Source: Arthrobacter sp. (GTDB taxonomy: Bacteria; Actinomycetota; Actinomycetes; Actinomycetales; Micrococcaceae). From it: a DNA stretch of 64,000 nt. Shown here piece after piece: positions 1-64,000 of the stretch. The translations under genes were made by a program, and so were the position numbers. Within the stretch, counting starts at the first letter, position 1. Each line of letters begins with the position of its first letter. The stretch spans positions 1 to 64,000 of the forward strand of contig JAPLAM010000017.1 in the NCBI GenBank assembly GCA_026393275.1, read 5' to 3'. The notes under the pieces are model-generated. The model was not told the DNA's origin. It did no database searches and saw nothing but the letters and a program-made list of their open reading frames with translations.

Positions 1-214
1 CAAGGACGGCAAGCTGCCCATCAACGTCTCCGGCGGGCTCAAGGCCAAGGGCCACCCGGTCGGCGCCACCGGCGTCTCGCAGCACGTCATCGCCGCGATG
101 CAGCTCACCGGCACCGCCGGCGACATGCAACTGGCCGCCCCGCGACGCGCCGCCGTGCAAAACATGGGCGGCGTCGGCATCGCGAACTACGTCAGCGTGC
201 TCGAAGCGCTCTAG
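1..214 (+). CDS. thiolase family protein, C-terminal part (start outside window)
   Basis: This is the 3' end of a thiolase (acetyl-CoA acetyltransferase or 3-ketoacyl-CoA thiolase) gene, read from base 2 to a TAG at 212-214. The visible 70 codons contain [14 protein letters not shown], which carries the conserved catalytic His of thiolases, and the C-terminal block [14 protein letters not shown]. Classical thiolases have a second catalytic Cys in the C-terminal loop; here the equivalent place reads N-M-G-G, as in SCP-x/lipid-transfer-type thiolases, so I infer that branch. The gene converges on the hydroxyacyl-CoA dehydrogenase gene 14 bp away, which fits a fatty-acid or side-chain oxidation locus. 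The substrate cannot be told from the fragment. Confidence 0.85.
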
Positions 215-228
215 AAAACCACGCGGAG

Positions 229-1089
229 TCAGGAGTAGTCGTTGTAGAAGCCGCGGCCGCTCTTGATTCCCAGCCAGCCCTTGTTGATGTATTCCTGCAG
301 CATGGGGGCCGACTTGTTTTCGACACCGGCGAGCTCGCAGTAATGGTTCTCGATGTCCAGGACGACGTCCAGGCCCACCTCGTCCATGAAGCGGAATGGC
401 GTGGTCTCGGATTTGAAGACGTCGGCAAACAGGGCGTCCACGTCCTGCGGGCCCGCCACGCCCTCGGCCACGACCAGCAGGGATTCACGCTTGATCGCTG
501 CCCAGATCCTGTTGAAGATGAAGCCGGTGCTCTCCTTGCGCACCAGGTGCGGTTTGAGCGCGTACTTGGGCAGCTGGGCCATGAGCAGCTCGATGACCCG
601 CGGATCGGTGTGGCCGCTGGACATCAGCTCCACCGAACGCACCGCCGGCGGCATGTAGAAGTGCATGTTCAGGACACGCTCCGGGCTGCTCGCGCCGCCG
701 ATAAATTCGGAGGAGGCAAATGAGGAGGAGTTGCTGGCCAGCACGGCGTCCGGGGCTGCCAACTGATCAAGGTCAGCGAAGATCGCCTGCTTGAGCCCAA
801 GCTTCTCCGGGACTGCCTCGACCACGAGCCACGAATCCCGGAGGGCGTCGGCCAGATCGTCCTTCGCCGCGAGCCGGACCGCCGGAGTGCCCCCGAGCTC
901 TTCCACGGCGCGGTGGCGCTGCGTCGCGATGAACTCCACGGCGGCCCTGGCCACGGCGAGGTTTGTGTCGTAGACGCGGACTTCGCCGCCCTGGAGCGAA
1001 AGCATCAAGGCTATGCGCCGGCCCAGGGTGCCGCCGCCGATGACGGTGATGGGCCGGTCCGCGATGTTGGCGGGAAGCGTGTAGCTCAT
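229..1089 (-). CDS. 3-hydroxyacyl-CoA dehydrogenase, NAD-dependent
   Basis: The 286-residue protein has an N-terminal Rossmann fold with the dinucleotide motif GGGTLG at about residues 18-23, followed by an acidic VYD end of strand 2, and the helical C-terminal dehydrogenase domain (GFIFNRIW at about 190, and a GRGFY motif near the C-terminus). These features match the family that oxidises L-3-hydroxyacyl-CoA to 3-ketoacyl-CoA with NAD+. Length is normal for a single-domain FadB2/PaaH-type enzyme. The gene converges with the thiolase that would take its product. The start codon lies 178 bp from the divergent alcohol dehydrogenase start. Substrate chain length is not deducible. Confidence 0.88.
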   Translation of the reverse strand: MSYTLPANIADRPITVIGGGTLGRRIALMLSLQGGEVRVYDTNLAVARAAVEFIATQRHRAVEELGGTPAVRLAAKDDLADALRDSWLVVEAVPEKLGLKQAIFADLDQLAAPDAVLASNSSSFASSEFIGGASSPERVLNMHFYMPPAVRSVELMSSGHTDPRVIELLMAQLPKYALKPHLVRKESTGFIFNRIWAAIKRESLLVVAEGVAGPQDVDALFADVFKSETTPFRFMDEVGLDVVLDIENHYCELAGVENKSAPMLQEYINKGWLGIKSGRGFYNDYS

Positions 1090-1266
1090 GTCAGTTCCTT
1101 TCGGGAGGCAGCCGACGGTGCGGCGGCCAAGTTGACGCGTACGTGCTGGCGCCCTTGGCCATCAATACAAGGGCAGGAACGGCGGCAAGCACAAGGGCCG
1201 CACCGAAGACCAGGCAAGTGTTCTAAACTCGATCCCAGCCCATCCACCACCATGCGAGGAGCCCCC

Positions 1267-2322
1267 ATGCGCGCCACCATCATCCACGGCCCCGGCGACA
1301 TCCGAGTCGAAGACCGCGACTACCCCACCGTCCAGCTGCCCACCGACGTCGTCGTGAAGGTCACCGCCTCCTGCGTCTGCGGCTCGGATCTGTGGCCCTA
1401 CCGCGGGGTCAAGCCCACCCACAAACCGTCCGCCATCGGCCACGAGTTCATCGGCCTGGTCGAAAGCATCGGCGACGACGTCACGACCCTCGCCGTGGGC
1501 GACCTCGTGATCGCGCCGTTCGTGGTCAGCTGCGGCAAATGCCCGCAGTGCCTGGACGGCGTCACCGTGGCCTGCGACCACCTGGCCGGCTGGGGCGGCA
1601 AGGATGACACCGGCCTGGGCATCGACGGCGGCCAGGGCCAGGCCGTCCGGGTTCCGCTCGCCGACTCCACCCTGGTCAAGGTCCCCGGCGTTACCGAGCC
1701 GGACGACGCCCTGCGCGCCAGCCTGCTCACGCTCTCCGATGTCATGGCCACCGGCCACCACGCCGCCCTCGCAGCGAAGGCCGGCCCCGGCCGGACCGTC
1801 GTCGTCGTCGGCGACGGCGCCGTCGGTCTCTGCGGTGTGCTCGCCGCCAAGCGGCTGGGTGCGGAGCGGATCATTGCCATGTCCCGGCACGCCGACCGGC
1901 AGGCCATCGCCCGCGAATTCGGCGCCACGGACATCGTCGCCGAACGCGGAGACGACGGCGTGGCCAAGGTCCGCGAACTGCTCGGCGGCGTCCTGGCCGA
2001 CTCCGTGCTCGAGTGCGTCGGCACCAAGGAATCCATGGAGCAGGCGCTGCACAGCGTCCGCCCCGGCGGCGCGATGGGCTTTGTGGGCGTGCCGACCGGC
2101 GGCGCCGAAATCCCGGTGCGCTACCTCTTCGACACCAACATTTCGATCGCCGGCGGCATGGCCCCGGCCCGAACCTACATCCCGGAACTGCTGGCCGACG
2201 TGCTCGACGGCACCATCAACCCGGGCCGCGTGTTCGACGTCGTTCTGCCGTTGGAGGAGGCGCCCGAGGCGTACCGGGCGATGGACGAACGGCGCGCCAT
2301 CAAGGTCCTGCTGACCCCCTGA
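1267..2322 (+). CDS. zinc-dependent alcohol dehydrogenase (medium-chain dehydrogenase family)
   Basis: A 351-residue medium-chain alcohol dehydrogenase. Visible signatures are the catalytic-zinc region CVCGSD and GHEF (about residues 38-66), the structural-zinc cysteines in CGKCPQCLDGVTVAC (about 90-105), and the NAD(P)-binding VVVVGDGAVGLCG (about 177-190). Such enzymes interconvert alcohols and aldehydes or ketones using NAD(P). The reading frame stays open far upstream, but the ATG at 1267 is preceded by a GAGGA ribosome-binding site and begins exactly where family similarity begins. It is divergent from the hydroxyacyl-CoA dehydrogenase. The substrate is unknown. Confidence 0.85.
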   Translation: MRATIIHGPGDIRVEDRDYPTVQLPTDVVVKVTASCVCGSDLWPYRGVKPTHKPSAIGHEFIGLVESIGDDVTTLAVGDLVIAPFVVSCGKCPQCLDGVTVACDHLAGWGGKDDTGLGIDGGQGQAVRVPLADSTLVKVPGVTEPDDALRASLLTLSDVMATGHHAALAAKAGPGRTVVVVGDGAVGLCGVLAAKRLGAERIIAMSRHADRQAIAREFGATDIVAERGDDGVAKVRELLGGVLADSVLECVGTKESMEQALHSVRPGGAMGFVGVPTGGAEIPVRYLFDTNISIAGGMAPARTYIPELLADVLDGTINPGRVFDVVLPLEEAPEAYRAMDERRAIKVLLTP

Positions 2323-2331
2323 CCGGACGGA

Positions 2332-2360
2332 CCCGGAGCCGGCCCCGGGCCGGCTCCGGG
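2332..2360. terminator. GC-rich hairpin after the alcohol dehydrogenase gene
   Basis: A perfect 13-bp inverted repeat (CCCGGAGCCGGCC with its complement, 3-nt loop) begins 10 bp after the alcohol dehydrogenase stop codon. There is no T tract, so intrinsic termination would be weak; such hairpins still often close transcription units in high-GC actinobacteria. Confidence 0.45.
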
Positions 2361-2487
2361 CCCGCCGGCAGCGGGCGCCGGGGCCAGCCCGCGGCACCAG
2401 GGCCGGCGCTGGCGCGCGCTCTTGCACCGCCGCGGCAGCGGGTCTAGCGTGATGCGCATCAGCACCCGCAGCCCTCAAGGAGCCGTC

Positions 2488-2802
2488 ATGGCCAGGTTTG
2501 TGCAGATCATCGAATACCAGTCCTCCCGCATTGACGAGATCGAGGCGCTCGGCAGGCCCTCCCGGACCGAGGGAGACACCGCAGCGACCTTCCGCCGGAT
2601 CCTGAACACCGCGGACCGCGACCGGCCCGGGACGTACCTCCTCATCGTCGAATTCGACTCATATGAGTCGGCCATGGAGAACTCCCGGCGGCCGGAAACG
2701 TCCGAGTTCGCGGCGCAGATGGCCGCCCTGTGTGATTCCCCTCCGGTGTTCCGCAACCTCGACGTGCAGTGGGAGGACACCGGCGACGCGACGACCGCCT
2801 AG
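2488..2802 (+). CDS. conserved hypothetical protein, dimeric alpha/beta-barrel-like
   Basis: A 104-residue protein of a type common in Arthrobacter-like genomes. It begins MARFVQIIEY and alternates short strands with helices in the way small ferredoxin-fold (dimeric alpha/beta-barrel) proteins do. No catalytic motif is recognisable. The frame is open upstream, but the ATG at 2488 is chosen because AAGGAG lies 6 bp before it. The PEP-utilising enzyme gene begins 10 bp after its stop, so the two are probably cotranscribed. Function unknown. Confidence 0.7.
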   Translation: MARFVQIIEYQSSRIDEIEALGRPSRTEGDTAATFRRILNTADRDRPGTYLLIVEFDSYESAMENSRRPETSEFAAQMAALCDSPPVFRNLDVQWEDTGDATTA

Positions 2803-2812
2803 CCGGTGCGCG

Positions 2813-5563
2813 ATGCACTCCGCACCGGACGGCTCCGGACCGGACGGCGAGACGCCCGTCGGCGACGGGCCGGACGGTTATGCGCCGGACGGCTACGTGC
2901 TTGACCTCACCCGGACCGGCACCGCACCCCTGCGGCTTGTCGGCGGCAAGGCACTGAACCTCGGTAAGCTCATCGCCGCCGGCTTTCCGGTGCCGCCAGG
3001 CTTCTGCCTGACCACGGACGCCTACCGTCTGGCGGTGCCCGCCGGCTTGGACGCCCTGGCCGCCGGCCTCGACGGCGTTCCCGGGGGACATGCGCCCGAC
3101 GGCGGCGCTCCCGGCCTCCGGCACGCGGCCGGCCCGGAGCCGACGGCGGCCGGCGCCCGCGATTTGATCCTTGCCTCGGCCGTCCCACCCGCCGTCGAGG
3201 CGGCCGTCCGGGCGGCCTACGCCGCGCTGGGTCCTCAGCCGGCCGTGGCGGTACGCTCCTCCGCCACCGCCGAGGACCTGCCGTTCGCCAGCTTTGCCGG
3301 CCAGCAGGATTCGTACACCGGGGTCACCGGCGCGGACGCGGTCATCGATGCCGTCCACCGCTGCTGGGCCTCGCTGTGGAGCGACCGCGCCGTGGCCTAC
3401 CGGTCCGCCAACGGGATCAGCCACCGCGAGGTGGGGCTCGCCGTCGTCGTCCAGATCATGGTCGGCGCCGCGACCGCTGGCGTGCTGTTCACGGCCAACC
3501 CGGTAACGGGCACGCGGACCCAGACGGTGATCAATGCCAGTCCCGGGGCGGGGCAGGCGGTGGTGTCCGGCGCCGTAAATCCGGACCAGTTCACCGTGGA
3601 CACGGCGACCTCCACGGTCCTGCACCGCGTTCCCGGGGACGACAGTCCGGCGCGGGGCTGGAGCCTGGACGAGGCCGAAATCACCGAGTTAACCCGGCTG
3701 GGCGGCGCCGCCCAGGACCTTCTTGGCATGCCGCAGGACGTGGAGTGGGTCCTCGACGCCGGTGGTAAAGCCTGGCTGACGCAATCCCGCGCGATCACCA
3801 CGCTGTATCCGTTGGACGACCCCTTCTCCGGCGGCCCGTCCGCGATCGGCGCGGATCCTTCCGCCGGAGTCCGTGTCTATCTGTGCGGAACGTTGATGCA
3901 GGGGCTGACGCGCCCGATGACGCCGATGGGGCTTACCGCACTCGGCCTCGTGGGAAACCGGAAGGGCCCCTGGCGCTACATCAATCCCGGGCTGAGGATG
4001 TATGTGGATGTGACGCCGGCCGTGCGGAATAAATGGGGCCGGCGCTACCTGACGCGGATCCTGCCGCTGGCGGACGGCAGATCGGCCGCCGTTTTCCCCG
4101 AACTGCTGGCCGACCCGAGGTTCGCGCTCACGAAACGGACCCGGAAAGACACGCTCGAGGCGCTCAGGACCAGCCGCAGAGAGCGGACCCACAACCCGGC
4201 GCCGGGCGCCGGGCCGGGCATCTTCCTGCGACTGATCCCGTCGCTCATCGGTGCCGCGCTCCGGCCCCACGCGGAGCTCCGCCGGGCCGAGGCCTACGGG
4301 CAGCTCCTCGAAGCAGACTTGCTGCTGTCCGAGCCGGCGTCCGCCCTGCAGCGCCTTGACTACGCCGAGCAGATCCTGAACCGGAAGGTCGACGGGCTGA
4401 TGCGGGCCACCGTGACCGGACCGTCCGTGGGCTACATCATGCTGGCGGTGGCCCGCCGGCTGTTGCGCGGCATCGCAGCTCCCCGCGAGCTCGAGGCGGT
4501 GCTGCGCGGGCTGCCACACAATGTGACCACCGAAATGGACCTGGTCCTCTGGCAACTGGCGGTCCGCCTCGGCGCCGATCCGGCGTCGCGGGACGCGTTC
4601 CTGTCGCAGGATCCGGGCCGTCTCGCGGCCGCCTACCGTGCCGGTACGCTCCCCGCCGCGGCGCAGGCCGGGGTGCGGGACTTTCTGGCCAGGTACGGCC
4701 ACCGCGCGGTGGCCGAGATCGACCTCGGTATACCGCGCTGGTCCGAGGAACCGGGCCACATCCTCGGAATGATCTCCAACTACCTGCGCGTGGATGACCC
4801 TGAGCTGGCACCGGACCGGCAGTTCCGCCGGGCGGCCGAGCATGCAGAGGACAGGATCCGGAGCCTGGTGGGCCTGGCCGGTGCCCGCGGCCGATGGCGC
4901 GCGCGGCTGCTCGAACGCTGCCTGCGGCAGGTCCGGGAACTGTCCGGACTGCGCGAACTGCCCAAGTTCCACGTGGTGAAAATCCTCGGCGAAATGCGCC
5001 GCCAGCTGCTGCTGGTCGGCGCCGAACTGGTGCGCGCCGGCGTCGTGGCGGCCGCCGGGGATGTGTTCTTCCTCGACTTCGACGAGCTCCGTGTGGGGCT
5101 CCGCGGAGCTAAAATGCAGAGCCTCGTCGCCCGCCGCCGCCGCTTGTACGACGTCGAACTCCGGCGCCGCCGCATCCCGCGGCTGCTGCTCTCCGACGGG
5201 ACCGACGTCGAAGCCGCCATGATGGCCAGGGCTCCCTCGACCGGCGCCCTGACCGGGACCCCGGCGTCGGCCGGCACCGCCACGGGGACGGTCAGGGTGA
5301 TCCTGGACCCGGTGGGCGCGCGCCTGGAACCCGGCGAGATCCTAGTGGCGCCCTCGACGGACCCCGGCTGGACCCCGCTCTTCATGACGGCCGGCGCCCT
5401 GGTCATGGAGATGGGCGGCGTCATCTCGCACGGCGCCGTGGTGGCACGCGAGTACGGGATCCCCGCCGTGGTGGGCGTGCCGGACGCCACCGTCAGGCTC
5501 CGCACCGGGCAGAGCGTCACCGTGGACGGCGCCGCCGGAACCATCCGCGAGCTGCCCGGCTGA
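2813..5563 (+). CDS. PEP-utilising phosphotransferase, PEP synthase / rifampicin phosphotransferase-like
   Basis: A 916-residue protein with the three-part layout of dikinases. An N-terminal ATP-grasp PEP/pyruvate-binding domain holds VGGKALNLG at about 43 and AVRSSATAEDLPFASFAGQQ at about 147. A long helical middle domain follows. The C-terminal swivelling domain has the phospho-accepting His (His873) in GGVISHGAVVAREYGIPAV. This layout is shared by PEP synthase and rifampicin phosphotransferase (ATP-driven inactivation of rifamycins). The size, the spelling around the histidine and the absence of a PEP-synthase C-terminal barrel favour the rifampicin-phosphotransferase-like group, but the acceptor substrate is an inference. 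The start at 2813 excludes an out-of-family N-terminal extension in the longer open frame. Confidence 0.75.
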   Translation: MHSAPDGSGPDGETPVGDGPDGYAPDGYVLDLTRTGTAPLRLVGGKALNLGKLIAAGFPVPPGFCLTTDAYRLAVPAGLDALAAGLDGVPGGHAPDGGAPGLRHAAGPEPTAAGARDLILASAVPPAVEAAVRAAYAALGPQPAVAVRSSATAEDLPFASFAGQQDSYTGVTGADAVIDAVHRCWASLWSDRAVAYRSANGISHREVGLAVVVQIMVGAATAGVLFTANPVTGTRTQTVINASPGAGQAVVSGAVNPDQFTVDTATSTVLHRVPGDDSPARGWSLDEAEITELTRLGGAAQDLLGMPQDVEWVLDAGGKAWLTQSRAITTLYPLDDPFSGGPSAIGADPSAGVRVYLCGTLMQGLTRPMTPMGLTALGLVGNRKGPWRYINPGLRMYVDVTPAVRNKWGRRYLTRILPLADGRSAAVFPELLADPRFALTKRTRKDTLEALRTSRRERTHNPAPGAGPGIFLRLIPSLIGAALRPHAELRRAEAYGQLLEADLLLSEPASALQRLDYAEQILNRKVDGLMRATVTGPSVGYIMLAVARRLLRGIAAPRELEAVLRGLPHNVTTEMDLVLWQLAVRLGADPASRDAFLSQDPGRLAAAYRAGTLPAAAQAGVRDFLARYGHRAVAEIDLGIPRWSEEPGHILGMISNYLRVDDPELAPDRQFRRAAEHAEDRIRSLVGLAGARGRWRARLLERCLRQVRELSGLRELPKFHVVKILGEMRRQLLLVGAELVRAGVVAAAGDVFFLDFDELRVGLRGAKMQSLVARRRRLYDVELRRRRIPRLLLSDGTDVEAAMMARAPSTGALTGTPASAGTATGTVRVILDPVGARLEPGEILVAPSTDPGWTPLFMTAGALVMEMGGVISHGAVVAREYGIPAVVGVPDATVRLRTGQSVTVDGAAGTIRELPG

Positions 5564-5629
5564 GCGCGATCCCGGGCCTCCGGGCGCCCGACCCAAGCGT
5601 CATCGGGATTAACTCCAGCGCTTAGACCC

Positions 5630-5711
5630 TTGCACCCAAGCCCGGCGCCCCGTACGTTGGGGACAGCGGACGAATGTCTCCGCAGCCGTTGGCCTCCGTG
5701 GCCGTCGGAGA
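5630..5711 (+). promoter_or_regulatory. promoter and structured leader of the cold-shock gene
   Basis: TTGCAC (5630-5635) and TACGTT (5653-5658) are spaced 17 bp apart like sigma-70 -35/-10 boxes. They are followed by an untranslated leader of about 75 nt. The leader contains a hairpin at 5677-5711 with arms TCTCCG/CGGAGA enclosing a second GGCC/GGCC pairing. Long structured leaders are typical of cspA-type mRNAs, where they affect stability and translation at low temperature. The promoter call is by eye. Confidence 0.5.
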
Positions 5712-5738
5712 TCAGCAGCGTTTCAGAAGGATAATGGC

Positions 5739-5942
5739 ATGGCTACAGGCACAGTTAAATGGTTCAACGCCGAAAAGGGTTTTGGCTTCATTGCCCCGGA
5801 TGACGGGTCAGCCGACGTTTTCGCCCACTACTCGGCAATCGCCAGCAGCGGCTACCGCTCGCTGGATGAGAACCAGAAGGTCGAGTTCGACGTCACCCAG
5901 GGCCCGAAGGGCCCGCAGGCCGAGAACATCCGCCCCCTCTAG
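5739..5942 (+). CDS. cspA: cold-shock protein, CspA family
   Basis: A 67-residue single cold-shock domain. It starts [18 protein letters not shown], includes the RNP1 motif KGFGFI and the RNP2-like DVFAHYSAI, and ends with the usual basic and proline-containing tail. Proteins of this family bind single-stranded RNA and DNA and melt secondary structure as RNA chaperones in the cytoplasm. AGAAGG lies 7 bp upstream of the ATG. The gene stands alone between its own promoter and a strong hairpin, as is usual for csp genes. The symbol is given at family level because actinobacteria carry several paralogues. Confidence 0.95.
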
Positions 5943-5985
5943 ACTTTCAGGAAAGCCCGGCCTGCCGGAAAACTTCTCCTAGAAG

Positions 5986-6030
5986 ACGCAGCAGCCCCTT
6001 CGGAATTTTCCGGAGGGGCTGCTGCTGCGT
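5986..6030. terminator. terminator hairpin after the cold-shock gene
   Basis: A long inverted repeat with outer arms ACGCAGCAGCCCCT and AGGGG...GCTGCGT and an inner CGGAA/TTCCG stem lies 43 bp after the csp stop codon. The stem is long and GC rich. A T tract is missing on the + strand, so termination is inferred from the hairpin alone. Confidence 0.65.
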
Positions 6031-6110
6031 TCCGGGCCGGGGCTCATGCTGCCGCCCGGCCGCCGCGGCTAGACTTGGCCGTAGATCCATTCCTCCGGAA
6101 GTAGTCCCTA

Positions 6111-6764
6111 ATGGTCCAACAGTTGATGGCCTTTGCGCTGACCTGCGTCGTCGTAGTCGTCGTCCCCGGCCCCGATTTTGCGCTCGTGCTGAAGAACGCC
6201 CACCGCGGATCCGGGTCGGCGGCAACAACGGCGGCCGGGATCATGGTCGGCAACACGATCCTTGCCCTTCTCGCCGTGCTCGGCGTCACGGCACTCTTAG
6301 GGGCCTCCGAAATTCTTGGCACCGTGATCAGGATCGCTGGTGCCGCCTACTTGCTCTTTCTGGGGATCAGCGCCCTTCGGGAGGCGTTCGGACGGCCCCG
6401 GAGCCAGCCCGCGGCGTCCGAACCCCCCGCGGCGTCCGAACCCAAGGTGCGGCTGGGCGGAGGCTCCCCCTTCCTGCAAGGGATGGTGAGCAACCTGCTC
6501 AACCCCAAGGTCGCCGTCTTCTATCTGTCTCTTTTCCCGCAGTTCAACCTCGGTCCGCTTCCTCCTTTGGAACAGCACGCTTTGATGGCCGGCATCTTCC
6601 TGCTCACCGCCCTGGCGTGGTACATCCTGCTTGTGCAGGCGCTCAAGAAGGTTTCCGCGGCGCTGGCCCGTCCGCGCGTGAAGCAGATCGTCACGGGTGG
6701 ATCCGGTACCGTCCTGGTCGGTGTGGGCGGGACAATCCTGACGAAATCCCTGATGTCCACGTAG
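6111..6764 (+). CDS. LysE/RhtB family exporter
   Basis: A 217-residue inner-membrane protein with about six hydrophobic segments. The N-terminal helix carries the family signature PGPDFALVLKNA (about residues 19-30), and a later block reads GMVSNLLNPKVAVFYLSLFPQF, trimmed here to its key part NLLNPKVAVFYL. LysE/RhtB proteins export amino acids such as lysine, arginine, homoserine or threonine, or related metabolites. A short Pro/Ala/Ser-rich stretch with the repeated PAASEP motif lies in the cytoplasmic loop at about residues 100-120. No regulator of the LysG type is adjacent. The exported substrate is unknown. Confidence 0.88.
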   Translation: MVQQLMAFALTCVVVVVVPGPDFALVLKNAHRGSGSAATTAAGIMVGNTILALLAVLGVTALLGASEILGTVIRIAGAAYLLFLGISALREAFGRPRSQPAASEPPAASEPKVRLGGGSPFLQGMVSNLLNPKVAVFYLSLFPQFNLGPLPPLEQHALMAGIFLLTALAWYILLVQALKKVSAALARPRVKQIVTGGSGTVLVGVGGTILTKSLMST

Positions 6765-6898
6765 CGATGCCCTGAACGGCGGTGTCCAGCGGCCGGGATT
6801 CCTGCCGCAGGATTCTGCCGCCACCCGGCGCGGATCTTGATGAATCCTTGACGCCGCCCTCCCCCGCCATGGCCCGACAGGGATGGAAGAATGGCTGC

Positions 6899-9625
6899 AT
6901 GGCACGTGGAACGCTGCGCATCTTCTTGGGGTCCGCCCCCGGCGTCGGCAAGACCTATGCCATGCTCCGGGAAGGTCACCGGCTGCAGAGCGCCGGCGAG
7001 GACGTGGTGATCGCCTTCGCCCGGGACCGTGGCCGCCGCGACACCCGGGAATTACTGGCCGGCCTCGAAGCGATCCGGCCCCGACGGGCACCCCAGGGCC
7101 TGGTCGATGTCGAGGAACTGGACCTGGACGCAGTCCTGCGCCGGGCTCCGGCCACCGCACTCGTGGACGAATACGCCCACTCCAACGCCCCCAGCAGCCG
7201 GAACCCGCACCGCTGGCAGGACATTGACGAGTTGTTGGCGGCCGGGATCAATGTCCTGTCCACCCTGGACATCCAGCAGCTCGCCTCCCTGGCCGGCGTC
7301 GTCAGCGAAATCACCCATGGGCGCCCCGCCCAGACCGTCCCCGACGGGATCGTCAGGCGGGCCGACCAACTGCAGCTGGTGGACCTCTCCCCCGATCTCC
7401 TGCGGCAACGGCTCGCGGCCGGCAAGATCGTGCCGCTGGACCGGGTCGACGCTGCGCTGTCCAACTTCTTCCGTCCCGGAAACCTCGCCGCACTGCGGGA
7501 GCTCGCCCTCTTGTGGCTGGCCGACAGGGTGGACGAAGGCCTGGCCAGCCACCGGGAAGGGAACCGGGTCGACGCCGGCTGGCCTGCACGGGAGCGCATC
7601 GTGGTCGGCCTGGCCGGCGGCACGGAGGGCGAGGCACTGATCCGCCGCGCCACCCGTCTGCTCAACCGCGTCAGCGGCACCGACCTGCTGGCCGTCCATG
7701 TCCGGGCCGTGGAAGGGGGCGCGGCCGAGTCGCCGCAGGCCCTCGAGGCGCAGCGACGGCTTGTCCAGGACCTCGGCGGCAGCTACCACGTGGTTGCCGG
7801 GGAGGATCCGGCCGAGGCTCTGCTGGAGTTCGCCCGCAGCGTCCATGCCTCCCAGCTGGTGCTCGGTGCCGCCGGGCAGGGCGGCGCGGCGCACCTGCTG
7901 AACGGGTTGCGCGGCGGCGGCACCACCGCCAGGGTGCTCCGTGGCGCCGGCGGCATCGACGTCCACCTGGTCCCGCAGGTCCGCGCGCCAAGCGGCGGCC
8001 GCCGGAGCCGGCAGCGGGACCTGGGCCGGGTGCGGGTCGGCCTCGGCTTCGGCCTGGCCGTGGTGCTGCCGGCGCTGCTCCAGCTGCTGCTTGAAGTGAA
8101 CCCGGACAAGAACCTGGCCACCTCCATGCTGGTCCAGCTCACGGGTTCGGTCGTCGTGGCCCTGGTTGGGGGGCTCTGGCCGGCGGTCCTCGCGGCGCTG
8201 TGGAGCAGCCTGCTGGTGAACTTCTTTTCCACCCCACCGGTGGGCAACCTGGCGATCAGCGATGCCGAGAACGTCCTGGCCCTGTTGGTGTTTGTGGGAG
8301 TGTCGGCGGCCGTCGCCGTCGTCGTCGACCTCTCCGCCCGGCGGTCCAAGGAGGCCGCCCGGGCCCGGGCCGAGGCAACCACCCTGGCCGACCTGTCACG
8401 CGGGGCGGCCGGCGCCGAGGACACCGTCACCGGGTTGCTGGAGCAGGCGCTGGATGTCTTCCAGGTGCGCGGCGCCGCCTTGTTCGGCCTTGCCGGCGGG
8501 GACGCAGACGCGGCGACTGCGCAGCCGGTGGAGCGGAGCGGCGGGCCGGCGCAGTGGCGGCTGCTGGCCGGCGCCGGCGACTTTCCGTCCGCGGCGGCCG
8601 CCGAGGGCGAGGACGGCGCGGCCGGCGGTGACGCGGCCACGGCCCAAGGCCCGCACAGCGACAACGTCGAACAAATCAATGAGACCACCCGGCTGGTGCT
8701 GTCCGGCCGCGTGCTGCCGGCCAGCGACCGGCGCCTGTTGGGCGTCTTCGGCGTGCACCTGTTGGCCCAGCTGGAGAATCAGCAACTGCTGGCCAGCCGA
8801 AACCAGGTCCGCCGTTTGGCCGAGATCAACACCATGCGCACCTCGCTGCTGCGCGCCGTCTCCCATGACCTCCGCACCCCGCTGGCCGGCATCAAGCTCG
8901 CAGTCGGGGGGCTGCGCCAGGCCGACGTCAGCTACTCCCGGGAAGAGGAAGAGGCGCTGTTGGAGACCATCGAAGAGTGTTCCGACCGGCTGGATGCCCT
9001 GGTGGCCAACCTGCTGGACATGTCCCGGATTACCTCCGATGCCGTCCAGCCCTTGCTCAGGCCCGTGCGCTGGTACGAGGTGGTCGCCGGCGGCCTGCAC
9101 GGGATCGCGCCGGAGCGTATCCGGGTCGAACTCCCGGCGAACATGCCCGAGGTCGAGGCGGACCCCGGCATCCTTGAGCGCGTGATCGCGAATATTGTTG
9201 AAAATGCGGTCAAGTACGCCCCGGAGTCGGACATTGTGCTGGCCGGCAGCGCCGGCGGCCTCAGCCCCGCCACCGTGGGCGGCCGGCCCGCCGGGGAGAT
9301 GCGGATTATCGACCATGGCGCGGGCGTCCCGGCGGACAAGGTGGTGGAGATGTTCCGTCCGTTCCAGCGCCTCGACGACGCGAGCCGGGCCGGCGGCGTC
9401 GGCCTGGGCCTGGCCGTGGCCAAGGGGTTCACCGAGGCGATGGGCGGCCGGCTCAGCGCGGAGGCCACGCCCGGTGGCGGCCTGACCATGGTGGTCAGCC
9501 TGCCCTTGTCCGAGGGTGCGCCGTTCCAGGCGGACCCCGAGCAGGCGCCGCTGGAACCCCAGTCCGCCCTGCTCAGCCGGCACCACGCACCGCCGATCCT
9601 CTCTTCACCCACGGACGTGCCATGA
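6899..9625 (+). CDS. kdpD: KdpD-like sensor histidine kinase
   Basis: A 908-residue membrane sensor kinase. The N-terminal KdpD domain has a Walker A motif GSAPGVGKT (residues 11-19). A universal-stress-type nucleotide-binding domain lies at about 250-370, and four closely spaced transmembrane segments (DUF4118 type) at about 380-480. A GAF-like linker precedes the HisKA box SHDLRTPLAG with phosphorylated His656, and the C-terminal HATPase domain carries the N box NIVENAVKYA. The ATG at 6899 has GGAAGA upstream; an in-frame ATG at 6869 is an alternative. KdpD senses potassium limitation or osmotic change and phosphorylates KdpE, whose gene overlaps this one by 4 nt. No kdpFABC genes lie nearby. 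Confidence 0.9.
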   Translation: MARGTLRIFLGSAPGVGKTYAMLREGHRLQSAGEDVVIAFARDRGRRDTRELLAGLEAIRPRRAPQGLVDVEELDLDAVLRRAPATALVDEYAHSNAPSSRNPHRWQDIDELLAAGINVLSTLDIQQLASLAGVVSEITHGRPAQTVPDGIVRRADQLQLVDLSPDLLRQRLAAGKIVPLDRVDAALSNFFRPGNLAALRELALLWLADRVDEGLASHREGNRVDAGWPARERIVVGLAGGTEGEALIRRATRLLNRVSGTDLLAVHVRAVEGGAAESPQALEAQRRLVQDLGGSYHVVAGEDPAEALLEFARSVHASQLVLGAAGQGGAAHLLNGLRGGGTTARVLRGAGGIDVHLVPQVRAPSGGRRSRQRDLGRVRVGLGFGLAVVLPALLQLLLEVNPDKNLATSMLVQLTGSVVVALVGGLWPAVLAALWSSLLVNFFSTPPVGNLAISDAENVLALLVFVGVSAAVAVVVDLSARRSKEAARARAEATTLADLSRGAAGAEDTVTGLLEQALDVFQVRGAALFGLAGGDADAATAQPVERSGGPAQWRLLAGAGDFPSAAAAEGEDGAAGGDAATAQGPHSDNVEQINETTRLVLSGRVLPASDRRLLGVFGVHLLAQLENQQLLASRNQVRRLAEINTMRTSLLRAVSHDLRTPLAGIKLAVGGLRQADVSYSREEEEALLETIEECSDRLDALVANLLDMSRITSDAVQPLLRPVRWYEVVAGGLHGIAPERIRVELPANMPEVEADPGILERVIANIVENAVKYAPESDIVLAGSAGGLSPATVGGRPAGEMRIIDHGAGVPADKVVEMFRPFQRLDDASRAGGVGLGLAVAKGFTEAMGGRLSAEATPGGGLTMVVSLPLSEGAPFQADPEQAPLEPQSALLSRHHAPPILSSPTDVP

Positions 9626-10296
9626 CCGGGGTGCTGGTGGTGGACGACGACCCTTACCTGTTGCGGGCTCTTCGCATCACGCTGCGGGCGCACGGTTACG
9701 ATGTCACCGTCGCCGAGGACGGGCGGGCCGCGCTCGCGGCGGCCGCCCGGACCACTCCGGCGCTGGTCATCCTGGATCTTGGCCTCCCCGACATGGACGG
9801 CGTTGAGGTCCTGGCGCAACTCCGCGGCTGGAGCCAGGTTCCCGTGCTGGTGCTGTCGGCGCGTCATGGCTCCGCGGACAAGGTCCAGGCGCTGGATGCC
9901 GGCGCCGACGACTACATCACGAAGCCGTTCGGGCTGGACGAACTGCTGGCCCGGTTGCGGGCACTCCGGCGCCGCAGCGTCGACGACGCCGAGCCGCCCC
10001 TCGTTGCCACCGATGCGTTCACCGTGGACCTCGGCAAGCGCCGCGTCACCCGCGACGGCGAGGACGTCCGACTCACTCCGACCGAATGGAAGATGCTGGA
10101 GGTCCTGGTCCGCAACCGCGAGAAGCTCGTCACCCAGCAGCAGTTGCTGTCCGAGGTGTGGGGCCCGGCCTACGCGAAGGAAACCAACTACCTCCGCGTG
10201 TACATGGCCCAGCTCCGCCGCAAGCTGGAACCGGATGCCGCGGCTCCCCGGCACCTGCTCACCGAGGCCGGGATCGGCTACCGTTTCCTGACCTGA
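9622..10296 (+). CDS. kdpE: KdpE-like response regulator, OmpR family
   Basis: A 224-residue response regulator. The receiver domain (about 1-115) has the acidic cluster VVDDDP, the phospho-accepting Asp52 in ILDLGLPDMDG, and the conserved Lys in ITKPF. The C-terminal winged helix (about 130-224) has the OmpR/PhoB end GIGYRF. It overlaps the kinase gene by the ATGA quartet, so the pair is translationally coupled and surely cognate. Known KdpE proteins activate the Kdp K+-ATPase operon. With no Kdp pump visible, the targets may be elsewhere or the system may have another regulon. Confidence 0.92.
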   Translation: MTGVLVVDDDPYLLRALRITLRAHGYDVTVAEDGRAALAAAARTTPALVILDLGLPDMDGVEVLAQLRGWSQVPVLVLSARHGSADKVQALDAGADDYITKPFGLDELLARLRALRRRSVDDAEPPLVATDAFTVDLGKRRVTRDGEDVRLTPTEWKMLEVLVRNREKLVTQQQLLSEVWGPAYAKETNYLRVYMAQLRRKLEPDAAAPRHLLTEAGIGYRFLT

Positions 10297-10327
10297 ACGG
10301 ACAGGGAGGTTCGGTAGGATTCCGGGC

Positions 10328-10945
10328 ATGCATGACAAGGAAATTCTGCACCGGTACCTGCGCCTGCGCCGGGCTGAACTGCTGGCCAAGCTGGACGGCC
10401 TGGACGAGTACGACGTCCGCCGACCGCTGACCCCCACCGGAACCAACCTCCTGGGCCTGGTCAAGCACGTGGCCAGCGTGGAGATCGGCTACTTCGGCGA
10501 AGTCTTTGACCGGCCCCACGGCCAGCCACTGCCCTGGCTCGATGACGGTGCCGAACCGGACGCGGACCTGTGGGTAACCCCGGACGAGAGCCGGGAGCAG
10601 ATCGTGGCGCTGCACCGCGCCGCGGCAGCCCACAGCGACGCCACCATCGACGCCCTTCCACTTGACGCCGACGGCGTGGTCCCCTGGTGGCCTGCGGAGC
10701 GCCGGCATGTCACCCTGCAGCAGATCCTCGTTCACATGTGCGTCGAAACTGCACAGCATCTTGGCCATGCCGACATCCTGCGCGAACTCATCGACGGGAC
10801 GGCAGGGAAGGCGCCCGGCGACCCCAACCTGACGTCGCGCAGTGCCGAGGCATGGGCCGGGCACCGCGCACGGATCGAGGCGGCGGCCCGGGCAGCCGCC
10901 CCGGTTTTCCCTCCGACTGCGCCGCAACAGAAATCGGGCGAATGA
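10328..10945 (+). CDS. DinB family protein (DUF664 type)
   Basis: A 205-residue protein with the four-helix-bundle pattern of DinB/YfiT-type proteins. Histidines suited for metal binding occur in VKHVASVE (about residue 42) and in the QQILVHMCVETAQHLGHAD region (about 135-150), which matches the three-His arrangement of the family. Members include thiol-dependent S-transferases, but most are uncharacterised. Its stop codon overlaps the ATG of the diguanylate cyclase gene (ATGA at 10942), so the two are translationally coupled although no functional link is known. Confidence 0.8.
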   Translation: MHDKEILHRYLRLRRAELLAKLDGLDEYDVRRPLTPTGTNLLGLVKHVASVEIGYFGEVFDRPHGQPLPWLDDGAEPDADLWVTPDESREQIVALHRAAAAHSDATIDALPLDADGVVPWWPAERRHVTLQQILVHMCVETAQHLGHADILRELIDGTAGKAPGDPNLTSRSAEAWAGHRARIEAAARAAAPVFPPTAPQQKSGE

Positions 10946-12705
10946 GCATCCACGGTGCTCTCGACCAGGAGAACGCACCGCCTACGCGCCTGCCCGAAGT
11001 GCCCGCCCAGATGCGGGCCGTGCTGAACGGCATCCCCGCGATGGTGGGTTACTGGGACACCGAGCTGCGCAACCGGCTGGCCAACGAGGCGTACCGCGAG
11101 TGGTTTGGGGTCTCCCCCGAGGAACTGCACGGCATCCACATCCGTGACCTGCTCAGCGACGCCGTGTACGAGGCGAACCATACCCACATCTCCAAGGTGC
11201 TCGACGGCGAACCGCAGTTCTTCAAGCGCACGCTCACCGACGCCGCCGGGGCCACCCGGTTCACCGAGGTCTCCTACATGCCGGACCTGCCCAACGGCCG
11301 GGACGGCGGCGTTCATGGTTTCTTTGTGATGGTCACGGACATAACGGAGCGGGTGCTGGCCGAACGCCGGCAGCAGCGCGACACAGACCGCTACCGGGCG
11401 CTGGCACGCAGCGTCCCCGGCGTCTTCGTCCTTCTTTTCGATTCGGACCTCCGCTACCTGATTGCCGAGGGCCAGGAGCTGGAGTCCTTCGGTTACCGCT
11501 CCGCCGAGCTGGAAGGCAAGACCATCCACGAGGTGCTCGACGGCACCCTGGCGAACGAGCTGGAGCCCCGCTACCGTGCCGCGTTGTCCGGCCAGGAAGT
11601 CACCTGGCGCCGCAAAATCGGGCCCCGGACCTACCGGCTCAAGGCTGGCCCGGTCTACTCCGACGACGACGCCACTGCCGGCATGGTGGTGGCCGTGGAC
11701 GTCACGGACCGGCTCCAGCAGGAACAGACGTGGTCCGCGCTGCACGAGATCGCCACCGCCGTAGCCCGCAACGCCGCCCTCGATGACATCGCGGAGCAGG
11801 TCGCGTTCATTGTGCGGGACCTCTTCGGCGTAGATTCCGCCGCGGTCGTCCGCTTCACCGGAGCGCTGTCCGCGGAAATCGTGGCGATGGCGCCGGCCAT
11901 GCCGCGGACACTGAGCCGCAACCATGTTTTTGCACCTACGGACATCTCGGCCTCCGTCCGCGTCGCGGTGACCGGCAAGCCCGCCCTGGTGGTCTACGGC
12001 CCCGAAGGCGGTCCCGTCGCCGAGCAGATGCGGGCGGGGGGCTTCCAGTCCGCGGCCGGCGCCCCGATCAGGGTCCACGGCAGCCTGTGGGGTGTGGTGA
12101 CCCTGTCCTCGAAGTCCGGCACGGGGGTCACCGAGGCCATGCTGGAGCGGCTGGCCCAGTTCGCGGAGCTCGTGGAGATCGCCATCGGCAACACCGAGGC
12201 GCGCGCCAGCCTGGAGCTGCAGGCCACCACCGACGTACTCAGCGGCTTGCCCAACCGGCGCGCGCTAGAGCAGCATCTCTCGCACGAGATCGAGCTGGCG
12301 GCGTCCCGCGGCACCAGCCTCAGCGCCGTCGTCCTCGACATCGATCACTTCAAGAAGGTCAATGACACCTTCGGCCACCTGATGGGCGACGTGGTGCTCG
12401 CCGCCGTCGCGGACCGGCTCCGCGGCGTCGCCCGCCAGGACGAGATTGTGGCCCGCTTCGGCGGGGAGGAGTTCGTCTGGCTGATGCCGGGGACGGATGG
12501 CCCGGAGGCACTGGTCGCCGCCGAACGTGCCCGCGTCGCCATCGCGGCGGAACCCTTCGGCGAGGTCGGCTCCATCACCGTCTCCGCCGGCGTCTGCGAG
12601 CTCCGCGACGCCGGCAGCCACAGCCTCCTGGCCTGCGCGGACCGGGCGCTGTACGCGGCCAAGCATGCCGGCCGCAACCGCAGCGAGCGCTACGGCGCCG
12701 CATGA
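10942..12705 (+). CDS. diguanylate cyclase with PAS, PAS and GAF sensor domains
   Basis: A 587-residue soluble signalling protein. Two PAS domains (about 20-140 and 145-265, the first containing NEAYREWFGVSPEELHG) are followed by a GAF domain (about 270-415) and a C-terminal GGDEF domain (about 420-587). The active site reads RFGGEEF, a functional variant of GGDEF, so synthesis of cyclic di-GMP from two GTP is expected. At the inhibitory-site position the usual R-x-x-D reads R-Q-D-E, so product feedback may be weak. No transmembrane segment is visible. The ATG overlaps the upstream DinB stop; the longer open frame upstream is a shadow. Confidence 0.9.
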   Translation: MSIHGALDQENAPPTRLPEVPAQMRAVLNGIPAMVGYWDTELRNRLANEAYREWFGVSPEELHGIHIRDLLSDAVYEANHTHISKVLDGEPQFFKRTLTDAAGATRFTEVSYMPDLPNGRDGGVHGFFVMVTDITERVLAERRQQRDTDRYRALARSVPGVFVLLFDSDLRYLIAEGQELESFGYRSAELEGKTIHEVLDGTLANELEPRYRAALSGQEVTWRRKIGPRTYRLKAGPVYSDDDATAGMVVAVDVTDRLQQEQTWSALHEIATAVARNAALDDIAEQVAFIVRDLFGVDSAAVVRFTGALSAEIVAMAPAMPRTLSRNHVFAPTDISASVRVAVTGKPALVVYGPEGGPVAEQMRAGGFQSAAGAPIRVHGSLWGVVTLSSKSGTGVTEAMLERLAQFAELVEIAIGNTEARASLELQATTDVLSGLPNRRALEQHLSHEIELAASRGTSLSAVVLDIDHFKKVNDTFGHLMGDVVLAAVADRLRGVARQDEIVARFGGEEFVWLMPGTDGPEALVAAERARVAIAAEPFGEVGSITVSAGVCELRDAGSHSLLACADRALYAAKHAGRNRSERYGAA

Positions 12706-12798
12706 AATCCGCCGGCCGAAATCAACCGCCTGAAATCAACCTGCTGAAATCCGCCGGCTGACGCGGCCTGCCGACGCGGCCTGCCGACGCGGCCTAGA
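12704..12798. repeat. two adjacent short tandem repeats between convergent genes
   Basis: Four 14-bp units beginning GAAATC (12704, 12718, 12732, 12746) run directly into three 13-bp units GACGCGGCCTGCC (12760, 12773, 12786). The array starts inside the diguanylate cyclase stop codon and overlaps the last codons of the convergent acyl-CoA dehydrogenase gene. Short arrays like this arise by replication slippage and may act as a crude bidirectional transcription barrier, but that is a guess. Confidence 0.7.
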
Positions 12799-14044
12799 CG
12801 AAGGCGGACTTCCCGGTCACGGCGCGGGCCACGATCAGCGAGTTGATCTCATAGCTGCCCTCGTAGGTGTACAGAATTTCGGCGTCGCCGAAGAGCTTGC
12901 CCATTTCGTAGTCGGTGCTGATCCCGTTGCCACCCAACAGCGAGCGCCCCATCGCGACCGAGGCGCGGGCCAGCCGGGTGGTGGTGGACTTCGCCATGGC
13001 CGCCTGCACCATTTCCAGCTTGCCCTCCTGCTGGATCCGCGCCAGCTGGGCCATCAGCGCCAGCGAGGCGCTGGCGTTGCCCAGGATTTCGGCGAGCTGC
13101 TGCTGGACCAGCTGGAAGCGGGCCAGCTCCTTGCCGAACTGCCGGCGTTCCAGCGCGTAGGCCCGGGCGACGTCGAACGCGGCCAGCTGGATCCCGGCGC
13201 CCTGCCAGCCCACCCAGGCCCGCGAGTCGCGCAACAGTTCGTTGGCCCGCGAAAAGTCCGTGGCGCCCGGCAGCAGGTTGGCTTCAGGGATCCGGACCTC
13301 GTCCAGGACAATGTCCGCGTTCTGCATGATCCGCAGCCCGATCTTGTTCTCGATTTTGGTGGCGGTGTAGCCGGGCCGGTCCGTCTCCACAATGAAACCC
13401 TTGATCTGTTGGTCCGCGACGTCGCGGGCCCAGACCAGCGCAAAGTCGGCAATGGTGCCGGCGCCGATCCAGCGCTTTGCCCCGGTGATCACCCACTCGC
13501 CGTTATCCAGCCGCGCCGTGGTGGACAGTCCCCCTGCGATGTCCGAGCCGTGGTCCGGCTCGGTCAGGGCGAAGGCGCCGAGCTGGGTGAAAGCGCAGAG
13601 CCCCGGGAGCCAGCGGGCCTTCTGCTCCTCCGAGCCGAGCTCGTCGATCATGCCGACGATCAGCTCGTTGTGGATCCCCACCAGGGCCGAAAGCGAAACG
13701 TCGGCGCGGGCCACCTCGACGTACATGAGCCCCTTGAAGAGCTTGGAGGTGCCGTCCGTCTGCAGCCCTCCGAGGCCGTGTTTGCCCAGTTCCGAGAGCA
13801 GGCCGAAGGGGAATTCCTCGCGGTTCCAGTAATCGATCGACGCGGCCCGGATCCGGGTCTGCAGGAACTCGCGGATCTCCTGGTAGCGGACCTGCTCGTC
13901 CGCGGGCAGCAGGTCCACGATGTACATCAGGTCCGCGTCCGGGAACGGCGGAGCCGCCGGCCCCGGTGCCGGGCTTGGCGCGGCGCCGCGGCCTGCCGTT
14001 GCCTGGCCGGTGGTCAGTCCGCCGTCGTTTCCTTGTGTCTGCAC
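12794..14044 (-). CDS. acyl-CoA dehydrogenase
   Basis: A 416-residue FAD-dependent dehydrogenase of the acyl-CoA dehydrogenase fold. The N-terminal helical domain has LGGLQTDGTS, the middle beta domain has the substrate/FAD signature GAFALTEPDHGSD and WVITGAKRWIG, and the C-terminal helices hold LLGGNGISTDYEMGK and the catalytic-base region TYEGSYEIN. The TYEG form with its Glu is closest to glutaryl-CoA and short-branched-chain types, so an amino-acid-derived substrate is plausible. The first 35 residues are a low-complexity extension. It is divergent from the acyl-CoA synthetase gene, with a palindromic operator between the two. Confidence 0.88.
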   Translation of the reverse strand: MQTQGNDGGLTTGQATAGRGAAPSPAPGPAAPPFPDADLMYIVDLLPADEQVRYQEIREFLQTRIRAASIDYWNREEFPFGLLSELGKHGLGGLQTDGTSKLFKGLMYVEVARADVSLSALVGIHNELIVGMIDELGSEEQKARWLPGLCAFTQLGAFALTEPDHGSDIAGGLSTTARLDNGEWVITGAKRWIGAGTIADFALVWARDVADQQIKGFIVETDRPGYTATKIENKIGLRIMQNADIVLDEVRIPEANLLPGATDFSRANELLRDSRAWVGWQGAGIQLAAFDVARAYALERRQFGKELARFQLVQQQLAEILGNASASLALMAQLARIQQEGKLEMVQAAMAKSTTTRLARASVAMGRSLLGGNGISTDYEMGKLFGDAEILYTYEGSYEINSLIVARAVTGKSAFV

Positions 14045-14114
14045 GGGTACGCATCCCTTCGTAATGTGCCGCCCTTGGGCAGCAACATCGGCTCTTCCAA
14101 ACCCTTGGATGTCC

Positions 14115-14142
14115 TAGTATATTGCACAGTGATGTGGATCAC
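14115..14142 (+). promoter_or_regulatory. -10 element and palindromic operator in the acyl-CoA dehydrogenase / synthetase intergenic region
   Basis: TAGTAT at 14115-14120 is a reasonable -10 box for the synthetase gene. Nine bases later is GTGATGTGGATCAC (14129-14142), a perfect 5-bp-arm inverted repeat that also fits the Crp/GlxR pattern TGTGA-N6-TCACA in its core. A closely similar string lies at the same place relative to an AGTATATT box in front of the valine operon (25831-25864). A site just downstream of the -10 would suit a repressor. Confidence 0.55.
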
Positions 14143-14199
14143 TAGGCCAGTGGCGGCCGCCCCGGACGCCTGGCTGCGACCGGCTGCGAAAGGTGCACC

Positions 14200-15939
14200 A
14201 TGACCGTCACTGAGGAATTCCGCGCCGCGCGGGACCGTCTGCTGGCTCTCCGCGAGGACTACGCCGCCGCCCGCCAGGAATTCGAGTGGCCGCGCTTCGA
14301 GGAGTTCAACTTCGCCCTGGACTGGTTCGACCAGATCGCGGCTGATCCTGCCAAGGCCGACCGGCCAGCCTTGGTGATCGTGGAGCAGGACGGCACCGCC
14401 ACACGGCGGAGCTTCGCGGACCTTTCGGCACGCTCCGCCCAGGTGGCCAACTGGCTCCGCAGCAAGGGCGTACGGCGCGGCGACCGGATGATCATCATGC
14501 TCGGCAACCAGGTGGAGCTGTGGGAACTGATGCTGGCCGGCATCAAGCTCGGGATAGTGATGATCCCCACCACCACCCTGATGGGTCCGGCGGATCTGCA
14601 GGACCGGGTGGAACGCGGCGGGGCGAACTGGGCCGCGGTCGGCAGTGACAACATTGCCAAGTTCGCCGGCGTTCCGGGCAGCTACACCCTGATCGAAATC
14701 GCCGACGCCGGAGGCCGCAGCGGGGGTGCAGACCCGGCCGCGTTGCAGTACACCGAGGCGGCGGACGCCCCGCACGACTTCACCCCGGACGCGCCCACCC
14801 TGGCCGACGAGACCCTGCTGCTGTACTTCACCTCCGGCACCACGTCCAAGGCCAAGCTCGTGGAACACACGCACACTTCTTACCCGGTGGGCCACCTGTC
14901 CACGATGTTCTGGATCGGAATGGAACCCGGCGACGTCCACCTGAACGTGGCCTCCCCCGGCTGGGCCAAACATGCCTGGTCCAACGTGTTCACCCCCTGG
15001 ATCGCCGAGGCCTGCGTGTTCATCTACAACTACGAACGCTTCGACGCCAAGGCCCTCATGGAGCAGATGGACCGCGAACGGGTCACGAGTTTCTGCGCTC
15101 CGCCGACGGTCTGGCGGATGCTGATCCAGGCCGACCTGACGCAGCTGTTGAACCCGCCCACCAAGGTGGTCTCCGCCGGCGAGCCGCTCAACGCCGAGGT
15201 GATCGACCAGGTCAACCGCGCCTGGGGCCAGACCATCCGGGACGGCTTCGGCCAGACCGAGTCGACCGTGCAGATCGCCAACACCCCGGGCCAGCCGATC
15301 AAGATCGGCGCCATGGGCAAGCCGCTGCCGGGCTACGACGTCGTCCTCGTGGACCCTGCCACCGGAGCGGAGGCCGACGACGGCGAGCTGTGCCTGCGTC
15401 TGGACCCGCGCCCCGTCGGGCTGATGAAGGCCTACTACGGGGACCCGGAGAAGACCGCGGAGGCCTTCCGCGACGGGTATTACCACACCGGAGACATGGC
15501 GAGCCGGGACGAACGCGGCATCATCACCTACGTGGGCCGCGGCGACGACGTCTTCAAGTCCTCCGATTACCGGCTCTCCCCGTTCGAGCTGGAAAGCGTG
15601 CTGATCGAGCATCCGGCGGTGGCCGAGGCCGCCGTCGTCCCCTCCCCGGACCCGCTCAAGTTGTCCGTGCCTAAGGCCTTCGTGGTCCTGGCCGCCGGCC
15701 ACGAGCCCGGCCCGGAGCTGGCCGAGGACATCCTGCGCTACTGCCGCGAGCATCTGGCCCCGTTCAAACGGATCCGCCGGCTCGAGTTCGCCGAGCTGCC
15801 CAAGACCATTTCCGGCAAGATCCGGCGGGTGGAACTGCGGCACAACGAGGAGCTGCGCCACGGGGCCGGTGGCGTCCCGGAGGGGCTGGGCATCGAGTAC
15901 TCGGAAGCCGACTTCCCCGGGCTGAAAGGCCAGGGGTAG
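14200..15939 (+). CDS. acyl-CoA synthetase, AMP-forming
   Basis: A 579-residue member of the acyl-adenylate-forming family. The phosphate-binding P-loop motif YFTSGTTSKAKLVEH is at about residue 208, the adenine-contact region has DGFGQTES at about 347, the YHTGD motif is at about 428, and the C-terminal catalytic lysine lies in SGKIRRVEL near 546. It should activate a carboxylic acid with ATP and CoA. Overall spelling resembles medium-chain or aromatic acyl-CoA synthetases. The MarR gene begins 3 bp after its stop, so it is probably cotranscribed with its own regulator. The divergent acyl-CoA dehydrogenase probably acts on the product. Confidence 0.9.
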   Translation: MTVTEEFRAARDRLLALREDYAAARQEFEWPRFEEFNFALDWFDQIAADPAKADRPALVIVEQDGTATRRSFADLSARSAQVANWLRSKGVRRGDRMIIMLGNQVELWELMLAGIKLGIVMIPTTTLMGPADLQDRVERGGANWAAVGSDNIAKFAGVPGSYTLIEIADAGGRSGGADPAALQYTEAADAPHDFTPDAPTLADETLLLYFTSGTTSKAKLVEHTHTSYPVGHLSTMFWIGMEPGDVHLNVASPGWAKHAWSNVFTPWIAEACVFIYNYERFDAKALMEQMDRERVTSFCAPPTVWRMLIQADLTQLLNPPTKVVSAGEPLNAEVIDQVNRAWGQTIRDGFGQTESTVQIANTPGQPIKIGAMGKPLPGYDVVLVDPATGAEADDGELCLRLDPRPVGLMKAYYGDPEKTAEAFRDGYYHTGDMASRDERGIITYVGRGDDVFKSSDYRLSPFELESVLIEHPAVAEAAVVPSPDPLKLSVPKAFVVLAAGHEPGPELAEDILRYCREHLAPFKRIRRLEFAELPKTISGKIRRVELRHNEELRHGAGGVPEGLGIEYSEADFPGLKGQG

Positions 15940-15941
15940 GC

Positions 15942-16448
15942 ATGGGCGCCCCCCTGCCGCGCGATCCGATCGCCGACGCCCAGCGGAACTGGGAACGGCA
16001 CGGCTGGGCCGACGTCGCCGCCCCGATGGCGGCCATCACGGCAGTGATGCGGACCCAGCAGATCCTGCTGGCCCGGATCGAGACCGCGCTCAAGCCGTTC
16101 GGACTGACCTTCGCACGCTACGAACTGCTGGCCCTGCTCAGCTTCGCCCGCAGCGGCGCGCTGCCGATGAATAAGGCGAGCGCGCTGCTCCAGGTGCACC
16201 CCACCTCCGTGACGAACGCCGTGGACCGACTGCAGGAGGCCGGGCTGGTGATCCGGTCCCCGCATCCCACCGACGGGCGGACCACACTGATCGAGCTCAC
16301 CTCGGAGGGTCGCACGCTCGCCAAGCGTTCGACGGCGGTGCTCAATGCAGAAGTCTTCGGCCAGTCCGGTTTCGAGGCGCCGGACGTGGACCAGCTGATC
16401 CGCATCCTGGGTAACTTTCGGCGCAATGCCGGGGACTTCAGCGGCTAA
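15942..16448 (+). CDS. MarR family transcriptional regulator
   Basis: A 168-residue winged-helix regulator. The recognition region reads LLQVHPTSVTNAVDRLQEAGLV and is followed by the wing SPHPTDGRTTLIELT, quoted here in short pieces: HPTSVTNAVDRL and DGRTTLIELT. MarR proteins of this kind often repress catabolic genes until an aromatic acid or acyl-CoA binds. It follows the acyl-CoA synthetase gene with a 2-bp gap, so it is a likely controller of that gene and perhaps of the divergent dehydrogenase through the palindrome at 14129. Confidence 0.88.
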   Translation: MGAPLPRDPIADAQRNWERHGWADVAAPMAAITAVMRTQQILLARIETALKPFGLTFARYELLALLSFARSGALPMNKASALLQVHPTSVTNAVDRLQEAGLVIRSPHPTDGRTTLIELTSEGRTLAKRSTAVLNAEVFGQSGFEAPDVDQLIRILGNFRRNAGDFSG

Positions 16449-16506
16449 GCCGTACACTTCGATTGCGGGCCGTCTGCGCGGCGGCCCGGGAGCCGAGGAG
16501 AACCCA

Positions 16507-16935
16507 ATGATTCCGGAAATCAACATTTGGGCCGTGTTGCTGGCCATGCTGTCCAGCATGGTGGTCGGGTCCGTCTGGTACACGCCCAAGGTGTTCGGCA
16601 ACTACTGGATGCGCGTCGCGAAGGTCACGCCCAGCGGCAACGCCAAGGACGCGGTCAAACCCATTCTCGTCACCCTGGTGGTCAGCTTCGTCAGCGCCTG
16701 GGTGCTGGCCGGCTCCGCCGCCATCTCGCAGCACTTCTACGGCGGAAATTTCCTGGCCAACACCCTGGTCACCGCCCTGATCCTCTGGGCCGGGTTCACC
16801 GCGGCCCGCTTCATCACGCACGATGCCTTCGAGGGCCGCCCTGCCGGCCTGACGGTGCTGAACTGTGCCCACGAACTCGTCACCCTGATGGTGATGGCCC
16901 TGATCATCGGCCTGTTCGGGATCTCCGCCGCGTGA
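16507..16935 (+). CDS. DUF1761 family membrane protein
   Basis: A 142-residue protein with four hydrophobic segments (about 8-26, 56-76, 83-103, 120-140). The N-terminal helix ends in GSVWYTPKVFGNYWM, the hallmark of DUF1761. The function of this family is unknown. The ATG at 16507 is preceded by GAGGAG and begins the first transmembrane segment; the longer open frame upstream overlaps the MarR gene and is not used. The methyltransferase gene follows 59 bp downstream on the same strand. Confidence 0.8.
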   Translation: MIPEINIWAVLLAMLSSMVVGSVWYTPKVFGNYWMRVAKVTPSGNAKDAVKPILVTLVVSFVSAWVLAGSAAISQHFYGGNFLANTLVTALILWAGFTAARFITHDAFEGRPAGLTVLNCAHELVTLMVMALIIGLFGISAA

Positions 16936-16994
16936 TGCCCTGACCCGACGGATCCAGCCGCACGCCCTGCTCCAAGTGCCCCAAGGAGAACCGG

Positions 16995-17627
16995 ATGGAA
17001 TTTGACGAAGCGTTCTGGGACGAACGGTACCGCGAGCACGGCGAGCACCAAGCCGTGTGGAGCGGGCAACCCAACGCCCAACTGGTGGCCGAGGCCGCGC
17101 ACCTCACACCCGGTTCCGCACTGGATGTCGGCGCCGGAGAAGGCGCGGATGCCGTCTGGCTCGCCCGCCAGGGCTGGCGGGTCACCGCGGTGGACATCTC
17201 CTCCGTGGCCCTGGCCAGGGCAGCAGCCGCCGTCGACGACGACCCGGAAACGGCAGCGCGGATCAGCTGGCTGCACCTGGACCTGACGGCCGCCCAGCCC
17301 CCGGCGGGCCCGTTCGACCTGGTCTCGGCCCAGTACCTGCACCTGCCGGCGCCGCAGCGGGACGGGCTGTACCGCGGAATCGCCGCATCGGTGGCCCCCG
17401 GCGGGACGCTGCTGATCGTGGGCCATCACCCCTCGGACCTGGAAACCTCTGTGCGCCGCCCCTCGGCCCCCGGCCTCCTGTTCACCGCCGAGCAGGTCGC
17501 GGCGGAACTGGATCCGCGTGACTGGGAGATCGTTACGTGCACGTCCCGGCCGCGGGCCGCCAGCGACGCCGACGGCGCCCCGGTCACCGTCCAGGATTCC
17601 GTGCTCCGGGCGCAGCGCCGAGCCTAG
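16995..17627 (+). CDS. class I SAM-dependent methyltransferase
   Basis: A 210-residue Rossmann-type methyltransferase. Motif I reads ALDVGAGEGADAVWLA (about residue 42), motif II ends in VTAVDIS, and a later acidic loop reads HLDLTAAQP. The N-terminal FWDERYREH, quoted from about residue 7, is shared with thiopurine/tellurite-type and small-molecule methyltransferases. AAGGAG lies 6 bp before the ATG. The methyl acceptor cannot be assigned. It converges with the LysR gene 24 bp away. Confidence 0.82.
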   Translation: MEFDEAFWDERYREHGEHQAVWSGQPNAQLVAEAAHLTPGSALDVGAGEGADAVWLARQGWRVTAVDISSVALARAAAAVDDDPETAARISWLHLDLTAAQPPAGPFDLVSAQYLHLPAPQRDGLYRGIAASVAPGGTLLIVGHHPSDLETSVRRPSAPGLLFTAEQVAAELDPRDWEIVTCTSRPRAASDADGAPVTVQDSVLRAQRRA

Positions 17628-17651
17628 CGCCACCCTCCCGGGACAGCACGG

Positions 17652-18563
17652 CTAGGGTGTGCCGCTCCCCCAGGGCAGGCCGGAGGCGTACTCGACCATG
17701 GCCTGGGCACGGTCCGTCAGGCGTACGGCCCGTGGCCAGATGATCTGCACTGACAGCGGCCTGACCGCCGGGGTCAGGGGTCTGGCCACCAGGGCCCGTC
17801 CCTCATAGCTCGTGTCGACCGCCGGATGCTGCACGAGCAGGGAATACCCCAGGCCCCGCCCCACCAGTGAGCGGGTGACTTCGAAGTCGGTGGTGCGGTA
17901 GCGGATATTCGGTTCCGCCCCCACGCGCTCAAACAGGGAGAGGCTGTGGTGGCTGCTGGGCGGCGCATCGAGCAGCACCATCGGTTCGGGAGCCAGCTCG
18001 TGCAGCGAGACTTCGGGCTGGGACGCCAACCGGTGCGCCGCCGGCAGCAGCGCGTAGGCGGACGTCTTGTACAGCTCCACCGCGCCGAGCGCCGCGGGCA
18101 GATCCGTGTCATAGACGACGGCCAAGTCCAGTTCGCCGTCGAACAGGCGCTCCAGAAGCCCGTTCTGTGTCCCCTCCACGGACTCGAGCCGCACCTTCGG
18201 GTGGGCGGCCGTGAACCCGTCCAGCAAGGGCGGCAGCACCGTCGGCGCCAGGGTCAGGTAGCAACCGATGACCAGCGGACCGGCCAGCTCCGTGCCTCCG
18301 CTGGCAGCGCTGAGCTCCAGCTCCTCGGCGTCGGACAGTAACAGCACCGCGCGCGCATAAAGATGCTTTCCGGCGGGCGTCAACGTCACCCCGTGGGCTT
18401 TCCGGCGGACCATGAGCTGGACCTTGAAGATCCGTTCGAGCTCCGTCACCGCCGCGGACACCGCGCCCTGCGAGAGGTGCAGCTTCAAGGCCGCAGCCGA
18501 AATCGTGCCGGTGTCAGCCACGGCAACGAAGTGCGCCAGCTGCCGGAGGGTATAGCGTGCCAT
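17652..18563 (-). CDS. LysR family transcriptional regulator
   Basis: A 303-residue LysR protein. The N-terminal helix-turn-helix (ARYTLRQLAHFVAVADTGTI region, residues 2-60) contains ALKLHLSQGAVSAAVTELE, and the C-terminal periplasmic-binding-like effector domain spans about 90-300. The frame is open 17 codons further upstream, but the ATG at 18563 has GAGGAA before it and matches the family start. It lies head to head with the P450 operon across 104 bp containing two inverted repeats. By the usual LysR logic it controls that operon in response to its substrate. Confidence 0.88.
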   Translation of the reverse strand: MARYTLRQLAHFVAVADTGTISAAALKLHLSQGAVSAAVTELERIFKVQLMVRRKAHGVTLTPAGKHLYARAVLLLSDAEELELSAASGGTELAGPLVIGCYLTLAPTVLPPLLDGFTAAHPKVRLESVEGTQNGLLERLFDGELDLAVVYDTDLPAALGAVELYKTSAYALLPAAHRLASQPEVSLHELAPEPMVLLDAPPSSHHSLSLFERVGAEPNIRYRTTDFEVTRSLVGRGLGYSLLVQHPAVDTSYEGRALVARPLTPAVRPLSVQIIWPRAVRLTDRAQAMVEYASGLPWGSGTP

Positions 18564-18572
18564 CCATTCCTC

Positions 18573-18604
18573 AATATTTATAGGGATATTAGTGATTTTT
18601 ATCA
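18573..18604. promoter_or_regulatory. LysR-type binding sites in the P450 promoter region
   Basis: Two inverted repeats lie between the LysR gene and the P450 gene: AATAT-8 nt-ATATT at 18573-18590, which fits the LysR T-N11-A format, and TGAT-4 nt-ATCA at 18593-18604. The AT-rich stretch stands out from its GC-rich surroundings. Assignment to this LysR protein is by position only. Confidence 0.5.
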
Positions 18605-18667
18605 ACTTTACCAATGGTTATGGCGTGTGACACATTGAGGGAAATCCATCCCTGACAGGAGTCAACG

Positions 18668-19864
18668 ATGACCCTCGAGACAACAACTGCACAGCCGGTC
18701 CCGGTAGCGGACTGGGTCACCATTGCCGGCCTCCACAAGGACCCGTTCCCCATCTATCGGAGGATGCGGGAAGAAGCACCCGTGCACTGGGTGCCGGCAG
18801 TCGGCCGCTACATGGTGACCACCTACGAGTCCTGCCACCTGATCGAAAACGACCAGGAAACGTTCTCGGCCAACGAGACCGGCTCGCTGATGAAACGCGC
18901 CATGGGACACTCCATGCTCCGCAAGGACGACCCGGAGCACGACGTGGACCGCAAGTCCTACGGTTCCGTTCTGCGTCCCAAGGCCATCAAGGAAACCTGG
19001 AACGGGATCTTCGAAAAGAACAGCGCGACCTTCCTTGACCGGCTGCGGGCCGCGGGCCCGGGCGCGGACCTGATCAGCGAATACGCCGCGCCGTACGCCG
19101 CCGAAAATCTGCGCCTGATCATGGGCTTCCACAACGCCAGCCAGGAGGACATGCAGCGCTGGTCCCAGACCATGATCAACGGCACCGGCAACTACGCGGA
19201 CGACCCGGACGTCTGGACCGCCTCGAAGAAGTCCTACGACGAGGTGGACGACGCCATCGAGGAAGTCCTGCCCTACCTGCTCAAGAATCCGGACGGCAGC
19301 CTGCTGTCCGGCCTGGCCGCGATGCCGATTCCGATGGAAGCCATCCGGGCCAACATGAAAATGACCATCGGCGGCGGCCTGAACGAGCCGCGCGACGTGA
19401 TCGGCGTCGCGGCCTGGGCCCTGATGGAAAACCCGTCCCAGCTGAACCAGGTCAAAGCCGACCCGGCGCTGTTCGCCGTCGCGTTTGAGGAAGCCGTCCG
19501 CTGGGTCGCCCCGATCGGCATGTATCCCCGCGAGACCACCAAGGAGACGGTGCTGGAAGGCATCCAGCTGCCGCAGGGCGCGCGGCTCGGCGTCGTCATC
19601 GGCGCGGCGAACCGGGACCCGAAGGTCTTCACCGACCCGGAGTCCTTTGACATCAACCGTGAGAAGAAACCGCACCTGGCGTTCGGCGGCGGCAACCATT
19701 TTTGTGCCGGCACCTGGGTGGCCCGGGCATCGGTCGCCGGGGTGGCCCTCCCCCGGCTCTTCGGCGGCCTGCCGAACCTCCGCTTGGACCCCGAGCAGGC
19801 AGCGGTCGACGCCGGCTGGGTCTTCCGCGGCATGACGTCCCTTCCCGTGACCTGGGACAAGTAG
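18668..19864 (+). CDS. cytochrome P450 monooxygenase
   Basis: A 398-residue soluble bacterial P450. The haem-binding loop is HLAFGGGNHFCAGTW with axial Cys346, and the K-helix E-x-x-R pair occurs in EEAVRW. The I-helix oxygen-activation region reads IGGGLNEPRD, where the usual acid-Thr pair is replaced by Glu-Pro. A similar Glu-Pro I-helix and a C-terminus of the form GW-FRG-TSL-VTW occur in guaiacol O-demethylase GcoA (CYP255), so I infer a relative acting on a small aromatic ether or acid. CAGGAG lies 7 bp before the ATG. Ferredoxin and reductase genes follow directly. Confidence 0.9.
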   Translation: MTLETTTAQPVPVADWVTIAGLHKDPFPIYRRMREEAPVHWVPAVGRYMVTTYESCHLIENDQETFSANETGSLMKRAMGHSMLRKDDPEHDVDRKSYGSVLRPKAIKETWNGIFEKNSATFLDRLRAAGPGADLISEYAAPYAAENLRLIMGFHNASQEDMQRWSQTMINGTGNYADDPDVWTASKKSYDEVDDAIEEVLPYLLKNPDGSLLSGLAAMPIPMEAIRANMKMTIGGGLNEPRDVIGVAAWALMENPSQLNQVKADPALFAVAFEEAVRWVAPIGMYPRETTKETVLEGIQLPQGARLGVVIGAANRDPKVFTDPESFDINREKKPHLAFGGGNHFCAGTWVARASVAGVALPRLFGGLPNLRLDPEQAAVDAGWVFRGMTSLPVTWDK

Positions 19865-19878
19865 AAAGAACCCGAATC

Positions 19879-20205
19879 ATGACCAAGATCAGCTTCCACC
19901 ACGCCGGCGGCGCCGTCGACGTCCTCGACGTGGACCCCGGCACCTCCATCATGCGGGCGGCCGTCACCAACGGCGTCGCAGGCATCGTCGGCGAGTGCGG
20001 CGGGCAGGCCATGTGCGCCACCTGCCACGTCTACGTCCGCCCGGAATACCTCGCGGACCTGCCCGCCATCAGCGACGACGAGGAAGAAATGCTGGACTGC
20101 ACGGCCGACCCCCGCGACGCGGCCCGAAGCCGCCTCGGCTGCCAGGTCATCCTCGGCAACGGCCTCGAAGACCTCGAAGTCGATGTGCCCGGCAGCCAGG
20201 TCTGA
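19879..20205 (+). CDS. [2Fe-2S] ferredoxin, putidaredoxin type
   Basis: A 108-residue ferredoxin with cluster ligands Cys40, Cys46, Cys49 and Cys88 in the spacing C-x5-C-x2-C-x38-C (GECGGQAMCATCH and LGCQV). Such proteins pass single electrons from an FAD reductase to a P450. The gene begins 14 bp after the P450 stop and ends 4 bp before the reductase start, forming a three-component operon. The open frame starting upstream inside the P450 gene is not used; the ATG at 19879 begins the strand MTKISFHHAGG. Confidence 0.93.
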   Translation: MTKISFHHAGGAVDVLDVDPGTSIMRAAVTNGVAGIVGECGGQAMCATCHVYVRPEYLADLPAISDDEEEMLDCTADPRDAARSRLGCQVILGNGLEDLEVDVPGSQV

Positions 20206-20209
20206 AGCC

Positions 20210-21435
20210 ATGGACAACATCGTCGGCAACGGCCAGGCCGGCATCCAGCTGGTCGACTCCCTTCGCACCGAGGGCTACACCGGCCGGATCACCGTCATCG
20301 GCGAGGAAGCCCACTTCCCGTATCAGCGCCCGCCGCTGTCCAAGGACTACATGTCCGACGCCAAGACCCCGCTGCCGCTTCCGTTGCGGGCGGAGCGGTT
20401 CTTCGCCGGGAACGACGTCGACTCCCGCCTGGGCGTTCGGGTCACCGCCGTCGACCGGGCACGCCGCACGGCAACGCTCGACGACGGCTCCCGGCTGGTG
20501 TATTCCAAGCTGGTCCTCGCCACCGGGGCCGCCAACCGTGAACTCAGCGTTCCCGGCAGCGGCCTGGCCGGTATCCACGGGCTGCGGACGCTCTCCGACG
20601 CCGAGGCTGTCCATGCCCGGCTGGCCGTAGCGCGCTCCGTCGTCGTGATCGGCGCCGGATTCATCGGCCTGGAATTCGCGGCGGCGGCCCGGCAGCGCGG
20701 CCTCGACGTGACGGTGCTCGAGTTTGCGGACCGGCCCATGGGCCGTGCACTGTCCCCGGCCATGTCGGGCTATTTCGCCGGAGCCCACGAGCGGATGGGC
20801 GTGCAGCTTCGGTTCGGTGAAGGCATTGCCTCCTTCGAGGGGCGGGACGGACACGTGTGTTCCGCCGTCAGCACCGCCGGGCACTCCTACCCCGCCGACC
20901 TGGTCCTGGTCGGCATCGGCGTCATCCCGAGGACGGAACGGCCGCGACAGCCGGGCTGCCGGTGGACAACGGGATCATCGTGGATGGCGCCCTGCGCACC
21001 CCGGACCCGGACATCTTCGCCCTTGGGGACTGCGCCAGCTACCCCAGCCGCCATGCCGCCGCCCGCACCCGGCTGGAGTCAGTGCAGAACGCCACGGATC
21101 AGGCCCGCCATCTGGCCCGGTCCATCCTGGGAAGCAGCGAGGGCTACGCCGAGTTGCCCTGGTTCTGGTCCCAGCAGGGCCCGCTGAAGCTGCAGATTGC
21201 CGGCCTGAGCCAGCACGCGGACCAGACGGTGCTCCGCGGGGATCCGGCCTCCGGCAAGTTCTCGATTTTCTGCTACCGGAACGGCGAGCTTGCCGCCGTC
21301 GAGTCCGTCAACCACCCGGCAGACCACATGGCCGCGCGGCGGCTGCTAAGCCAGGGCCGGTCGCTGACGCCGGCGGACGCGGCGGACCCCGGCTTCGACT
21401 TCAAGACCCATTCCCGGGAAGTCGCCGTGGCGTAG
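20210..21435 (+). pseudogene. FAD-dependent ferredoxin reductase, frameshifted
   Basis: The reading frame begins MDNIVGNGQAGIQLVDSLR (FAD-binding GxGxxG) and continues through the NAD-binding site VVVIGAGFIGLEFAAAA to VGIGVIPRTE. There it shifts to nonsense near 20938. The rest of the protein (GLPVDNGIIVDGALRT, FALGDCASYP, then the C-terminal domain to a TAG at 21433-21435) continues in another frame that fits if one base is missing after GAACG. The N-terminal strand is also two residues shorter than usual. This is either a real inactivation, leaving the P450 to borrow another reductase, or a one-base assembly error. If intact the protein would be about 409 residues and would reduce the ferredoxin with NAD(P)H. 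Confidence 0.85.
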
Positions 21436-21495
21436 GACCACGTGTTGGCCCGGATGCCCCGCACGCCCGGCCAGGGCTCGTCCGGGACACCCGGG

Positions 21496-22272
21496 CTAGC
21501 GGTGGGTGAATTCGGGCTGCCGCTTCTCGCTGAAGGCGGCCATGCCTTCCTTCTGGTCCTCGGTGGCGAAGAGTGAGTGGAAGACGCGGCGTTCGAACAG
21601 CACGCCCTGCGCCAGCCCGGTTTCGAAGGCGGCATTAACCGCTTCTTTGGCCACCATGGCCACCGGCTTGGACTTGGCCGCAATCACTTCGGCGGCTTTC
21701 ACGGCCTCGTCGACGACGTCGGCGGCCGGGACCACGCGGGACACCAAACCGGCCCGTTCGGCCTCCGCGGCGTCCATGAAGCGGCCGGTGAGGATCATGT
21801 CCATCGCCTTGGCCTTGCCCACCGCGCGGGTGAGGCGCTGCGAGCCGCCCATGCCCGGGAGGACGCCGAGGTTGATTTCGGGCTGGCCGAACTTGGCGTT
21901 GTCGCCCGCGATGATGAAGTCGCACATCATGGCGAGCTCGCAGCCGCCGCCGAGGGCGAAGCCGGAAACCGCCGCGACCACCGGGATGCGCAGCCGGGTG
22001 AAGTCTTCCCAGCCGCGGAACCAGTCGGCCGCGTACATCTCCATGTAGCCCTTGGACTGCATCTCCTTGATGTCCGCGCCGGCGGCGAAGGCCTTGGCGG
22101 ATCCGGTCACCACGACGGCGCCGACGTCGGGGTCCGTGTCCATGGCGGTCACGGCGGCCACGAGTTCGTCCATGGTCGCCTTGTTCAGGGCGTTCAGCGC
22201 CTGGGGCCGGTTGAGCGTCACGAGGCCCACGCGGCCGCGGCGCTCCACCAGAATGTTTGTGTACTCGGTCAT
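21496..22272 (-). CDS. enoyl-CoA hydratase
   Basis: A 258-residue crotonase-fold enzyme. It has the oxyanion-hole segment [10 protein letters not shown] (about 62-71) and both acidic active-site residues in [11 protein letters not shown] (about 109-119) and [13 protein letters not shown] (about 130-142). It hydrates 2-enoyl-CoA to 3-hydroxyacyl-CoA. As last gene of the valine operon it most likely hydrates methacrylyl-CoA to 3-hydroxyisobutyryl-CoA. Its ATG overlaps the mmsB stop by 4 nt. It converges with the broken reductase gene. Confidence 0.92.
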
Positions 22273-23213
22273 GCCTGTCCCTTCGGCTGATGGTCGGATT
22301 TGTCCCGGATGTCGGTGATGATGCCGGAGAAGTCCCGGCCGGCACCGCCTTCCGCGGCAAAGCTATCGTAAATTTCGGAGGCGAGCGGACCCAGCCGGGC
22401 GGCGACGCCGCTGCTTTCGAGGGCGTTGAGGGCCAGCTTCAGGTCCTTGGCCATCAGCGCCCCGGCGAAGCCCGGCTGGTAGTCGCGGTTGGCGGGGCTG
22501 GTGGGAACCGGCCCCGGCACGGGGCAGTTGGTGGTCAGCGCCCAGCACTGCCCGGACGCAGCGGAGGCGACGTCGAAGAGCGCCTGGTGCGTCAGGCCGA
22601 GCTTCTCGCCGAGCACGAAGGCCTCGCTGACGGCGATCATCGAGACACCCAGGATCATGTTGTTGCAGATCTTCGCGGCCTGCCCGGCACCGTGCTCGCC
22701 GCAGTGGACCACGCGTTTGCCCATGACTTCCAGCATCGGATTGACCGCGTCGAAGTCCTCGGCCAGCGCGCCGACCATGAAGGTCAGGGTTCCCGCTTCG
22801 GCTCCGACCACGCCGCCGGAGACCGGCGCGTCGACGGCCCGGTGGCCGGCGGCGACCGCCAGTGCGGCGGCCTCACGGGCCTCGTCGACGTTGATGGTGG
22901 AGCAATCCAGGAACATGGTCCCCGGCGCCGCGGTGGCCAGCAGGCCCGGCTGGTCTGGAGTGCCACGGTACGCGTCCAGCAGGTGCTTGCCGCTGGGCAG
23001 CATGGTCAGCACGACGGCGGCGCCCGCGACGGCCTCGGCGGCCGTTTCCACGGTGTCGATCCCGTGGGCACGGGCGGCTTCCAGCGCCGCCGGTACCACG
23101 TCATAGCCCGTCACGGTGTAACCGGCCTTGACCAGGTTCACGGCCATCGGGCCGCCCATGTGGCCGAGCCCGAGGAACGCGATCCGGCCTTCCTGTCGTG
23201 TGGTCTCAGGCAT
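22269..23213 (-). CDS. mmsB: 3-hydroxyisobutyrate dehydrogenase
   Basis: A 314-residue member of the beta-hydroxyacid dehydrogenase family. The N-terminal dinucleotide motif is [12 protein letters not shown] (about 12-23), the substrate signature is [14 protein letters not shown] (about 122-135), and the catalytic lysine lies in GQAAKICNN (about 177). It oxidises 3-hydroxyisobutyrate to methylmalonate semialdehyde with NAD+. Its position between the hydrolase that makes its substrate and the hydratase, in one operon with mmsA, supports the assignment. It overlaps the preceding hydrolase gene by 8 nt. Confidence 0.93.
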
Positions 23214-24311
23214 TGTTCTTCTCCTTTGAAGAGAGCTTCAGTTCGCGGTCGCCCAGCGGCGCGAAGTAGGCCTCGACGTCGTCGTCGCTGACCTGCGCGA
23301 GGGTGGCCGGTCGCCAGTGTGGCGTGCGGTCCTTGTCCACCACCTGGGCGCGGATGCCCTCGCGGAAGTCGGGGCCGGTGAGGAACCGCAGGCCCACCCG
23401 GTACTCCTGCTCCAGGGCTTCGGCCAGGCTGAGCCCGCGGACGCGGCGCAGTGAGGCCAGCGCCACCTTGACTGCGGTCGGCGACTTGGCCGCGATCGTA
23501 CCGGCGGCGTCGGCTGCCTCGCCGACGGCATTTCCGCTGGTCTCTTGGTCAAAGGCCTGCAGCCGGCGCAGGATTTCCTCGGCGTCGTCGCTCGCGTAGC
23601 AGGCATCGATCCAGTCCTGCTGCGCGGCGAGGACCGACGACGGGGCCGGTTCCGCGAACCGTGCGACGGCGGCGTCCACCGGCTCGCTTTCCAGTGCCGC
23701 TGCCAGCTCCGGCAGGCAGTCGGCGGGCACGAACGTGTCGGCCAGGCCCAGGAAGAGCGCATCCGCGCCGGTCAGGTGGGCACCGGTCAGGGCCGCGTGG
23801 GTGCCCGTCTCCCCGGGCGAGCGGGAAAGCAGCAGCGTGCCGCCGACGTCGGGCACGAACCCGATGGTGGTTTCCGGCATGCCCATCCGGGTGCGTTCGG
23901 TGACGATCCGGACCGAGCCGTGCGCGGAGATTCCCACCCCGCCGCCGAGGACCAGCCCGTCCATGAACGCCACGTAGGGCTTGGGGTATTCCGAAATCAG
24001 CAGGTTCAGCCGGTACTCGACGGCCCAGAAGTCCGCTGTCGCGTCGCCGCCGCCGAGCATGTCCCGGTAGATGGCTACGATGTCGCCGCCGGCGCACAGC
24101 CCCCGGTCACCGGCGCCGCGGACCAGGACGGCGGCAACGGCGTCGTCCTGCGCCCACAGCGTGAGCTGGTCCAGCATCGCCGCGGCCATGCCCGCGGTCA
24201 GCGCATTGACGGCTTTGGGCCGGTTCAATGTGACGACGCCGAGCCGGCCGCAGCGCTCGAACAGGACTTCGGCGGCCTGCTCTGCGGTCGTTTCGGCGGC
24301 CAGGTCCGGCA

Positions 24312-24312
<1 letters not shown>
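23206..24312 (-). CDS. 3-hydroxyisobutyryl-CoA hydrolase (crotonase superfamily)
   Basis: A 368-residue crotonase-fold protein, longer than hydratases by the C-terminal region characteristic of HIBCH-type hydrolases. Visible motifs are DRGLCAGGDIVAIYRD (oxyanion hole, about 68-83), GLVLGGGVGISAHGS (about 116-130) and MPETTIGFVPDVGGTLLLSR (about 142-161). It releases CoA from 3-hydroxyisobutyryl-CoA, the step between hydratase and mmsB in valine breakdown. Its ATG overlaps the mmsA stop by one base. Ordinary enoyl-CoA hydratase is less likely because of length and context. Confidence 0.88.
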
Positions 24313-25811
<1,499 letters not shown>

Positions 25812-25830
25812 GATGGAATGCTCCTTTGCA

Positions 25831-25864
25831 TGTGACCCAGATCATCTCTGCACCCGAATATACT
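25831..25864 (-). promoter_or_regulatory. promoter and palindromic operator of the valine operon
   Basis: On the minus strand AGTATATT (25864-25857) is a good extended -10. Ten bases later comes GATGATCTGGGTCACA (25846-25831). This matches TGCACAG-TGATGTGGATCAC at the acyl-CoA synthetase promoter in most positions once one gap is allowed, and fits a TGA-N6-TCA Crp/GlxR-like or TetR/MarR-like operator. The placement just after the -10 suggests repression. Confidence 0.5.
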
Positions 25865-26415
25865 CGGACTTCCTACTAATTTCCAGAGTGGGCGGGGGGG
25901 CGGAATGCAACGTCCCGGCAAAGAGCGACAGCCCATGGCTCCACAATCTGCGCCAGCTTAGGCAAGATGAGCACTGCTGGTGTTCGGAATATTTTGGGGG
26001 CCACTGCTCACGGCCGGTGCAGTCTGGTCCAAAGAGGGCATAACCTCGGCCGAGGTGGTCCGCAACGGCTCGAAAGCCACTGGCAGAACATACAAATTGA
26101 GTTCACCTACCTCCATACCGCTTTCTGCAGATCCGGGCAGCGGTGGCGTCCATGGCTGCCTCCGTCTCGAAAACGAGTATGCCTACTCGTGTTTGGCCTG
26201 TGGCACTCGCCATAAAATGATTATGGTCCTCATGCCGGTTGAGCCCCTATCCGGAGCCCGGAAGCACTGAGTTCGCTCCTAAATGGCATGGGTTTGCCTT
26301 CTCAACCGTTGCAGAAGACCGCCACGTTGTGAGGGGTCGCCATGCCTGCGTTAGCTGCCGTCAAGTTCGGGTTTCGGGATGCCCAAGGCCGCGTCGAAAG
26401 TCGCGGGGCCCGGCG
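25865..26415. other. 551-bp intergenic region, lower GC, no convincing gene
   Basis: This stretch separates the valine operon promoter from the secreted DUF1906 gene. The only frame worth noting runs on + from a GTG at 25980 to 26270. It encodes a 96-residue sequence with a CLACGTRH zinc-ribbon-like pair of cysteines, but it has no clear ribosome-binding site and no recognisable family. A long leader or decayed DNA is as likely as a gene. Confidence 0.35.
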
Positions 26416-27123
26416 ATGAACACAAAGGTCCTCGCACCAGTCCTGGCATTAATGTTGACTGTCATCGGTTTCGCCGCGGCGCCGGCCGCGACGGCAGCAT
26501 CACCGGCACCGTCTCCGGCGGCTCCGAATGCCGTCAAAGTCATCGACTCGACCAGCGTCATCAATGACCCGGTCTGGTTCACAAAGGCCTACGCCGCCGG
26601 TTTCAGGCTGTACGTGCTGCATTCAACCGCCTGGGGCACCTGCACTCCTTGGTACAACACTGCTTCCCAGCTCGGGATGGCCATCGCTGCCGGCCTCAAG
26701 ATCGCCGTCTACACCAGGGATCCGGGGTGTTGGCAGGGAGGAATCAGCGCGGCCGGTCCGTACCGGTCCCAACTGCAGTTCTTCGCCCTGGACGTGGAGC
26801 CAGGCGGGCCAGTGGTCACCCGGGCCATGATCGACGGCGTGACAGCAATGGGTGTCCGGCCGGTCATCTACACCGGATCCGCGATGTGGCCGCAGATGAC
26901 CAACGGCAGCACAGCATTCGCCAACATACCGCTCTGGGACACCCACGCCGGAAATATCGACTACAACCAATGGACCGCCGACTACCTCTCTCCCGCCCCA
27001 GTGGAATACGGAGGCTGGAACACCCCCACCACCATGCGGGTGGGAGTCCAGCAAAAGCTAAACCACATTCTCGAAGGAGTCGCCGTCGACCTGAGTTCCT
27101 TCGACGCTTCATTCCTCAAGTAG
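26416..27123 (+). CDS. secreted DUF1906 / glycoside-hydrolase-like protein
   Basis: A 235-residue exported protein. Residues 1-30 form a Sec signal peptide (MNTKVLAPVLALMLTVIGFA, then AxA sites around 25-31). The mature part begins with VKVIDSTSVIND and has the barrel pattern of the Rv2525c/DUF1906 glycosyl-hydrolase-like family: FRLYVLHST, LKIAVYTRD, FFALDVEPGGPV with acidic residues at the expected active-site strand, and RPVIYTGSAMW. A cell-wall-related role is plausible but unproven. The frame is open upstream, but only the ATG at 26416 gives a signal peptide. Exonuclease III follows 79 bp later. Confidence 0.75.
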   Translation: MNTKVLAPVLALMLTVIGFAAAPAATAASPAPSPAAPNAVKVIDSTSVINDPVWFTKAYAAGFRLYVLHSTAWGTCTPWYNTASQLGMAIAAGLKIAVYTRDPGCWQGGISAAGPYRSQLQFFALDVEPGGPVVTRAMIDGVTAMGVRPVIYTGSAMWPQMTNGSTAFANIPLWDTHAGNIDYNQWTADYLSPAPVEYGGWNTPTTMRVGVQQKLNHILEGVAVDLSSFDASFLK

Positions 27124-27202
27124 CCGAACAGGCGGATGCCGGGCAAGCCCTCGGGCAGCTCGGGCGGCTCCCCCACCGGGCCAAGTTCGGTAAGTTAGGA
27201 CT

Positions 27203-28009
27203 GTGAAGATTGCTACCTGGAATGTGAACTCGCTCCGTGCCCGTGCCGACCGCGTTGAGGCCTGGCTCCAGCGCACCGACTGTGATGTCCTGGCCATCCA
27301 GGAAACCAAGTGCAAGGACGACAATTTCCCGTGGGAGCTGTTCGAGCGCATGGGCTACGAGGTCGCCCATTTCGGCCTGAGCCAGTGGAACGGGGTGGCC
27401 ATCGCCTCCCGCGTGGGGCTCGACGACGTCGAACGCACCTTCGTGGACCAGCCCGCCTTCGGCAAGGGCGGCAAGGACGAGGTCCAGGAGGCCCGCGCGA
27501 TCGGCGCCAGCTGCGGCGGGATCCGGGTCTGGAGCCTGTACGTGCCCAACGGCAGGGCGCTCGATGACGAGCACATGCCCTACAAGATCAGCTGGCTGGA
27601 CTCGCTCCGCGCCCACGCCGAGGGCTGGGTCCAGGCGGACCCGGACGCCCAGATCGCGCTGATGGGCGACTGGAATATCGCCCCGCGGGACGAGGACGTG
27701 TGGGACATCGACTACTTCCGCACCGCGGGCCTGACCCACGTCAGCGAACCTGAACGCGCGGCCTTCCACGCCTTCGAAGACGCCGGCTTCACCGACGTCG
27801 TCCGGCCGTACACACCCGGCCCCGGGGTGTATACCTACTGGGACTACACGCAGCTGCGTTTCCCGAAGAAGGAAGGGATGCGGATCGACTTCGCCCTCGC
27901 CTCCCCCGCGCTGGCAGCCCGGGTGACCGGGGCATCGATCGACCGCGAGGAACGCAAGGGCAAGGGCGCCTCGGACCACGCCCCGGTGATCGTGGAGCTG
28001 GCCGACTGA
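27203..28009 (+). CDS. xthA: exodeoxyribonuclease III / AP endonuclease
   Basis: A 268-residue enzyme of the exonuclease III family. Family blocks in order are MKIATWNVNSLRAR, IQETK with metal-binding Glu34, SLYVPNGR, GDWNIAPRDEDVWD, RIDFALASP and the catalytic SDHAPV at the C-terminus. It cuts DNA at abasic sites and degrades 3' ends, acting in base-excision repair. Length and motifs are complete. The next gene begins 32 bp downstream on the same strand. Confidence 0.95.
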   Translation: MKIATWNVNSLRARADRVEAWLQRTDCDVLAIQETKCKDDNFPWELFERMGYEVAHFGLSQWNGVAIASRVGLDDVERTFVDQPAFGKGGKDEVQEARAIGASCGGIRVWSLYVPNGRALDDEHMPYKISWLDSLRAHAEGWVQADPDAQIALMGDWNIAPRDEDVWDIDYFRTAGLTHVSEPERAAFHAFEDAGFTDVVRPYTPGPGVYTYWDYTQLRFPKKEGMRIDFALASPALAARVTGASIDREERKGKGASDHAPVIVELAD

Positions 28010-28040
28010 TGGACGGCCGCCGGGGAAGCGCAGGCCCGCG

Positions 28041-28898
28041 ATGACCGGGAACCTCTACCGCGGCCAGGCCGGACTGCCGTTTTCCTCGACGCTGCGGGTC
28101 TACGAGCCCCTGGAAGCCTTCCCCGCCGACCAGCAGGAGAGCCTGCGGACCGCCGGCGCCCGTTCCGAGTCGCGGGCCGCCGTGGAAAACGCCGAGCTGC
28201 TCGCCTCGCTGGGCCGCATCACCCGCCCCGGCGGGGATCCCTTCCCCACCGGGCATACCGACCTGGTCCGGGTGCTGGCCGTCAGCGGTTCCGGCGGCGA
28301 GACCAGGCTGCTGTACTGCCCCAGCCAGCTGGTGCTCCGGGCCGGGCTGGCCGCCAACGCTCTGATGGAGGGAATCCACGGCCCGCTGGCCCAGCTGCTG
28401 ATCCCCGAGGAGCAACGCGACCGGCACCAGGAACGCATCGACCAGGTGAAAGCCCGCGAAGGGGTCCGCCGCGTCCACACCCGCGCGTCCACCTGGGGAA
28501 TCCCGTTCAGCTGGTTCTGCCTCTTCCAGGAATCTGATCCCACGGATGTGGTGGAGGCCGGCGGCCGGATCGTCACCGTGCGCATCCGGTCAACCATCCG
28601 CGCCGCCCTGAACCGGGTCAGGCACGCCGTCGCCCACCTGGCCCTCGCCGCCCCGGACCTTGACATGCTGGAGGACCTGACCCAGCTCACCGAATGGCTG
28701 GAACTCTTCCACACCGACTCGTTCGTGGAACTGGACTACGGCGCGTTGGCGGACAAGGTCTACCCGGACGACTCACCGATGGACGTGCGGCTGGGAATTG
28801 AATGCCTCGCCGAAGGCGACATGACCGGCGCGGCCGCCGCCTACCGGCGGCTGGCCTCCCGCTGGATCCCGATCCGGCAACTGGCCCGCGCCTCCTGA
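28041..28898 (+). CDS. conserved hypothetical protein
   Basis: A 285-residue soluble protein that I cannot place in a named family. It starts MTGNLYRGQAGLPFSSTLRV and contains a central helical region rich in Glu and Arg (LIPEEQRDRHQERIDQVKAR), a Trp-rich stretch STWGIPFSWFCLF, and a C-terminal acidic helix set. There is no signal peptide or membrane segment. Codon use matches its neighbours, so it is very probably real. It follows xthA and may share its transcript; a repair role would be a guess. Confidence 0.65.
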   Translation: MTGNLYRGQAGLPFSSTLRVYEPLEAFPADQQESLRTAGARSESRAAVENAELLASLGRITRPGGDPFPTGHTDLVRVLAVSGSGGETRLLYCPSQLVLRAGLAANALMEGIHGPLAQLLIPEEQRDRHQERIDQVKAREGVRRVHTRASTWGIPFSWFCLFQESDPTDVVEAGGRIVTVRIRSTIRAALNRVRHAVAHLALAAPDLDMLEDLTQLTEWLELFHTDSFVELDYGALADKVYPDDSPMDVRLGIECLAEGDMTGAAAAYRRLASRWIPIRQLARAS

Positions 28899-28931
28899 GC
28901 CCGCGACGCCGAGAACCGCGTCGCCGGGACC

Positions 28932-30029
28932 CTACGTCCGGCGCAGCCGCTGGCCGGACATCGGCGCGAGCGGCTCCGCAAGCCGCGGGGGCGCCGTCGT
29001 ACCCCGTACGATCAGCCGGTGCGGGGCGACGACGGAACGCACCGCTCCGGTGACCCCGTCGAGTTCGTCCAGGAGCATCTTGGTAGCCAGCTCGGCCTGT
29101 TCGTCGGGGCGCTGGCCGACGGTGGTGAGCCCGACGGCGGCTGCGAATTCGTGGTCGTCGATCCCCACCACCGAGAGCTCCTCCGGAATCCGGACGCCCG
29201 CGCCACGGGCCTCAAACATGACCCCCATGGCCATCTCGTCCGAGGCGCAGAAGATCGCGGTGGGCTTCGGACCGGGCAGACCCCACAGCCGTTGGAACGC
29301 TTCCTGGCCGCTGCGGACGGTGAAGTCCCCCCACTGGTCCCACTCCGGCCGGACGTCCAGCGCCGCCCGGGCCATGACATCCTGGAACGCCTGGATCCGC
29401 ACCCGCGGGACGTCGAAGTTCAGGTCCGTCTCGTCGTCGCCGTGCAGCAGCGCGATGTCCCGGTGGCCCAGGTCGATGAGGTGGCGCACCGCGGTGGAGG
29501 CGGCGTCGTAGTCGTCGATCCCGATGTAGGCGCAGCCCTCGACGTGGCCGCCGACGACGACCAGCGGGATGTCGATCTTGTGCAGGTGTTCCAGTTCCTC
29601 GCGGGTCAGGGCCATGCAGAGGACCAGGAGCGCGTCGATTTGCTTGTAGACCATGGTCTTGCTGAACAGCCGCTCGCGGTGGCTGCCGTGGCCGCCCAGA
29701 TTGAACAGCGACAGGTTGTACTGGCGGCCGTGCAGTTCCCGGTCCGCGCCTTCGATGGCCTTGGAGAAAAACCAGCGGCTGACGAAGGGTGCCAGCACCC
29801 CGATGGTCCGGGTCCGGCCGGTGGCGAGGCCCGATGCCGAGGATGAGGCCACGTAGCCGAGGTCCTCGGCGATTTCGAGGATCTTCTCCCGGGTGGCCGG
29901 CGAAACCCGGGGCAGCCCCCGCACTGCTCTGGAAACGGTGGCGGTGGAGACGCCCGCGGCGGTCGCCACGTCCTCGATGCTGACGCCGGAATGGCCGCCG
30001 CGCTGCGCCCTGTCAGTTGTCCGTGCCAC
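28932..30029 (-). CDS. LacI family transcriptional regulator
   Basis: A 365-residue LacI repressor. The N-terminal helix-turn-helix and hinge read VSIEDVATAAGVSTATVSRA and continue through LPRVSPATREKILEIAEDLGY, cited here as two blocks. The sugar-binding core starts at TIGVLAPFVSRWFF, with AIFCASDEMAMGV and VVGIDDHEFA near the C-terminal lobe. It is the last gene of the sugar ABC cluster in the same orientation, and three LacI-type palindromes precede the binding-protein gene, so it is the probable local repressor, released by the imported sugar. Confidence 0.93.
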   Translation of the reverse strand: MARTTDRAQRGGHSGVSIEDVATAAGVSTATVSRAVRGLPRVSPATREKILEIAEDLGYVASSSASGLATGRTRTIGVLAPFVSRWFFSKAIEGADRELHGRQYNLSLFNLGGHGSHRERLFSKTMVYKQIDALLVLCMALTREELEHLHKIDIPLVVVGGHVEGCAYIGIDDYDAASTAVRHLIDLGHRDIALLHGDDETDLNFDVPRVRIQAFQDVMARAALDVRPEWDQWGDFTVRSGQEAFQRLWGLPGPKPTAIFCASDEMAMGVMFEARGAGVRIPEELSVVGIDDHEFAAAVGLTTVGQRPDEQAELATKMLLDELDGVTGAVRSVVAPHRLIVRGTTAPPRLAEPLAPMSGQRLRRT

Positions 30030-30146
30030 CGTGTCCCCTTGTCGGCCGGCCGCAGAAGTTCGGCCGGCGTGCCGCCCCCGCGGCGCCGCTTCATCGTACT
30101 ATCCGCCCGACCCGGCACCGCCCTTCGTGACGCGCCGGCGTCGCAC

Positions 30147-30404
30147 TCAGCGCCGCCGGGTGGCCGTCCGTCCGGGCAGCCGCCGCCGGAGCCGGAGCAT
30201 TCCGTACAGGGCCAGCAGCGTGGCCAGCAGCCCGAGGGCCCAGCCGAGGGCCGGCTGGGCGGTCATCTCCATCCAGACGGTGACCGCCAGCAGGATCAGC
30301 GCCCAGAAGCCCAGGAACCCGATAATGATGTCGAAGTCCTCGCCCGAGCGCACCCGGCGGTGCGTGCTGCGGACTTCGCCCCGGTTCTGCCGGCCAGCCA
30401 TCAC
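30147..30404 (-). CDS. small membrane protein of unknown function
   Basis: An 85-residue protein with a basic N-terminus, two hydrophobic helices (about 26-45 and 52-70) and a basic C-terminal tail RRRLPGRTATRRR. It lies between the MalG-type permease gene (7 bp gap) and the LacI gene, in the same direction, and is probably on the same transcript. A second in-frame ATG one codon in is equally possible as start. No family recognised. Confidence 0.55.
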   Translation of the reverse strand: MMAGRQNRGEVRSTHRRVRSGEDFDIIIGFLGFWALILLAVTVWMEMTAQPALGWALGLLATLLALYGMLRLRRRLPGRTATRRR

Positions 30405-30411
30405 AAACCCG

Positions 30412-31302
30412 TCACTTCACGGCGCCGGCCGTCAGGCCGGCGACGATCTTGCGCTGGAAGACCAGCACCAGGATCACCAGGGGAATGGTCACGATGGTCC
30501 CGGCCGCCATGATCGCCGTGTAGGGGATCTGGTTGGGCTGCGCGCCGGCGAAGCTCGCGATGGCGACGGTGACCGGCTGGGTCCTGTCGCTGGAGAGCTG
30601 GCTGGCGATCAGGAACTCATTCCACGAGGAGATGAACGCCAGGATGGCCGTGGTGAAGATGGCCGGAGCGGCGAGCGGCATGATCACCTTCCGGAAGGCC
30701 TGGCCCTGCGTGCAGCCGTCCACGCGGGCCGACTCCTCGAGCTCCCACGGCATCTCCCGGAAGAACGACGTCATGGTGTAGACGGTGAGCGGCAGCACGA
30801 ACGAGATGTTCGGGATGATCAGGGCCTGGTACGTGCCCATCCAGCCGATGTTGGTGAACAGCTGGAACAGCGGGGTGATGAGGGCGACGCCGGGGAACAT
30901 CGAGGCGCCCAGGATGAAGCCCAGCACGAGGTACTTGAACCGGAAGTTCAACCGGGCCAGGGCGTACGCGGCGAACACGCCGATCAGCAGCGAAACCACG
31001 GTGACCACGCCGCCGATGAACACGCTGTTCAGGAGCGCCTGGCCGAAGTGGTTGCCGAAGGAGGTATCGAACGCGGTCTGGAAGTTGTCCAGCGTGACGT
31101 GCGTCGGCAGGATCGAGGTGTCGTAGGTGAAGCCGACCTCGCGGAAGGCCGTCACCACCATCCAGTAGGCCGGCGCCAGGCACCAGATCAGGACGACCAG
31201 GGCGCTGATGTAGGTCCGGCCCTGGGCCAACTTCTCCCGGTTCTGGGCGGTCTTGCGCCCCTGGTCCTGCTGCGCGCGCAGCTCGGTAGCGGCGGCGGTC
31301 AT
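30412..31302 (-). CDS. sugar ABC transporter permease, MalG type
   Basis: A 296-residue permease with six transmembrane helices and the binding-protein-dependent transport signature. The EAA-like loop reads ELEESARVDGCTQGQAFRKV (about 190-209) and contacts the ATPase. The N-terminus is a soluble charged segment of about 35 residues. Together with the overlapping MalF-type gene it forms the channel of a carbohydrate importer. Its start overlaps the MalF-type stop by 4 nt. No ATPase gene is present, so a shared MsmK/UgpC-type ATPase elsewhere is expected. Confidence 0.93.
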   Translation of the reverse strand: MTAAATELRAQQDQGRKTAQNREKLAQGRTYISALVVLIWCLAPAYWMVVTAFREVGFTYDTSILPTHVTLDNFQTAFDTSFGNHFGQALLNSVFIGGVVTVVSLLIGVFAAYALARLNFRFKYLVLGFILGASMFPGVALITPLFQLFTNIGWMGTYQALIIPNISFVLPLTVYTMTSFFREMPWELEESARVDGCTQGQAFRKVIMPLAAPAIFTTAILAFISSWNEFLIASQLSSDRTQPVTVAIASFAGAQPNQIPYTAIMAAGTIVTIPLVILVLVFQRKIVAGLTAGAVK

Positions 31303-32336
31303 TTCTTCCCCTTACTAGCGCCGGTCTGCTGCTCCACAACATTCGCGCCCAGGAAGCGCACGAAGATGAAGGCGACAAGGAAAATGATGATGAACGTGAT
31401 GGTGGACAGCGCCGCCGCCACGTTAAAGCCCTGCCTGATCTGGCTGATCACCAGGATGGACAGGGTGGTGGTGTTGTTCGACCCGCCGGTCAGGATGTAG
31501 GGCAGGTCGAACATCCGCAGCGCGTCAAGGGTGCGGAACAGGATGGCCACCATGAGCGCCGGTTTGACCAGCGGCAGGGTGATCATCCGGAACCGCTGCC
31601 AGGCGGTGGCGCCGTCAACCTTGGCCGCCTCGTACACCTCAGCCGGAATCATCTGCAGGCCGGCCAGGATCAGCAGCGCCATGAACGGCGTGGTCTTCCA
31701 GACGTCGGCAATGATGACGGCCCACTTGGCCGGCCATTCGCTGCCGGTCCACAGAATGGAGGTGTTGAAGAGCTTGTTGGCGATGCCCTCGAAGGCGAAG
31801 ATGAACAGCCACAGTTTGGCGGTGACGGCGGTGGGGATGGCCCACGGCACCAGCACGGCGGCGCGGACCAGGCTGCGGCCCTTGAAGGTGCGTGCCATGA
31901 TGATGGCCATCCAGAAGCCGAGCACGGTCTCCAGCGCCACGGTCACAATCGTGAAGAAGAAGGTCGTGGCCGTCGCGGACCAAAACTGGGACCCGAGGGT
32001 ACCGGGCGGGCAGGCAACGGTGCCGCCGCCGGGGGACGCGCACTGTTGGGCGATCCAGTTAACGTAGTTTGTGATACCCGCCGGGCCGCCCTCGGCGAAG
32101 AGGCCGGTGGCAGGGTCCAGACCGGCGTCGGCCTGGAAGGACATCACGATGGCGCTGATGATCGGGTAAACGATAACGACGGCCAGCGCGATGATGGCGG
32201 GAGCCAACAGCCACGACGCCCACTTGCCCTGGCTCGCTATGGCGTTGTCCTCCCCCACCCCCTTGGGTGCGTGGTGGAGCTCGGTCCCGCCCGACGCCGG
32301 CTTCTTTACCGGCGTCGGGCCCAATTCAGTTGCCAT
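31299..32336 (-). CDS. sugar ABC transporter permease, MalF type
   Basis: A 345-residue permease with an extended charged N-terminus (about 45 residues) and six or seven transmembrane segments. The EAA loop reads EVYEAAKVDGATAWQRFRMI (about 232-251). A periplasmic insert between the first and second helices contains CASPGGGTVACPPGT, two cysteines that could pair. It partners the MalG-type permease. The gene starts 6 bp after the binding-protein gene ends, consistent with one operon under the LacI operators. Confidence 0.93.
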   Translation of the reverse strand: MATELGPTPVKKPASGGTELHHAPKGVGEDNAIASQGKWASWLLAPAIIALAVVIVYPIISAIVMSFQADAGLDPATGLFAEGGPAGITNYVNWIAQQCASPGGGTVACPPGTLGSQFWSATATTFFFTIVTVALETVLGFWMAIIMARTFKGRSLVRAAVLVPWAIPTAVTAKLWLFIFAFEGIANKLFNTSILWTGSEWPAKWAVIIADVWKTTPFMALLILAGLQMIPAEVYEAAKVDGATAWQRFRMITLPLVKPALMVAILFRTLDALRMFDLPYILTGGSNNTTTLSILVISQIRQGFNVAAALSTITFIIIFLVAFIFVRFLGANVVEQQTGASKGKK

Positions 32337-32342
32337 TTTGGA

Positions 32343-33623
32343 CTACTTTGACTGGGTTTCGATGGACTTCTGCATGTCGGACAGCGCTGCGTCCACTGCC
32401 TTCTCGCCCTTGATGGCCGAGTATGCGTTGTCCTGGATGGCCTTGGTAACGGCCGGATAGAACGGGGTCACCGGACGCGGGACGGCGTTCTCAATCGAGG
32501 TCTTCAGCACCGGCAGGTACGGCAGCTTGGCGACCAGTGCCTGATCGTCGTAGAGCTTGGTCAGCACCGGAGCGAGCGACCCCTGCGTGGCGAAGAACTT
32601 CTGCGTCTCCTCGGTGGTGAGGAACTTCAGGAAGTCCAAAGCGGTTGCCTTGTTCTTGGAGTAGACGCTCATGCCGGCGCTGTGGCCGCCGAGCGAGGAA
32701 GCGCCGGGGCCGGACTTGCCCGGGAGGGCCGTCATGCCGAGCACGTCCTTGACCTTGGAGGATCCTTCGGTGACGGCCAGGTTGTAGACGTAAGGCCAGT
32801 TGCGCAGGAAGAGGAGCTTGCCGTCCTGGAATGCCTGCCGGGATTCCTCTTCCTTGTAGGTGATGGCTTCCTTGGGGATGTTGCCGTCGGCATACGCCTT
32901 GGCAAGGTTGGCCAGGCCGGCCTTGGCTGCGTCGGTGTTCAGGCTCGGCTTGCCGTCCTTGTCCAGCACGGAACCGCCGGCGGAGTTGATCGCCTCGGAG
33001 GCGTTGACCGTGAGACCTTCATACTTCGAGAACTGCCCCGAGTAGCAGCCAATGTTGTTGGTCTTGGCGATCGAGCACATGCTCATCATCTCGTCCCACG
33101 TTTTGGGCGGCGTGGGGACGAGGTCCTTGCGGTAGTACAGGATGCCGCCGTCGGATGACTCGGGCGCGGCGTAGAGGGTGCCCTTGTAGGAAGCGGCGTC
33201 CAGGGTCGGCTTCAGCATTCCGGCCGTGTCGAGCGCCATCTTGTCCTTGAGCGGCTGGAGCCAGCCCTTGGCGGCGAACTCCGCGGTCCAGACGACGTCT
33301 ACGCTGACCACGTCGTAGTTGGTGTCCTTGGCCTGGAAGTGCTGCACGAGGTCGTCGTGCTGCTGGTCGGCCTGGTCGGTCTGCTCCTTGAACGTCACCT
33401 TTTCATTCGGGTGCGCGGCGTTCCACTTGTCGATCAGCGGCCGGACCACGTTGCTGTTGTCCTTGCCCTGGACGTAGGTGATGGGACCCCTGCCGTCCAG
33501 GTTGGCTGCCGCGTCGCCGCCACCCGTGCTGCTGCTGCCACCGCCGCCACCTCCACAGGCCGACAGGGAGAGGGCCAATACCCCGGCCGCGGCCACGGGA
33601 AGTAGATACTTACGGGTTTTCAT
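32343..33623 (-). CDS. sugar-binding lipoprotein of the ABC importer
   Basis: A 426-residue extracellular solute-binding protein (family 1). The signal peptide ends in a lipobox LSLSAC followed by a Gly/Ser-rich linker, so the protein is lipid-anchored outside the membrane. The mature part has the oligosaccharide-binding pattern (PLIDKWNAAHPNEKVTF, DVVSVDVVWTAEFAAKGWL, ALDFLKFLTTEETQKFF, quoted as separate short blocks). Trehalose or maltose-type sugars are likely by similarity to ThuE/MalE-type proteins; the exact sugar is an inference. It is the first gene of the operon and lies directly behind three LacI-type operators. Confidence 0.92.
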   Translation of the reverse strand: MKTRKYLLPVAAAGVLALSLSACGGGGGGSSSTGGGDAAANLDGRGPITYVQGKDNSNVVRPLIDKWNAAHPNEKVTFKEQTDQADQQHDDLVQHFQAKDTNYDVVSVDVVWTAEFAAKGWLQPLKDKMALDTAGMLKPTLDAASYKGTLYAAPESSDGGILYYRKDLVPTPPKTWDEMMSMCSIAKTNNIGCYSGQFSKYEGLTVNASEAINSAGGSVLDKDGKPSLNTDAAKAGLANLAKAYADGNIPKEAITYKEEESRQAFQDGKLLFLRNWPYVYNLAVTEGSSKVKDVLGMTALPGKSGPGASSLGGHSAGMSVYSKNKATALDFLKFLTTEETQKFFATQGSLAPVLTKLYDDQALVAKLPYLPVLKTSIENAVPRPVTPFYPAVTKAIQDNAYSAIKGEKAVDAALSDMQKSIETQSK

Positions 33624-33708
33624 ACGGGTGCTCCTCGCTGAGTACCGGATGGGACCGGTGGTGCAGTTGGTGTGGTGGGCATCACACTAGCGAGCGGATG
33701 GCAGGTAA

Positions 33709-33745
33709 TGCAAGCGTTTACATCAACGTTTCACAACGGTTACCT
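33709..33745. promoter_or_regulatory. three tandem LacI-type operators
   Basis: TGCAAGCGTTTACA (33709-33722) is a full match to the LacI-family palindrome TGNAANCGNTTNCA. It is followed at 12 and 10 bp centre-to-centre spacing by TCAACGTTTCA (33723-33733) and a third degenerate copy around CAACGGTTACC (33735-33745). All share a central CG. They sit 86-122 bp upstream of the sugar-binding-protein start codon, where they could block its promoter. Confidence 0.75.
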
Positions 33746-33892
33746 GTCGCAGGGGCGGCCGCTGCCCCCTATGCGCGCGGCCCGGCGCGGCACGAACACC
33801 TGTGGGGCTCCTGTTCCCGCTGGGGCGGATGTTCCAAAAAGGCGCACCTACCGGCGTGTCGCCGTCTGGCCTCGGTTGGGGCTGGGGTTGGG

Positions 33893-34504
33893 TCAGCGCA
33901 CGCGTTCGGCGCGGCCGAACCTGGACCGGGCGCCGGAACCGATGTGGATCAGTACCGGGGTGCGTTTGCCGATGACGGCATCCAGTGCCTCCACCAGGGC
34001 AGAAACCTCCGCGGCCAGGATATGCGGGGCTACGCCCTGGCGCGGCTGCACCCGGATCCGCAGGGCCGGCTCGCCGCGAAACTCATAGGTGGCCACCATG
34101 GCGCCGGCAAGGTCAGGCCGGTCGGCCAGCGCCGCCTTGAGCGCCTGCTCGGCCACGCCGCCGCCGATCCGGACGCTGCCGGGCACCTCGCCGGCGTCGT
34201 CTTCGGCAACCAGCAGGTTGGCGCGGCCTTTGCCCTGTTGCGCCAGCCAGGCCACCATGAACCCGATGACCACCACCAGCAGGAGCACCATGACAATCCA
34301 CAGCCAGCTCTCCGGCCGTCCCGGGAAGCGGGTGCGTTCAAACAGTCCACGCACTCCTGCCCACACCTGACCGGACCACCCCTGCCACCAGCTCCCGGCC
34401 GCGGGCACCGTGGCGAGCAGGACCAGCAGGGCCCCGATGATCAGGAGCTTGGCGCCGAGGATGCCGATCAGGATCCGGTTGAGGAGCCGGGGGGTACCGT
34501 TCAC
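33893..34504 (-). CDS. AmaP-like alkaline-shock membrane-anchor protein
   Basis: A 203-residue protein with two transmembrane helices (about 10-34 and 67-88) and a soluble C-terminal domain of about 110 residues that resembles an Asp23-type alpha/beta fold. In Gram-positive bacteria AmaP anchors Asp23/Gls24 proteins to the membrane during envelope stress. It is the last gene of a five-gene cluster in which each start overlaps the previous stop by 4 nt; here the start codon is GTG at 34504. Function is assigned from topology and context. Confidence 0.7.
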   Translation of the reverse strand: MNGTPRLLNRILIGILGAKLLIIGALLVLLATVPAAGSWWQGWSGQVWAGVRGLFERTRFPGRPESWLWIVMVLLLVVVIGFMVAWLAQQGKGRANLLVAEDDAGEVPGSVRIGGGVAEQALKAALADRPDLAGAMVATYEFRGEPALRIRVQPRQGVAPHILAAEVSALVEALDAVIGKRTPVLIHIGSGARSRFGRAERVR

Positions 34505-35202
34505 GCGCCGATCACCCCCGCGGAGGCCAGATTGACGCGGACGTCGGGCAGGGGCGACGGCGCCATTTCCCGAAGTTCGGCTTCGACGGCGGCCCGCACC
34601 TCCGCCTCGCGGAGCGGCACACCGGAGGTCGGCCGGATGTTGACCAGCACTTGGCGCCGGGAGACCACCACCATCACCTGCTCCCGTGTCACGTTGGCAG
34701 CCAGCCGGGCACGCCGGGCCAGTGCCGAGGCGATCACTTCGTCGTCTACCACGACGGCGGCCCGCGGGTCTGCGAGCACGTGCCGGGCGCGCCGGCCGGG
34801 CAGTATTGCGTTGAGGAAGAAGAAGAGCCCGGCTGCCATCAGCACCGCGCCGATGACGCCGAGCAGCAGCGGGGTGATTCCGTCGGGGAGCGCGGTGATC
34901 CGGTCCGCGGCGGTTTGCGGATCAACCAGCCACGGCGGCTGCCCGACGGCCCGGACAGCGGTTTCAAGCAGTGCGTAGCCGCACAGCACAATGACCAAGA
35001 CTGCCGCGATGACGGAGGCCGTCGCCCGGGACGAGCTGGTCTCCCGGGCAAGGACTTTCTCCATGCCGGCCGCGCCGGTGGGCGCCCCTGGGCTGGTCCC
35101 GGCGTCCCGGTAGCCGCTGCCGGTGGTGCTGGGGCCATGGGCGTGGGGGCCGGGTTCGTGGAACCCGGCGTCTCGGTGGTGTCGTTCGGCGGCGTGGCTC
35201 AC
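34501..35202 (-). CDS. DUF6286-type membrane protein of the Asp23 cluster
   Basis: A 233-residue protein. The first 50 residues are polar and His/Gly/Pro rich, then two transmembrane helices follow (about 58-78 and 108-130), and a C-terminal soluble alpha/beta domain (about 140-233) ends with DVRVNLASAGVIGA. The start is a GTG at 35202 that overlaps the TGA of the preceding gene; the long upstream frame is a shadow. Proteins of this shape recur in actinobacterial Asp23 clusters. Exact function unknown. Confidence 0.7.
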   Translation of the reverse strand: MSHAAERHHRDAGFHEPGPHAHGPSTTGSGYRDAGTSPGAPTGAAGMEKVLARETSSSRATASVIAAVLVIVLCGYALLETAVRAVGQPPWLVDPQTAADRITALPDGITPLLLGVIGAVLMAAGLFFFLNAILPGRRARHVLADPRAAVVVDDEVIASALARRARLAANVTREQVMVVVSRRQVLVNIRPTSGVPLREAEVRAAVEAELREMAPSPLPDVRVNLASAGVIGA

Positions 35203-35567
35203 CTCACCCGCCCTCCGTCGCTGACGCTGGCACCGCTGATGCGGATGTCCACCCGGCTCAGTTGAGCACCGCTGAGTTCCGTCACGCGGTTCAGGATCTG
35301 GGCTTTCGCGGCCACCGCCCGGTCCCAGATGGGGCCGCCGAAGCCGGCTACGCGCGCCGGATCCCGGAGCACCGAGGTAAGCGACGGGACAGCGATCGGC
35401 GTGACGAGCGACAGCGCCAGCAGGCCGTCGTCGTCGGTCCAGTCGGCCCGGACGTCCTGCGGCGGCACGCCGAGGGCCTCGGCCGCGGCGGCCCGGGCGA
35501 CGCTGGTGAGGGCCTGGGTGCTGATCCGGTTGTGCCCGGCCAGCAGGCGCCCGGTGGCGACGCTCAT
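35199..35567 (-). CDS. Asp23/Gls24-like small protein
   Basis: A 122-residue soluble protein starting MSVATGRLLAGHNRISTQAL. Its helix-strand pattern and RVDIRISG C-terminal strand resemble the half-domain seen in Asp23/Gls24 proteins, and it lies third in the cluster between DUF2273 and the DUF6286-type gene, overlapping both by 4 nt. A structural partner role in the envelope-stress complex is inferred from context; by sequence alone it would be hypothetical. Confidence 0.6.
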   Translation of the reverse strand: MSVATGRLLAGHNRISTQALTSVARAAAAEALGVPPQDVRADWTDDDGLLALSLVTPIAVPSLTSVLRDPARVAGFGGPIWDRAVAAKAQILNRVTELSGAQLSRVDIRISGASVSDGGRVR

Positions 35568-35755
35568 GAGGAGGATCGCCGGCCGGTAATGGCGTCAAAC
35601 ACGCTGCGCAGGTCCAATTTCCCTTCCGCCGCGCGGCCCAGCAGGGCTCCGACGGCCATGAAGAGCAGGGACCCCAGGAAGCCCCAGACCCCGAACGCAA
35701 AGGACATGAAGGCCAGGAAGGCGCCGGCGGCGATGCCGACTACTGTCAGGTTCAC
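35564..35755 (-). CDS. DUF2273 family small membrane protein
   Basis: A 63-residue protein made almost entirely of two hydrophobic helices (about 4-22 and 25-42) with a polar tail GKLDLRSVFDAITGRR. DUF2273 proteins accompany Asp23/Gls24 proteins in many Gram-positives and probably help place them at the membrane. The start codon is GTG at 35755, overlapping the Asp23 stop, and the stop overlaps the next ATG. Confidence 0.75.
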   Translation of the reverse strand: MNLTVVGIAAGAFLAFMSFAFGVWGFLGSLLFMAVGALLGRAAEGKLDLRSVFDAITGRRSSS

Positions 35756-36213
35756 TGGAGCGCCTCCCGCACGGGCCGTGACTCAACGGTGGCCGGCAGC
35801 TTCGGCGGGCCGGGAACGAAGACGTCATGGATCTCGATGTTGACTTCGATGACCTGGAGCCCGACGAGCTCCTCGACGGCGGCGTAAACGGCGGCGCGGA
35901 TCTGGTCCGCCAGGGGATGCAAGGGCGTGCCGTAAAGCGCCACGAGGTCAATGTCCACGGCCACCTGGGTTTCGCCGACCTCGGCGCGCACCCCGGCCGC
36001 GTGGTCCGGACTGCCGACCGCGTCGCGGAAGGCACCCAGCGCCCTTGAGGGCCCCGTGCCCAGGGAGTACACCCCCGGGACGGCGCGGGCGGCGATGCCG
36101 GCAACCTTGGCGACGGCGGCCTCGGAAATGACGGTGCGGCCGGTCGCGGCGCGGAGCGTCCCCGGCAGGGCCGTCTCCAGGCCCGGTGCGGACTGAGGAT
36201 TCTGGTACTCCAT
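35752..36213 (-). CDS. Asp23/Gls24 family envelope stress response protein
   Basis: A 153-residue protein with the Asp23 core: GRTVISEAAVAKVAGIAARAVPGVYSLG region (about 29-53) and the C-terminal strand block VIEVNIEIHDVFVPGPP (about 122-138), cited in parts under 20 residues. Asp23 proteins are abundant peripheral membrane proteins linked to alkaline and cell-wall stress. The ATG at 36213 has GGGGAG 7 bp upstream. The frame is open for another 46 codons, but similarity begins here. It heads the five-gene overlapping cluster. Confidence 0.85.
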   Translation of the reverse strand: MEYQNPQSAPGLETALPGTLRAATGRTVISEAAVAKVAGIAARAVPGVYSLGTGPSRALGAFRDAVGSPDHAAGVRAEVGETQVAVDIDLVALYGTPLHPLADQIRAAVYAAVEELVGLQVIEVNIEIHDVFVPGPPKLPATVESRPVREALQ

Positions 36214-36317
36214 AAGGCACTCCCCTTCTCTTTGAGACCACCCTAGCCCTTGGGGCCGACCGCGGGGCCAGATCGCCGCGATATCCGCCGGCAGCGAGGG
36301 CCTGACGCGGTGGTGAA

Positions 36318-37430
36318 GTTCGTCGGTTGCTCCAAAAGTGCCCTTTTCCATGCCTCAAGAGGGCGGCTGGGCCCACGCCAGCAGGGTTCCCTGGCCGAGC
36401 TTGCGAGGCGAGGGGACGGTGGGGAGCAGCCGTTGGGCGTTGAGCAGCACTTCCCTCCGGGAGTTCCGACCCGCGACCAGTCCTTCGAACGCTGGGCTGC
36501 CCGGAGGGAGGCTGCGCCTACTTGCAGTTGGCGGCGAGCCAGCCCGTTACCGGTGCCATGGCGTCCTGGAATTTGCCGCTGGAGAAGACCGTCTGATCGC
36601 TCAGGCCAGCGACGGCAACCTGGTTAAGCTTGGCAAAGGCCGCCTTGAGGCTATCCGGGACGCGCTCTGCGGTGTTGCTCAACTCGGCTTTGTACTGCTC
36701 GAGTTCGGCGGTTTTGCCCTGCGCGGCCGAGAGCGGCAGCAGCGAGGCTCCGGTAGCTTGCTCCGAAATGGTCTTGCAGGCCTCGGCTGCCGTGGGGAAG
36801 TCGCCGTAGGGGCCGGAGGACTTGGTCGGGCTGGGGGTTGCGGACGCCGGCGCGGTGGTGGCGCTGGCGGACGACGGCGGGTTCGCGACCTCCGGAGCCG
36901 AACAGCCGGTCAGGGCCAGGGCCGCCAGGAGGGCGGTTACGGTCAGTGGGCGTGCCGTCTTGTTCAAAGTCACGTTCAAAATCACTCTTCTGGTCGAGAT
37001 TGCGCCGCGGACCCATCGAGCACTGGCCGCGGCATTGGCGTTCTTCCCCAGCGTGCGAGTCTAGCCGGGGCCCTTGGCGTGTCCCCAACCGCACCTGCCG
37101 CCGTCGTTCCGGCATCGTCGGTCCCGTGGACGTCGTCGGTTGCTCCAGAACGGCCCGGTTGGCGGCTGAAAAGTCCAGTGGTGGCTGCACCCTTAGGCAG
37201 CTGCGGCGAGGAGTAATTCGCTGAACATCTGATTGGCTGTCGAAGCCGAGGGTGGGGCGGAGCCGGTTGCTGCGCCCAATCCTGCGCCGGTTTGCCTCAG
37301 GCGGCCGCTATGGATCCCCGATAGCGGCCATTATTGGCGAATGGGTGCCACTGAAACGCCCGGCGGCGTCGGGTGACTGCGACTGCGCCTACTGACGGAT
37401 CCCCTTCCGCTGCTCCATAAGGGCCGTTTT
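36318..37430. repeat. three degenerate copies of a dispersed GTTGCTCC motif
   Basis: CGTCGGTTGCTCCA occurs exactly at 36321-36334 and 37134-37147, in each case followed by AAAAGTGCCC or GAACGGCCC. A third, weaker copy GCTGCTCCATAAGGGCCG lies at 37410-37427. All three are in the same orientation and lie in intergenic DNA around the lipoprotein gene and the left side of the IS3 element. They may be copies of a short interspersed repeat. Confidence 0.45.
36518..36985 (-). CDS. small lipoprotein of unknown function
   Basis: A 155-residue protein with a signal peptide ending in the lipobox ALTGC (about residues 24-28), followed by a Ser/Thr/Pro/Ala-rich linker of about 30 residues and a helical domain beginning YGDFPTAAEACKTISEQATG. 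Two cysteines (CKT and the C-terminal NCK) could form a disulfide. It is expected on the outer face of the membrane. No family is recognised. It stands alone between the Asp23 cluster and the IS3 element. Confidence 0.7.
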   Translation of the reverse strand: MILNVTLNKTARPLTVTALLAALALTGCSAPEVANPPSSASATTAPASATPSPTKSSGPYGDFPTAAEACKTISEQATGASLLPLSAAQGKTAELEQYKAELSNTAERVPDSLKAAFAKLNQVAVAGLSDQTVFSSGKFQDAMAPVTGWLAANCK

Positions 37431-37522
37431 GACCTCGCAACAGGGTCGTTCCGGCGCAGTCAATCGGGGGTTGAGCAGTCGAAGCGCTTTAAAGAAGAAA
37501 AGCACCAGTTCGTTAGAACTGA
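36986..37522. other. 537-bp intergenic region left of the IS3 element
   Basis: No convincing gene is seen on either strand. It holds two of the three GTTGCTCC-type repeats (37134 and 37410). The last 50 bp become AT richer (CTTTAAAGAAGAAAAGC) and end at the left inverted repeat of the IS3 element. It is probably the lipoprotein promoter region plus DNA altered by insertion events. Confidence 0.5.
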
Positions 37523-37590
37523 GGGACTGCCCCGGGTTTGCTTGACTCCTGACTTGTGAGGATTCGGTCCTTGCAGCAAGGATGTTCAAC

Positions 37591-37893
37591 ATGCCTAAGC
37601 CTTTCCCCGCTGAGTTCCGCCGTGACGTGGTCGCCGTGGCGCGGAAGCACGAAGCCCCGATCTCCCAGATCGCTAAAGACTTCGGGATTTCCGAAGCGAC
37701 CCTGCACAACTGGCTGAAGAAGGCCGACATCGAGGAGGGCGCCCGTCCCGGTGTGACGGAGAAGGAAGCCGCCGAGCTCAGGGATGCCAGGAAGCGGATC
37801 CGGCTGCTCGAGCAGGAGAACGAAATCCTGCGCCGGGCAGCGGCGTTCTTCGCCCGGGAGCTGCCCCAAAATGAAGTTCCCGCTGGTCCTTGA
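37591..37893 (+). CDS. IS3-family transposase, OrfA (helix-turn-helix subunit)
   Basis: A 100-residue protein beginning MPKPFPAEFRRDVV, with the helix-turn-helix IAKDFGISEATLHNWLKKAD (about 25-44) and a C-terminal leucine-zipper-like helix (RLLEQENEILRRAAAFF) typical of IS3 OrfA. The ATG at 37591 has AAGGA 8 bp upstream; an ATG three codons earlier is also possible. Its TGA overlaps the TTG start of orfB (37890-37893). In IS3 elements OrfA and an OrfAB fusion made by -1 frameshifting together carry out transposition. Confidence 0.92.
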   Translation: MPKPFPAEFRRDVVAVARKHEAPISQIAKDFGISEATLHNWLKKADIEEGARPGVTEKEAAELRDARKRIRLLEQENEILRRAAAFFARELPQNEVPAGP

Positions 37894-38738
37894 CCAAGAC
37901 GTGCGACGGGATTCCCGTCGCGGTGGCCTGCCGGGTGCTGGGTTTCTCCAAACAGGCCTTCTACGCGTGGAAGGCCGCGCCGGTCACGGAGCGTGACTGG
38001 TCTGATGCGCACCTGATCAACGCGGCCCTGGATGTCCACCGGGACGATCCGGCGTTCGGGTACCGGTTCATCGCCGACGAGCTCGAAGACCAGGGTTTCA
38101 GCGCCGGGGAGAACCGGGTCGCCCGGCTGTGCAGCAGCCAGCAGATCTGGTCCGTGTTCGCCAAAAAGCGCGGTCTGACCCGCAAAGCCGGCCCGCCGGT
38201 GCACGATGACCACGTCCGCCGGGACTTCACCGCGACGGCACCTGATCAGCTGTGGCTGACGGACATCACCGAGCACCGGACCGATGAGGGCAAGCTCTAC
38301 CTGTGCGCCATCAAAGACGTCTACTCCAACCGGATCGTGGGCTACTCCATCGACTCCCGAATGCAGGCCTCGCTGGCCGTCTCGGCCCTCCACAACGCGA
38401 TAGCACTCCGGGAGCCGGCGGGAACAACCGTGGTGCACAGTGACCGCGGTTCGCAATTCCGCTCCAACGCCTTCGTCAGGACGCTGAAGGGCAACGGGCT
38501 GAAAGGATCGATGGGGCGGGTCGGCGCGTGTGCCGACAACGCCGCCATGGAGTCGTTCTTCTCACTCCTGCAAAACAATGTGCTGGACAGCCAGCGATGG
38601 TCCACCAGGGCGCATCTGCGCCTGGCCATCGTGACGTGGATCGAGAAAACCTACCATCGGAAACGCCGTCAACGGCGGCTCGGTCGGCTAACGCCGGTCG
38701 AGTTTGAGATACTCAATACCGGCCTCAAAGCCGCCTAG
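37890..38738 (+). CDS. IS3-family transposase, OrfB (DDE catalytic subunit)
   Basis: A 282-residue DDE integrase-fold protein starting from TTG at 37890. Catalytic residues are visible as LTDITEH (first Asp), VHSDRGSQF (second Asp) and AAMESFFS (Glu), in the rve-domain order. An N-terminal helix-turn-helix_21-like region (HRDDPAFGYRFIADEL) precedes it. The C-terminus reads YHRKRRQRRLGRLTPVEFE as expected. No internal stop is visible, so the element may still be active. Confidence 0.93.
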   Translation: MTKTCDGIPVAVACRVLGFSKQAFYAWKAAPVTERDWSDAHLINAALDVHRDDPAFGYRFIADELEDQGFSAGENRVARLCSSQQIWSVFAKKRGLTRKAGPPVHDDHVRRDFTATAPDQLWLTDITEHRTDEGKLYLCAIKDVYSNRIVGYSIDSRMQASLAVSALHNAIALREPAGTTVVHSDRGSQFRSNAFVRTLKGNGLKGSMGRVGACADNAAMESFFSLLQNNVLDSQRWSTRAHLRLAIVTWIEKTYHRKRRQRRLGRLTPVEFEILNTGLKAA

Positions 38739-38808
38739 AAACACTCAACCCCGAGAGTCAACGAAATCCAGGGCAGTCCCTAAGTCTCCCGCGCTGACAT
38801 GACGTCTT

Positions 38809-39006
38809 CTATGTGTTCTCGGCCCACCGTCCCAGTGCCGCCAACGGCTCGCGCAGTGTGCTGCCGAGGGCGGTCAACTCGTACTCCACGCGGGGAGGCA
38901 TCTGGTCGTACGCGGTTCTGTCCACGATCCCGTCACGTTCCAAATCCCGGAGGGTATCGGCCAGGACCTTGCCGCTGATGCCGTCCACGGCCCGCTGGCG
39001 TCGGAC
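38809..39006 (-). pseudogene. HxlR-family regulator, C-terminal fragment
   Basis: The last 65 codons of an HxlR winged-helix regulator, beginning around the GISGKVLADTLRDLERDGIV helix and containing the wing PPRVEYELTALGSTL, then RWAENT and a stop. The N-terminal half of the winged helix is missing. Upstream the frame runs into unrelated sequence at about 39003, where the MFS fragment begins in another frame. HxlR proteins respond to aldehydes or redox stress; this one cannot fold. Confidence 0.75.
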
Positions 39007-39140
39007 AACCGCCCGCTGATTAGGCTGGCCACGATCCAGGAGACCGATGAGACCAATGTCGCGATGAAGATTTCGTCGGGAAGTTGATCTTCGGTGACAC
39101 CGAGCTTTCCAAGCATGTAGAACGCCTGGTAGGTCAAAAG
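39000..39140 (-). pseudogene. MFS transporter internal fragment
   Basis: About 47 codons on the minus strand that read LLTYQAFYMLGKLGV at the N-terminal end, then a transmembrane helix (TLVSSVSWIVASLISG) followed by RLSD, the start of the conserved MFS loop. Sequence before and after is not MFS. The piece is joined at 39003 to the HxlR remnant and at 39140 to AAA-ATPase sequence on the other strand, so three gene pieces have been brought together. Confidence 0.65.
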
Positions 39141-39142
39141 GA

Positions 39143-39427
39143 ATGACTGACGCGGTGGACGTGGAACTGCTGGTGGAAAAAACCGAGGGCTTCTCCCCCG
39201 CAGACATCGAGTACGCCGCCCGCAGCGCCCTCCCAGCGCGCCCTTGAGAAGGCTGTGTACGACGACGGCGGGCTGGCCTCTGGAGGGCAGCTTTCCGTCC
39301 GCGAGGCGGCCCCGAACGGCCCCGCCACCCAGGACTACATCGACGCGATCGCCGAAACTCGCACCACCGTCAGCGAAGGAGTCCACCAGGACTTCCTCGA
39401 AGACATCGACGCCCTGGGCCGCGTCTA
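39143..39427 (+). pseudogene. AAA-ATPase C-terminal fragment, frameshifted
   Basis: The first part reads VEKTEGFSPADIEYAAR, the lid region of Cdc48/FtsH-like AAA ATPases. About 39230 the frame shifts by one and continues as RALEKAVYDDGG, then IAETRTTVSEGVHQDFLEDI to a TAG at 39425-39427. The N-terminal ATPase core is missing. The ATG at 39143 is probably accidental. This is a decayed remnant next to the transposon insertion. Confidence 0.7.
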
Positions 39428-39523
39428 GACAGGATCGTCCAGCCATAAAAGCGCTGGGAAAGCTCGATATAGGAAGGGAAGCGCCTTTGGCACCTTGGCT
39501 TCGTCCAGTTGTAGCACACCCCA

Positions 39524-39528
39524 GCCTG
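39524..39528. repeat. left copy of the transposon target duplication (GCCTG)
   Basis: GCCTG directly precedes the left inverted repeat and is repeated exactly at 50921-50925 directly after the right inverted repeat. A 5-bp duplication is what Tn402/Tn5053-family transposition makes. Confidence 0.9.
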
Positions 39529-39685
39529 TGTCGTTTTCAGAACTCGCATGCACCACTTCATGCGGAAGTATGGCCCGGGTGCACAGGACTGTTGACATCC
39601 GTTTGTCAGAAGTCACCTGCACTGTTGGCATTTCCATCAGAAGTCGCCTGCACTAGCCTGAATCATGGTCAACAGTCGTCTGCAC
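39529..39685 (+). repeat. left terminal inverted repeat and three TniA-site-like repeats
   Basis: After the 25-bp terminal repeat come three 19-bp direct repeats with the shape TCAGAAGTC-CCTGCAC: 39604-39622, 39635-39653 (both nearly identical) and 39667-39685 (more diverged, GGTCAACAGTCGTCTGCAC). In Tn402-family elements TniA binds the terminal repeat and such 19-bp repeats to form the synaptic complex. No gene lies between the end and tniA. Confidence 0.85.
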
Positions 39686-39699
39686 CGTCGGCGCCAGTC

Positions 39700-41373
39700 A
39701 TGACATCGGATGACCCCCAGATCTTGGAACGGGGTCTGGTGGGCATGTCGGATGAGGCGTGGGAGCGCCTGCGCCGGCAGGACGAGGTCATTGCACCTTT
39801 GGCGGCCATGGTCACGGTCACCCACGGGGCGGCGGACAGCGCGGCCGAAGAGTTGGGATTGTCGAGACGGCAGGTCTACACCCTGATCGGCCGGCGCCGA
39901 AAGGGCACCGGTCTGCTGACGGACCTGGCCCCGGGCCGGTCCGCCGGCGGCCGGGGAGGCGGGCGCCTGCCGGAGCCTGTGGAGGCCGTAATTCGTGAAG
40001 TCATCCGGAAGACTTACCTGACGAAGCAAAAGCCGTCCTTGGCGGTTGTGCATCGCCAAATTGTGCGCGAATGCAAGACGCTGGGGTTGGCCGCGCCGGC
40101 AAGGAATACTGTCGCCCACCGGATCGAGGCGCTGCATCCGGTGGAAGTCAGGCGCAGGCGTGAGGGCAGCGAGGCCGCCCGGGCCTTGCAGTCGGCCGGC
40201 GGAAAGGTTCCGGACATCGTGGCCCCGTTGGACCAGGTCCAGATCGACCACACCGTGATTGACCTGATCATCGTCGATGACCGGGACCGGCAGCCCATCG
40301 GCCGGCCCTACCTGACGGTTGCCATCGATGTTTATAGCCGGTGCCTGCTGGGAATGGTCGTGACCCTGGAGGCACCGTCTGCGGTGTCGGTGGGCCTGTG
40401 TATTGCGCACATGGCCTGCGACAAGCGGCCGTGGCTGGAAGCCCTGGGCGTGGACGCGGCGTGGCCGATGAGCGGCAAGCCCAAGGCGTTGTTCCTGGAC
40501 AACGCTGCGGAGTTCAAGAGCGAGGCGTTGCGCCGCGGTTGCGAGCAGCACGGGATCAAACTCAGCTACCGGCCACTTGGGCGCCCGCACTACGGCGGCA
40601 TCGTGGAGCGGATCGTCGGCACGGTGATGCAGCGGGTCCATGAACTGCCCGGGACAACCTTCTCTAACCCGGGACAGCGGGGCGGTTACGATGCCGACAG
40701 AATGGCCGCCCTGACGTTGACGGAGCTGGAACGCTGGCTGGCCTTAGCGGTCGCCGGCTACCACGGCAGTATTCACGGATCCCTGAACCAGACACCCGCC
40801 GGGCGCTGGGGAGAGGGCGTGAGAGAGTTCGGCGCGCAGCCTGTTGTTGCGCACCCCGCAGCGTTTCTCATCGATTTCCTGCCGGTCATCCGGCGCCGAA
40901 TCACCCGCACCGGTTTCGTCATCGACCATGTCCATTACTTCGCGAACGTGCTCAAGCCATGGATCGCGCGGCGGGACGGGGAGGAAACGTTCATCATCCG
41001 GCGGGACCCGCGGGACATCAGCAGGGTCTGGGTGCTGGAACCGGAAGGGACGGCCTATGCGGAAGTCCCGTACCGCACGGTTTCTTACCCGGCGGTGACG
41101 TTGTGGGAACACCGGCAGGCGCTGGCGCGGCTCCGTCAGCAGGGACATGACCAGGTCAACGAGGAAGCATTGTTCCGCATGGTTGATCAGATGCGTGAGA
41201 TCACTTCAACGGCGCAACGGGCAACCCGCAGATCACGCCGGGAGCTGCAGCGGCGGCGCCACCTCCAGGCCTCCGGACCCGTGAAGAACCCGACGGCCCC
41301 ACCTGATGAAATGCTCCCACCCACGAATGATGTGGCGCCAGCCCGTCCTTTTGACGAGGTCGAGCAGTGGTGA
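39700..41373 (+). CDS. tniA: Tn402-type transposase TniA
   Basis: A 557-residue DDE transposase, the size of Tn402/Tn5053 TniA. An N-terminal helix-turn-helix (LGLSRRQVYTLIGRRRKG) is followed by the rve-fold catalytic core with Asp183 (VQIDHT), Asp267 (LFLDNAAEF) and Glu303 (GGIVERIVGT), with 35 residues between the second Asp and Glu. A beta-barrel and basic C-terminal tail follow, the latter expected to contact TniB. The open frame extends far upstream through the terminal repeats, but ATG 39700 lies right after the last TniA site and matches the family start. tniB overlaps the end by 7 nt. Confidence 0.95.
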   Translation: MTSDDPQILERGLVGMSDEAWERLRRQDEVIAPLAAMVTVTHGAADSAAEELGLSRRQVYTLIGRRRKGTGLLTDLAPGRSAGGRGGGRLPEPVEAVIREVIRKTYLTKQKPSLAVVHRQIVRECKTLGLAAPARNTVAHRIEALHPVEVRRRREGSEAARALQSAGGKVPDIVAPLDQVQIDHTVIDLIIVDDRDRQPIGRPYLTVAIDVYSRCLLGMVVTLEAPSAVSVGLCIAHMACDKRPWLEALGVDAAWPMSGKPKALFLDNAAEFKSEALRRGCEQHGIKLSYRPLGRPHYGGIVERIVGTVMQRVHELPGTTFSNPGQRGGYDADRMAALTLTELERWLALAVAGYHGSIHGSLNQTPAGRWGEGVREFGAQPVVAHPAAFLIDFLPVIRRRITRTGFVIDHVHYFANVLKPWIARRDGEETFIIRRDPRDISRVWVLEPEGTAYAEVPYRTVSYPAVTLWEHRQALARLRQQGHDQVNEEALFRMVDQMREITSTAQRATRRSRRELQRRRHLQASGPVKNPTAPPDEMLPPTNDVAPARPFDEVEQW

Positions 41374-42284
41374 ATATCGATGACTACCCGCCGCCGGATC
41401 TCTCCCATCTCCAGCCCTGGGCCCAAGCCATGGCTCGACTGCCGGCGGAGGAACGGATCCGGCGCATCCGGGCGGACCGCTGGATCGGCTACCCCTTGGC
41501 GGTCCAGACGCTCACCAGGCTCGAAACACTCTATGACTGGCCCGGCAAACAGCGCATGCCCAACCTTCTGCTGATCGGACCGACCAACAACGGCAAGTCC
41601 ATGATCATCGAACGGTTCCGCCGGCAGCACCCGGCACACTCCACCGCGGATCAGGAACACATTCCCGTCCTGTGTGTCCAGATGCCCTCCGAACCGTCCA
41701 TCCCGCGGTTCTACACGGCCGTCCTCGCCGCGCTCGGCGCGCCCACGGGACCGCGCCGGCGCGTAGCTGACCTGGAACAGCTCACCCTCGCCGTGCTGCG
41801 CCGCGTCGGTGTGCGGATCCTGGTGATTGACGAACTGCACAATGTGCTGGCCGGCCGCGCCGATGTCCGGCGCGAATTCCTGAACCTGCTGCGCTTCCTG
41901 GGAAACGAGCTGCGGATCCCGCTGGTGGGGGTCGGGACCCGGGAGGCCTATCTCGCCGTCCGCTCCGATGACCAGCTCGAAAACCGGTTTGAGCCCATGA
42001 CCCTGCCCCTGTGGGAGGCCAACGCAGACCTGTCGTCCCTGCTGGCCAGCTTCGGCTCCTCCTTCCCGCTGCGCACTCGCTCGAATCTGGCGACCGATGA
42101 CATGGCCCGCTACCTCCTGACCCGCAGCGAGGGCACCATCGGGGAGCTCACCTCGCTCCTGACCGAAGCCGCAGTAGCCGCCGTGGACAGCGGCGAAGAA
42201 TCCATCAACCACCGGACGCTGACCCTGGCCGAATACGACGGTCCCAGCGTGCGGCGCCGGAAGTTCGAACGCGAACTCAGATGA
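41367..42284 (+). CDS. tniB: Tn402-type transposition ATPase TniB
   Basis: A 305-residue AAA+ ATPase. Walker A is GPTNNGKS (about 70-77) and Walker B is ILVIDELHN (about 150-158). It is homologous to TnsC-like target-selection ATPases, which polymerise on DNA and bring TniA to the target. The start is GTG at 41367 inside the end of tniA, and the stop overlaps the tniQ ATG by 4 nt, so all three proteins are made in coupled fashion. Length is normal. Confidence 0.95.
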   Translation: MVNIDDYPPPDLSHLQPWAQAMARLPAEERIRRIRADRWIGYPLAVQTLTRLETLYDWPGKQRMPNLLLIGPTNNGKSMIIERFRRQHPAHSTADQEHIPVLCVQMPSEPSIPRFYTAVLAALGAPTGPRRRVADLEQLTLAVLRRVGVRILVIDELHNVLAGRADVRREFLNLLRFLGNELRIPLVGVGTREAYLAVRSDDQLENRFEPMTLPLWEANADLSSLLASFGSSFPLRTRSNLATDDMARYLLTRSEGTIGELTSLLTEAAVAAVDSGEESINHRTLTLAEYDGPSVRRRKFERELR

Positions 42285-43483
42285 GGCCGCCGGAACGCTG
42301 GCCTCTGCACCCGGCCCCTGCAGAAACGGAATCGTTGTCCTCCTGGCTCCGGCGGATCGCAGCCAGCTACGGGATGTACTCCTACGAGCTGCTCGAACAC
42401 GGACTCGGCCACCGCGAACTCAGCGACCCCGAGCTGGATCTGAACCCTCCGATGCACCTGCTCGAAGAGCTCGCCAAGCGCACCGGTCTTGACCAACACC
42501 GCGTAAACGCCATGACCATGGCCGGCTGGGTGCCATGGCTCTTCGACGGACTCGCCCCTGCCCCCGACGCCTACGAAACCTATGCGCACCAGCTCTCGGT
42601 GCTCCTGCCGCCCAAGCGGCGCATTATCTATACTCCGCGGAAGTGGTTGCCATGGCTCCCGGACTCCGGGGCGCGGCGGGGATGCCCGGACTGCCTGGAA
42701 TCCGGCCCGACGCTACTGCTCTTCTGGCAATTGCCGCTCATGGCCAGCTGCCCGGTACATGGGCGCCGGCTTGAAACCTACGAAGGACACCCTCCTGACT
42801 ACGTTTTGTGGAAAACCCCAGCCCATGGCGAGCGGGGGCTTCCGGAGTCGTTGTCCCTCATGGACCGGCGGACCTGGCAGGCGATAACCACCGGTTCCGT
42901 CAATCTGCCCCGGTATCCGGTTCACGCGGGCACCTGGTTCCGGCTGCTGCGGACCCTCCTGGACGAACTCACCACAGCCCAGGGACGATATGGCCGACAA
43001 CTGGACGACGTGCGTCGTGTCTGGGAACACTGCGGACACCCGTTCCGGGCCGGCCTGTATTCGTGGCAACCGTTCGAAACCCTCCATTGGCCGGTCCAGC
43101 AGCAGCTGCTCGAAGCAGCAGCCGCCGCAATGGAACTGATCGAAGCCGGCTCACTGGTTGCCTTGGGAACCTCCGCGCACCTCCTGCGCCCCGAACCGAA
43201 CCCCCGGATCGGCGACGGAACCCGGCCCGGCCCACTGACAGCAACCGCCGCCGTTCAAGAGAAGCCCACTCTCGATGAGCTCTGGAAACAAGCAACGGAC
43301 GCACTGGAAGTCTGCATCAAGGCAGCCAAAGAAGAGCCGGCCGTCGCGCAGCAGCTCTTCAACTTCGCACGCTACGGATGCCGGAGTGAAGAATCCGTGC
43401 GCGGTCTCCGGCAAACCTTCACCGAGCTTCAGATACCCCTCGACTTCCTGTCACACATTGATGAGCGGGGGCCCTTTGCCTGA
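42281..43483 (+). CDS. tniQ: transposition target-selection protein TniQ
   Basis: A 400-residue TniQ-domain protein. The N-terminal PPERWPLHPAPAETESLSSW region ends in the family hallmark ESLSSWLRRIAASYGM, and a treble-clef zinc knuckle is visible as RRGCPDCLESG followed by the LFWQLPLMASCPVHGRRL pattern (two Cys pairs, about 130-165). TniQ links TniB to the chosen target. It overlaps tniB by the ATGA quartet and is followed by the res region. Confidence 0.93.
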   Translation: MRPPERWPLHPAPAETESLSSWLRRIAASYGMYSYELLEHGLGHRELSDPELDLNPPMHLLEELAKRTGLDQHRVNAMTMAGWVPWLFDGLAPAPDAYETYAHQLSVLLPPKRRIIYTPRKWLPWLPDSGARRGCPDCLESGPTLLLFWQLPLMASCPVHGRRLETYEGHPPDYVLWKTPAHGERGLPESLSLMDRRTWQAITTGSVNLPRYPVHAGTWFRLLRTLLDELTTAQGRYGRQLDDVRRVWEHCGHPFRAGLYSWQPFETLHWPVQQQLLEAAAAAMELIEAGSLVALGTSAHLLRPEPNPRIGDGTRPGPLTATAAVQEKPTLDELWKQATDALEVCIKAAKEEPAVAQQLFNFARYGCRSEESVRGLRQTFTELQIPLDFLSHIDERGPFA

Positions 43484-43542
43484 CATAGAATAAATAACGG
43501 GTTTTGTGACATATTTCGATTCCGGTCGAATCCGGAATCACG

Positions 43543-43572
43543 TTGTCACTTAAACGAACGTATAAATGACAA
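43543..43572. other. candidate res subsite for the TniR recombinase
   Basis: TTGTCA at 43543 and its complement TGACAA ending at 43572 form a 30-bp interrupted inverted repeat with AT-rich centre, directly before tniR. The rest of the 101-bp tniQ-tniR gap holds further related pieces (TTTTGTGACATATTTCGATTCC and TTCCGGTCGAATCCGG palindromes around 43502-43535, both described in part). In Tn402-type elements res lies exactly here and is used to resolve cointegrates. Confidence 0.65.
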
Positions 43573-43584
43573 GGGGTCTGGACC

Positions 43585-44196
43585 ATGCTGGTCGGATACA
43601 TGCGGGTGTCCAAGGCGGACGGGTCGCAAAGCACTGATCTGCAGCGCGACGCGCTCCTGGTCGCGGGCGTCGACCCATTGAAACTTTACGAGGACCACTC
43701 CTCAGGCAAGAAGGACGACCGTCCTCAACTTGCAGCCTGCCTGAAGGGCATGAACGCCGGGGACACCCTTTTGGTGTGGAAGCTCGACCGGCTCGGCCGG
43801 GACCTGCGGCACCTGGTTAACATCGTCCATGACCTCACCGAACGCGGCATCGGGCTCAAGGTCCTCACCGGGCAGGGCGCTGCCATCGACACCACCACCG
43901 CCTCCGGAAAGCTCGTCTTCGGAATCTTCGCTGCCCTCGCCGAGTTCGAGCGCGAACTCATCTCCGAACGGACCATCGCAGGACTCGCCGCCGCCCGTGC
44001 CCGCGGCCGTAAGGGCGGCCGGCCCTACAAGATGACCCCCGCCAAACTCCGGCTCGCCATGGCCTCAATGGGAAAACTGGACACGAAAGTCAGCGAGCTC
44101 TGCACCGAACTCGGCATCACACGCCAAACCCTCTACCGACACGTCTCACCAACCGGCGAACTGCGCCCGGACGGGCAGAAGCTGCTGGCGCGCTAG
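43585..44196 (+). CDS. tniR: serine recombinase TniR (cointegrate resolvase)
   Basis: A 203-residue small serine recombinase. The catalytic Ser9 is in GYMRVSKADG, arginines in KLDRLGRDLRHL follow at about residue 67-78, and the long E-helix ERELISERTIAGLAAAR leads to a C-terminal helix-turn-helix (LCTELGITRQTLYRHV). It should resolve the cointegrate made by TniABQ at the res site just upstream. A good ribosome-binding site (AAGGGG) is 9 bp before the ATG. Confidence 0.95.
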   Translation: MLVGYMRVSKADGSQSTDLQRDALLVAGVDPLKLYEDHSSGKKDDRPQLAACLKGMNAGDTLLVWKLDRLGRDLRHLVNIVHDLTERGIGLKVLTGQGAAIDTTTASGKLVFGIFAALAEFERELISERTIAGLAAARARGRKGGRPYKMTPAKLRLAMASMGKLDTKVSELCTELGITRQTLYRHVSPTGELRPDGQKLLAR

Positions 44197-44441
44197 CGCA
44201 GGTGGACGTCAACACTTTTCCCTGGCAGTCCACAATGCGATCGCGCCGAATAGAACGATTGGAGCCCTAATACCCACCAAGGCGACCCAGCCCTGGGGGC
44301 CGTAAATTGCTAGGCGGCTCCGCCGCAGAAACCGCTGATGATCAACGAACGCTCGAACGGTCTTATTGGATAAACCCTCCACAGTACGTCTGCGGTTCGG
44401 CCGGCAGGTCTCACCGTCACCCCCGGCGGCATCCTCAGATA
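44197..44441. other. 245-bp gap between tniR and the Tn3-type segment
   Basis: No supported gene. On the minus strand an open frame ending at 44209 encodes a hydrophobic tail (VALVGIRAPIVLFGAIALW), but its N-terminal part is unstructured and there is no start with a ribosome-binding site. Just after tniR the string GCGCAGGTGGACGTC (44198-44212) resembles half of an inverted TniA site but too weakly to call. Confidence 0.4.
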
Positions 44442-44479
44442 GGGGCTCACAGGCTTGTGAAAAAGTGAAATATGCGACG

Positions 44480-44653
44480 CTAAGGTTTTGCCGGGCGTCG
44501 TAGTGGCCTGTATTTGGCGCGGGGCCAGATGTAGTCGCCGGTGAGGTTGATGTGTTCCCAGCCCAGCGGTGAAAGGAACCGCAGGAGGTCCGGGTCGATG
44601 TCACCGCTGTTGCTGGTCAGGGTGGCGACGGTGCGGTCGAGGTAGACCGATTG
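44480..44653 (-). pseudogene. Tn3-family transposase TnpA, C-terminal stump
   Basis: The 58 remaining codons read QSVYLDRTVATLTSNSG, then FLSPLGWEHINLTGDYIW to a stop, which is the conserved C-terminus of Tn3 transposases (LSPLGHEHIN-x-LG-Y). As usual in this family the stop codon overlaps the inner edge of the terminal inverted repeat. All catalytic regions are lost. Confidence 0.8.
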
Positions 44654-44987
44654 TGTCAACTTGATTGGAGCCCACCGAGACGGCCCGACTGGTACCCAGG
44701 TGCGGCCTTGATGCGGTCCAGAAAGCAGGGCCAAGGACGTTGCGACAGTCTTCCGTCGGGTGGCAGCTGCTCGTGGCGCTCAGCGATTAATTGGTAGGAG
44801 TTAGCGTGTAGCGAGAAAAGCGCTGGCGTAGACGGGCAGGAAGGCCGACCACAGCCCAGCCCCAGTCCTCGGAGGTTGGTTCAGTTTTTGCAGAAGCTGT
44901 GCCTGATGCCTCCGTGCTTAGCCGCGAGCGGTGTCCCGCCTTGGAACACCGCCCGCAGGCTTATCCGCTCAGTATGGTTCGCCCAGA

Positions 44988-45239
44988 CTAAGCCCTCGAC
45001 TTAGCCGACGCTCGCCGTGAGGCGATGGACAGGCTGATTCCGGCGGCAGCGGCTATTACCGCGCCGACGAAGGACCAAACAATCACTTCCATAGGCCAGG
45101 ACGGCCCTTGCGATGGATCAAGTCGGGAGGTGTTTATCCCAAACACTTGCGAGCCGATCCAGATGTAGGCAACCACAAGGAGCATGATTGCGCCTAACAC
45201 TCCGGCGACTATGAAAAGTACCTTCGCAGCCTTGGACAT
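44988..45239 (-). CDS. small two-helix membrane protein downstream of the DUF2599 gene
   Basis: An 83-residue protein with two transmembrane helices (about 7-30 and 50-71) separated by an extracellular loop of about 20 residues, and a basic tail RRASAKSRA that places the C-terminus in the cytoplasm. It begins 31 bp after the DUF2599 stop on the same strand. The pairing of a secreted protein with a small membrane protein is repeated in the RHS part of the same transposon. A protective (immunity) role is my inference; no family is recognised. Confidence 0.6.
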   Translation of the reverse strand: MSKAAKVLFIVAGVLGAIMLLVVAYIWIGSQVFGINTSRLDPSQGPSWPMEVIVWSFVGAVIAAAAGISLSIASRRASAKSRA

Positions 45240-45270
45240 TTTCGCAACTCCTGCTTACTCTTGATCCTGC

Positions 45271-46212
45271 TTAGGGGTTACAACGGTACGTCAGGTTCAA
45301 CTGGTCGCCCCAGTACATCCACGGTCGCCATGACTCGAGGTTGTAGGTGCCGGGTTCGAAGACATTGCCCACTACGTGACACAGGTATTGCTCCTGGATT
45401 GTACCCGTGAGGTTCCAACCAATTCGACCCAATTTGGTGCGCAACTCGTCCACGTGTGCGTTGTGGGTTGCGAATCCGTTGTAGAACCGCCCCCAGCCCG
45501 TTGGGTTGAGATTTACCACTCCTCCTTGTGAAGCGTAGGTGATCCACGGGAGTCCGTCGATCAGGTCCACGCCAGCCCAGGGGTCTGCCACCACCGGATA
45601 CTTGACGGTTGGGGAGGAATGGTCGACGACCTGTACGAGTTGCCGTCCCTGGACTTCGTAGTGAGTAGGCAGAGCGACGCCAGCCGCATCTTTTGCCCAT
45701 GGCTTGGCAAAGCCACCGAAGAACGTACCATCCGCTCTCGAGATCGCAACGCTTCCATCCTCATTCGGCTTCATCGCGGCTCCCGCGGGTATGTCGACTC
45801 GATACTGGTATCGGGAGGGCGCTGCCGACGATTCGATAATTGTGTGAATGGCGACGGAATTGTCGTCCTGTGGGATGGGGACCGTAGCTGAGCCGTTGCC
45901 ATTGTCGTAGGACACTACCCCGTTTCCAATGGGTCGCGCTGTCGCCGACTTCTCTGCAAAGGGAAGCCCGATCGAAAGGGACTGGCCCTTCTGGCCAGTT
46001 ATCTTCACAACACCCGACGAATCGGTCGGCACCTCCACCTTCTTATCGCGAATGCCCTGTTTGCCAAGGGACTGGACGTTTGGAGAAACAGCTGCAATAG
46101 CCCTAAGAGCGTTGTCGTCGGGAGCGGCGCCGGCCGGTCCGGCTTGCCCGAGCAACAGCGCGAAGCCTATGGCTCCAACGGTCAGTGACGTGATTTTCCT
46201 TCGTAATGTCAT
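45271..46212 (-). CDS. secreted DUF2599 domain protein
   Basis: A 313-residue exported protein. Residues 1-30 are a signal peptide (TLRRKITSLTVGAIGFALLL then AGPAGAAP cleavage region). A middle beta-rich domain (about 40-200) has repeated short strands, and the C-terminal 100 residues match the DUF2599 pattern: DPWAGVDLIDGLPWITY, NPTGWGRFYNG, QEQYLCHVVGNVFEPGTYNL and a final CNP with two conserved cysteines. The ATG at 46212 has GGGGGAA upstream; an upstream ATG lacks such a site. GC content is visibly lower than the chromosome. Function of DUF2599 is unknown. Confidence 0.75.
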   Translation of the reverse strand: MTLRRKITSLTVGAIGFALLLGQAGPAGAAPDDNALRAIAAVSPNVQSLGKQGIRDKKVEVPTDSSGVVKITGQKGQSLSIGLPFAEKSATARPIGNGVVSYDNGNGSATVPIPQDDNSVAIHTIIESSAAPSRYQYRVDIPAGAAMKPNEDGSVAISRADGTFFGGFAKPWAKDAAGVALPTHYEVQGRQLVQVVDHSSPTVKYPVVADPWAGVDLIDGLPWITYASQGGVVNLNPTGWGRFYNGFATHNAHVDELRTKLGRIGWNLTGTIQEQYLCHVVGNVFEPGTYNLESWRPWMYWGDQLNLTYRCNP

Positions 46213-46227
46213 AGTTCCCCCAATTGA

Positions 46228-46250
46228 ACTCGGCACCCCCTGTGCCGAGT
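46228..46250. promoter_or_regulatory. perfect palindrome in front of the DUF2599 gene
   Basis: ACTCGGCAC, a 5-nt spacer and its exact complement GTGCCGAGT lie 16-38 bp upstream of the DUF2599 start codon. The position suits an operator overlapping the transcription start or a leader hairpin that hides the ribosome-binding site. Confidence 0.5.
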
Positions 46251-46425
46251 CGAGTCACCATAACATGTTTGTTTGACGAGGACTTGTCACACCGAATGGC
46301 CGTCTCAGATCTGCTGGATTTCCGGTTCAGACGAGTCATTTTTAGGACCGGAATTCCTTCGCCGGAACTTGCAGTCCGCCTATTCTGGTTCGTCCTCAGC
46401 AAGTTCGTGACTTATTAGCGGTCTA

Positions 46426-46623
46426 TCAGTTCGATCTAAGGCTGTGTGCAAGTCGGTAGGAGTCTGTGCCGGTTTCGATGATAGTGCCGTTGAACGTGAG
46501 CAGGTCCACGCGCCCGTAGCGGAAGATAGTCTTAGGCAGCATCTTTTCGTCGGCGGCTTCGACGAGTTCGTTCACGGGAATCATTCTTTGGTGAAGTTCC
46601 GGGATCTCACCTGCCAAGCACAA
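46426..46623 (-). pseudogene. unidentified gene remnant inside the right Tn3-type repeat
   Basis: A 65-codon frame that reads AGEIPELHQRMIPVNELVEA and continues through FRYGRVDLLTFNGTIIETG to a stop. The amino-acid composition looks like a genuine globular protein rather than a shadow, and there is no plausible promoter or ribosome-binding site at its start. It is probably the end of a gene truncated when the Tn3-type segment shrank. I do not recognise the family. Confidence 0.4.
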
Positions 46624-46709
46624 ACTGTCCAGATTGCAAGTCGGTGGATGCCCATTTTTGCGGAAAACCGCGCTAGCGTCGGAAATTTAACTTTTTCACA
46701 AACCACCCC

Positions 46710-47067
46710 AGATAGCGGCCCTATCCGGAAAGCACTTCCGTTTGCAACTAGCACCACACTCCCTCCGGCAGGCTCTGGCCGGACTCGTGACCGGCGGCTG
46801 ACACTTCCCGGGGCCGGGGCATCTCAAGTGTCAATGCCGCTTCGAAAACACGGGAACCGTTCAGCCGGCCATCAACGGCGTCTTTACGCCCCCAACATGA
46901 GCGAGGGCCGTTAGCGCCGGATCCTGTTCCATTGTTCGTGACGGGCCGGATCCGAGAGAATCTTGGGCTGGGCCACGTGAAGCTGTAAAAGGCGTCAGCT
47001 TACTGCGCACGAGATGACACAGCAGGCGCCGCATCGCGCGTTTCAACTGCGCTTCCTCCTTAGTCAT
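46710..47067. other. 358-bp region between the Tn3-type segment and the RHS unit
   Basis: A minus-strand frame (47067-46861, 68 residues, starting MTKEEAQLKRAMRRLLCHL) begins one base after the stop of the small RHS-neighbour gene and could be a third cistron, with an amphipathic basic N-terminal helix. It has no family signature. The remaining 150 bp hold nothing recognisable. Confidence 0.3.
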
Positions 47068-47256
47068 CTACCCTTTTCGTAGGTAGCCCAGCACCATCGG
47101 CACTATGATGGCAACGCCCAGTATCACGGGAATTAGATGGATTACTGGCCCTGTCTGCGGAAGCATCATTCGCACTATGACGGCACAAACGACGCTAGCC
47201 AGGAATATTAGGCCTGTTGCAGCAGCTAACTTGCGAAGTCCTTGGGCTCGGGGCAT
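47068..47256 (-). CDS. small two-helix membrane protein downstream of RHS, candidate immunity protein
   Basis: A 62-residue protein, MPRAQGLRKLAAATGLIFLA at the start, with two transmembrane helices (about 11-31 and 37-57), a very short outer turn and a basic C-terminus. AAAGG lies 6 bp before the ATG at 47256; the longer open frame upstream overlaps the RHS gene and is discarded. It starts 46 bp after the RHS stop on the same strand. Small membrane proteins placed directly after polymorphic toxins with membrane-active ends are commonly immunity proteins; that role is inferred here. Confidence 0.6.
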   Translation of the reverse strand: MPRAQGLRKLAAATGLIFLASVVCAVIVRMMLPQTGPVIHLIPVILGVAIIVPMVLGYLRKG

Positions 47257-47302
47257 CTCGTACCTTTCAGTGCAGCGGAATCGTTCACGGATCAGCCTTG
47301 TT

Positions 47303-50300
47303 TCAGGTAATCGCGTTTCGAATGATCGGGCCCAACCCAGCGGTGAGACCGCCCAGGCAACTCGCGCCGATACTGGATGCAGAGGTGCTTGATCCGTCAA
47401 AGGCGTTCGCTGAACCAACGCCAACGGCAGCAGTTGTGCAACCTCCCACCGCCGTCCCTATTGCGATCCCACCCAAAGGTGAGGTGAACGGTGTGACGGC
47501 CACACCGACAATGATGCCAAAAGTAGCCCCCACGAGCGCACCGACCACTGCGCCGAATATGGTGCCGCCCTCGGACGCGAGTCCGGTGGAATCTGTTGCG
47601 TTGATGGGGTTACAGCCTGCGTAAAGGTACCTGTTGGCTTCCTGTCCGGAGGGGTCGGGTTGCGTGAAGCGGCCGCGGTAGGGGTTGTAGTAGCGGGCGC
47701 CGAATTTGATGCGGTTGCTGGCGGTGTCGTTGTAGCCGCCGGCGTAGGTCCAGGGGTTGGTGGCTGCCTGGGCGCCGGTGCTGGTGGTTTGGCCCCAGGA
47801 GTCGTAGGCGTAGGTCGCAGCCGGGGCCTGTGCGCTGTCGGTGAGCAGGATGGTCGAGCCGAGCCCGTCCATCGTGTAGTAGTAGCTGGCCCCGGTGCTG
47901 GTGCGCATGCTGATGAGGGTACCGCCCGGGTCCCGGATAAACGAGGTGCTGGCGCCGGCCGTGGTTTGGCGGCTGATGCCGAGGGAGCCGTTGAGGAACG
48001 CGGTGGCTCCGGCGGTGAGGCGTTCATCGTTCCGCGGCCCGCTGTAGGTGTAGTTGGCCGTCACTCCGCCGCTGGTGTTGGAGGTGAACTGGTCGAAGAC
48101 GTTGTAGGCCTGCGTGGTGGCCCCGGCGGCGGTGGTGTTGCCGTTGGAGTCGTAGGCGTACGTGGTCGCCCCGGACGGTGGTGCGGCGCAGGTGCCGGCG
48201 CTGGCTCCGGACCAGCAGAGCTGGTCGGCGGCGTTGTAGGCGTTGTAGACGTTGCCGGTGCCGGTCTTGGTGTCCAGGGTCCGGTTGCCGTTCTTGTCGT
48301 AGGCCCAGGTCTCGGTCGTGGCCCCGGTGATAGCGGAGGTGAGCCGGTTGACCGGGTCGTAGCCGTAGGTAGTGACAGCGCCTGCCTGGTCGGTGACGGT
48401 TTTGCGCAGTGCCCCGTCCTTGGTGCCGTTAGCGGTAAAGGTGTAGGCCCGTTTGGTCAGGACCGTGCCACCGGTGGTGGTCGCGGTGATGGACGTAGTC
48501 CTGCCGGCCCCGTCGTAGACGGTGGTGTTCTTCACCCCGTTGGGGTAGCTGGTCGTGGCGCGGCGGTCAGCGTTGTCGTAGCCGAAACCGGTGCACCGGG
48601 TGCTGTTCGGAAACACGGGTGTGGCCGGGCAAGACCCGCCGGGTTCGGCCAGGGTGACGAGCCGGTTCGCTGCGTCATAGCCGTAGGTCACGGTCCCGCC
48701 CGGGTCGGTGAAGCCGGTGACGTTCGACGCCGCATCATAGGTGACCGTGGTCGTGACCCCGCCGGTGGTTTTGGACTTGGGACGGTTCTGCGCGTCGTAG
48801 GTGAAGTCGGTGTTCCCGGTATCGTCCTGGCTCCGGGTCAGGTTCCCGCGGGTGTCGTAGGCGTAGGAGACGCACTTGCTGGCGCAGTTGACGCCCTTGT
48901 CGATCTGGATGAGCCGGTCATTGTCGTCGTAGTCGTACTGGGTGACCTGGCCCTTGCCGTCGGTGGAGGTGATGAGCCGGGAGGCGTCGTCGTACACGTT
49001 CGTCACAGCCCCCAGCGGGGCCGGGTAGGTGATTTTGGTCGGCATGCCCAGGGCGCCGTAGGTGTAGCTGGTGACGTTGCCGTTGCCGTCGGTGGACTTA
49101 CAGACCTGTCCCTTCTTCGCCCCGCAGCTGGACCCGGCTGCGTCGCCCTGGTAGTTCAGTTTCGGTGTCCCGCCGGCGCCTCCTCCTGCCCCGGGGGTGG
49201 TGGTCATCGACCGGTTGTTGGTGTTGGCGTCGTAGCTGTACCCGGTGGTCTGGTTCTCACTGTTCACCGAGGAGGTGGGCTGGTAGTTCGAGAGCGGGTT
49301 CCCGGTGTTGGACGGATACGCGAACGTCGTTTCGGCCCCGGCGGCCCCGCCGGCGGGGTTGGTGACCTTCGTCAGGGAGTTGTTCGCGTTGTACGCGTAG
49401 GTCGTGGAATTGCCCAGCCCGTTCAACGAGGTGAGCCGGTTGTCGTGGGCGTCGAAGGTCCCTTGGGTGGTGTGGCCGAGCGCGTCGCTGATCTTCGTGA
49501 CCTGGCCCGAAGAGTTGTACTCATAGCTCGTGGCGTGGTTCAGCGGATCCGTCCCCTTCGAGACGGTTGCGGACGGGTAGCTGTAGCCGTAGATGCTCTG
49601 GACCGGCTTGCCGGTGGCGTAGGTCGCCTGCGTGAGTTTTTTCGAGGTGCTGTCATAGCCCAGGGTGGTGACGGTACCGGCGTCGTCGGTGACGGTGGTG
49701 AGCCGGTTACTCGGGGCCCCGTAGCCGAAGGACATGACCTCCCCGGCGGCGTCGCTGATCTCGGACATCGCACCGCCCGGCCCGAAATACTCGAAATAGA
49801 TGTCCCGGGACAACGCATCATCGTGGATCTGCGAGGGCTGCTCCGGGTTGTTCGCATCGTTGTAGGAGAAGGTGACCGGCCGGCCGCCGATGGTGTCGTT
49901 GATCGTGGTGAGCCGCCCGGCGGCGTTGTAGGTGTAGGTGATCCTGTTCGGCGCCGTCGGGTTCTGATCATTCTGGTATGCGAGCCGGAACGTCGAGCCG
50001 GCGAGCTGGTATTCGTTGCTGAAGCCGGTGTCGTTGAAGCGGATCGTCACCGCCGTCGAGGAGAACGTGGTGATGGTCGCATTCAGGCCGCGGGGCATCG
50101 TCCACGCCCCGGCTCCTGCGGGAACGAACTTGTAAGCGCCGCCGTCCGGGGCGATGTAGGTGACCGAGTTATCGGTGCCGACCGTGACAGCAGATTCCGC
50201 GGTTCCCACCGACAGTGTGGGCCTGGCGTCGTTGAACGAGTTGTACCGCCAGCCGATGCCAAGGTCCACTCCGGCGCCTTTGACGTGCAGCAACTGACCG

Positions 50301-50632
50301 GCCAGAACCACGTTGCCGTTCGTCGGGTTCCACGAGACAGTCGTCCGGTCCGTGAGGTGCCGGGTAACCATCGATGCCGCGGACCGGTTACCCGACTTAC
50401 TCGCATCTGGCCCGGAGGCCGGTGGCAGCACCATCGGCGACATCCCCAGAGCGGGTAACGCGGCCGTCTGGCCCGTCCGGAAAGGGGCTCGATGCTCTAA
50501 CGAGGACGGTGCGCGGCCCGGCGGCTTCACCGTCGCCGGTGCGGCAACGGCCGCGCCCGCCGGCACAGTCACACCGCTGAGAACCACGGCGGAAAGAACA
50601 AGACCTGACAGAAGAGACCGTAAAGCAGCCAT
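47303..50632 (-). CDS. secreted RHS/YD-repeat protein with hydrophobic C-terminal domain
   Basis: A 1109-residue protein. A Sec signal peptide (about 1-31, VPAGAAVAAPA end) is followed by a beta-rich head (about 85-230) and a long array of YD repeats (about 230-960, units such as GRLTTINDT, SFGYGAPSNRLTTV, NRPKSKTTGG). The conserved RHS core end IKFGARYYNPYRGRFTQPDP, then NRYLYAGCNPINATDSTGL, ends at about residue 1021. The last 88 residues are a Gly/Ala-rich hydrophobic segment (FGAVVGALVGATFGIIVGVA) with glycine-zipper spacing. RHS proteins build a shell around a C-terminal toxin; here the tip looks membrane-active. A gene for a small membrane protein follows. It is the main cargo of the transposon. 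Confidence 0.88.
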   Translation of the reverse strand: MAALRSLLSGLVLSAVVLSGVTVPAGAAVAAPATVKPPGRAPSSLEHRAPFRTGQTAALPALGMSPMVLPPASGPDASKSGNRSAASMVTRHLTDRTTVSWNPTNGNVVLAGQLLHVKGAGVDLGIGWRYNSFNDARPTLSVGTAESAVTVGTDNSVTYIAPDGGAYKFVPAGAGAWTMPRGLNATITTFSSTAVTIRFNDTGFSNEYQLAGSTFRLAYQNDQNPTAPNRITYTYNAAGRLTTINDTIGGRPVTFSYNDANNPEQPSQIHDDALSRDIYFEYFGPGGAMSEISDAAGEVMSFGYGAPSNRLTTVTDDAGTVTTLGYDSTSKKLTQATYATGKPVQSIYGYSYPSATVSKGTDPLNHATSYEYNSSGQVTKISDALGHTTQGTFDAHDNRLTSLNGLGNSTTYAYNANNSLTKVTNPAGGAAGAETTFAYPSNTGNPLSNYQPTSSVNSENQTTGYSYDANTNNRSMTTTPGAGGGAGGTPKLNYQGDAAGSSCGAKKGQVCKSTDGNGNVTSYTYGALGMPTKITYPAPLGAVTNVYDDASRLITSTDGKGQVTQYDYDDNDRLIQIDKGVNCASKCVSYAYDTRGNLTRSQDDTGNTDFTYDAQNRPKSKTTGGVTTTVTYDAASNVTGFTDPGGTVTYGYDAANRLVTLAEPGGSCPATPVFPNSTRCTGFGYDNADRRATTSYPNGVKNTTVYDGAGRTTSITATTTGGTVLTKRAYTFTANGTKDGALRKTVTDQAGAVTTYGYDPVNRLTSAITGATTETWAYDKNGNRTLDTKTGTGNVYNAYNAADQLCWSGASAGTCAAPPSGATTYAYDSNGNTTAAGATTQAYNVFDQFTSNTSGGVTANYTYSGPRNDERLTAGATAFLNGSLGISRQTTAGASTSFIRDPGGTLISMRTSTGASYYYTMDGLGSTILLTDSAQAPAATYAYDSWGQTTSTGAQAATNPWTYAGGYNDTASNRIKFGARYYNPYRGRFTQPDPSGQEANRYLYAGCNPINATDSTGLASEGGTIFGAVVGALVGATFGIIVGVAVTPFTSPLGGIAIGTAVGGCTTAAVGVGSANAFDGSSTSASSIGASCLGGLTAGLGPIIRNAIT

Positions 50633-50652
50633 GCTGCGCCCCCAATATGATG

Positions 50653-50690
50653 TGCTCCCCAGTGAGCATCCTTGCGCTCCCCAGTGAGCA
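50653..50690. promoter_or_regulatory. two direct copies of a palindromic site upstream of the RHS gene
   Basis: TGCTCCCCAGTGAGCA (50653-50668, arms TGCTC/GAGCA) is repeated as GCTCCCCAGTGAGCA at 50676-50690, a 22-bp period or two helical turns. The pair lies 21-58 bp upstream of the RHS start codon, ideal for a dimer-of-dimers regulator controlling expression. No regulator gene in the element is an obvious candidate. Confidence 0.6.
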
Positions 50691-50872
50691 CAGGATGATC
50701 ATCAGCGACAACACTCTCAAATTGCAATACACGAACCCCAGAATTTTTCCAAACCAGTGAAAAACCCGGCCGTCCTGCTTCACCGGCGACCCCGCCGTCT
50801 CCTGATCGGGGCAGTGCGCGGCTGCGCGGCGATTGACTCCTCCCGACACCCGGAAGGGCCTCTCAACCCCTA

Positions 50873-50920
50873 GCGCAGAACACTTCTGACATTCAGTGCA
50901 GACGACTGCTGAAAATGACA
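50873..50920 (-). repeat. right terminal inverted repeat and TniA-site-like repeat
   Basis: Read inward from the right end, the 25-bp terminal repeat (50920-50896, TGTCATTTTCAGCAG at its tip) is followed by one 19-bp repeat TGTCAGAAGTGTTCTGCGC (50891-50873), the same type as the three copies at the left end. The asymmetry of three left copies and one right copy is ordinary for this family. Confidence 0.85.
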
Positions 50921-50925
50921 GCCTG
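50921..50925. repeat. right copy of the transposon target duplication (GCCTG)
   Basis: Exact copy of 39524-39528, abutting the right terminal repeat. It marks the insertion point of the transposon. Confidence 0.9.
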
Positions 50926-50950
50926 ACGTCAGAAACGTCCTTGGAAGGTC

Positions 50951-51018
50951 GTCAGGTTAGGGTTCAGATCCGGTATTCATTGACACCCATCGGCAGAAGT
51001 CCTAAATCCCAACCTGAC
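50951..51018. other. res-like inverted repeat upstream of the decayed resolvase
   Basis: GTCAGGTTAGGGTTCAGA (50951-50968) and the inverse of 51001-51018 (GTCAGGTTGGGATTTAGG) match at 14 of 18 positions. They lie between the transposon end and the start of a resolvase remnant, where Tn3-type resolvases have their recombination sites. Tn402-family transposons are known to prefer res sites as targets. Confidence 0.6.
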
Positions 51019-51038
51019 ACATCGAAGTGGAGGCTCCC

Positions 51039-51177
51039 ATGGTTGGTCAGAGGATCGGGTAAGTGCGCGTCAGCGGCCTAGACTAGAACGAAAGACGCCA
51101 ACTCTATAGCGCGGCTCTGGACCGTTTTCATCGGGAAGATCTCCGGCCGGGACGCGAACCGCCCCGAGTTGACCGAA
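51039..51177 (+). pseudogene. serine resolvase, N-terminal remnant
   Basis: An ATG at 51039 with GTGGAGG before it starts MVGQRIG, and after small frame corrections the sequence continues YVRVSGLDQNE-RQL-SAALDR-FIGKISGRDANRPELTEL. This is the N-terminal catalytic half of a Tn3-type resolvase, including the RVS active-site serine. There are an in-frame stop in place of GlyTyr, another TAG after LeuAsp, and at least two one-base shifts; everything after PELTEL is missing. It is therefore a dead gene. Confidence 0.75.
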
Positions 51178-51192
51178 CTGCGCGGCGCACAC

Positions 51193-51217
51193 ATGGGTTC
51201 AAATCCCACCCTCACCG
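51193..51217 (+). tRNA. tRNA-Ser 3' end fragment (attachment-site remnant)
   Basis: ATGGGTTCAAATCCCAC is a T-arm with the GTTCAAAT loop, and CCTCACC plus G is the 3' acceptor strand and discriminator of a tRNA-Ser type. The 5' two thirds of the tRNA are absent; sequence before 51193 is unrelated. A strong terminator follows 9 bp later, as at a real tRNA gene end. Such stumps are left when an integrative element enters a tRNA gene. It is not functional. Confidence 0.65.
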
Positions 51218-51225
51218 CGATTGAG

Positions 51226-51269
51226 AAAGGCCCTACTTCCCTTGTAAACAAAGGGAAGTAGGGCCTTTT
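51226..51269. terminator. strong intrinsic terminator after the tRNA fragment
   Basis: AAAGGCCCTACTTCCCTT, a 7-nt loop and a near-perfect complement ending GGGCCTTTT form an 18-bp stem followed by a T run on +, and AAA on the other side, so it can work in both directions. It is probably the native terminator of the lost tRNA gene. Confidence 0.85.
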
Positions 51270-51575
51270 GCTTTGCCACGAAAGGGTCCAGCGGTAACGC
51301 AGCAGTAACAAAGCTCTCGTGCACATACTTCCCTCAGCACCGATGGACGCAAAGCGCGGTTTGAACTCGGCACGCTCGCCGAGGTGGCTGAGCTCCTCCT
51401 TGGCCCGGCAGGTCGACAGCGAGCCACCCGCAGCGCGTGTTGCGGGCGCCCAGTGCGGCGTGCATACGGGACGCCTGTTAGGTCTCGAACGTACACACCG
51501 CCAACCGATGCAATGGCACCTTTAGAATGGGGCGGCGCCTGAAAGGCGGTGCTGGTTTCTATCAAAGGGGGCGAT
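51270..51575. other. 306-bp region with no recognisable gene
   Basis: Short open frames on both strands lack ribosome-binding sites and family features. It probably holds the promoter of the downstream membrane-protein gene; no clear -35/-10 pair was found by eye. Confidence 0.4.
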
Positions 51576-52439
51576 GTGACCGAGACAAACTGGATATCTG
51601 TGACGCAGCTGATGGTGAACATCGTCCTTGGCACCGTGACCATAGCGTTGTTCATCCAAGGTCAGCGGGACCGTCGGCGGGTGCAGGACGACCGCAGGAG
51701 AGAACAAGCCTCGAAAATTAGCCTGCTCCGTCACGAAAAATCCGAACGGACTCGCACTGAAAGCCCAGCATTTGCAGAGTCCTGGACCATCCTCGGGACG
51801 AATGTCACCGTTCACAATGACTCGGATCTTCCCATCACCCAAGTAATGGTTCGGCCGCTTCACCGTTCGCAATGGCTACAACACTCTGATCCTTTTGCAC
51901 GGCGAACAGATTACTTAAGCGAGCAAGTACGATTTCCCCAGTCAGTCCAACAACCATTCGGGTTGAGCATCCTTCCCGCGGAGGCTTTGGTCTATGACGG
52001 CGAATACTTACCCTCGTCAGATCTGGTCCTAAGTTTTACAGACGGGGCAGGCGTCACCTGGGTCAAAACAACTTTCGACGGGCAGCTTTGGCGAGCGATA
52101 CCACGACCGGTTACTCTGCGATCCAAGTTGACCCAATGGATCCAGAGGACACGGTGGCTTGGATGGCTCGCATGGATCGTTCACACAGCTCCTTACAGAC
52201 ACGCCACCCTGCGTTTCAGACAGACCAAATCAGGCATCCCCTGGTCAGCACGCTGGGTGAGGTTTACCTGGGGTTCCTGCCCCATCGGAGAACCCGAGCC
52301 TTGGGACTTACCCATAGGTGCCCCCGCCAATGAGTGGCCGTATGACGCGTGGATCGATGTCGCCCGGAGAAGCGAGCAGCGCCGGCGTCGAGGTCCATGC
52401 GGTATTCGCAGAGCCACCGGAGGATGGACGTACGTCTGA
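51576..52439 (+). CDS. hypothetical membrane-anchored protein
   Basis: A 287-residue protein. A transmembrane helix (VTQLMVNIVLGTVTIALFI, about 9-27) is followed by a charged coiled-coil-like stretch (RRRVQDDRRREQASKISLL) and a cytoplasmic beta-rich domain with VTVHNDSDLPITQVMV and a Trp-rich C-terminal half. The GTG at 51576 is preceded by AAAGGGGG; a GTG at 51549 is an alternative start. The stop codon overlaps the ATG of the DUF4238 gene, so the two are coupled. Codon use is less GC-biased than the chromosome, pointing to transfer. No family is recognised. Confidence 0.6.
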   Translation: MTETNWISVTQLMVNIVLGTVTIALFIQGQRDRRRVQDDRRREQASKISLLRHEKSERTRTESPAFAESWTILGTNVTVHNDSDLPITQVMVRPLHRSQWLQHSDPFARRTDYLSEQVRFPQSVQQPFGLSILPAEALVYDGEYLPSSDLVLSFTDGAGVTWVKTTFDGQLWRAIPRPVTLRSKLTQWIQRTRWLGWLAWIVHTAPYRHATLRFRQTKSGIPWSARWVRFTWGSCPIGEPEPWDLPIGAPANEWPYDAWIDVARRSEQRRRRGPCGIRRATGGWTYV

Positions 52440-53361
52440 TGAACGACGAACATAAACCCAAAATTGTAGACCAACACTTTGTTTCGCGTGTCCTTCTCTC
52501 GCGCTTTTCAAAAGATCCAAGCCAAAAAAACGGGCTCGTAGGTCAGTTCGATGTCGTCAACGGGAAAGAACTCCCGGCACGTTCACCCAGGGCGATAGGC
52601 TTCGAGAATACTTCATCAAATATGACGGTGACCGGATGGAAGAGCTTTGGGGAAAATACGAAACCCCCATGAAGCCAGTATTCAATGCCCTGGATAACGG
52701 CATGCCCGATCTACTTCAGACAAAGAGAACCGAAATCACAAACTTCGTCGCCTTGCATTTCGCCAGAAGTATCGAAGTTCAGAGGATCCACGTGGAGTCC
52801 CTTTCCAGAGTCGAACGACAAACGCGGGCGAACAGCGAGATGCAGACCCGGCTAGCAACCGCCAAATACGGACTCGACTTATCCAAGGCCCCGTCAATCC
52901 TGACTGAGATTGCCGAAGAGATACTTGCTCCCATCCGAACTATGGAGGAGCAAGGATTACTGTTTCAAGATTGGATCGAAGGCGTTTTCGAGCGGACACG
53001 CCAACACCTCTCCCAGTACAGCTTGTCCATTCGACCGGCAACCCCAAGCCGCGAGTTCCTTCTGGGAGATTGCCCCGCTGTGGGTGTAGCGCCGGGGATG
53101 GACCCAAGGAAACGTCCCCCACTGTTGGATGCGAGGATCCTTATCCTTCCGCTGAACCCCCGATTCGCGGCCATGCTATATCCACCGGGGCCAGGGGATC
53201 CCATGTTTTCCGTAGATCCAGCAGGAGATGACGTCGTCACTCCGATAAATCACGGTCAGATCGCCCAGGCTCACAGAAGGGTCTACTACCGCCCAGACAA
53301 CGGTCACGCTTCGACGGTGCGCGGCTATCTCGGCTTTTCTGACCTGGAACCAATGCCTTGA
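52439..53361 (+). pseudogene. DUF4238 family protein, frameshifted
   Basis: The first frame starts MNDEHKPKIVDQHFVSRVLL and runs through LSRF and QFDVVNGKELPARSPRAIGF, the opening of DUF4238 proteins. At about 52602 one base is missing, and the protein continues in another frame as EYFIKYDGDRMEELWGKYET, with FVALHFARSIEVQR and REFLLGDCPAVGV, to a stop at 53361. Corrected, it would be about 307 residues. DUF4238 proteins are scattered on mobile islands and of unknown function. It is coupled to the preceding membrane protein. Confidence 0.7.
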
Positions 53362-53729
53362 ATGTCAGCTCCTTGGTACAGTGCCCGCGTCATGTACGTC
53401 TCCGGCATCTTCCTCCAGCCCGAACTCCGGGGTGCCAAGCCCGGCCGCACAGTGATTGATGCGATCCTGCGCACCATCGGCCGCGCCTGCCCACTCGTCA
53501 TCCTGCAGGCCGTGCCGGTCTCAAAGAGGAAGATGCCGAAGGCACCCCTCAGTGCCTTGACGCGAAGGGCGGGCTGATCAGGTGCTGGCAGAGCTACGGT
53601 TTCATGCCGGCCGCAGGCGACTACTTAGCCTTCGGCGGATTCATCCTGTCGGAGCCGGCCGCAGGCGACTACTTAGCCTTCGGCGGATTCATCCTGTCGG
53701 AGCCGGCCACGACGCTGCCGGCCGTTTGA
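53362..53729 (+). pseudogene. broken conserved gene (GNAT-like end) with internal duplication
   Basis: A first frame contains VSGIFLQPELRGAKPGRTVI and CPLVILQAVPV, typical of a small acetyltransferase-like protein after its cofactor-binding helix. Near 53520 it shifts by one base to LKEEDAEGTPQCLDAKGG, then RCWQSYGFMPAAGDYLAFGG to a TGA at 53727. The N-terminal half is missing, and a 16-residue block is repeated in frame at the end. It is a decayed fragment next to the ISL3-type element. Confidence 0.55.
53606..53701 (+). repeat. 48-bp perfect tandem duplication
   Basis: The 48-bp unit starting GCCGGCCGCAGGCGACTACT at 53606 is repeated without change at 53654-53701, and the first 8 bases recur at 53702. 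It encodes PAAGDYLAFGGFILSE twice in frame. The perfect identity shows that the duplication is recent. Confidence 0.9.
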
Positions 53730-53750
53730 TCGCTGCACCAGCCGTAACGC

Positions 53751-55114
53751 GGCTCTTCGAGGCTCGTGGGGAAAGTGATTCCCGGATGAGTGTCATGCCG
53801 CCGTCCGGGCGACACTTCTCATGAGGATAATCGATTTGTAGTTCCCGGCGTTCCGATAGCCGCGGGCGGTGCGTTTGATGTGCTTGATGCCGGTGTTGTT
53901 TGCCTCGACCTTGGCCGTCGTGGCGCCGGTGACGATGAGGACCTCGATCTCGTTCCACCACCGGCATATCGTGCGGTAGAGCTTGTTTGTTTCCGGCCCT
54001 CCGGCCGCTTCCACGAGCGCCTTGAGGTCCTCTTTCGCGGCTGCCGCGTCGGCCAAGGAGTCGGTGCGCAGCAGCGCCCTGAGCTGTTCTTTGACTTTCC
54101 ACACGGCCCGCAGCTTGCCGGTCGCGTCGTCGGTGGCGAAGACCTCCTCCAGCCGGTGGGCTGCCTTGTCGGAGAGTGTGTTGCCGGCGCGCAGGAGCAG
54201 CATGCGGTGGGCCCAGGCCTTGTCCACGCCGCGGCCGCGGCGGCCCTTGACCTGCTGGGACAGGTTCTGGCGGGCCTCGGTCATGGCCTGGTTGCCGAGG
54301 GAGACAAGATGGAAGTGATCGACCGCGACAGCGGTGCGGGGCAGCCACATCCTCAACGCTTTCCGGAACGCCGCCGACGGGTCGATCGCGACGACCTGCA
54401 CTCCCAGCCGCCAGGCCAGCGGGCGGGCGAAGAGCCAGTCGCCGACGCCCTTGTGGTCCCGGCCGTCGACCACGCCTAGGACCTGGCCGGTGTCCAGATC
54501 AACGATGGTTGTCATCCACGGTTCATGCCGGATCCACGTGCTCGACTCAGGGTCCCGGAAGAATCGCACGGATCGGAACCGGTGTTCATCGATGCCCAGC
54601 ATCCGCGGCCTGAGCTCATCCACATCGGGCAGGGTCAGTAGGCAGGCTTCGGTCAGCGCGGCGCGGACCATCCACCAGGACACCGCGAATGCAGCGGCGG
54701 TCTCCGACACTGCACGGCCGGAGCTGATGACCGCATCAACGACGTGGTCCCGGAGCCGGCCCGTGGACCGGGCACGGCGCGGGACCTGGGCAGTGGATTC
54801 GAAGAACGACAGCCGGGAACAGTTCTGTCCTCGCAGTACCAGCGGTACTTGGACCAGAGGACCTCCACGGCGCCGGCGACGGGAATGTCCCAATCACCCG
54901 GTGCCTGCCGTCGTCCAAAACGGTCGCGGAGATGACACGGTAGTCAGGCAGATTGAAGATGCTGGTGGCAGCGTCCGACGCCACAACGATAGGCTCAGTC
55001 AAGGCTCGTGGTCCTGTTCCTGGTTGAATGCTTAGACACGCTCATCCCAGCAGGGCCACGGGCCCCTCTTCTATCTACGACACGGAATCAATTCCCCACG
55101 AACCACGAAGAGCC
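53751..55114 (-). mobile_element. degenerate ISL3-family insertion sequence, 1364 bp
   Basis: Imperfect terminal inverted repeats of about 31 bp bound it: 53751-53782 begins GGCTCTTCGAGGCTCGTGGG and 55084-55114, inverted, begins GGCTCTTCGTGGTTCGTGGG. The only gene is a broken ISL3 transposase. The 8-bp target duplication typical of ISL3 is not present in the flanks (CGTAACGC and GGATTCAG). Confidence 0.85.
53793..55002 (-). pseudogene. ISL3-family transposase, deleted and frameshifted
   Basis: The start MTEPIVVASDAATSIFNLPD (from 55002) is a normal ISL3 N-terminus up to HRVIG. The next family segment, the CxxC zinc ribbon of about 25 residues, is deleted, and the following DIPVAGAVEVLWSKYRWYC lies in another frame. 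A further shift near 54805 leads into the catalytic frame (LGIDEHRFRSVRFF, then VVAIDPSAAFRKAL, VDHFHLV and the C-terminal IKHIKRTARGYRNAGNYKS), which is intact to the stop at 53793. The transposase cannot be made as one protein. Confidence 0.8.
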
Positions 55115-55920
55115 GGATTCAGCGATGGTTCCTGGTCGGTTTGGGTGGATGTCATGTCGAAGAGGTCTTTCTCGTCAAGCGGCAGGTGCGTCTGCTCCGG
55201 AACGCCGATGTCCGGACAGTCGGCGACTGCGGTGAAGGCATCATAAATTGCAGCTCGCAGAGCCCGGCCCCGGACGTTTCCTGCCGGATTCTGGCCGCAC
55301 GGAGGCGCGGCGGGAGGCGGGAGGAGGATCGGTCCATGTCCCTGTCAGCGCAGGGGCCAGCGGGGAGGTCGCTGCGGCTACGTTGCTGTGGCGCCGGATT
55401 CGTGAAGCCCTTGGCTACGGCGCGTCCGGCGCCTCAGCTATCGGAGGGCTCCGCAGCCCGGCTAAGCGTCCAACCCTCCTCGAGGATCAGACGGGCCAGT
55501 TCCGGCTAGTTTCACGCTTTGCCCTAGGGGTCAGGTCGGCATCGGCAACGTAGGACACGAGGGCCTCCTGGGCATCGAGACGAGCGCGGTAACCCGAATC
55601 GATACCAAGAGCCTTGCCCTTTCATCGCCCCAAACTGTTCACAAAGTCCGTGAACATTACATCTAGGTCGCTTCCAAGCAGCGGCCGTCAAGGACGGGTT
55701 TGGTCGCGGCAGTGGGCGCTTCTGCAGGGAGCCGACGCCCCATTCCCTAATCGTCGCACGCCGTGCGCATCCACCTCCGCCGCAATATGCGACAAATTTT
55801 CGCCGATGCCCCAGAAAACTGTTGACTTCCGTTTGTGACTCGTGCCACAGTGAGATCGTTCCCAACCTGACCGTTTACTGGGCGTTTCCGGGCAGGGCCC
55901 CTCCATGAAGGACCACACTA
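55115..55920. other. 806-bp region without a supported gene
   Basis: Only short, mutually overlapping frames are present. On the minus strand around 55500-55600 the sequence RLDAQEALVSYVADADLTPRA looks like a helical protein tail and may be a relic. Near the right end TTGACT (55820) could be the -35 of the ABC operon, but no good -10 follows at 17 bp. The rest is featureless, as expected beside a dead insertion sequence. Confidence 0.4.
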
Positions 55921-56748
55921 TTGGCTACTCTCATTGCAAGCTCGGTAGACCGTTTTCAGTCACGGATCAGAGCGAAACGGAAGCCCGAGCGGTTTCTGTC
56001 CGGCCCCCGCCGTCTTACGCTCGGCGTCATTGGTATTACGGCGTTACTTCTCCTTTGGGAGCTACTGACAGTCTCGAAAGTAGTCGATCCCTACCTCGCC
56101 AGTTCACCGACGCGGATCCTTTTGCGCTCCGTAGTTGTGGTCCAGGACGGGACTCTGGGCAAAGCCGCCCTCTCCAGCGCGATTCTCTTCCTCTCCGGGA
56201 TGCTGATTTCAATTGGAACAGGCATTGTCATCGGAGTCTTCCTTGGCTGGTTTAAGAGTGCAATGGCGCTTTTCGACCCGCTAGTATCCCTGCTCTACGC
56301 CGCACCTCGAATTGCCTTCATCCCGCTCCTCATCGTCTGGATCGGAGCAGGTATCCAGACACAGATCGTAATGGTCGTTCTCAACGCGGTCTTCCCCATC
56401 ATCGTCAGCACGATGGCGGGGGTCGCAAACTACGATCGGCAGCTAGCCTCGGTGTCGAGAAGCTTCGGCGCATCAAACTTCCAGCTCCTGCGCACGATCG
56501 CCTTGCCAGGTGCGGTGCCATTCCTACTCTCAGGGCTGCGACAGGGCATGATGGCGGGCCTGCTGGGCACTGTAGTCGCTGAATACTTCATCGGAATTAC
56601 CGGCATTGGCGGCATGATCTTCAACGCCGGACTCGTCCTGGACAGTACTACGGCATTCGTCGGGGCGCTTTCCTTCTCCCTTGCCGCGATCGCCCTAAGC
56701 GGGGCCCTCAACCTAATCAATCGCCACATCGAAAGGTGGAAGGCATGA
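55921..56748 (+). CDS. ABC transporter permease, NitT/TauT (SsuC-like) type
   Basis: A 275-residue permease with six transmembrane helices and the conserved EAA-type loop ASVSRSFGASNFQLLRTIAL (about 180-199), then PFLLSGLRQGMMAGLLGTVV. This is the nitrate/sulfonate/taurine/pyrimidine-precursor group. The start is TTG at 55921 with AAGGA 9 bp upstream. Its TGA overlaps the ATG of the ATPase gene. Unusually for the group, the binding protein comes third. The substrate is unknown; sulfonates, taurine or a heteroaromatic are possible. Confidence 0.9.
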   Translation: MATLIASSVDRFQSRIRAKRKPERFLSGPRRLTLGVIGITALLLLWELLTVSKVVDPYLASSPTRILLRSVVVVQDGTLGKAALSSAILFLSGMLISIGTGIVIGVFLGWFKSAMALFDPLVSLLYAAPRIAFIPLLIVWIGAGIQTQIVMVVLNAVFPIIVSTMAGVANYDRQLASVSRSFGASNFQLLRTIALPGAVPFLLSGLRQGMMAGLLGTVVAEYFIGITGIGGMIFNAGLVLDSTTAFVGALSFSLAAIALSGALNLINRHIERWKA

Positions 56749-57590
56749 TGATTCAAACATCTGAATCCGCTGCCGCAGTAGATGTCCCGTTGCTCTCAGT
56801 CCGCGTGTTGAGCAAGTCCTTCGGAACCAAGGACGCGCGGCGGACGGTCCTAGCCGGCATAAACCTGGACCTGGCACAAGGCGAGTTCGTCACCATCATC
56901 GGACCTTCCGGATGCGGGAAAAGCACCCTTCTATCCTGCCTAGCGGGGTTGGTCGACGTCGATGAAGGGACCATTACCTCTGGCGGGGAACCGGTCCACG
57001 GGCCCGGACGCGACCGCGTCGTGGTATTCCAGCAGGCTTCCCTCCTTCCCTGGCGCACAGTCCGCCGGAACATCGCCTACGGGGCAGAACTCGCCGGCTG
57101 GGACAAGAATGACATTAAGTCTCGCGTCGAGGACGGAATCCGGCTGGTCGGATTGTCAGGCCACGAAGAGGACTACCCCAGCCAGATTTCTGGCGGAATG
57201 CAGCAGCGGACCAACCTGGCCCGAGCACTCGTCATGGACGCCCCAATCATCCTCATGGACGAACCCTTCGGGGCGCTCGACGCAATCACCCGGCGCAACC
57301 TCCAGGACGAACTGACATCCTTGCACCGCACCCTTGGCCGCACCGTGGTCTTCATTACCCACGATATTGAAGAGGCCGTATACCTAGCTGACCGGGTCGT
57401 CGTAATGGGCGTCCACCCCGGACGGATCATCCACGAAGAACACATCGCGTTCCCCCGGCCACGACACCGAGATCTGACGAACACCATCGATTTCCGGCGG
57501 ACGGTCGCACGCCTCGACGCCCTCCTTCATCCGGGAGAGCAGACCAACCGACCGTCCCAGGCAGGAATCCCTGCTGGATCCCAGAAATAG
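56745..57590 (+). CDS. ABC transporter ATP-binding protein, NitT/TauT type
   Basis: A 281-residue ABC ATPase. Walker A is GPSGCGKSTLL (about 52-62), the Q loop is VFQQASLLPW, the signature is ISGGMQQRTNLARAL and Walker B is IILMDEPFGALD, followed by the H loop VVFITHDIEEAV. It powers the adjacent permease. ATG 56745 overlaps the permease stop; an ATG three bases later and a GTG at 56736 are alternatives. The lipoprotein gene follows 10 bp after its stop. Confidence 0.95.
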   Translation: MMIQTSESAAAVDVPLLSVRVLSKSFGTKDARRTVLAGINLDLAQGEFVTIIGPSGCGKSTLLSCLAGLVDVDEGTITSGGEPVHGPGRDRVVVFQQASLLPWRTVRRNIAYGAELAGWDKNDIKSRVEDGIRLVGLSGHEEDYPSQISGGMQQRTNLARALVMDAPIILMDEPFGALDAITRRNLQDELTSLHRTLGRTVVFITHDIEEAVYLADRVVVMGVHPGRIIHEEHIAFPRPRHRDLTNTIDFRRTVARLDALLHPGEQTNRPSQAGIPAGSQK

Positions 57591-57600
57591 AGGAAAAAAT

Positions 57601-58632
57601 TTGAAAAACAGGACACTCGCGTCAGCCGTTGGCCTCGCAGCCACCCTGGCCCTGCTCCTCGGGGGATGCGCCCCTACGCCGGCCCAGTCCACGGAAGCCG
57701 GACCGAGCAAGGCCGCCGACCTGTCCGGAAAAATCCGGATCGGCCTCGCCGCCCCCGCTGCCAGCCTGCTCCTGCCACTCGTGGCTCAGGACGAAGGCAT
57801 CTTCAAGAAACACGGACTCAACGACGTAGAAATCACCTTCATGCCCGGCCCCCAACTGGTCCCCGCAGCCGCCGGCGGCGCCTTCGAAATCGCAATGGTT
57901 GCCCCTCCCACCGGTGAACTCACCGCCCTCCAGGGCAACGGATCACTCCAAACCGTTGCGGCGTGGGGAAAGAATCCTGGGCAGTTTTTAGTCGTCACTG
58001 AGAATATCAAAACAGTCAAGGACCTGCGCGGGCGCAAGGTCGGGATCAACGGGTCCAAAGCGGGATCCTCGTCCCTCCTGATGAACCAAGCCCTCCGCCA
58101 GAACGGCATGACCTTCGATGACGTCCAGGTCGTCGTCACCCAGGACGCCGTCACCCAGGTCCAATCCTTTAGTGGCGGCCAGATCGACGCGATGGTGACA
58201 AGCGAGCCGCTGCTGACTCGCGCCATCGCCTCAAAACCCGGCAGCCATGTAATCGAAGACTACAGCGGTCTCGACTACTTCCCGAGCCCGGAAATACAAG
58301 CAAACAAGAAGTGGCTCGACAGCAAACCCGACCAGGCCGTGGCCGTCCTCCAAGCCCTCGACGAGGCCCTGCAACTGTGGAAATCAACCCCTGACGTTGC
58401 CAAGAAATCCATTGCCAAGAACCTGAAACTCGAATCAACCGACCCGTTAGTCGACAAGCTTTACACCGACACGACCAACACGCTCTTTACGAAATCGATC
58501 CAACCGGTGACTGTCGCACAGATGAAGAACCTGTTCAAGATGCTGCGCGACAGCGGCTTCTCCGAAGCCAAAGACGAACTCGCGGATGGGATCGTAAATT
58601 CCAGCGCCTTCGAAAAAGCATTCGGCAAATAA
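57601..58632 (+). CDS. ABC transporter substrate-binding lipoprotein, SsuA/NMT1-like
   Basis: A 343-residue lipoprotein starting from TTG, with GAGG 9 bp upstream. The signal peptide ends in the lipobox LLGGC. The mature protein has the two-lobed NitT/TauT binding-protein pattern: IRIGLAAPAASLLLPLVAQD, IFKKHGLNDVEITFM, GGAFEIAMVAPPT, VVTENIKTVKDLRGRKVGIN. It captures the substrate outside the cell for the permease and ATPase encoded upstream. The two following small genes may process the imported compound. Confidence 0.92.
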   Translation: MKNRTLASAVGLAATLALLLGGCAPTPAQSTEAGPSKAADLSGKIRIGLAAPAASLLLPLVAQDEGIFKKHGLNDVEITFMPGPQLVPAAAGGAFEIAMVAPPTGELTALQGNGSLQTVAAWGKNPGQFLVVTENIKTVKDLRGRKVGINGSKAGSSSLLMNQALRQNGMTFDDVQVVVTQDAVTQVQSFSGGQIDAMVTSEPLLTRAIASKPGSHVIEDYSGLDYFPSPEIQANKKWLDSKPDQAVAVLQALDEALQLWKSTPDVAKKSIAKNLKLESTDPLVDKLYTDTTNTLFTKSIQPVTVAQMKNLFKMLRDSGFSEAKDELADGIVNSSAFEKAFGK

Positions 58633-58673
58633 CCATATTCGTTTTTCGACCGAGGCACAGTTAGGAAATATAG

Positions 58674-59030
58674 ATGCCATCGATACCTAAAGAACAGGGA
58701 AAATCCTTCGCATTCGAAGGCTACGCAAGTCTTGAAAGCGACTGGGAGGGGTTTACGATTACCCTCGAAACTATCCAGGAGGACATCGACGTCGTGGAGC
58801 GCTTCCAGACGCTGCTCGACGGCGGCTGCAAATGCCCTCACTGGGGCTATCAAATTGCGGGTGAATCCACCTATGTCTTTGAGGAACATGTCGAGACGTT
58901 TAGGGGTGGAGAGTTCTTTTACATCGAACCTGGCCACTCGCCCCGGCACAAAGCAGGCAGTCAGTGGGTCACGTTCAGCCCGTCTCATGCCCATAGCGCG
59001 ACCCAGCAGATCACCCGGACCAAGCTGTGA
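58674..59030 (+). CDS. cupin-like small protein
   Basis: A 118-residue protein with the compact cupin pattern CKCPHWGYQIAGESTYVF followed by GGEFFYIEPGHSPRHKAGSQ and VTFSP. The two histidines and Cys/Glu residues of these blocks could bind a metal, as cupins often do. The protein may bind or convert a small molecule. It sits 41 bp after the binding-protein gene and overlaps the next gene by ATGA, so it belongs to the importer's transcription unit. Exact role unknown. Confidence 0.65.
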   Translation: MPSIPKEQGKSFAFEGYASLESDWEGFTITLETIQEDIDVVERFQTLLDGGCKCPHWGYQIAGESTYVFEEHVETFRGGEFFYIEPGHSPRHKAGSQWVTFSPSHAHSATQQITRTKL

Positions 59031-59524
59031 AGGCAGCAGGGTTGCCGGGACTAGTTTCGGAGCGGCCGTCAACATTCCACACACCCGAGGAGCAGTCCCA
59101 TATCGACACGGTGGTTGCATTCTTGGGGCTCCCAAATTCAGCTGACCGAAGTGCCTATGTCACGGACGATTACCGAAATAACCGTCCCGGCATGCAGAAC
59201 CTGTGCGAGCTCGCCGGAATCCCAGACGCAGGTCCCGGTCCGCACGCCGGCTACAACGAGGGATCGTTTGTTGATCGACGCAACGAGATAGTTGACGTCA
59301 TCGCCAGTGGCACCGTCGTTTGGGTCATGTTTCGACTGGTCGGAACTCATACGGGGCCGTTTTGGGGCATACCTGCAACAGGCAATCCCCTCGACCTCTA
59401 CGAGCTTGGAGTGTTTCGCCTGAACGGAAGGCTGATTGCCGAAACGTGGTTCATGAATGACGAACTCGCTATCTGCCGCCAGCTTGGCATCCCCGTTCCT
59501 GTTTCGGACGTTTCCAGCGAGTAA
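59027..59524 (+). CDS. SnoaL-like (ester cyclase / NTF2-fold) protein
   Basis: A 165-residue protein. The C-terminal half fits the SnoaL-like fold: VVWVMFRLVGTHTGPFWGIP, LYELGVFRLNGRLIAETWFM and the end LAICRQLGIPVP, equivalent to the D-x-x-x-L-x-QLG end of the ester-cyclase subfamily. Such proteins use a conserved acid to act on cyclic or aromatic small molecules, or simply bind them. The gene overlaps the cupin gene by 4 nt and ends the unit before a strong terminator. Confidence 0.7.
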   Translation: MKAAGLPGLVSERPSTFHTPEEQSHIDTVVAFLGLPNSADRSAYVTDDYRNNRPGMQNLCELAGIPDAGPGPHAGYNEGSFVDRRNEIVDVIASGTVVWVMFRLVGTHTGPFWGIPATGNPLDLYELGVFRLNGRLIAETWFMNDELAICRQLGIPVPVSDVSSE

Positions 59525-59588
59525 CAGGAAGGGCTGACGGATGGCGTCGCCTGCCCTTGAAGGCGCGGACCGCTCGGTCTAATTCTGA

Positions 59589-59624
59589 GCGGTCAGCCCC
59601 AGTCACCGCACTGGGGCTGACCGC
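59589..59624. terminator. terminator after the importer unit
   Basis: A perfect 15-bp inverted repeat (GCGGTCAGCCCCAGT, 6-nt loop, complement) starts 64 bp after the SnoaL-like stop codon. It is the most stable hairpin in the area and marks the end of the ABC-cupin-SnoaL transcription unit; no T tract follows. Confidence 0.7.
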
Positions 59625-59816
59625 TACCCCCCGCCTAAAGCATAATCAGCCGACCAACAAGTAGGACATGTTTCCTCGACGAAGCAGACCGGGCCACCAG
59701 ATGGGTTCCTCCGATGCGCTGCATCGGGAGAGCCTGCACTGTTAACAACCTGCATCGGTGTCCTTTGTCAGGCCAATAAAACCCGGACCCCGGTTCGCCA
59801 CGAAGTGAGGCAATAA

Positions 59817-61019
59817 TTGACCTTGGTAGACGTGCGCCCGCATTCTCACCGAGTCCTCTGGCTGGCCAACGGTGCTCTTCTGATGGCCACCCTGAATCTT
59901 CGGCCTGCCATCACGAGCATCTCCGCTGTGCTGGAGGATGTGAGCTCCCAGTACAGCCTGACAGCCACAGAAAGAATCGTCCTCGGTTCGATTCCGGTTC
60001 TTGCCTTCGCAGTGGTGGCACCGTTCATTCCGCGGGTGAGCCGGAAGCTAGGAGGCGGAAGTGCCGTGGGAATTGCTCTTCTGACTCTGGCTGCCGGTCT
60101 GATCGTCCGTGCTTTCGTTCCAGGCGCGTTGCTTGCGGCGACTTTCTTGTGCGGGGCAAGCATCATGGTCATGAGTGTTCTCGTGCCGCAACTCATCAAG
60201 GAATACGGCAGCTCAGGCTGGTGGGCCGGCGCGATCACTCTCGGGTTCGGCCTCGGTGCAGCCCTGGGCGCCGGGTATGTCCGGCCCCTCGTCACCAGCC
60301 TCGGTGGGGCATTGAATCTCGGACTCGCGGTATGGTGTGTCCCCGCGCTCCTGGCTGCATCACTGGTGTTTCTATCCAAATACAGCCAACGCGGTAACCA
60401 TGAGAGTCCTCCGATTGCAACAGACGTCGTGCGGATGAGGCTAAGCACCACCGCGGCGGCAGTGGCTGCGTACTTTGGGGTACAGGCATTCCTCTACTTT
60501 TCTCTGACAGCTTGGATGCCTGCATACCTTGTCAGCCGGGGCATGAGTCCTTCCGGAGCCGCCGACATGCTCGCATGGTTCAATATTGCAGGTTTTCTGC
60601 CCACACTGATGCTGCCCGTTCTGGCCTCCAAAAGCAGACACTGGAAGGCGTTTCCCGCCGGCATCGGCATAGCATTGGCGGCCGGTATCGCATGGCTTCT
60701 CGTGGCTCCGGAATCTCAACTTTTCTACTCGATCGGCTGGATAGGCGCAGCACAGAGTTCGGCATTCTGCATGGCGGTTCTACTCATTCTGAAACGAACC
60801 ACAGAACCCGGTTTGGCGGGTTCGCTGTCGGCCCTTGCCCAGGGAAGCGGCTTCGCGTTGGCGGCGCTGGGGCCAGCAGCCATCGGGCTGATTCATCAAC
60901 TGTCCGGTTGGACACACGCCTTTCTGGCTATGCTGGCAATCTCCGTTGTCCTGGCGCTGGTTGGAGCCTGGTCCGTGACGGGCCCGAACATCGCACGTCT
61001 TGTGAAGGCCCCGCGCTAG
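59817..61019 (+). CDS. MFS transporter, CynX/NimT type
   Basis: A 400-residue membrane protein with twelve hydrophobic segments. The opening LANGALLMATLNLRPAITSI contains the NLRPA motif typical of the cyanate/2-nitroimidazole (CynX/NimT) group. The loop between helices 2 and 3 reads RVSRKLGG in place of the usual MFS signature. The start is TTG at 59817, preceded by GTGAGG. It lies downstream of the importer unit but behind its terminator, so it probably has its own promoter. Substrate unknown. Confidence 0.88.
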   Translation: MTLVDVRPHSHRVLWLANGALLMATLNLRPAITSISAVLEDVSSQYSLTATERIVLGSIPVLAFAVVAPFIPRVSRKLGGGSAVGIALLTLAAGLIVRAFVPGALLAATFLCGASIMVMSVLVPQLIKEYGSSGWWAGAITLGFGLGAALGAGYVRPLVTSLGGALNLGLAVWCVPALLAASLVFLSKYSQRGNHESPPIATDVVRMRLSTTAAAVAAYFGVQAFLYFSLTAWMPAYLVSRGMSPSGAADMLAWFNIAGFLPTLMLPVLASKSRHWKAFPAGIGIALAAGIAWLLVAPESQLFYSIGWIGAAQSSAFCMAVLLILKRTTEPGLAGSLSALAQGSGFALAALGPAAIGLIHQLSGWTHAFLAMLAISVVLALVGAWSVTGPNIARLVKAPR

Positions 61020-61461
61020 AAGCGATAACACCTTGTCGAAGGCAGTGTCCGGACCCTCAAAGGGGCCAAGGTGCCACTGCGTTGAATCGACGGCACGGCA
61101 CGCCGACTGTAGGGACACGATGCCTGGCGCCTTCGGTGTCGCGTGGCCGGACGCCAACTGCAGAAACGTTGAACTTCGGCCGGAGAATCTGCTGCTAGTG
61201 AAATGATGATCCTATGACGGACTGGTGGGACGGGTCCGGTCGCTAATTCCTGAAGCCGGACTCCATCGCCGCGGACCCGGTGAACCCTCGCCAACCGACA
61301 TCGCCGAAAGCCCTCCGCATCAAGCCCCTTCAATCGCCGGTGCCAACAGTGTTCAAGGCTGCGGTTCTGGATCATCAGATTCAGGGTTTCGAGAAGTTGC
61401 TCCAACGGCCTGTCCGGTGATCCTCAGGGTAAGCATTCGCTTGCCCCTTTAGCGCCGTCAA
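61020..61461. other. 442-bp intergenic region between convergent genes
   Basis: The MFS and M24-type genes converge here. No gene is supported; the longest frames on both strands have poor codon use and no ribosome-binding sites. A possible relic reads VFKAAVLDHQIQGFEKLLQR on + around 61350-61410, too short to assign. Confidence 0.45.
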
Positions 61462-62730
61462 TCAGGCTTCGACCACGTTTAATCGCAGCGCCAGTCTATT
61501 CATCTCCTCCACTCCGTGCTCTGTAAGAGCCACGGTTCCCCCCAAGCTGACTCGACGTCCATGCAAAAGTGCATTGGGCTGCACCGCAAATGCCACACCT
61601 TCGGCGAGCTCGAAGTCGCCGTCCCTGGGAACCGTGGGCGGCATGGCAGGAAGCACAGATAATGCGCTGTCCACATGTGTGTTCTGGTGAGTGGCACTGT
61701 TGAACATGACCGGGCATACGGTCTGTATCTGGGGGCCAGTGTTCCAGAACCCACTTTCAAGGATCGGTTTCTCCATGGCCGAGGCAACCTCGCTGAACAA
61801 AACGCCGGGGCGGAGCATACTGATACCAATTTTGTAGGACTCGACGCACGCGTCTTCCAGATCGCGGATAAGCTGTATGGGCTTCCCGATCGAAACATCG
61901 ATCTGTTGTTGCGTCTGATAACCGCCGTAGTGTGCAAATAGCTCCGCGGAAATTGTGTCCCCCGGCTCTAACATGCGCGAGCCGCCCCCCATCGTCAGCC
62001 ACTCCGGCGGTGCCCACCCAAAACGGTCCGGGCCGCTACGTTCAATGATTCCAGGGGTATGGATCTCGCCTCCTCCGGAAACGATTGCAGCGTAGGCCGC
62101 GCCGACCACGGAACTCTCCCGCGCTCCAGCATGAGCAGCCCCCACGAAGGCCGCCGACGCAGCTTCGCCCAGAATGGCCGAGGCGCGCACCATCTCAAGC
62201 TCTTCACGGCTCTTGACAAGCGAGAGCATCTCGACCGCCGCCGACATGTCAGAGAAACTGGCGGCAGGCATTGCACCGACTATGGCATGCCACAAGGGAT
62301 AAGGGATGTATCCATCGCCCATCCCGATTGACCGGCTGGACAGTCCTACAACCCCGATACGGGGCGCTGAGTCCACACGTTCGGCAATAAGCTTCGGAAG
62401 CAGCTCTGCAGGTGAGCCAAGCCGCAAATCGTCTACCCATCGGGGAAAGGTGACGCCGACCGCGTCATACCGCTGAAGCGGGTGACGCCCGACCAGGTAT
62501 ACGGCGCCGTCAGTCTGCGTCAGGACAACGACGCCGTTGAGCACCTCGTTACTCAAGTAGCGCTCGAGGCGGTCCAGGCCGCCGGGAAACACTACGAGCG
62601 CCTGCACATCATGCACCTTCATTAATCTGCGGAGCGCAGCATATCTTCGGTCGCGTTCGCTCAAGGAGAGAGTCGGAAACGAAACAAGGGCGGTCGGAAC
62701 AATATTTTCGGGTGCTCTCGTCGCGTTCAT
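61462..62730 (-). CDS. M24 / creatinase-fold protein lacking metal ligands
   Basis: A 422-residue protein with the two-domain layout of creatinase, prolidase and aminopeptidase P: an N-terminal domain (about 1-165) and a pita-bread C-terminal domain (about 170-422). The five metal ligands of M24 peptidases (Asp, Asp, His, Glu, Glu) are not conserved: the Asp pair region reads ISAELFAHYGGYQTQQQIDV, and the C-terminal Glu positions read FAVQPNALLHG and LGGTVALTEHG. It is therefore more likely a creatinase-like metal-independent hydrolase of a small amidine or amide than a peptidase. GGAG lies before the ATG. Confidence 0.8.
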   Translation of the reverse strand: MNATRAPENIVPTALVSFPTLSLSERDRRYAALRRLMKVHDVQALVVFPGGLDRLERYLSNEVLNGVVVLTQTDGAVYLVGRHPLQRYDAVGVTFPRWVDDLRLGSPAELLPKLIAERVDSAPRIGVVGLSSRSIGMGDGYIPYPLWHAIVGAMPAASFSDMSAAVEMLSLVKSREELEMVRASAILGEAASAAFVGAAHAGARESSVVGAAYAAIVSGGGEIHTPGIIERSGPDRFGWAPPEWLTMGGGSRMLEPGDTISAELFAHYGGYQTQQQIDVSIGKPIQLIRDLEDACVESYKIGISMLRPGVLFSEVASAMEKPILESGFWNTGPQIQTVCPVMFNSATHQNTHVDSALSVLPAMPPTVPRDGDFELAEGVAFAVQPNALLHGRRVSLGGTVALTEHGVEEMNRLALRLNVVEA

Positions 62731-63281
62731 GGGTTCTCCAAGCTGTTCGGCACAACGATTGACATTTGTCGTTCGAAGAATGTGGCAACTCGTGGCAAGG
62801 CGCGTGCCGGCATGCCTTACGGCGCTCCGACAGCGATGGCATTACGGGGCGGGCGCAGACTGGGTCCGTTTGCTGGCGCTTCCTCGTCTGCGGAATTTGA
62901 GGAGTCGTAGGCGTGACGCCCATCACGGCGCTGCTCCCAGCTAGAACACTAGAGTAGGCATCGCAGTAATAGAAACAAAGATTGGTGATGTATAACATTG
63001 ATCTAATCAATACAAACACGGGGACCATAGTTGGCCCCGCGGTGCAGAACGCCTACATCCTGACGGGTTCCGCCGCGAAGTCCCGCTGCCTTCGCGATGG
63101 GTACTGAGGGTTTGGTGCTGCGATAGCCCTTCAGGCGTCCCGGTGGGCCGGCTGCATGCGTATCAGGACGTCGGGCGGTCTTTACAGGTAGCAACAACTC
63201 ATGGATACTCTCATTACTGGGATCGTTCCCAAAAGTGATCCACACAACTTTACCTCTACGTCGGCAGGACAGGATGACCGC
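62731..63281. promoter_or_regulatory. 551-bp divergent control region with a palindrome
   Basis: This region lies between the divergent M24-type and glycoside-hydrolase genes. It becomes AT rich around 62960-63020 and contains ATTGATCTAATCAAT (62997-63011), a perfect 6-bp-arm palindrome, next to TGTATAACA. This is a likely operator for a GntR-, LacI- or TetR-type regulator outside the window. No gene is supported within it; minus-strand frames of up to 326 residues that cross it are shadows of the hydrolase gene. Confidence 0.5.
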
Positions 63282-64000
63282 ATGATCGAGACTACGACAG
63301 AACGCAGAGTTCCTTTTGGGTTCTTCGGAACGCACATCGACCGCTATACGACCATGTCCGTGGGGACCATGGACCGCGAATTCGCATTGATGAGCGAATG
63401 CGGAGTTGAGCGGCTGCGCGTGACATTCCTCTGGAACCAGATACAGATGTGGTATCCGCCGCGCTACCACGGCGTAATTCATACTGTCACGGACTTCCTG
63501 CGCTCTGACGCAATCGTCGGCGCGGCGGCCAGGGCGGGGCTGGAGATGGTTGGCACCGTCTGGGGCGCACCGCCCTGGGCAACGGGCGGTTTGAGGCCGG
63601 GAGAATCTTCCCGATTCGCTTTCACCGCCTTCGGCGGTGTTCCGGAGCATTCCGAAGACATCGGCAACTTCATGGGGGACCTCATCGAGCGGTATGGACC
63701 CAATGGAACTTTCTGGGCTGAAAACCCCGGAATCTCCGCCCGGCCAATTCGCATTTGGCAGCCCTGGCAGGAGCCCGATCGGCCCGCATTTATGCCGCAG
63801 CCGTTTGACGTTGGCTACTTTGTGGAGATGGCCCATGTCTGCTACAAAGCTGTCAAGTCTGCCGATCCTGGAGCAATGGTTCTTGGCACGGGCATCGGTC
63901 CCGCAGCTGCCGACTCCAAGGACTTGCTTGACTCGATTTATCGCGCCGGATACAAGGGCGCTGCTGATGCAATTGGTCTGCACGTTTTTCCGCGCAACGC
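63282..64000 (+). CDS. glycoside hydrolase-like (clan A barrel) protein, N-terminal part
   Basis: An open frame runs from ATG 63282 (AGGA 8 bp upstream) off the right edge, giving 239 residues; an in-frame ATG at 63201 would add 27. The pattern is a beta/alpha barrel: FGFFGTHIDRYT, VERLRVTFLWNQIQ, LEMVGTVWGAPPWAT, then IRIWQPWQEPDRPAFMP and DAIGLHVFPRN. The strand that in clan-A hydrolases ends in Asn-Glu-Pro with the acid/base Glu here reads Gln-Glu-Pro. There is no signal peptide, so it is probably cytoplasmic. The substrate is not deducible. Confidence 0.7.
   Translation, partial: MIETTTERRVPFGFFGTHIDRYTTMSVGTMDREFALMSECGVERLRVTFLWNQIQMWYPPRYHGVIHTVTDFLRSDAIVGAAARAGLEMVGTVWGAPPWATGGLRPGESSRFAFTAFGGVPEHSEDIGNFMGDLIERYGPNGTFWAENPGISARPIRIWQPWQEPDRPAFMPQPFDVGYFVEMAHVCYKAVKSADPGAMVLGTGIGPAAADSKDLLDSIYRAGYKGAADAIGLHVFPRN

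What the first reader, a model, noticed from the sequence alone, without database searches (positions are those of the whole stretch)
39524..50925. Complete Tn402/Tn5053-type transposon with exact GCCTG target duplication and unusual cargo
Seen directly: 25-bp inverted ends, three plus one 19-bp TniA-site-like repeats, coupled tniA-tniB-tniQ, a res-like site, tniR, and identical 5-bp flanks GCCTG. Established: this family normally carries mercury resistance or class 1 integrons. Here the cargo is a secreted RHS protein and a DUF2599 protein, each followed by a small membrane protein. A self-mobilising unit for contact or envelope-acting proteins in a Micrococcaceae genome would be a new use of this transposon class.
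Basis: partly seen in the sequence, partly recalled or inferred. Interest (0 to 1): 0.93.

Follow-up and report, generated by a model that had tools for sequence, protein, structure and literature searches.

The report
Jumping gene carrying swappable bacterial toxins
A complete jumping gene of a known family, in a soil bacterium, carries next to its own moving machinery a large cage-type protein that likely poisons neighbouring bacteria, together with a likely antidote, and sister copies elsewhere carry the same kind of protein with unrelated, likely toxic, tips.

Summary
Window 39529-50920 (11,392 bp) is a complete Tn402/Tn5053-type transposon: tniA-tniB-tniQ-res-tniR, imperfect 25-bp ends, six end repeats and a perfect GCCTG duplication. 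Uninterrupted relatives of the target exist on plasmids, in the res region of a serine resolvase, so this is a 'res hunter'; the resolvase beside the window's element is decayed. The RHS cargo is real and recurrent: 4 of 8 elements with a tni module about 85% identical or more (206 genus genomes) carry an RHS gene just inside a right end. Each has an unrelated 58-91-residue tip and a small two-helix membrane protein downstream. The RHS protein matches solved Rhs effectors. The four cores are not one clade, so RHS modules were captured or replaced more than once.

One correction: the DUF2599 gene pair is not part of the Tn402 cargo proper. It sits in a nested 2,268-bp Tn3-type unit (44442-46709) with its own ends and an AGATA duplication. 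The DUF2599 protein is itself a secreted carrier with variable tips.

Best reading: a res-hunting transposon lineage that carries polymorphic toxin-immunity modules. Toxicity, immunity, delivery and present-day transposition are untested. New variant of a known kind.

The parts
39524..39528 (.). left copy of target duplication GCCTG
   Evidence: uninterrupted relatives
39529..39553 (+). left inverted end (25 bp, 20 of 25 matching the right end)
39537..39685 (+). four TniA-site-like repeats at 39537, 39606, 39637, 39669
   Evidence: same offsets in L139 and L140
39700..41373 (+). tniA, DDE transposase (557 aa)
   Evidence: TnsB structures; 66-67% to plasmid TniA
41367..42284 (+). tniB, AAA ATPase
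   Evidence: PF05621 E 4e-76
42281..43483 (+). tniQ
   Evidence: PF06527 E 3e-21
43484..43584 (+). res-like region with conserved GTCAC..TGACA inverted site
   Evidence: aligned in 8 elements
43585..44196 (+). tniR, serine resolvase
   Evidence: PF00239 E 5e-44
44437..44441 (.). AGATA duplication, left copy, of nested Tn3-type unit
44442..46709 (.). nested Tn3-type unit (2,268 bp) without an intact transposase gene
44480..44734 (-). remnant: last part of a Tn3 transposase
   Evidence: PF01526 profile 347-389 of 389
44988..45239 (-). small protein after the DUF2599 gene, hydrophobic by eye, likely immunity
45271..46236 (-). secreted carrier (ends ..YPVVADP) with DUF2599 tip
46710..46714 (.). 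AGATA duplication, right copy
47068..47256 (-). 62-aa protein (start chosen by eye) with two hydrophobic peaks, likely immunity to the RHS tip
47303..50632 (-). RHS protein (1109 aa): cage 68-1020, variable tip from about 1019
50873..50912 (-). two TniA-site-like repeats at the right end
50896..50920 (-). right inverted end
50921..50925 (.). right copy of target duplication GCCTG
51040..51170 (+). decayed serine-resolvase gene whose res region was the likely target (end approximate)

Best explanation
This is a complete res-hunting transposon of the Tn402/Tn5053 family whose cargo is an RHS gene plus a small membrane-protein gene that likely act as a polymorphic toxin and its immunity protein, used against neighbouring bacteria. 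Shown by sequence: element, ends, duplication, target type, RHS cage homology, recurrence in sister elements with unrelated tips. Inferred: TniA/B/Q would place the unit in res regions of plasmids and other transposons, and TniR would resolve the cointegrate. The RHS protein would be exported by its Sec-type signal (seen by eye); its cage would hold and release the hydrophobic tip, which would insert into and depolarise the target membrane, while the 62-aa two-helix protein would block the tip in the producer. Recombination within conserved RHS core DNA would swap tip and immunity gene together. A nested Tn3-type unit adds a second likely toxin-immunity pair (secreted carrier with DUF2599 tip).
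For: Similarity to L002 and L003 starts and stops at the two ends. Uninterrupted targets with one duplication copy: window (L186, L187, 69-70%), L140 (343 bp on both sides, 93.6%), L139 (81.5%); L144, not an RHS carrier, likewise. RHS just inside a right end in 4 of 8 elements with tni about 85% identical or more. Rhs effector structures by sequence (best E 5e-25) and fold (first 12 hits E 2e-47 to 3e-43, Tse5 the twelfth; TM-scores to the query 0.26-0.46). 68 RHS proteins: last 100 core residues form 1 cluster, tips 31. All 6 pairs among the four transposon tips look like shuffles (21 to 239 of 300 reach the score); a partner picked for each from other RHS loci scores 0 of 300. RHS tree of 37 rows: one clade for the four rejected, AU p 1.4e-5.
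Against: No toxicity, immunity, export or transposition was tested. The tips are short and rich in small hydrophobic residues, so weak similarities, and the 26-member tip cluster that holds the window's own tip, may be compositional. Tip partners were picked by eye. Immunity-gene matching is mixed: L140-L175 0 of 500 and L143-L180 1 of 500, but the unpaired L140-L139 and L175-L180 also give 0 of 500, L139-L180 1 and L139-L143 3; the window's small protein matches none of five (56-437 of 500) and L184a only at 10 of 200; L176 showed no such ORF. 4 of the 8 closest elements showed no RHS, nor did the 5 wider family loci fetched. The RHS tip has pLDDT under 50. The uninterrupted-site matches reach only 20-46 bp left of the junction.
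Confidence: 0.72

Rival explanations
1. The transposon is real but the RHS gene is a passive passenger: an adhesin or cell-wall protein picked up by chance, with no toxin function.
For: No activity data; 4 of 8 close elements showed no RHS but transporters or enzymes by eye; the window RHS protein has no Pfam toxin domain.
Against: Sharp switch from conserved core to unrelated tips, a different small two-helix protein after each, tip relatives on other RHS loci including repeated partial RHS modules in G051, an RHS relative with a phospholipase-A2-like tip (P0232, PF09056 E 4.7e-4, below its cut-off), and RHS cores that are not one clade.
Confidence: 0.17
2. The RHS gene came in once with the first transposon of this lineage and only its tips diverged or were exchanged; no repeated capture. 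This is compatible with the toxin reading.
For: Same orientation and place next to a right end in all four; tni modules about 85-90% identical.
Against: RHS cores of the four are not one clade (AU p 1.4e-5) and L139/L143 are a longer type (1482 and 1405 aa against 1109 and 1118). Core recombination after one capture could mimic this.
Confidence: 0.3
3. The ends and duplication are chance and the island is a mosaic assembled by other elements.
For: IS3 and ISL3 copies and a nested Tn3-type unit lie in or near it; end-repeat score alone is only modestly above others.
Against: Similarity to L002 and L003 begins and ends exactly at the proposed ends; uninterrupted targets; conserved end repeats.
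Confidence: 0.02

Closest known systems
Tn5053/Tn402 res-hunter transposons (PMC7765201, passages seen)
   Same: tniABQ-res-tniR, 25-bp ends, insertion in res regions; here 5-bp duplication too
   Different: cargo here is an RHS toxin-type module in Actinomycetota; the passages seen deal with mercury resistance and class 1 integrons
CDI genes bcpAIOB on a ~210-kb IS2-like composite transposon of Burkholderia thailandensis (PMC6350997, abstract and outline seen)
   Same: polymorphic toxin-immunity genes carried by a mobile element
   Different: contact-dependent inhibition proteins on a huge IS-flanked composite element; here an Rhs/cage type on a compact tni transposon with res targeting
Rhs effectors of type VI secretion, e.g. 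Tse5 (PMC10684867, search listing only; structures)
   Same: YD-repeat cage, conserved border motif, C-terminal tip; Tse5 is called pore-forming
   Different: here an N-terminal Sec-type signal (by eye) and no type VI part among the 8 element proteins scanned
CDI ionophore toxins with polymorphic immunity proteins (PMC11630599, abstract and outline seen)
   Same: C-terminal toxins that act on the membrane potential, highly variable immunity
   Different: CdiA carrier and predicted five-helix tips; no direct comparison with the tips here was run

Membership tests
Tn402/Tn5053 family | gene order tniA-tniB-tniQ-res-tniR | tested here: met
   TniA-TniB-TniQ-recombinase order in H36
Tn402/Tn5053 family | about 25-bp inverted ends with multiple TniA-site-like repeats | tested here: met
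   20 of 25 bp, 4+2 repeats
Tn402/Tn5053 family | 5-bp target duplication | tested here: met
   also L002, L003, L028, L029, L032 (5 of 64 loci scanned), L143 and L144, L204
Tn402/Tn5053 family | targets res regions of resolvase genes | tested here: met
   window, L139, L140, L144 targets; Citricoccus match has no annotated gene
Tn402/Tn5053 family | transposition and TniR resolution take place | not testable with these tools
   needs a laboratory strain
Rhs/YD polymorphic toxins | YD-repeat cage with RHS-associated core border | tested here: met
   PF05593, TIGR03696; D1014 and G1017 invariant in 68 rows; fold
Rhs/YD polymorphic toxins | unrelated C-terminal tips on conserved cores | tested here: met
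Rhs/YD polymorphic toxins | cognate immunity gene directly downstream | tested here: inconclusive
   small two-helix ORF after all four transposon RHS genes, pairing tests mixed
Rhs/YD polymorphic toxins | tip is toxic, immunity protects, cage cuts itself | not testable with these tools
   no assay
Tn3 family (nested unit) | GGGG.. inverted ends and 5-bp duplication | tested here: met
   score 22, best other 15 among 144 positions
Tn3 family (nested unit) | intact own transposase (autonomous) | tested here: not met
   only the last 43 of 389 profile positions of PF01526 matched; could move only with a transposase from elsewhere
Class 1 integron | intI1 and cassette array | not tested
   no dedicated search; none of the 8 element proteins scanned is an integron integrase

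The most novel reading that the evidence does not exclude
One lineage of res-hunting transposons in Arthrobacter-like soil bacteria has become a vehicle for antibacterial weapons: it repeatedly picks up RHS toxin-immunity modules, swaps their tips with the genus-wide RHS pool, plugs them into plasmids and other transposons at resolvase sites, and can itself be loaded with a second weapon by a nested Tn3-type unit. Cell lineages that lose it would be killed by kin that keep it, so the weapon would also maintain the transposon.
Probability: 0.4. Interest if true: 0.8.

Novelty: new variant of a known kind. Interest (0 to 1): 0.62.

Why it matters
Rhs toxin loci differ between strains by tip swaps, but how whole modules travel is, as far as I recall, mostly unexplained. 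A compact, complete transposon with a known target preference, carrying such a module on a backbone about 90% identical with different tips, gives a directly testable vehicle. It also extends the cargo range of a family best known for mercury resistance and class 1 integrons. The DUF2599 carrier with variable tips is a possible second, undescribed toxin scaffold.

Tried and rejected
Chromosomal empty site in the genus: each flank searched alone in 150 genomes gave mostly short conserved pieces and no syntenic site in the listed rows (lists capped). The answer came from plasmids with joined flanks; the window match is 69-70%, and all these matches reach only 20-46 bp left of the junction.

Fold of the DUF2599 protein: confident model (pLDDT 88), no PDB match with E under 0.001 (best 1.2e-3, TM 0.25), so its mode of action stays open. 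Literature on DUF2599: 3 papers with one mention each, not opened. Tip homologue search: 1 hit among 1575 candidates, a near-identical RHS protein.

RHS within the 66 named TniA loci: 2 of 66 (L002, L003), many loci cut short by contig ends or the 10-kb flank. End/duplication scan: 64 of 66 loci (L062, L067 left out), only the best left end of each tried; exact 5-bp duplications in 5. Offset 4-bp matches in L007 and L025 were not counted. The genus search scored 2 candidates per genome, so further copies may be missed. A ninth close element, G523 (90%, another genus), lies on a contig cut at 10.3 kb (L190 is contained in L006) without an RHS hit. Of 16 matching family genomes outside the genus, 5 were fetched. 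L143: tni 84.5% by direct comparison, left end not alignable, outer right end at 18647 gives the duplication, RHS lies by an inner right end at 12059. L049/L050 are identical over the whole 21.6 kb fetched and were not used as evidence of transposition. No left Tn3 end was found in L049, so there the carrier pair is only adjacent to a Tn3 transposon.

Tip partners were picked by eye from the 13 tips; 10 of 78 pairs were tested, so 0 of 300 is not a blind test. The RHS tree used 37 chosen rows; the location of the P rows is unknown and some may also be transposon-borne.

Tip lengths were recounted (58-91).
Full report
What is there. Window 39529-50920 is bounded by inverted ends (20 of 25 bp alike) and a GCCTG copy on each side. 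It codes for TniA, TniB, TniQ and a serine resolvase TniR, with a conserved inverted site between tniQ and tniR that aligns in eight elements. TniA is 66-67% identical over its full length to TniA of plasmid records (40 of 4922 records listed); the record opened, Polaromonas pE3SP1, shows the order Mu-type transposase, TniB, TniQ, recombinase. That the enterobacterial hits are class 1 integron backbones is recalled, not checked.

Boundaries and mobility. Compared with flanks included, similarity to L002 (Pseudarthrobacter sulfonivorans RIT817) and L003 (Arthrobacter sp. AL12) starts exactly at 39529, covers the tni module at about 90%, resumes in the RHS core, and ends exactly at 50920 with a last block of 46 or 38 bp (elements alone). 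Both sisters have their own 5-bp duplications, TCGAA and TGCAT. Joined flanks with one duplication copy match uninterrupted plasmid DNA: window against Arthrobacter sp. D5-1 pAD51 (69%) and Citricoccus SGAir0253 (70%), L140 (same element as L002) against Kocuria rosea (343 bp on both sides, 93.6%), L139 (same as L003) against Arthrobacter ERGS1:01 (81.5%), and L144 against three plasmids at 88-90%. An annotated recombinase gene follows in each named record except Citricoccus, where no gene is listed. The matches reach 20-46 bp left of the junction and up to 300 bp right of it. The window's own neighbour is a decayed resolvase gene starting 115 bp from the duplication. So the element is a res hunter by family and by target.

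RHS cargo. The RHS gene starts 288 bp inside the right end and reads inwards (241-361 bp in the sisters). Among 206 genomes of the genus, eight places have a tni module reported as at least 85% identical over at least 4.2 kb (L143 is 84.5%). Four carry RHS next to a right end: window, G129, G205 and G192. The other four (G099, G003, G109, G176) showed no RHS in the 12.7-19.9 kb fetched, and none of the five further family loci fetched did.

Why toxin-like. The protein matches solved Rhs effectors by sequence and by fold, though with TM-scores to the query of only 0.26-0.46 for the first 12; the model is confident for residues 68-1020 and not for the tip. D1014 and G1017 at the border are invariant in 68 rows. 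Beyond it conservation collapses: 31 tip clusters against one core cluster, the window's tip sitting in the largest, 26-member, glycine-rich cluster. The four transposon tips resemble each other no more than shuffles (21 to 239 of 300), while each has a partner on another RHS locus of the genus (0 of 300 each, partners chosen by eye). G051 has a main RHS gene followed by three partial RHS modules with their own tips and small hydrophobic ORFs. Each transposon RHS gene is followed by a 56-65-aa protein with two hydrophobic peaks, starts chosen by eye. Pairing of tips and small proteins is suggestive for L140-L175 and L143-L180, but unpaired comparisons can score as well and the window pair is weak. 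Pore formation is inferred from hydrophobicity and from Tse5 and CDI ionophores (PMC10684867, listing; PMC11630599, abstract).

Repeated capture. A tree of 37 RHS cores rejects one clade for the four transposon RHS proteins (AU p 1.4e-5, quick tree), although their tni modules are about 85-90% identical. Either RHS genes entered this place more than once or their cores were replaced by recombination.

Nested unit. 44442-46709 has Tn3-type ends, an AGATA duplication and the last piece of a Tn3 transposase. It holds the DUF2599 gene and a small protein that is hydrophobic by eye. Of 101 genomes, 14 including the window's own carry relatives (24 places); these share a secreted stretch that ends in ..VADP and then differ: DUF2599-like in some, at least five other tip types by eye in others. 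In Lacisediminihabitans (L049) a carrier relative with another tip and a membrane-type protein lies beside a Tn3 transposase downstream of tniR. So a second scaffold with the same logic is likely, but its fold is unmatched.

Prior work. Searches for Rhs with Tn402 or transposon, Tn5053/Tn402 with TniA, contact-dependent systems on mobile elements, Rhs with Actinobacteria, and Tn402-like with Arthrobacter listed no title or abstract start with RHS cargo on this family; only open-licence papers are held, lists were cut at 10-20, and only three papers were opened. CDI genes on a composite transposon are known (PMC6350997, abstract), so mobile polymorphic toxins are not new in principle. Verdict: new variant of a known kind.

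Noticed in passing
window 45271-46236 and L150-L173: DUF2599 proteins belong to a wider set of secreted carriers ending in ..VADP with at least six tip types by eye; possibly an undescribed polymorphic toxin scaffold.
   Followed up: partly
L143 12059-18647 (reversed G192:C1): Extra segment between an inner right end next to RHS and an outer right end with the TCGAA duplication, with a kinase-like and another large gene by eye; plus an RHS core fragment at 6527-7198.
   Followed up: partly
window 46439-46576: Stretch similar (85%) to an IS21 helper istB gene inside the nested Tn3-type unit.
   Followed up: no
window 51191-51319: 143 of 150 genus genomes match the right flank somewhere, most listed rows in this stretch; it reads like a tRNA 3' end by eye, but ARAGORN finds no tRNA. 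Possibly an old attachment site.
   Followed up: partly
window 39149-39428: 150 of 150 genus genomes match the left flank somewhere, most listed rows in this stretch at 73-90%, so the insertion lies beside a fragment of a conserved gene.
   Followed up: no
window 37582-38738 and 53793-54893: IS3-family and ISL3-family transposase genes on either side of the element.
   Followed up: partly
L007 and L025: Ends show a 4-bp match shifted by one base instead of a 5-bp duplication.
   Followed up: no
P0232 residues 1432-1511: Distant RHS relative whose tip weakly matches prokaryotic phospholipase A2 (PF09056, E 4.7e-4, below cut-off).
   Followed up: no
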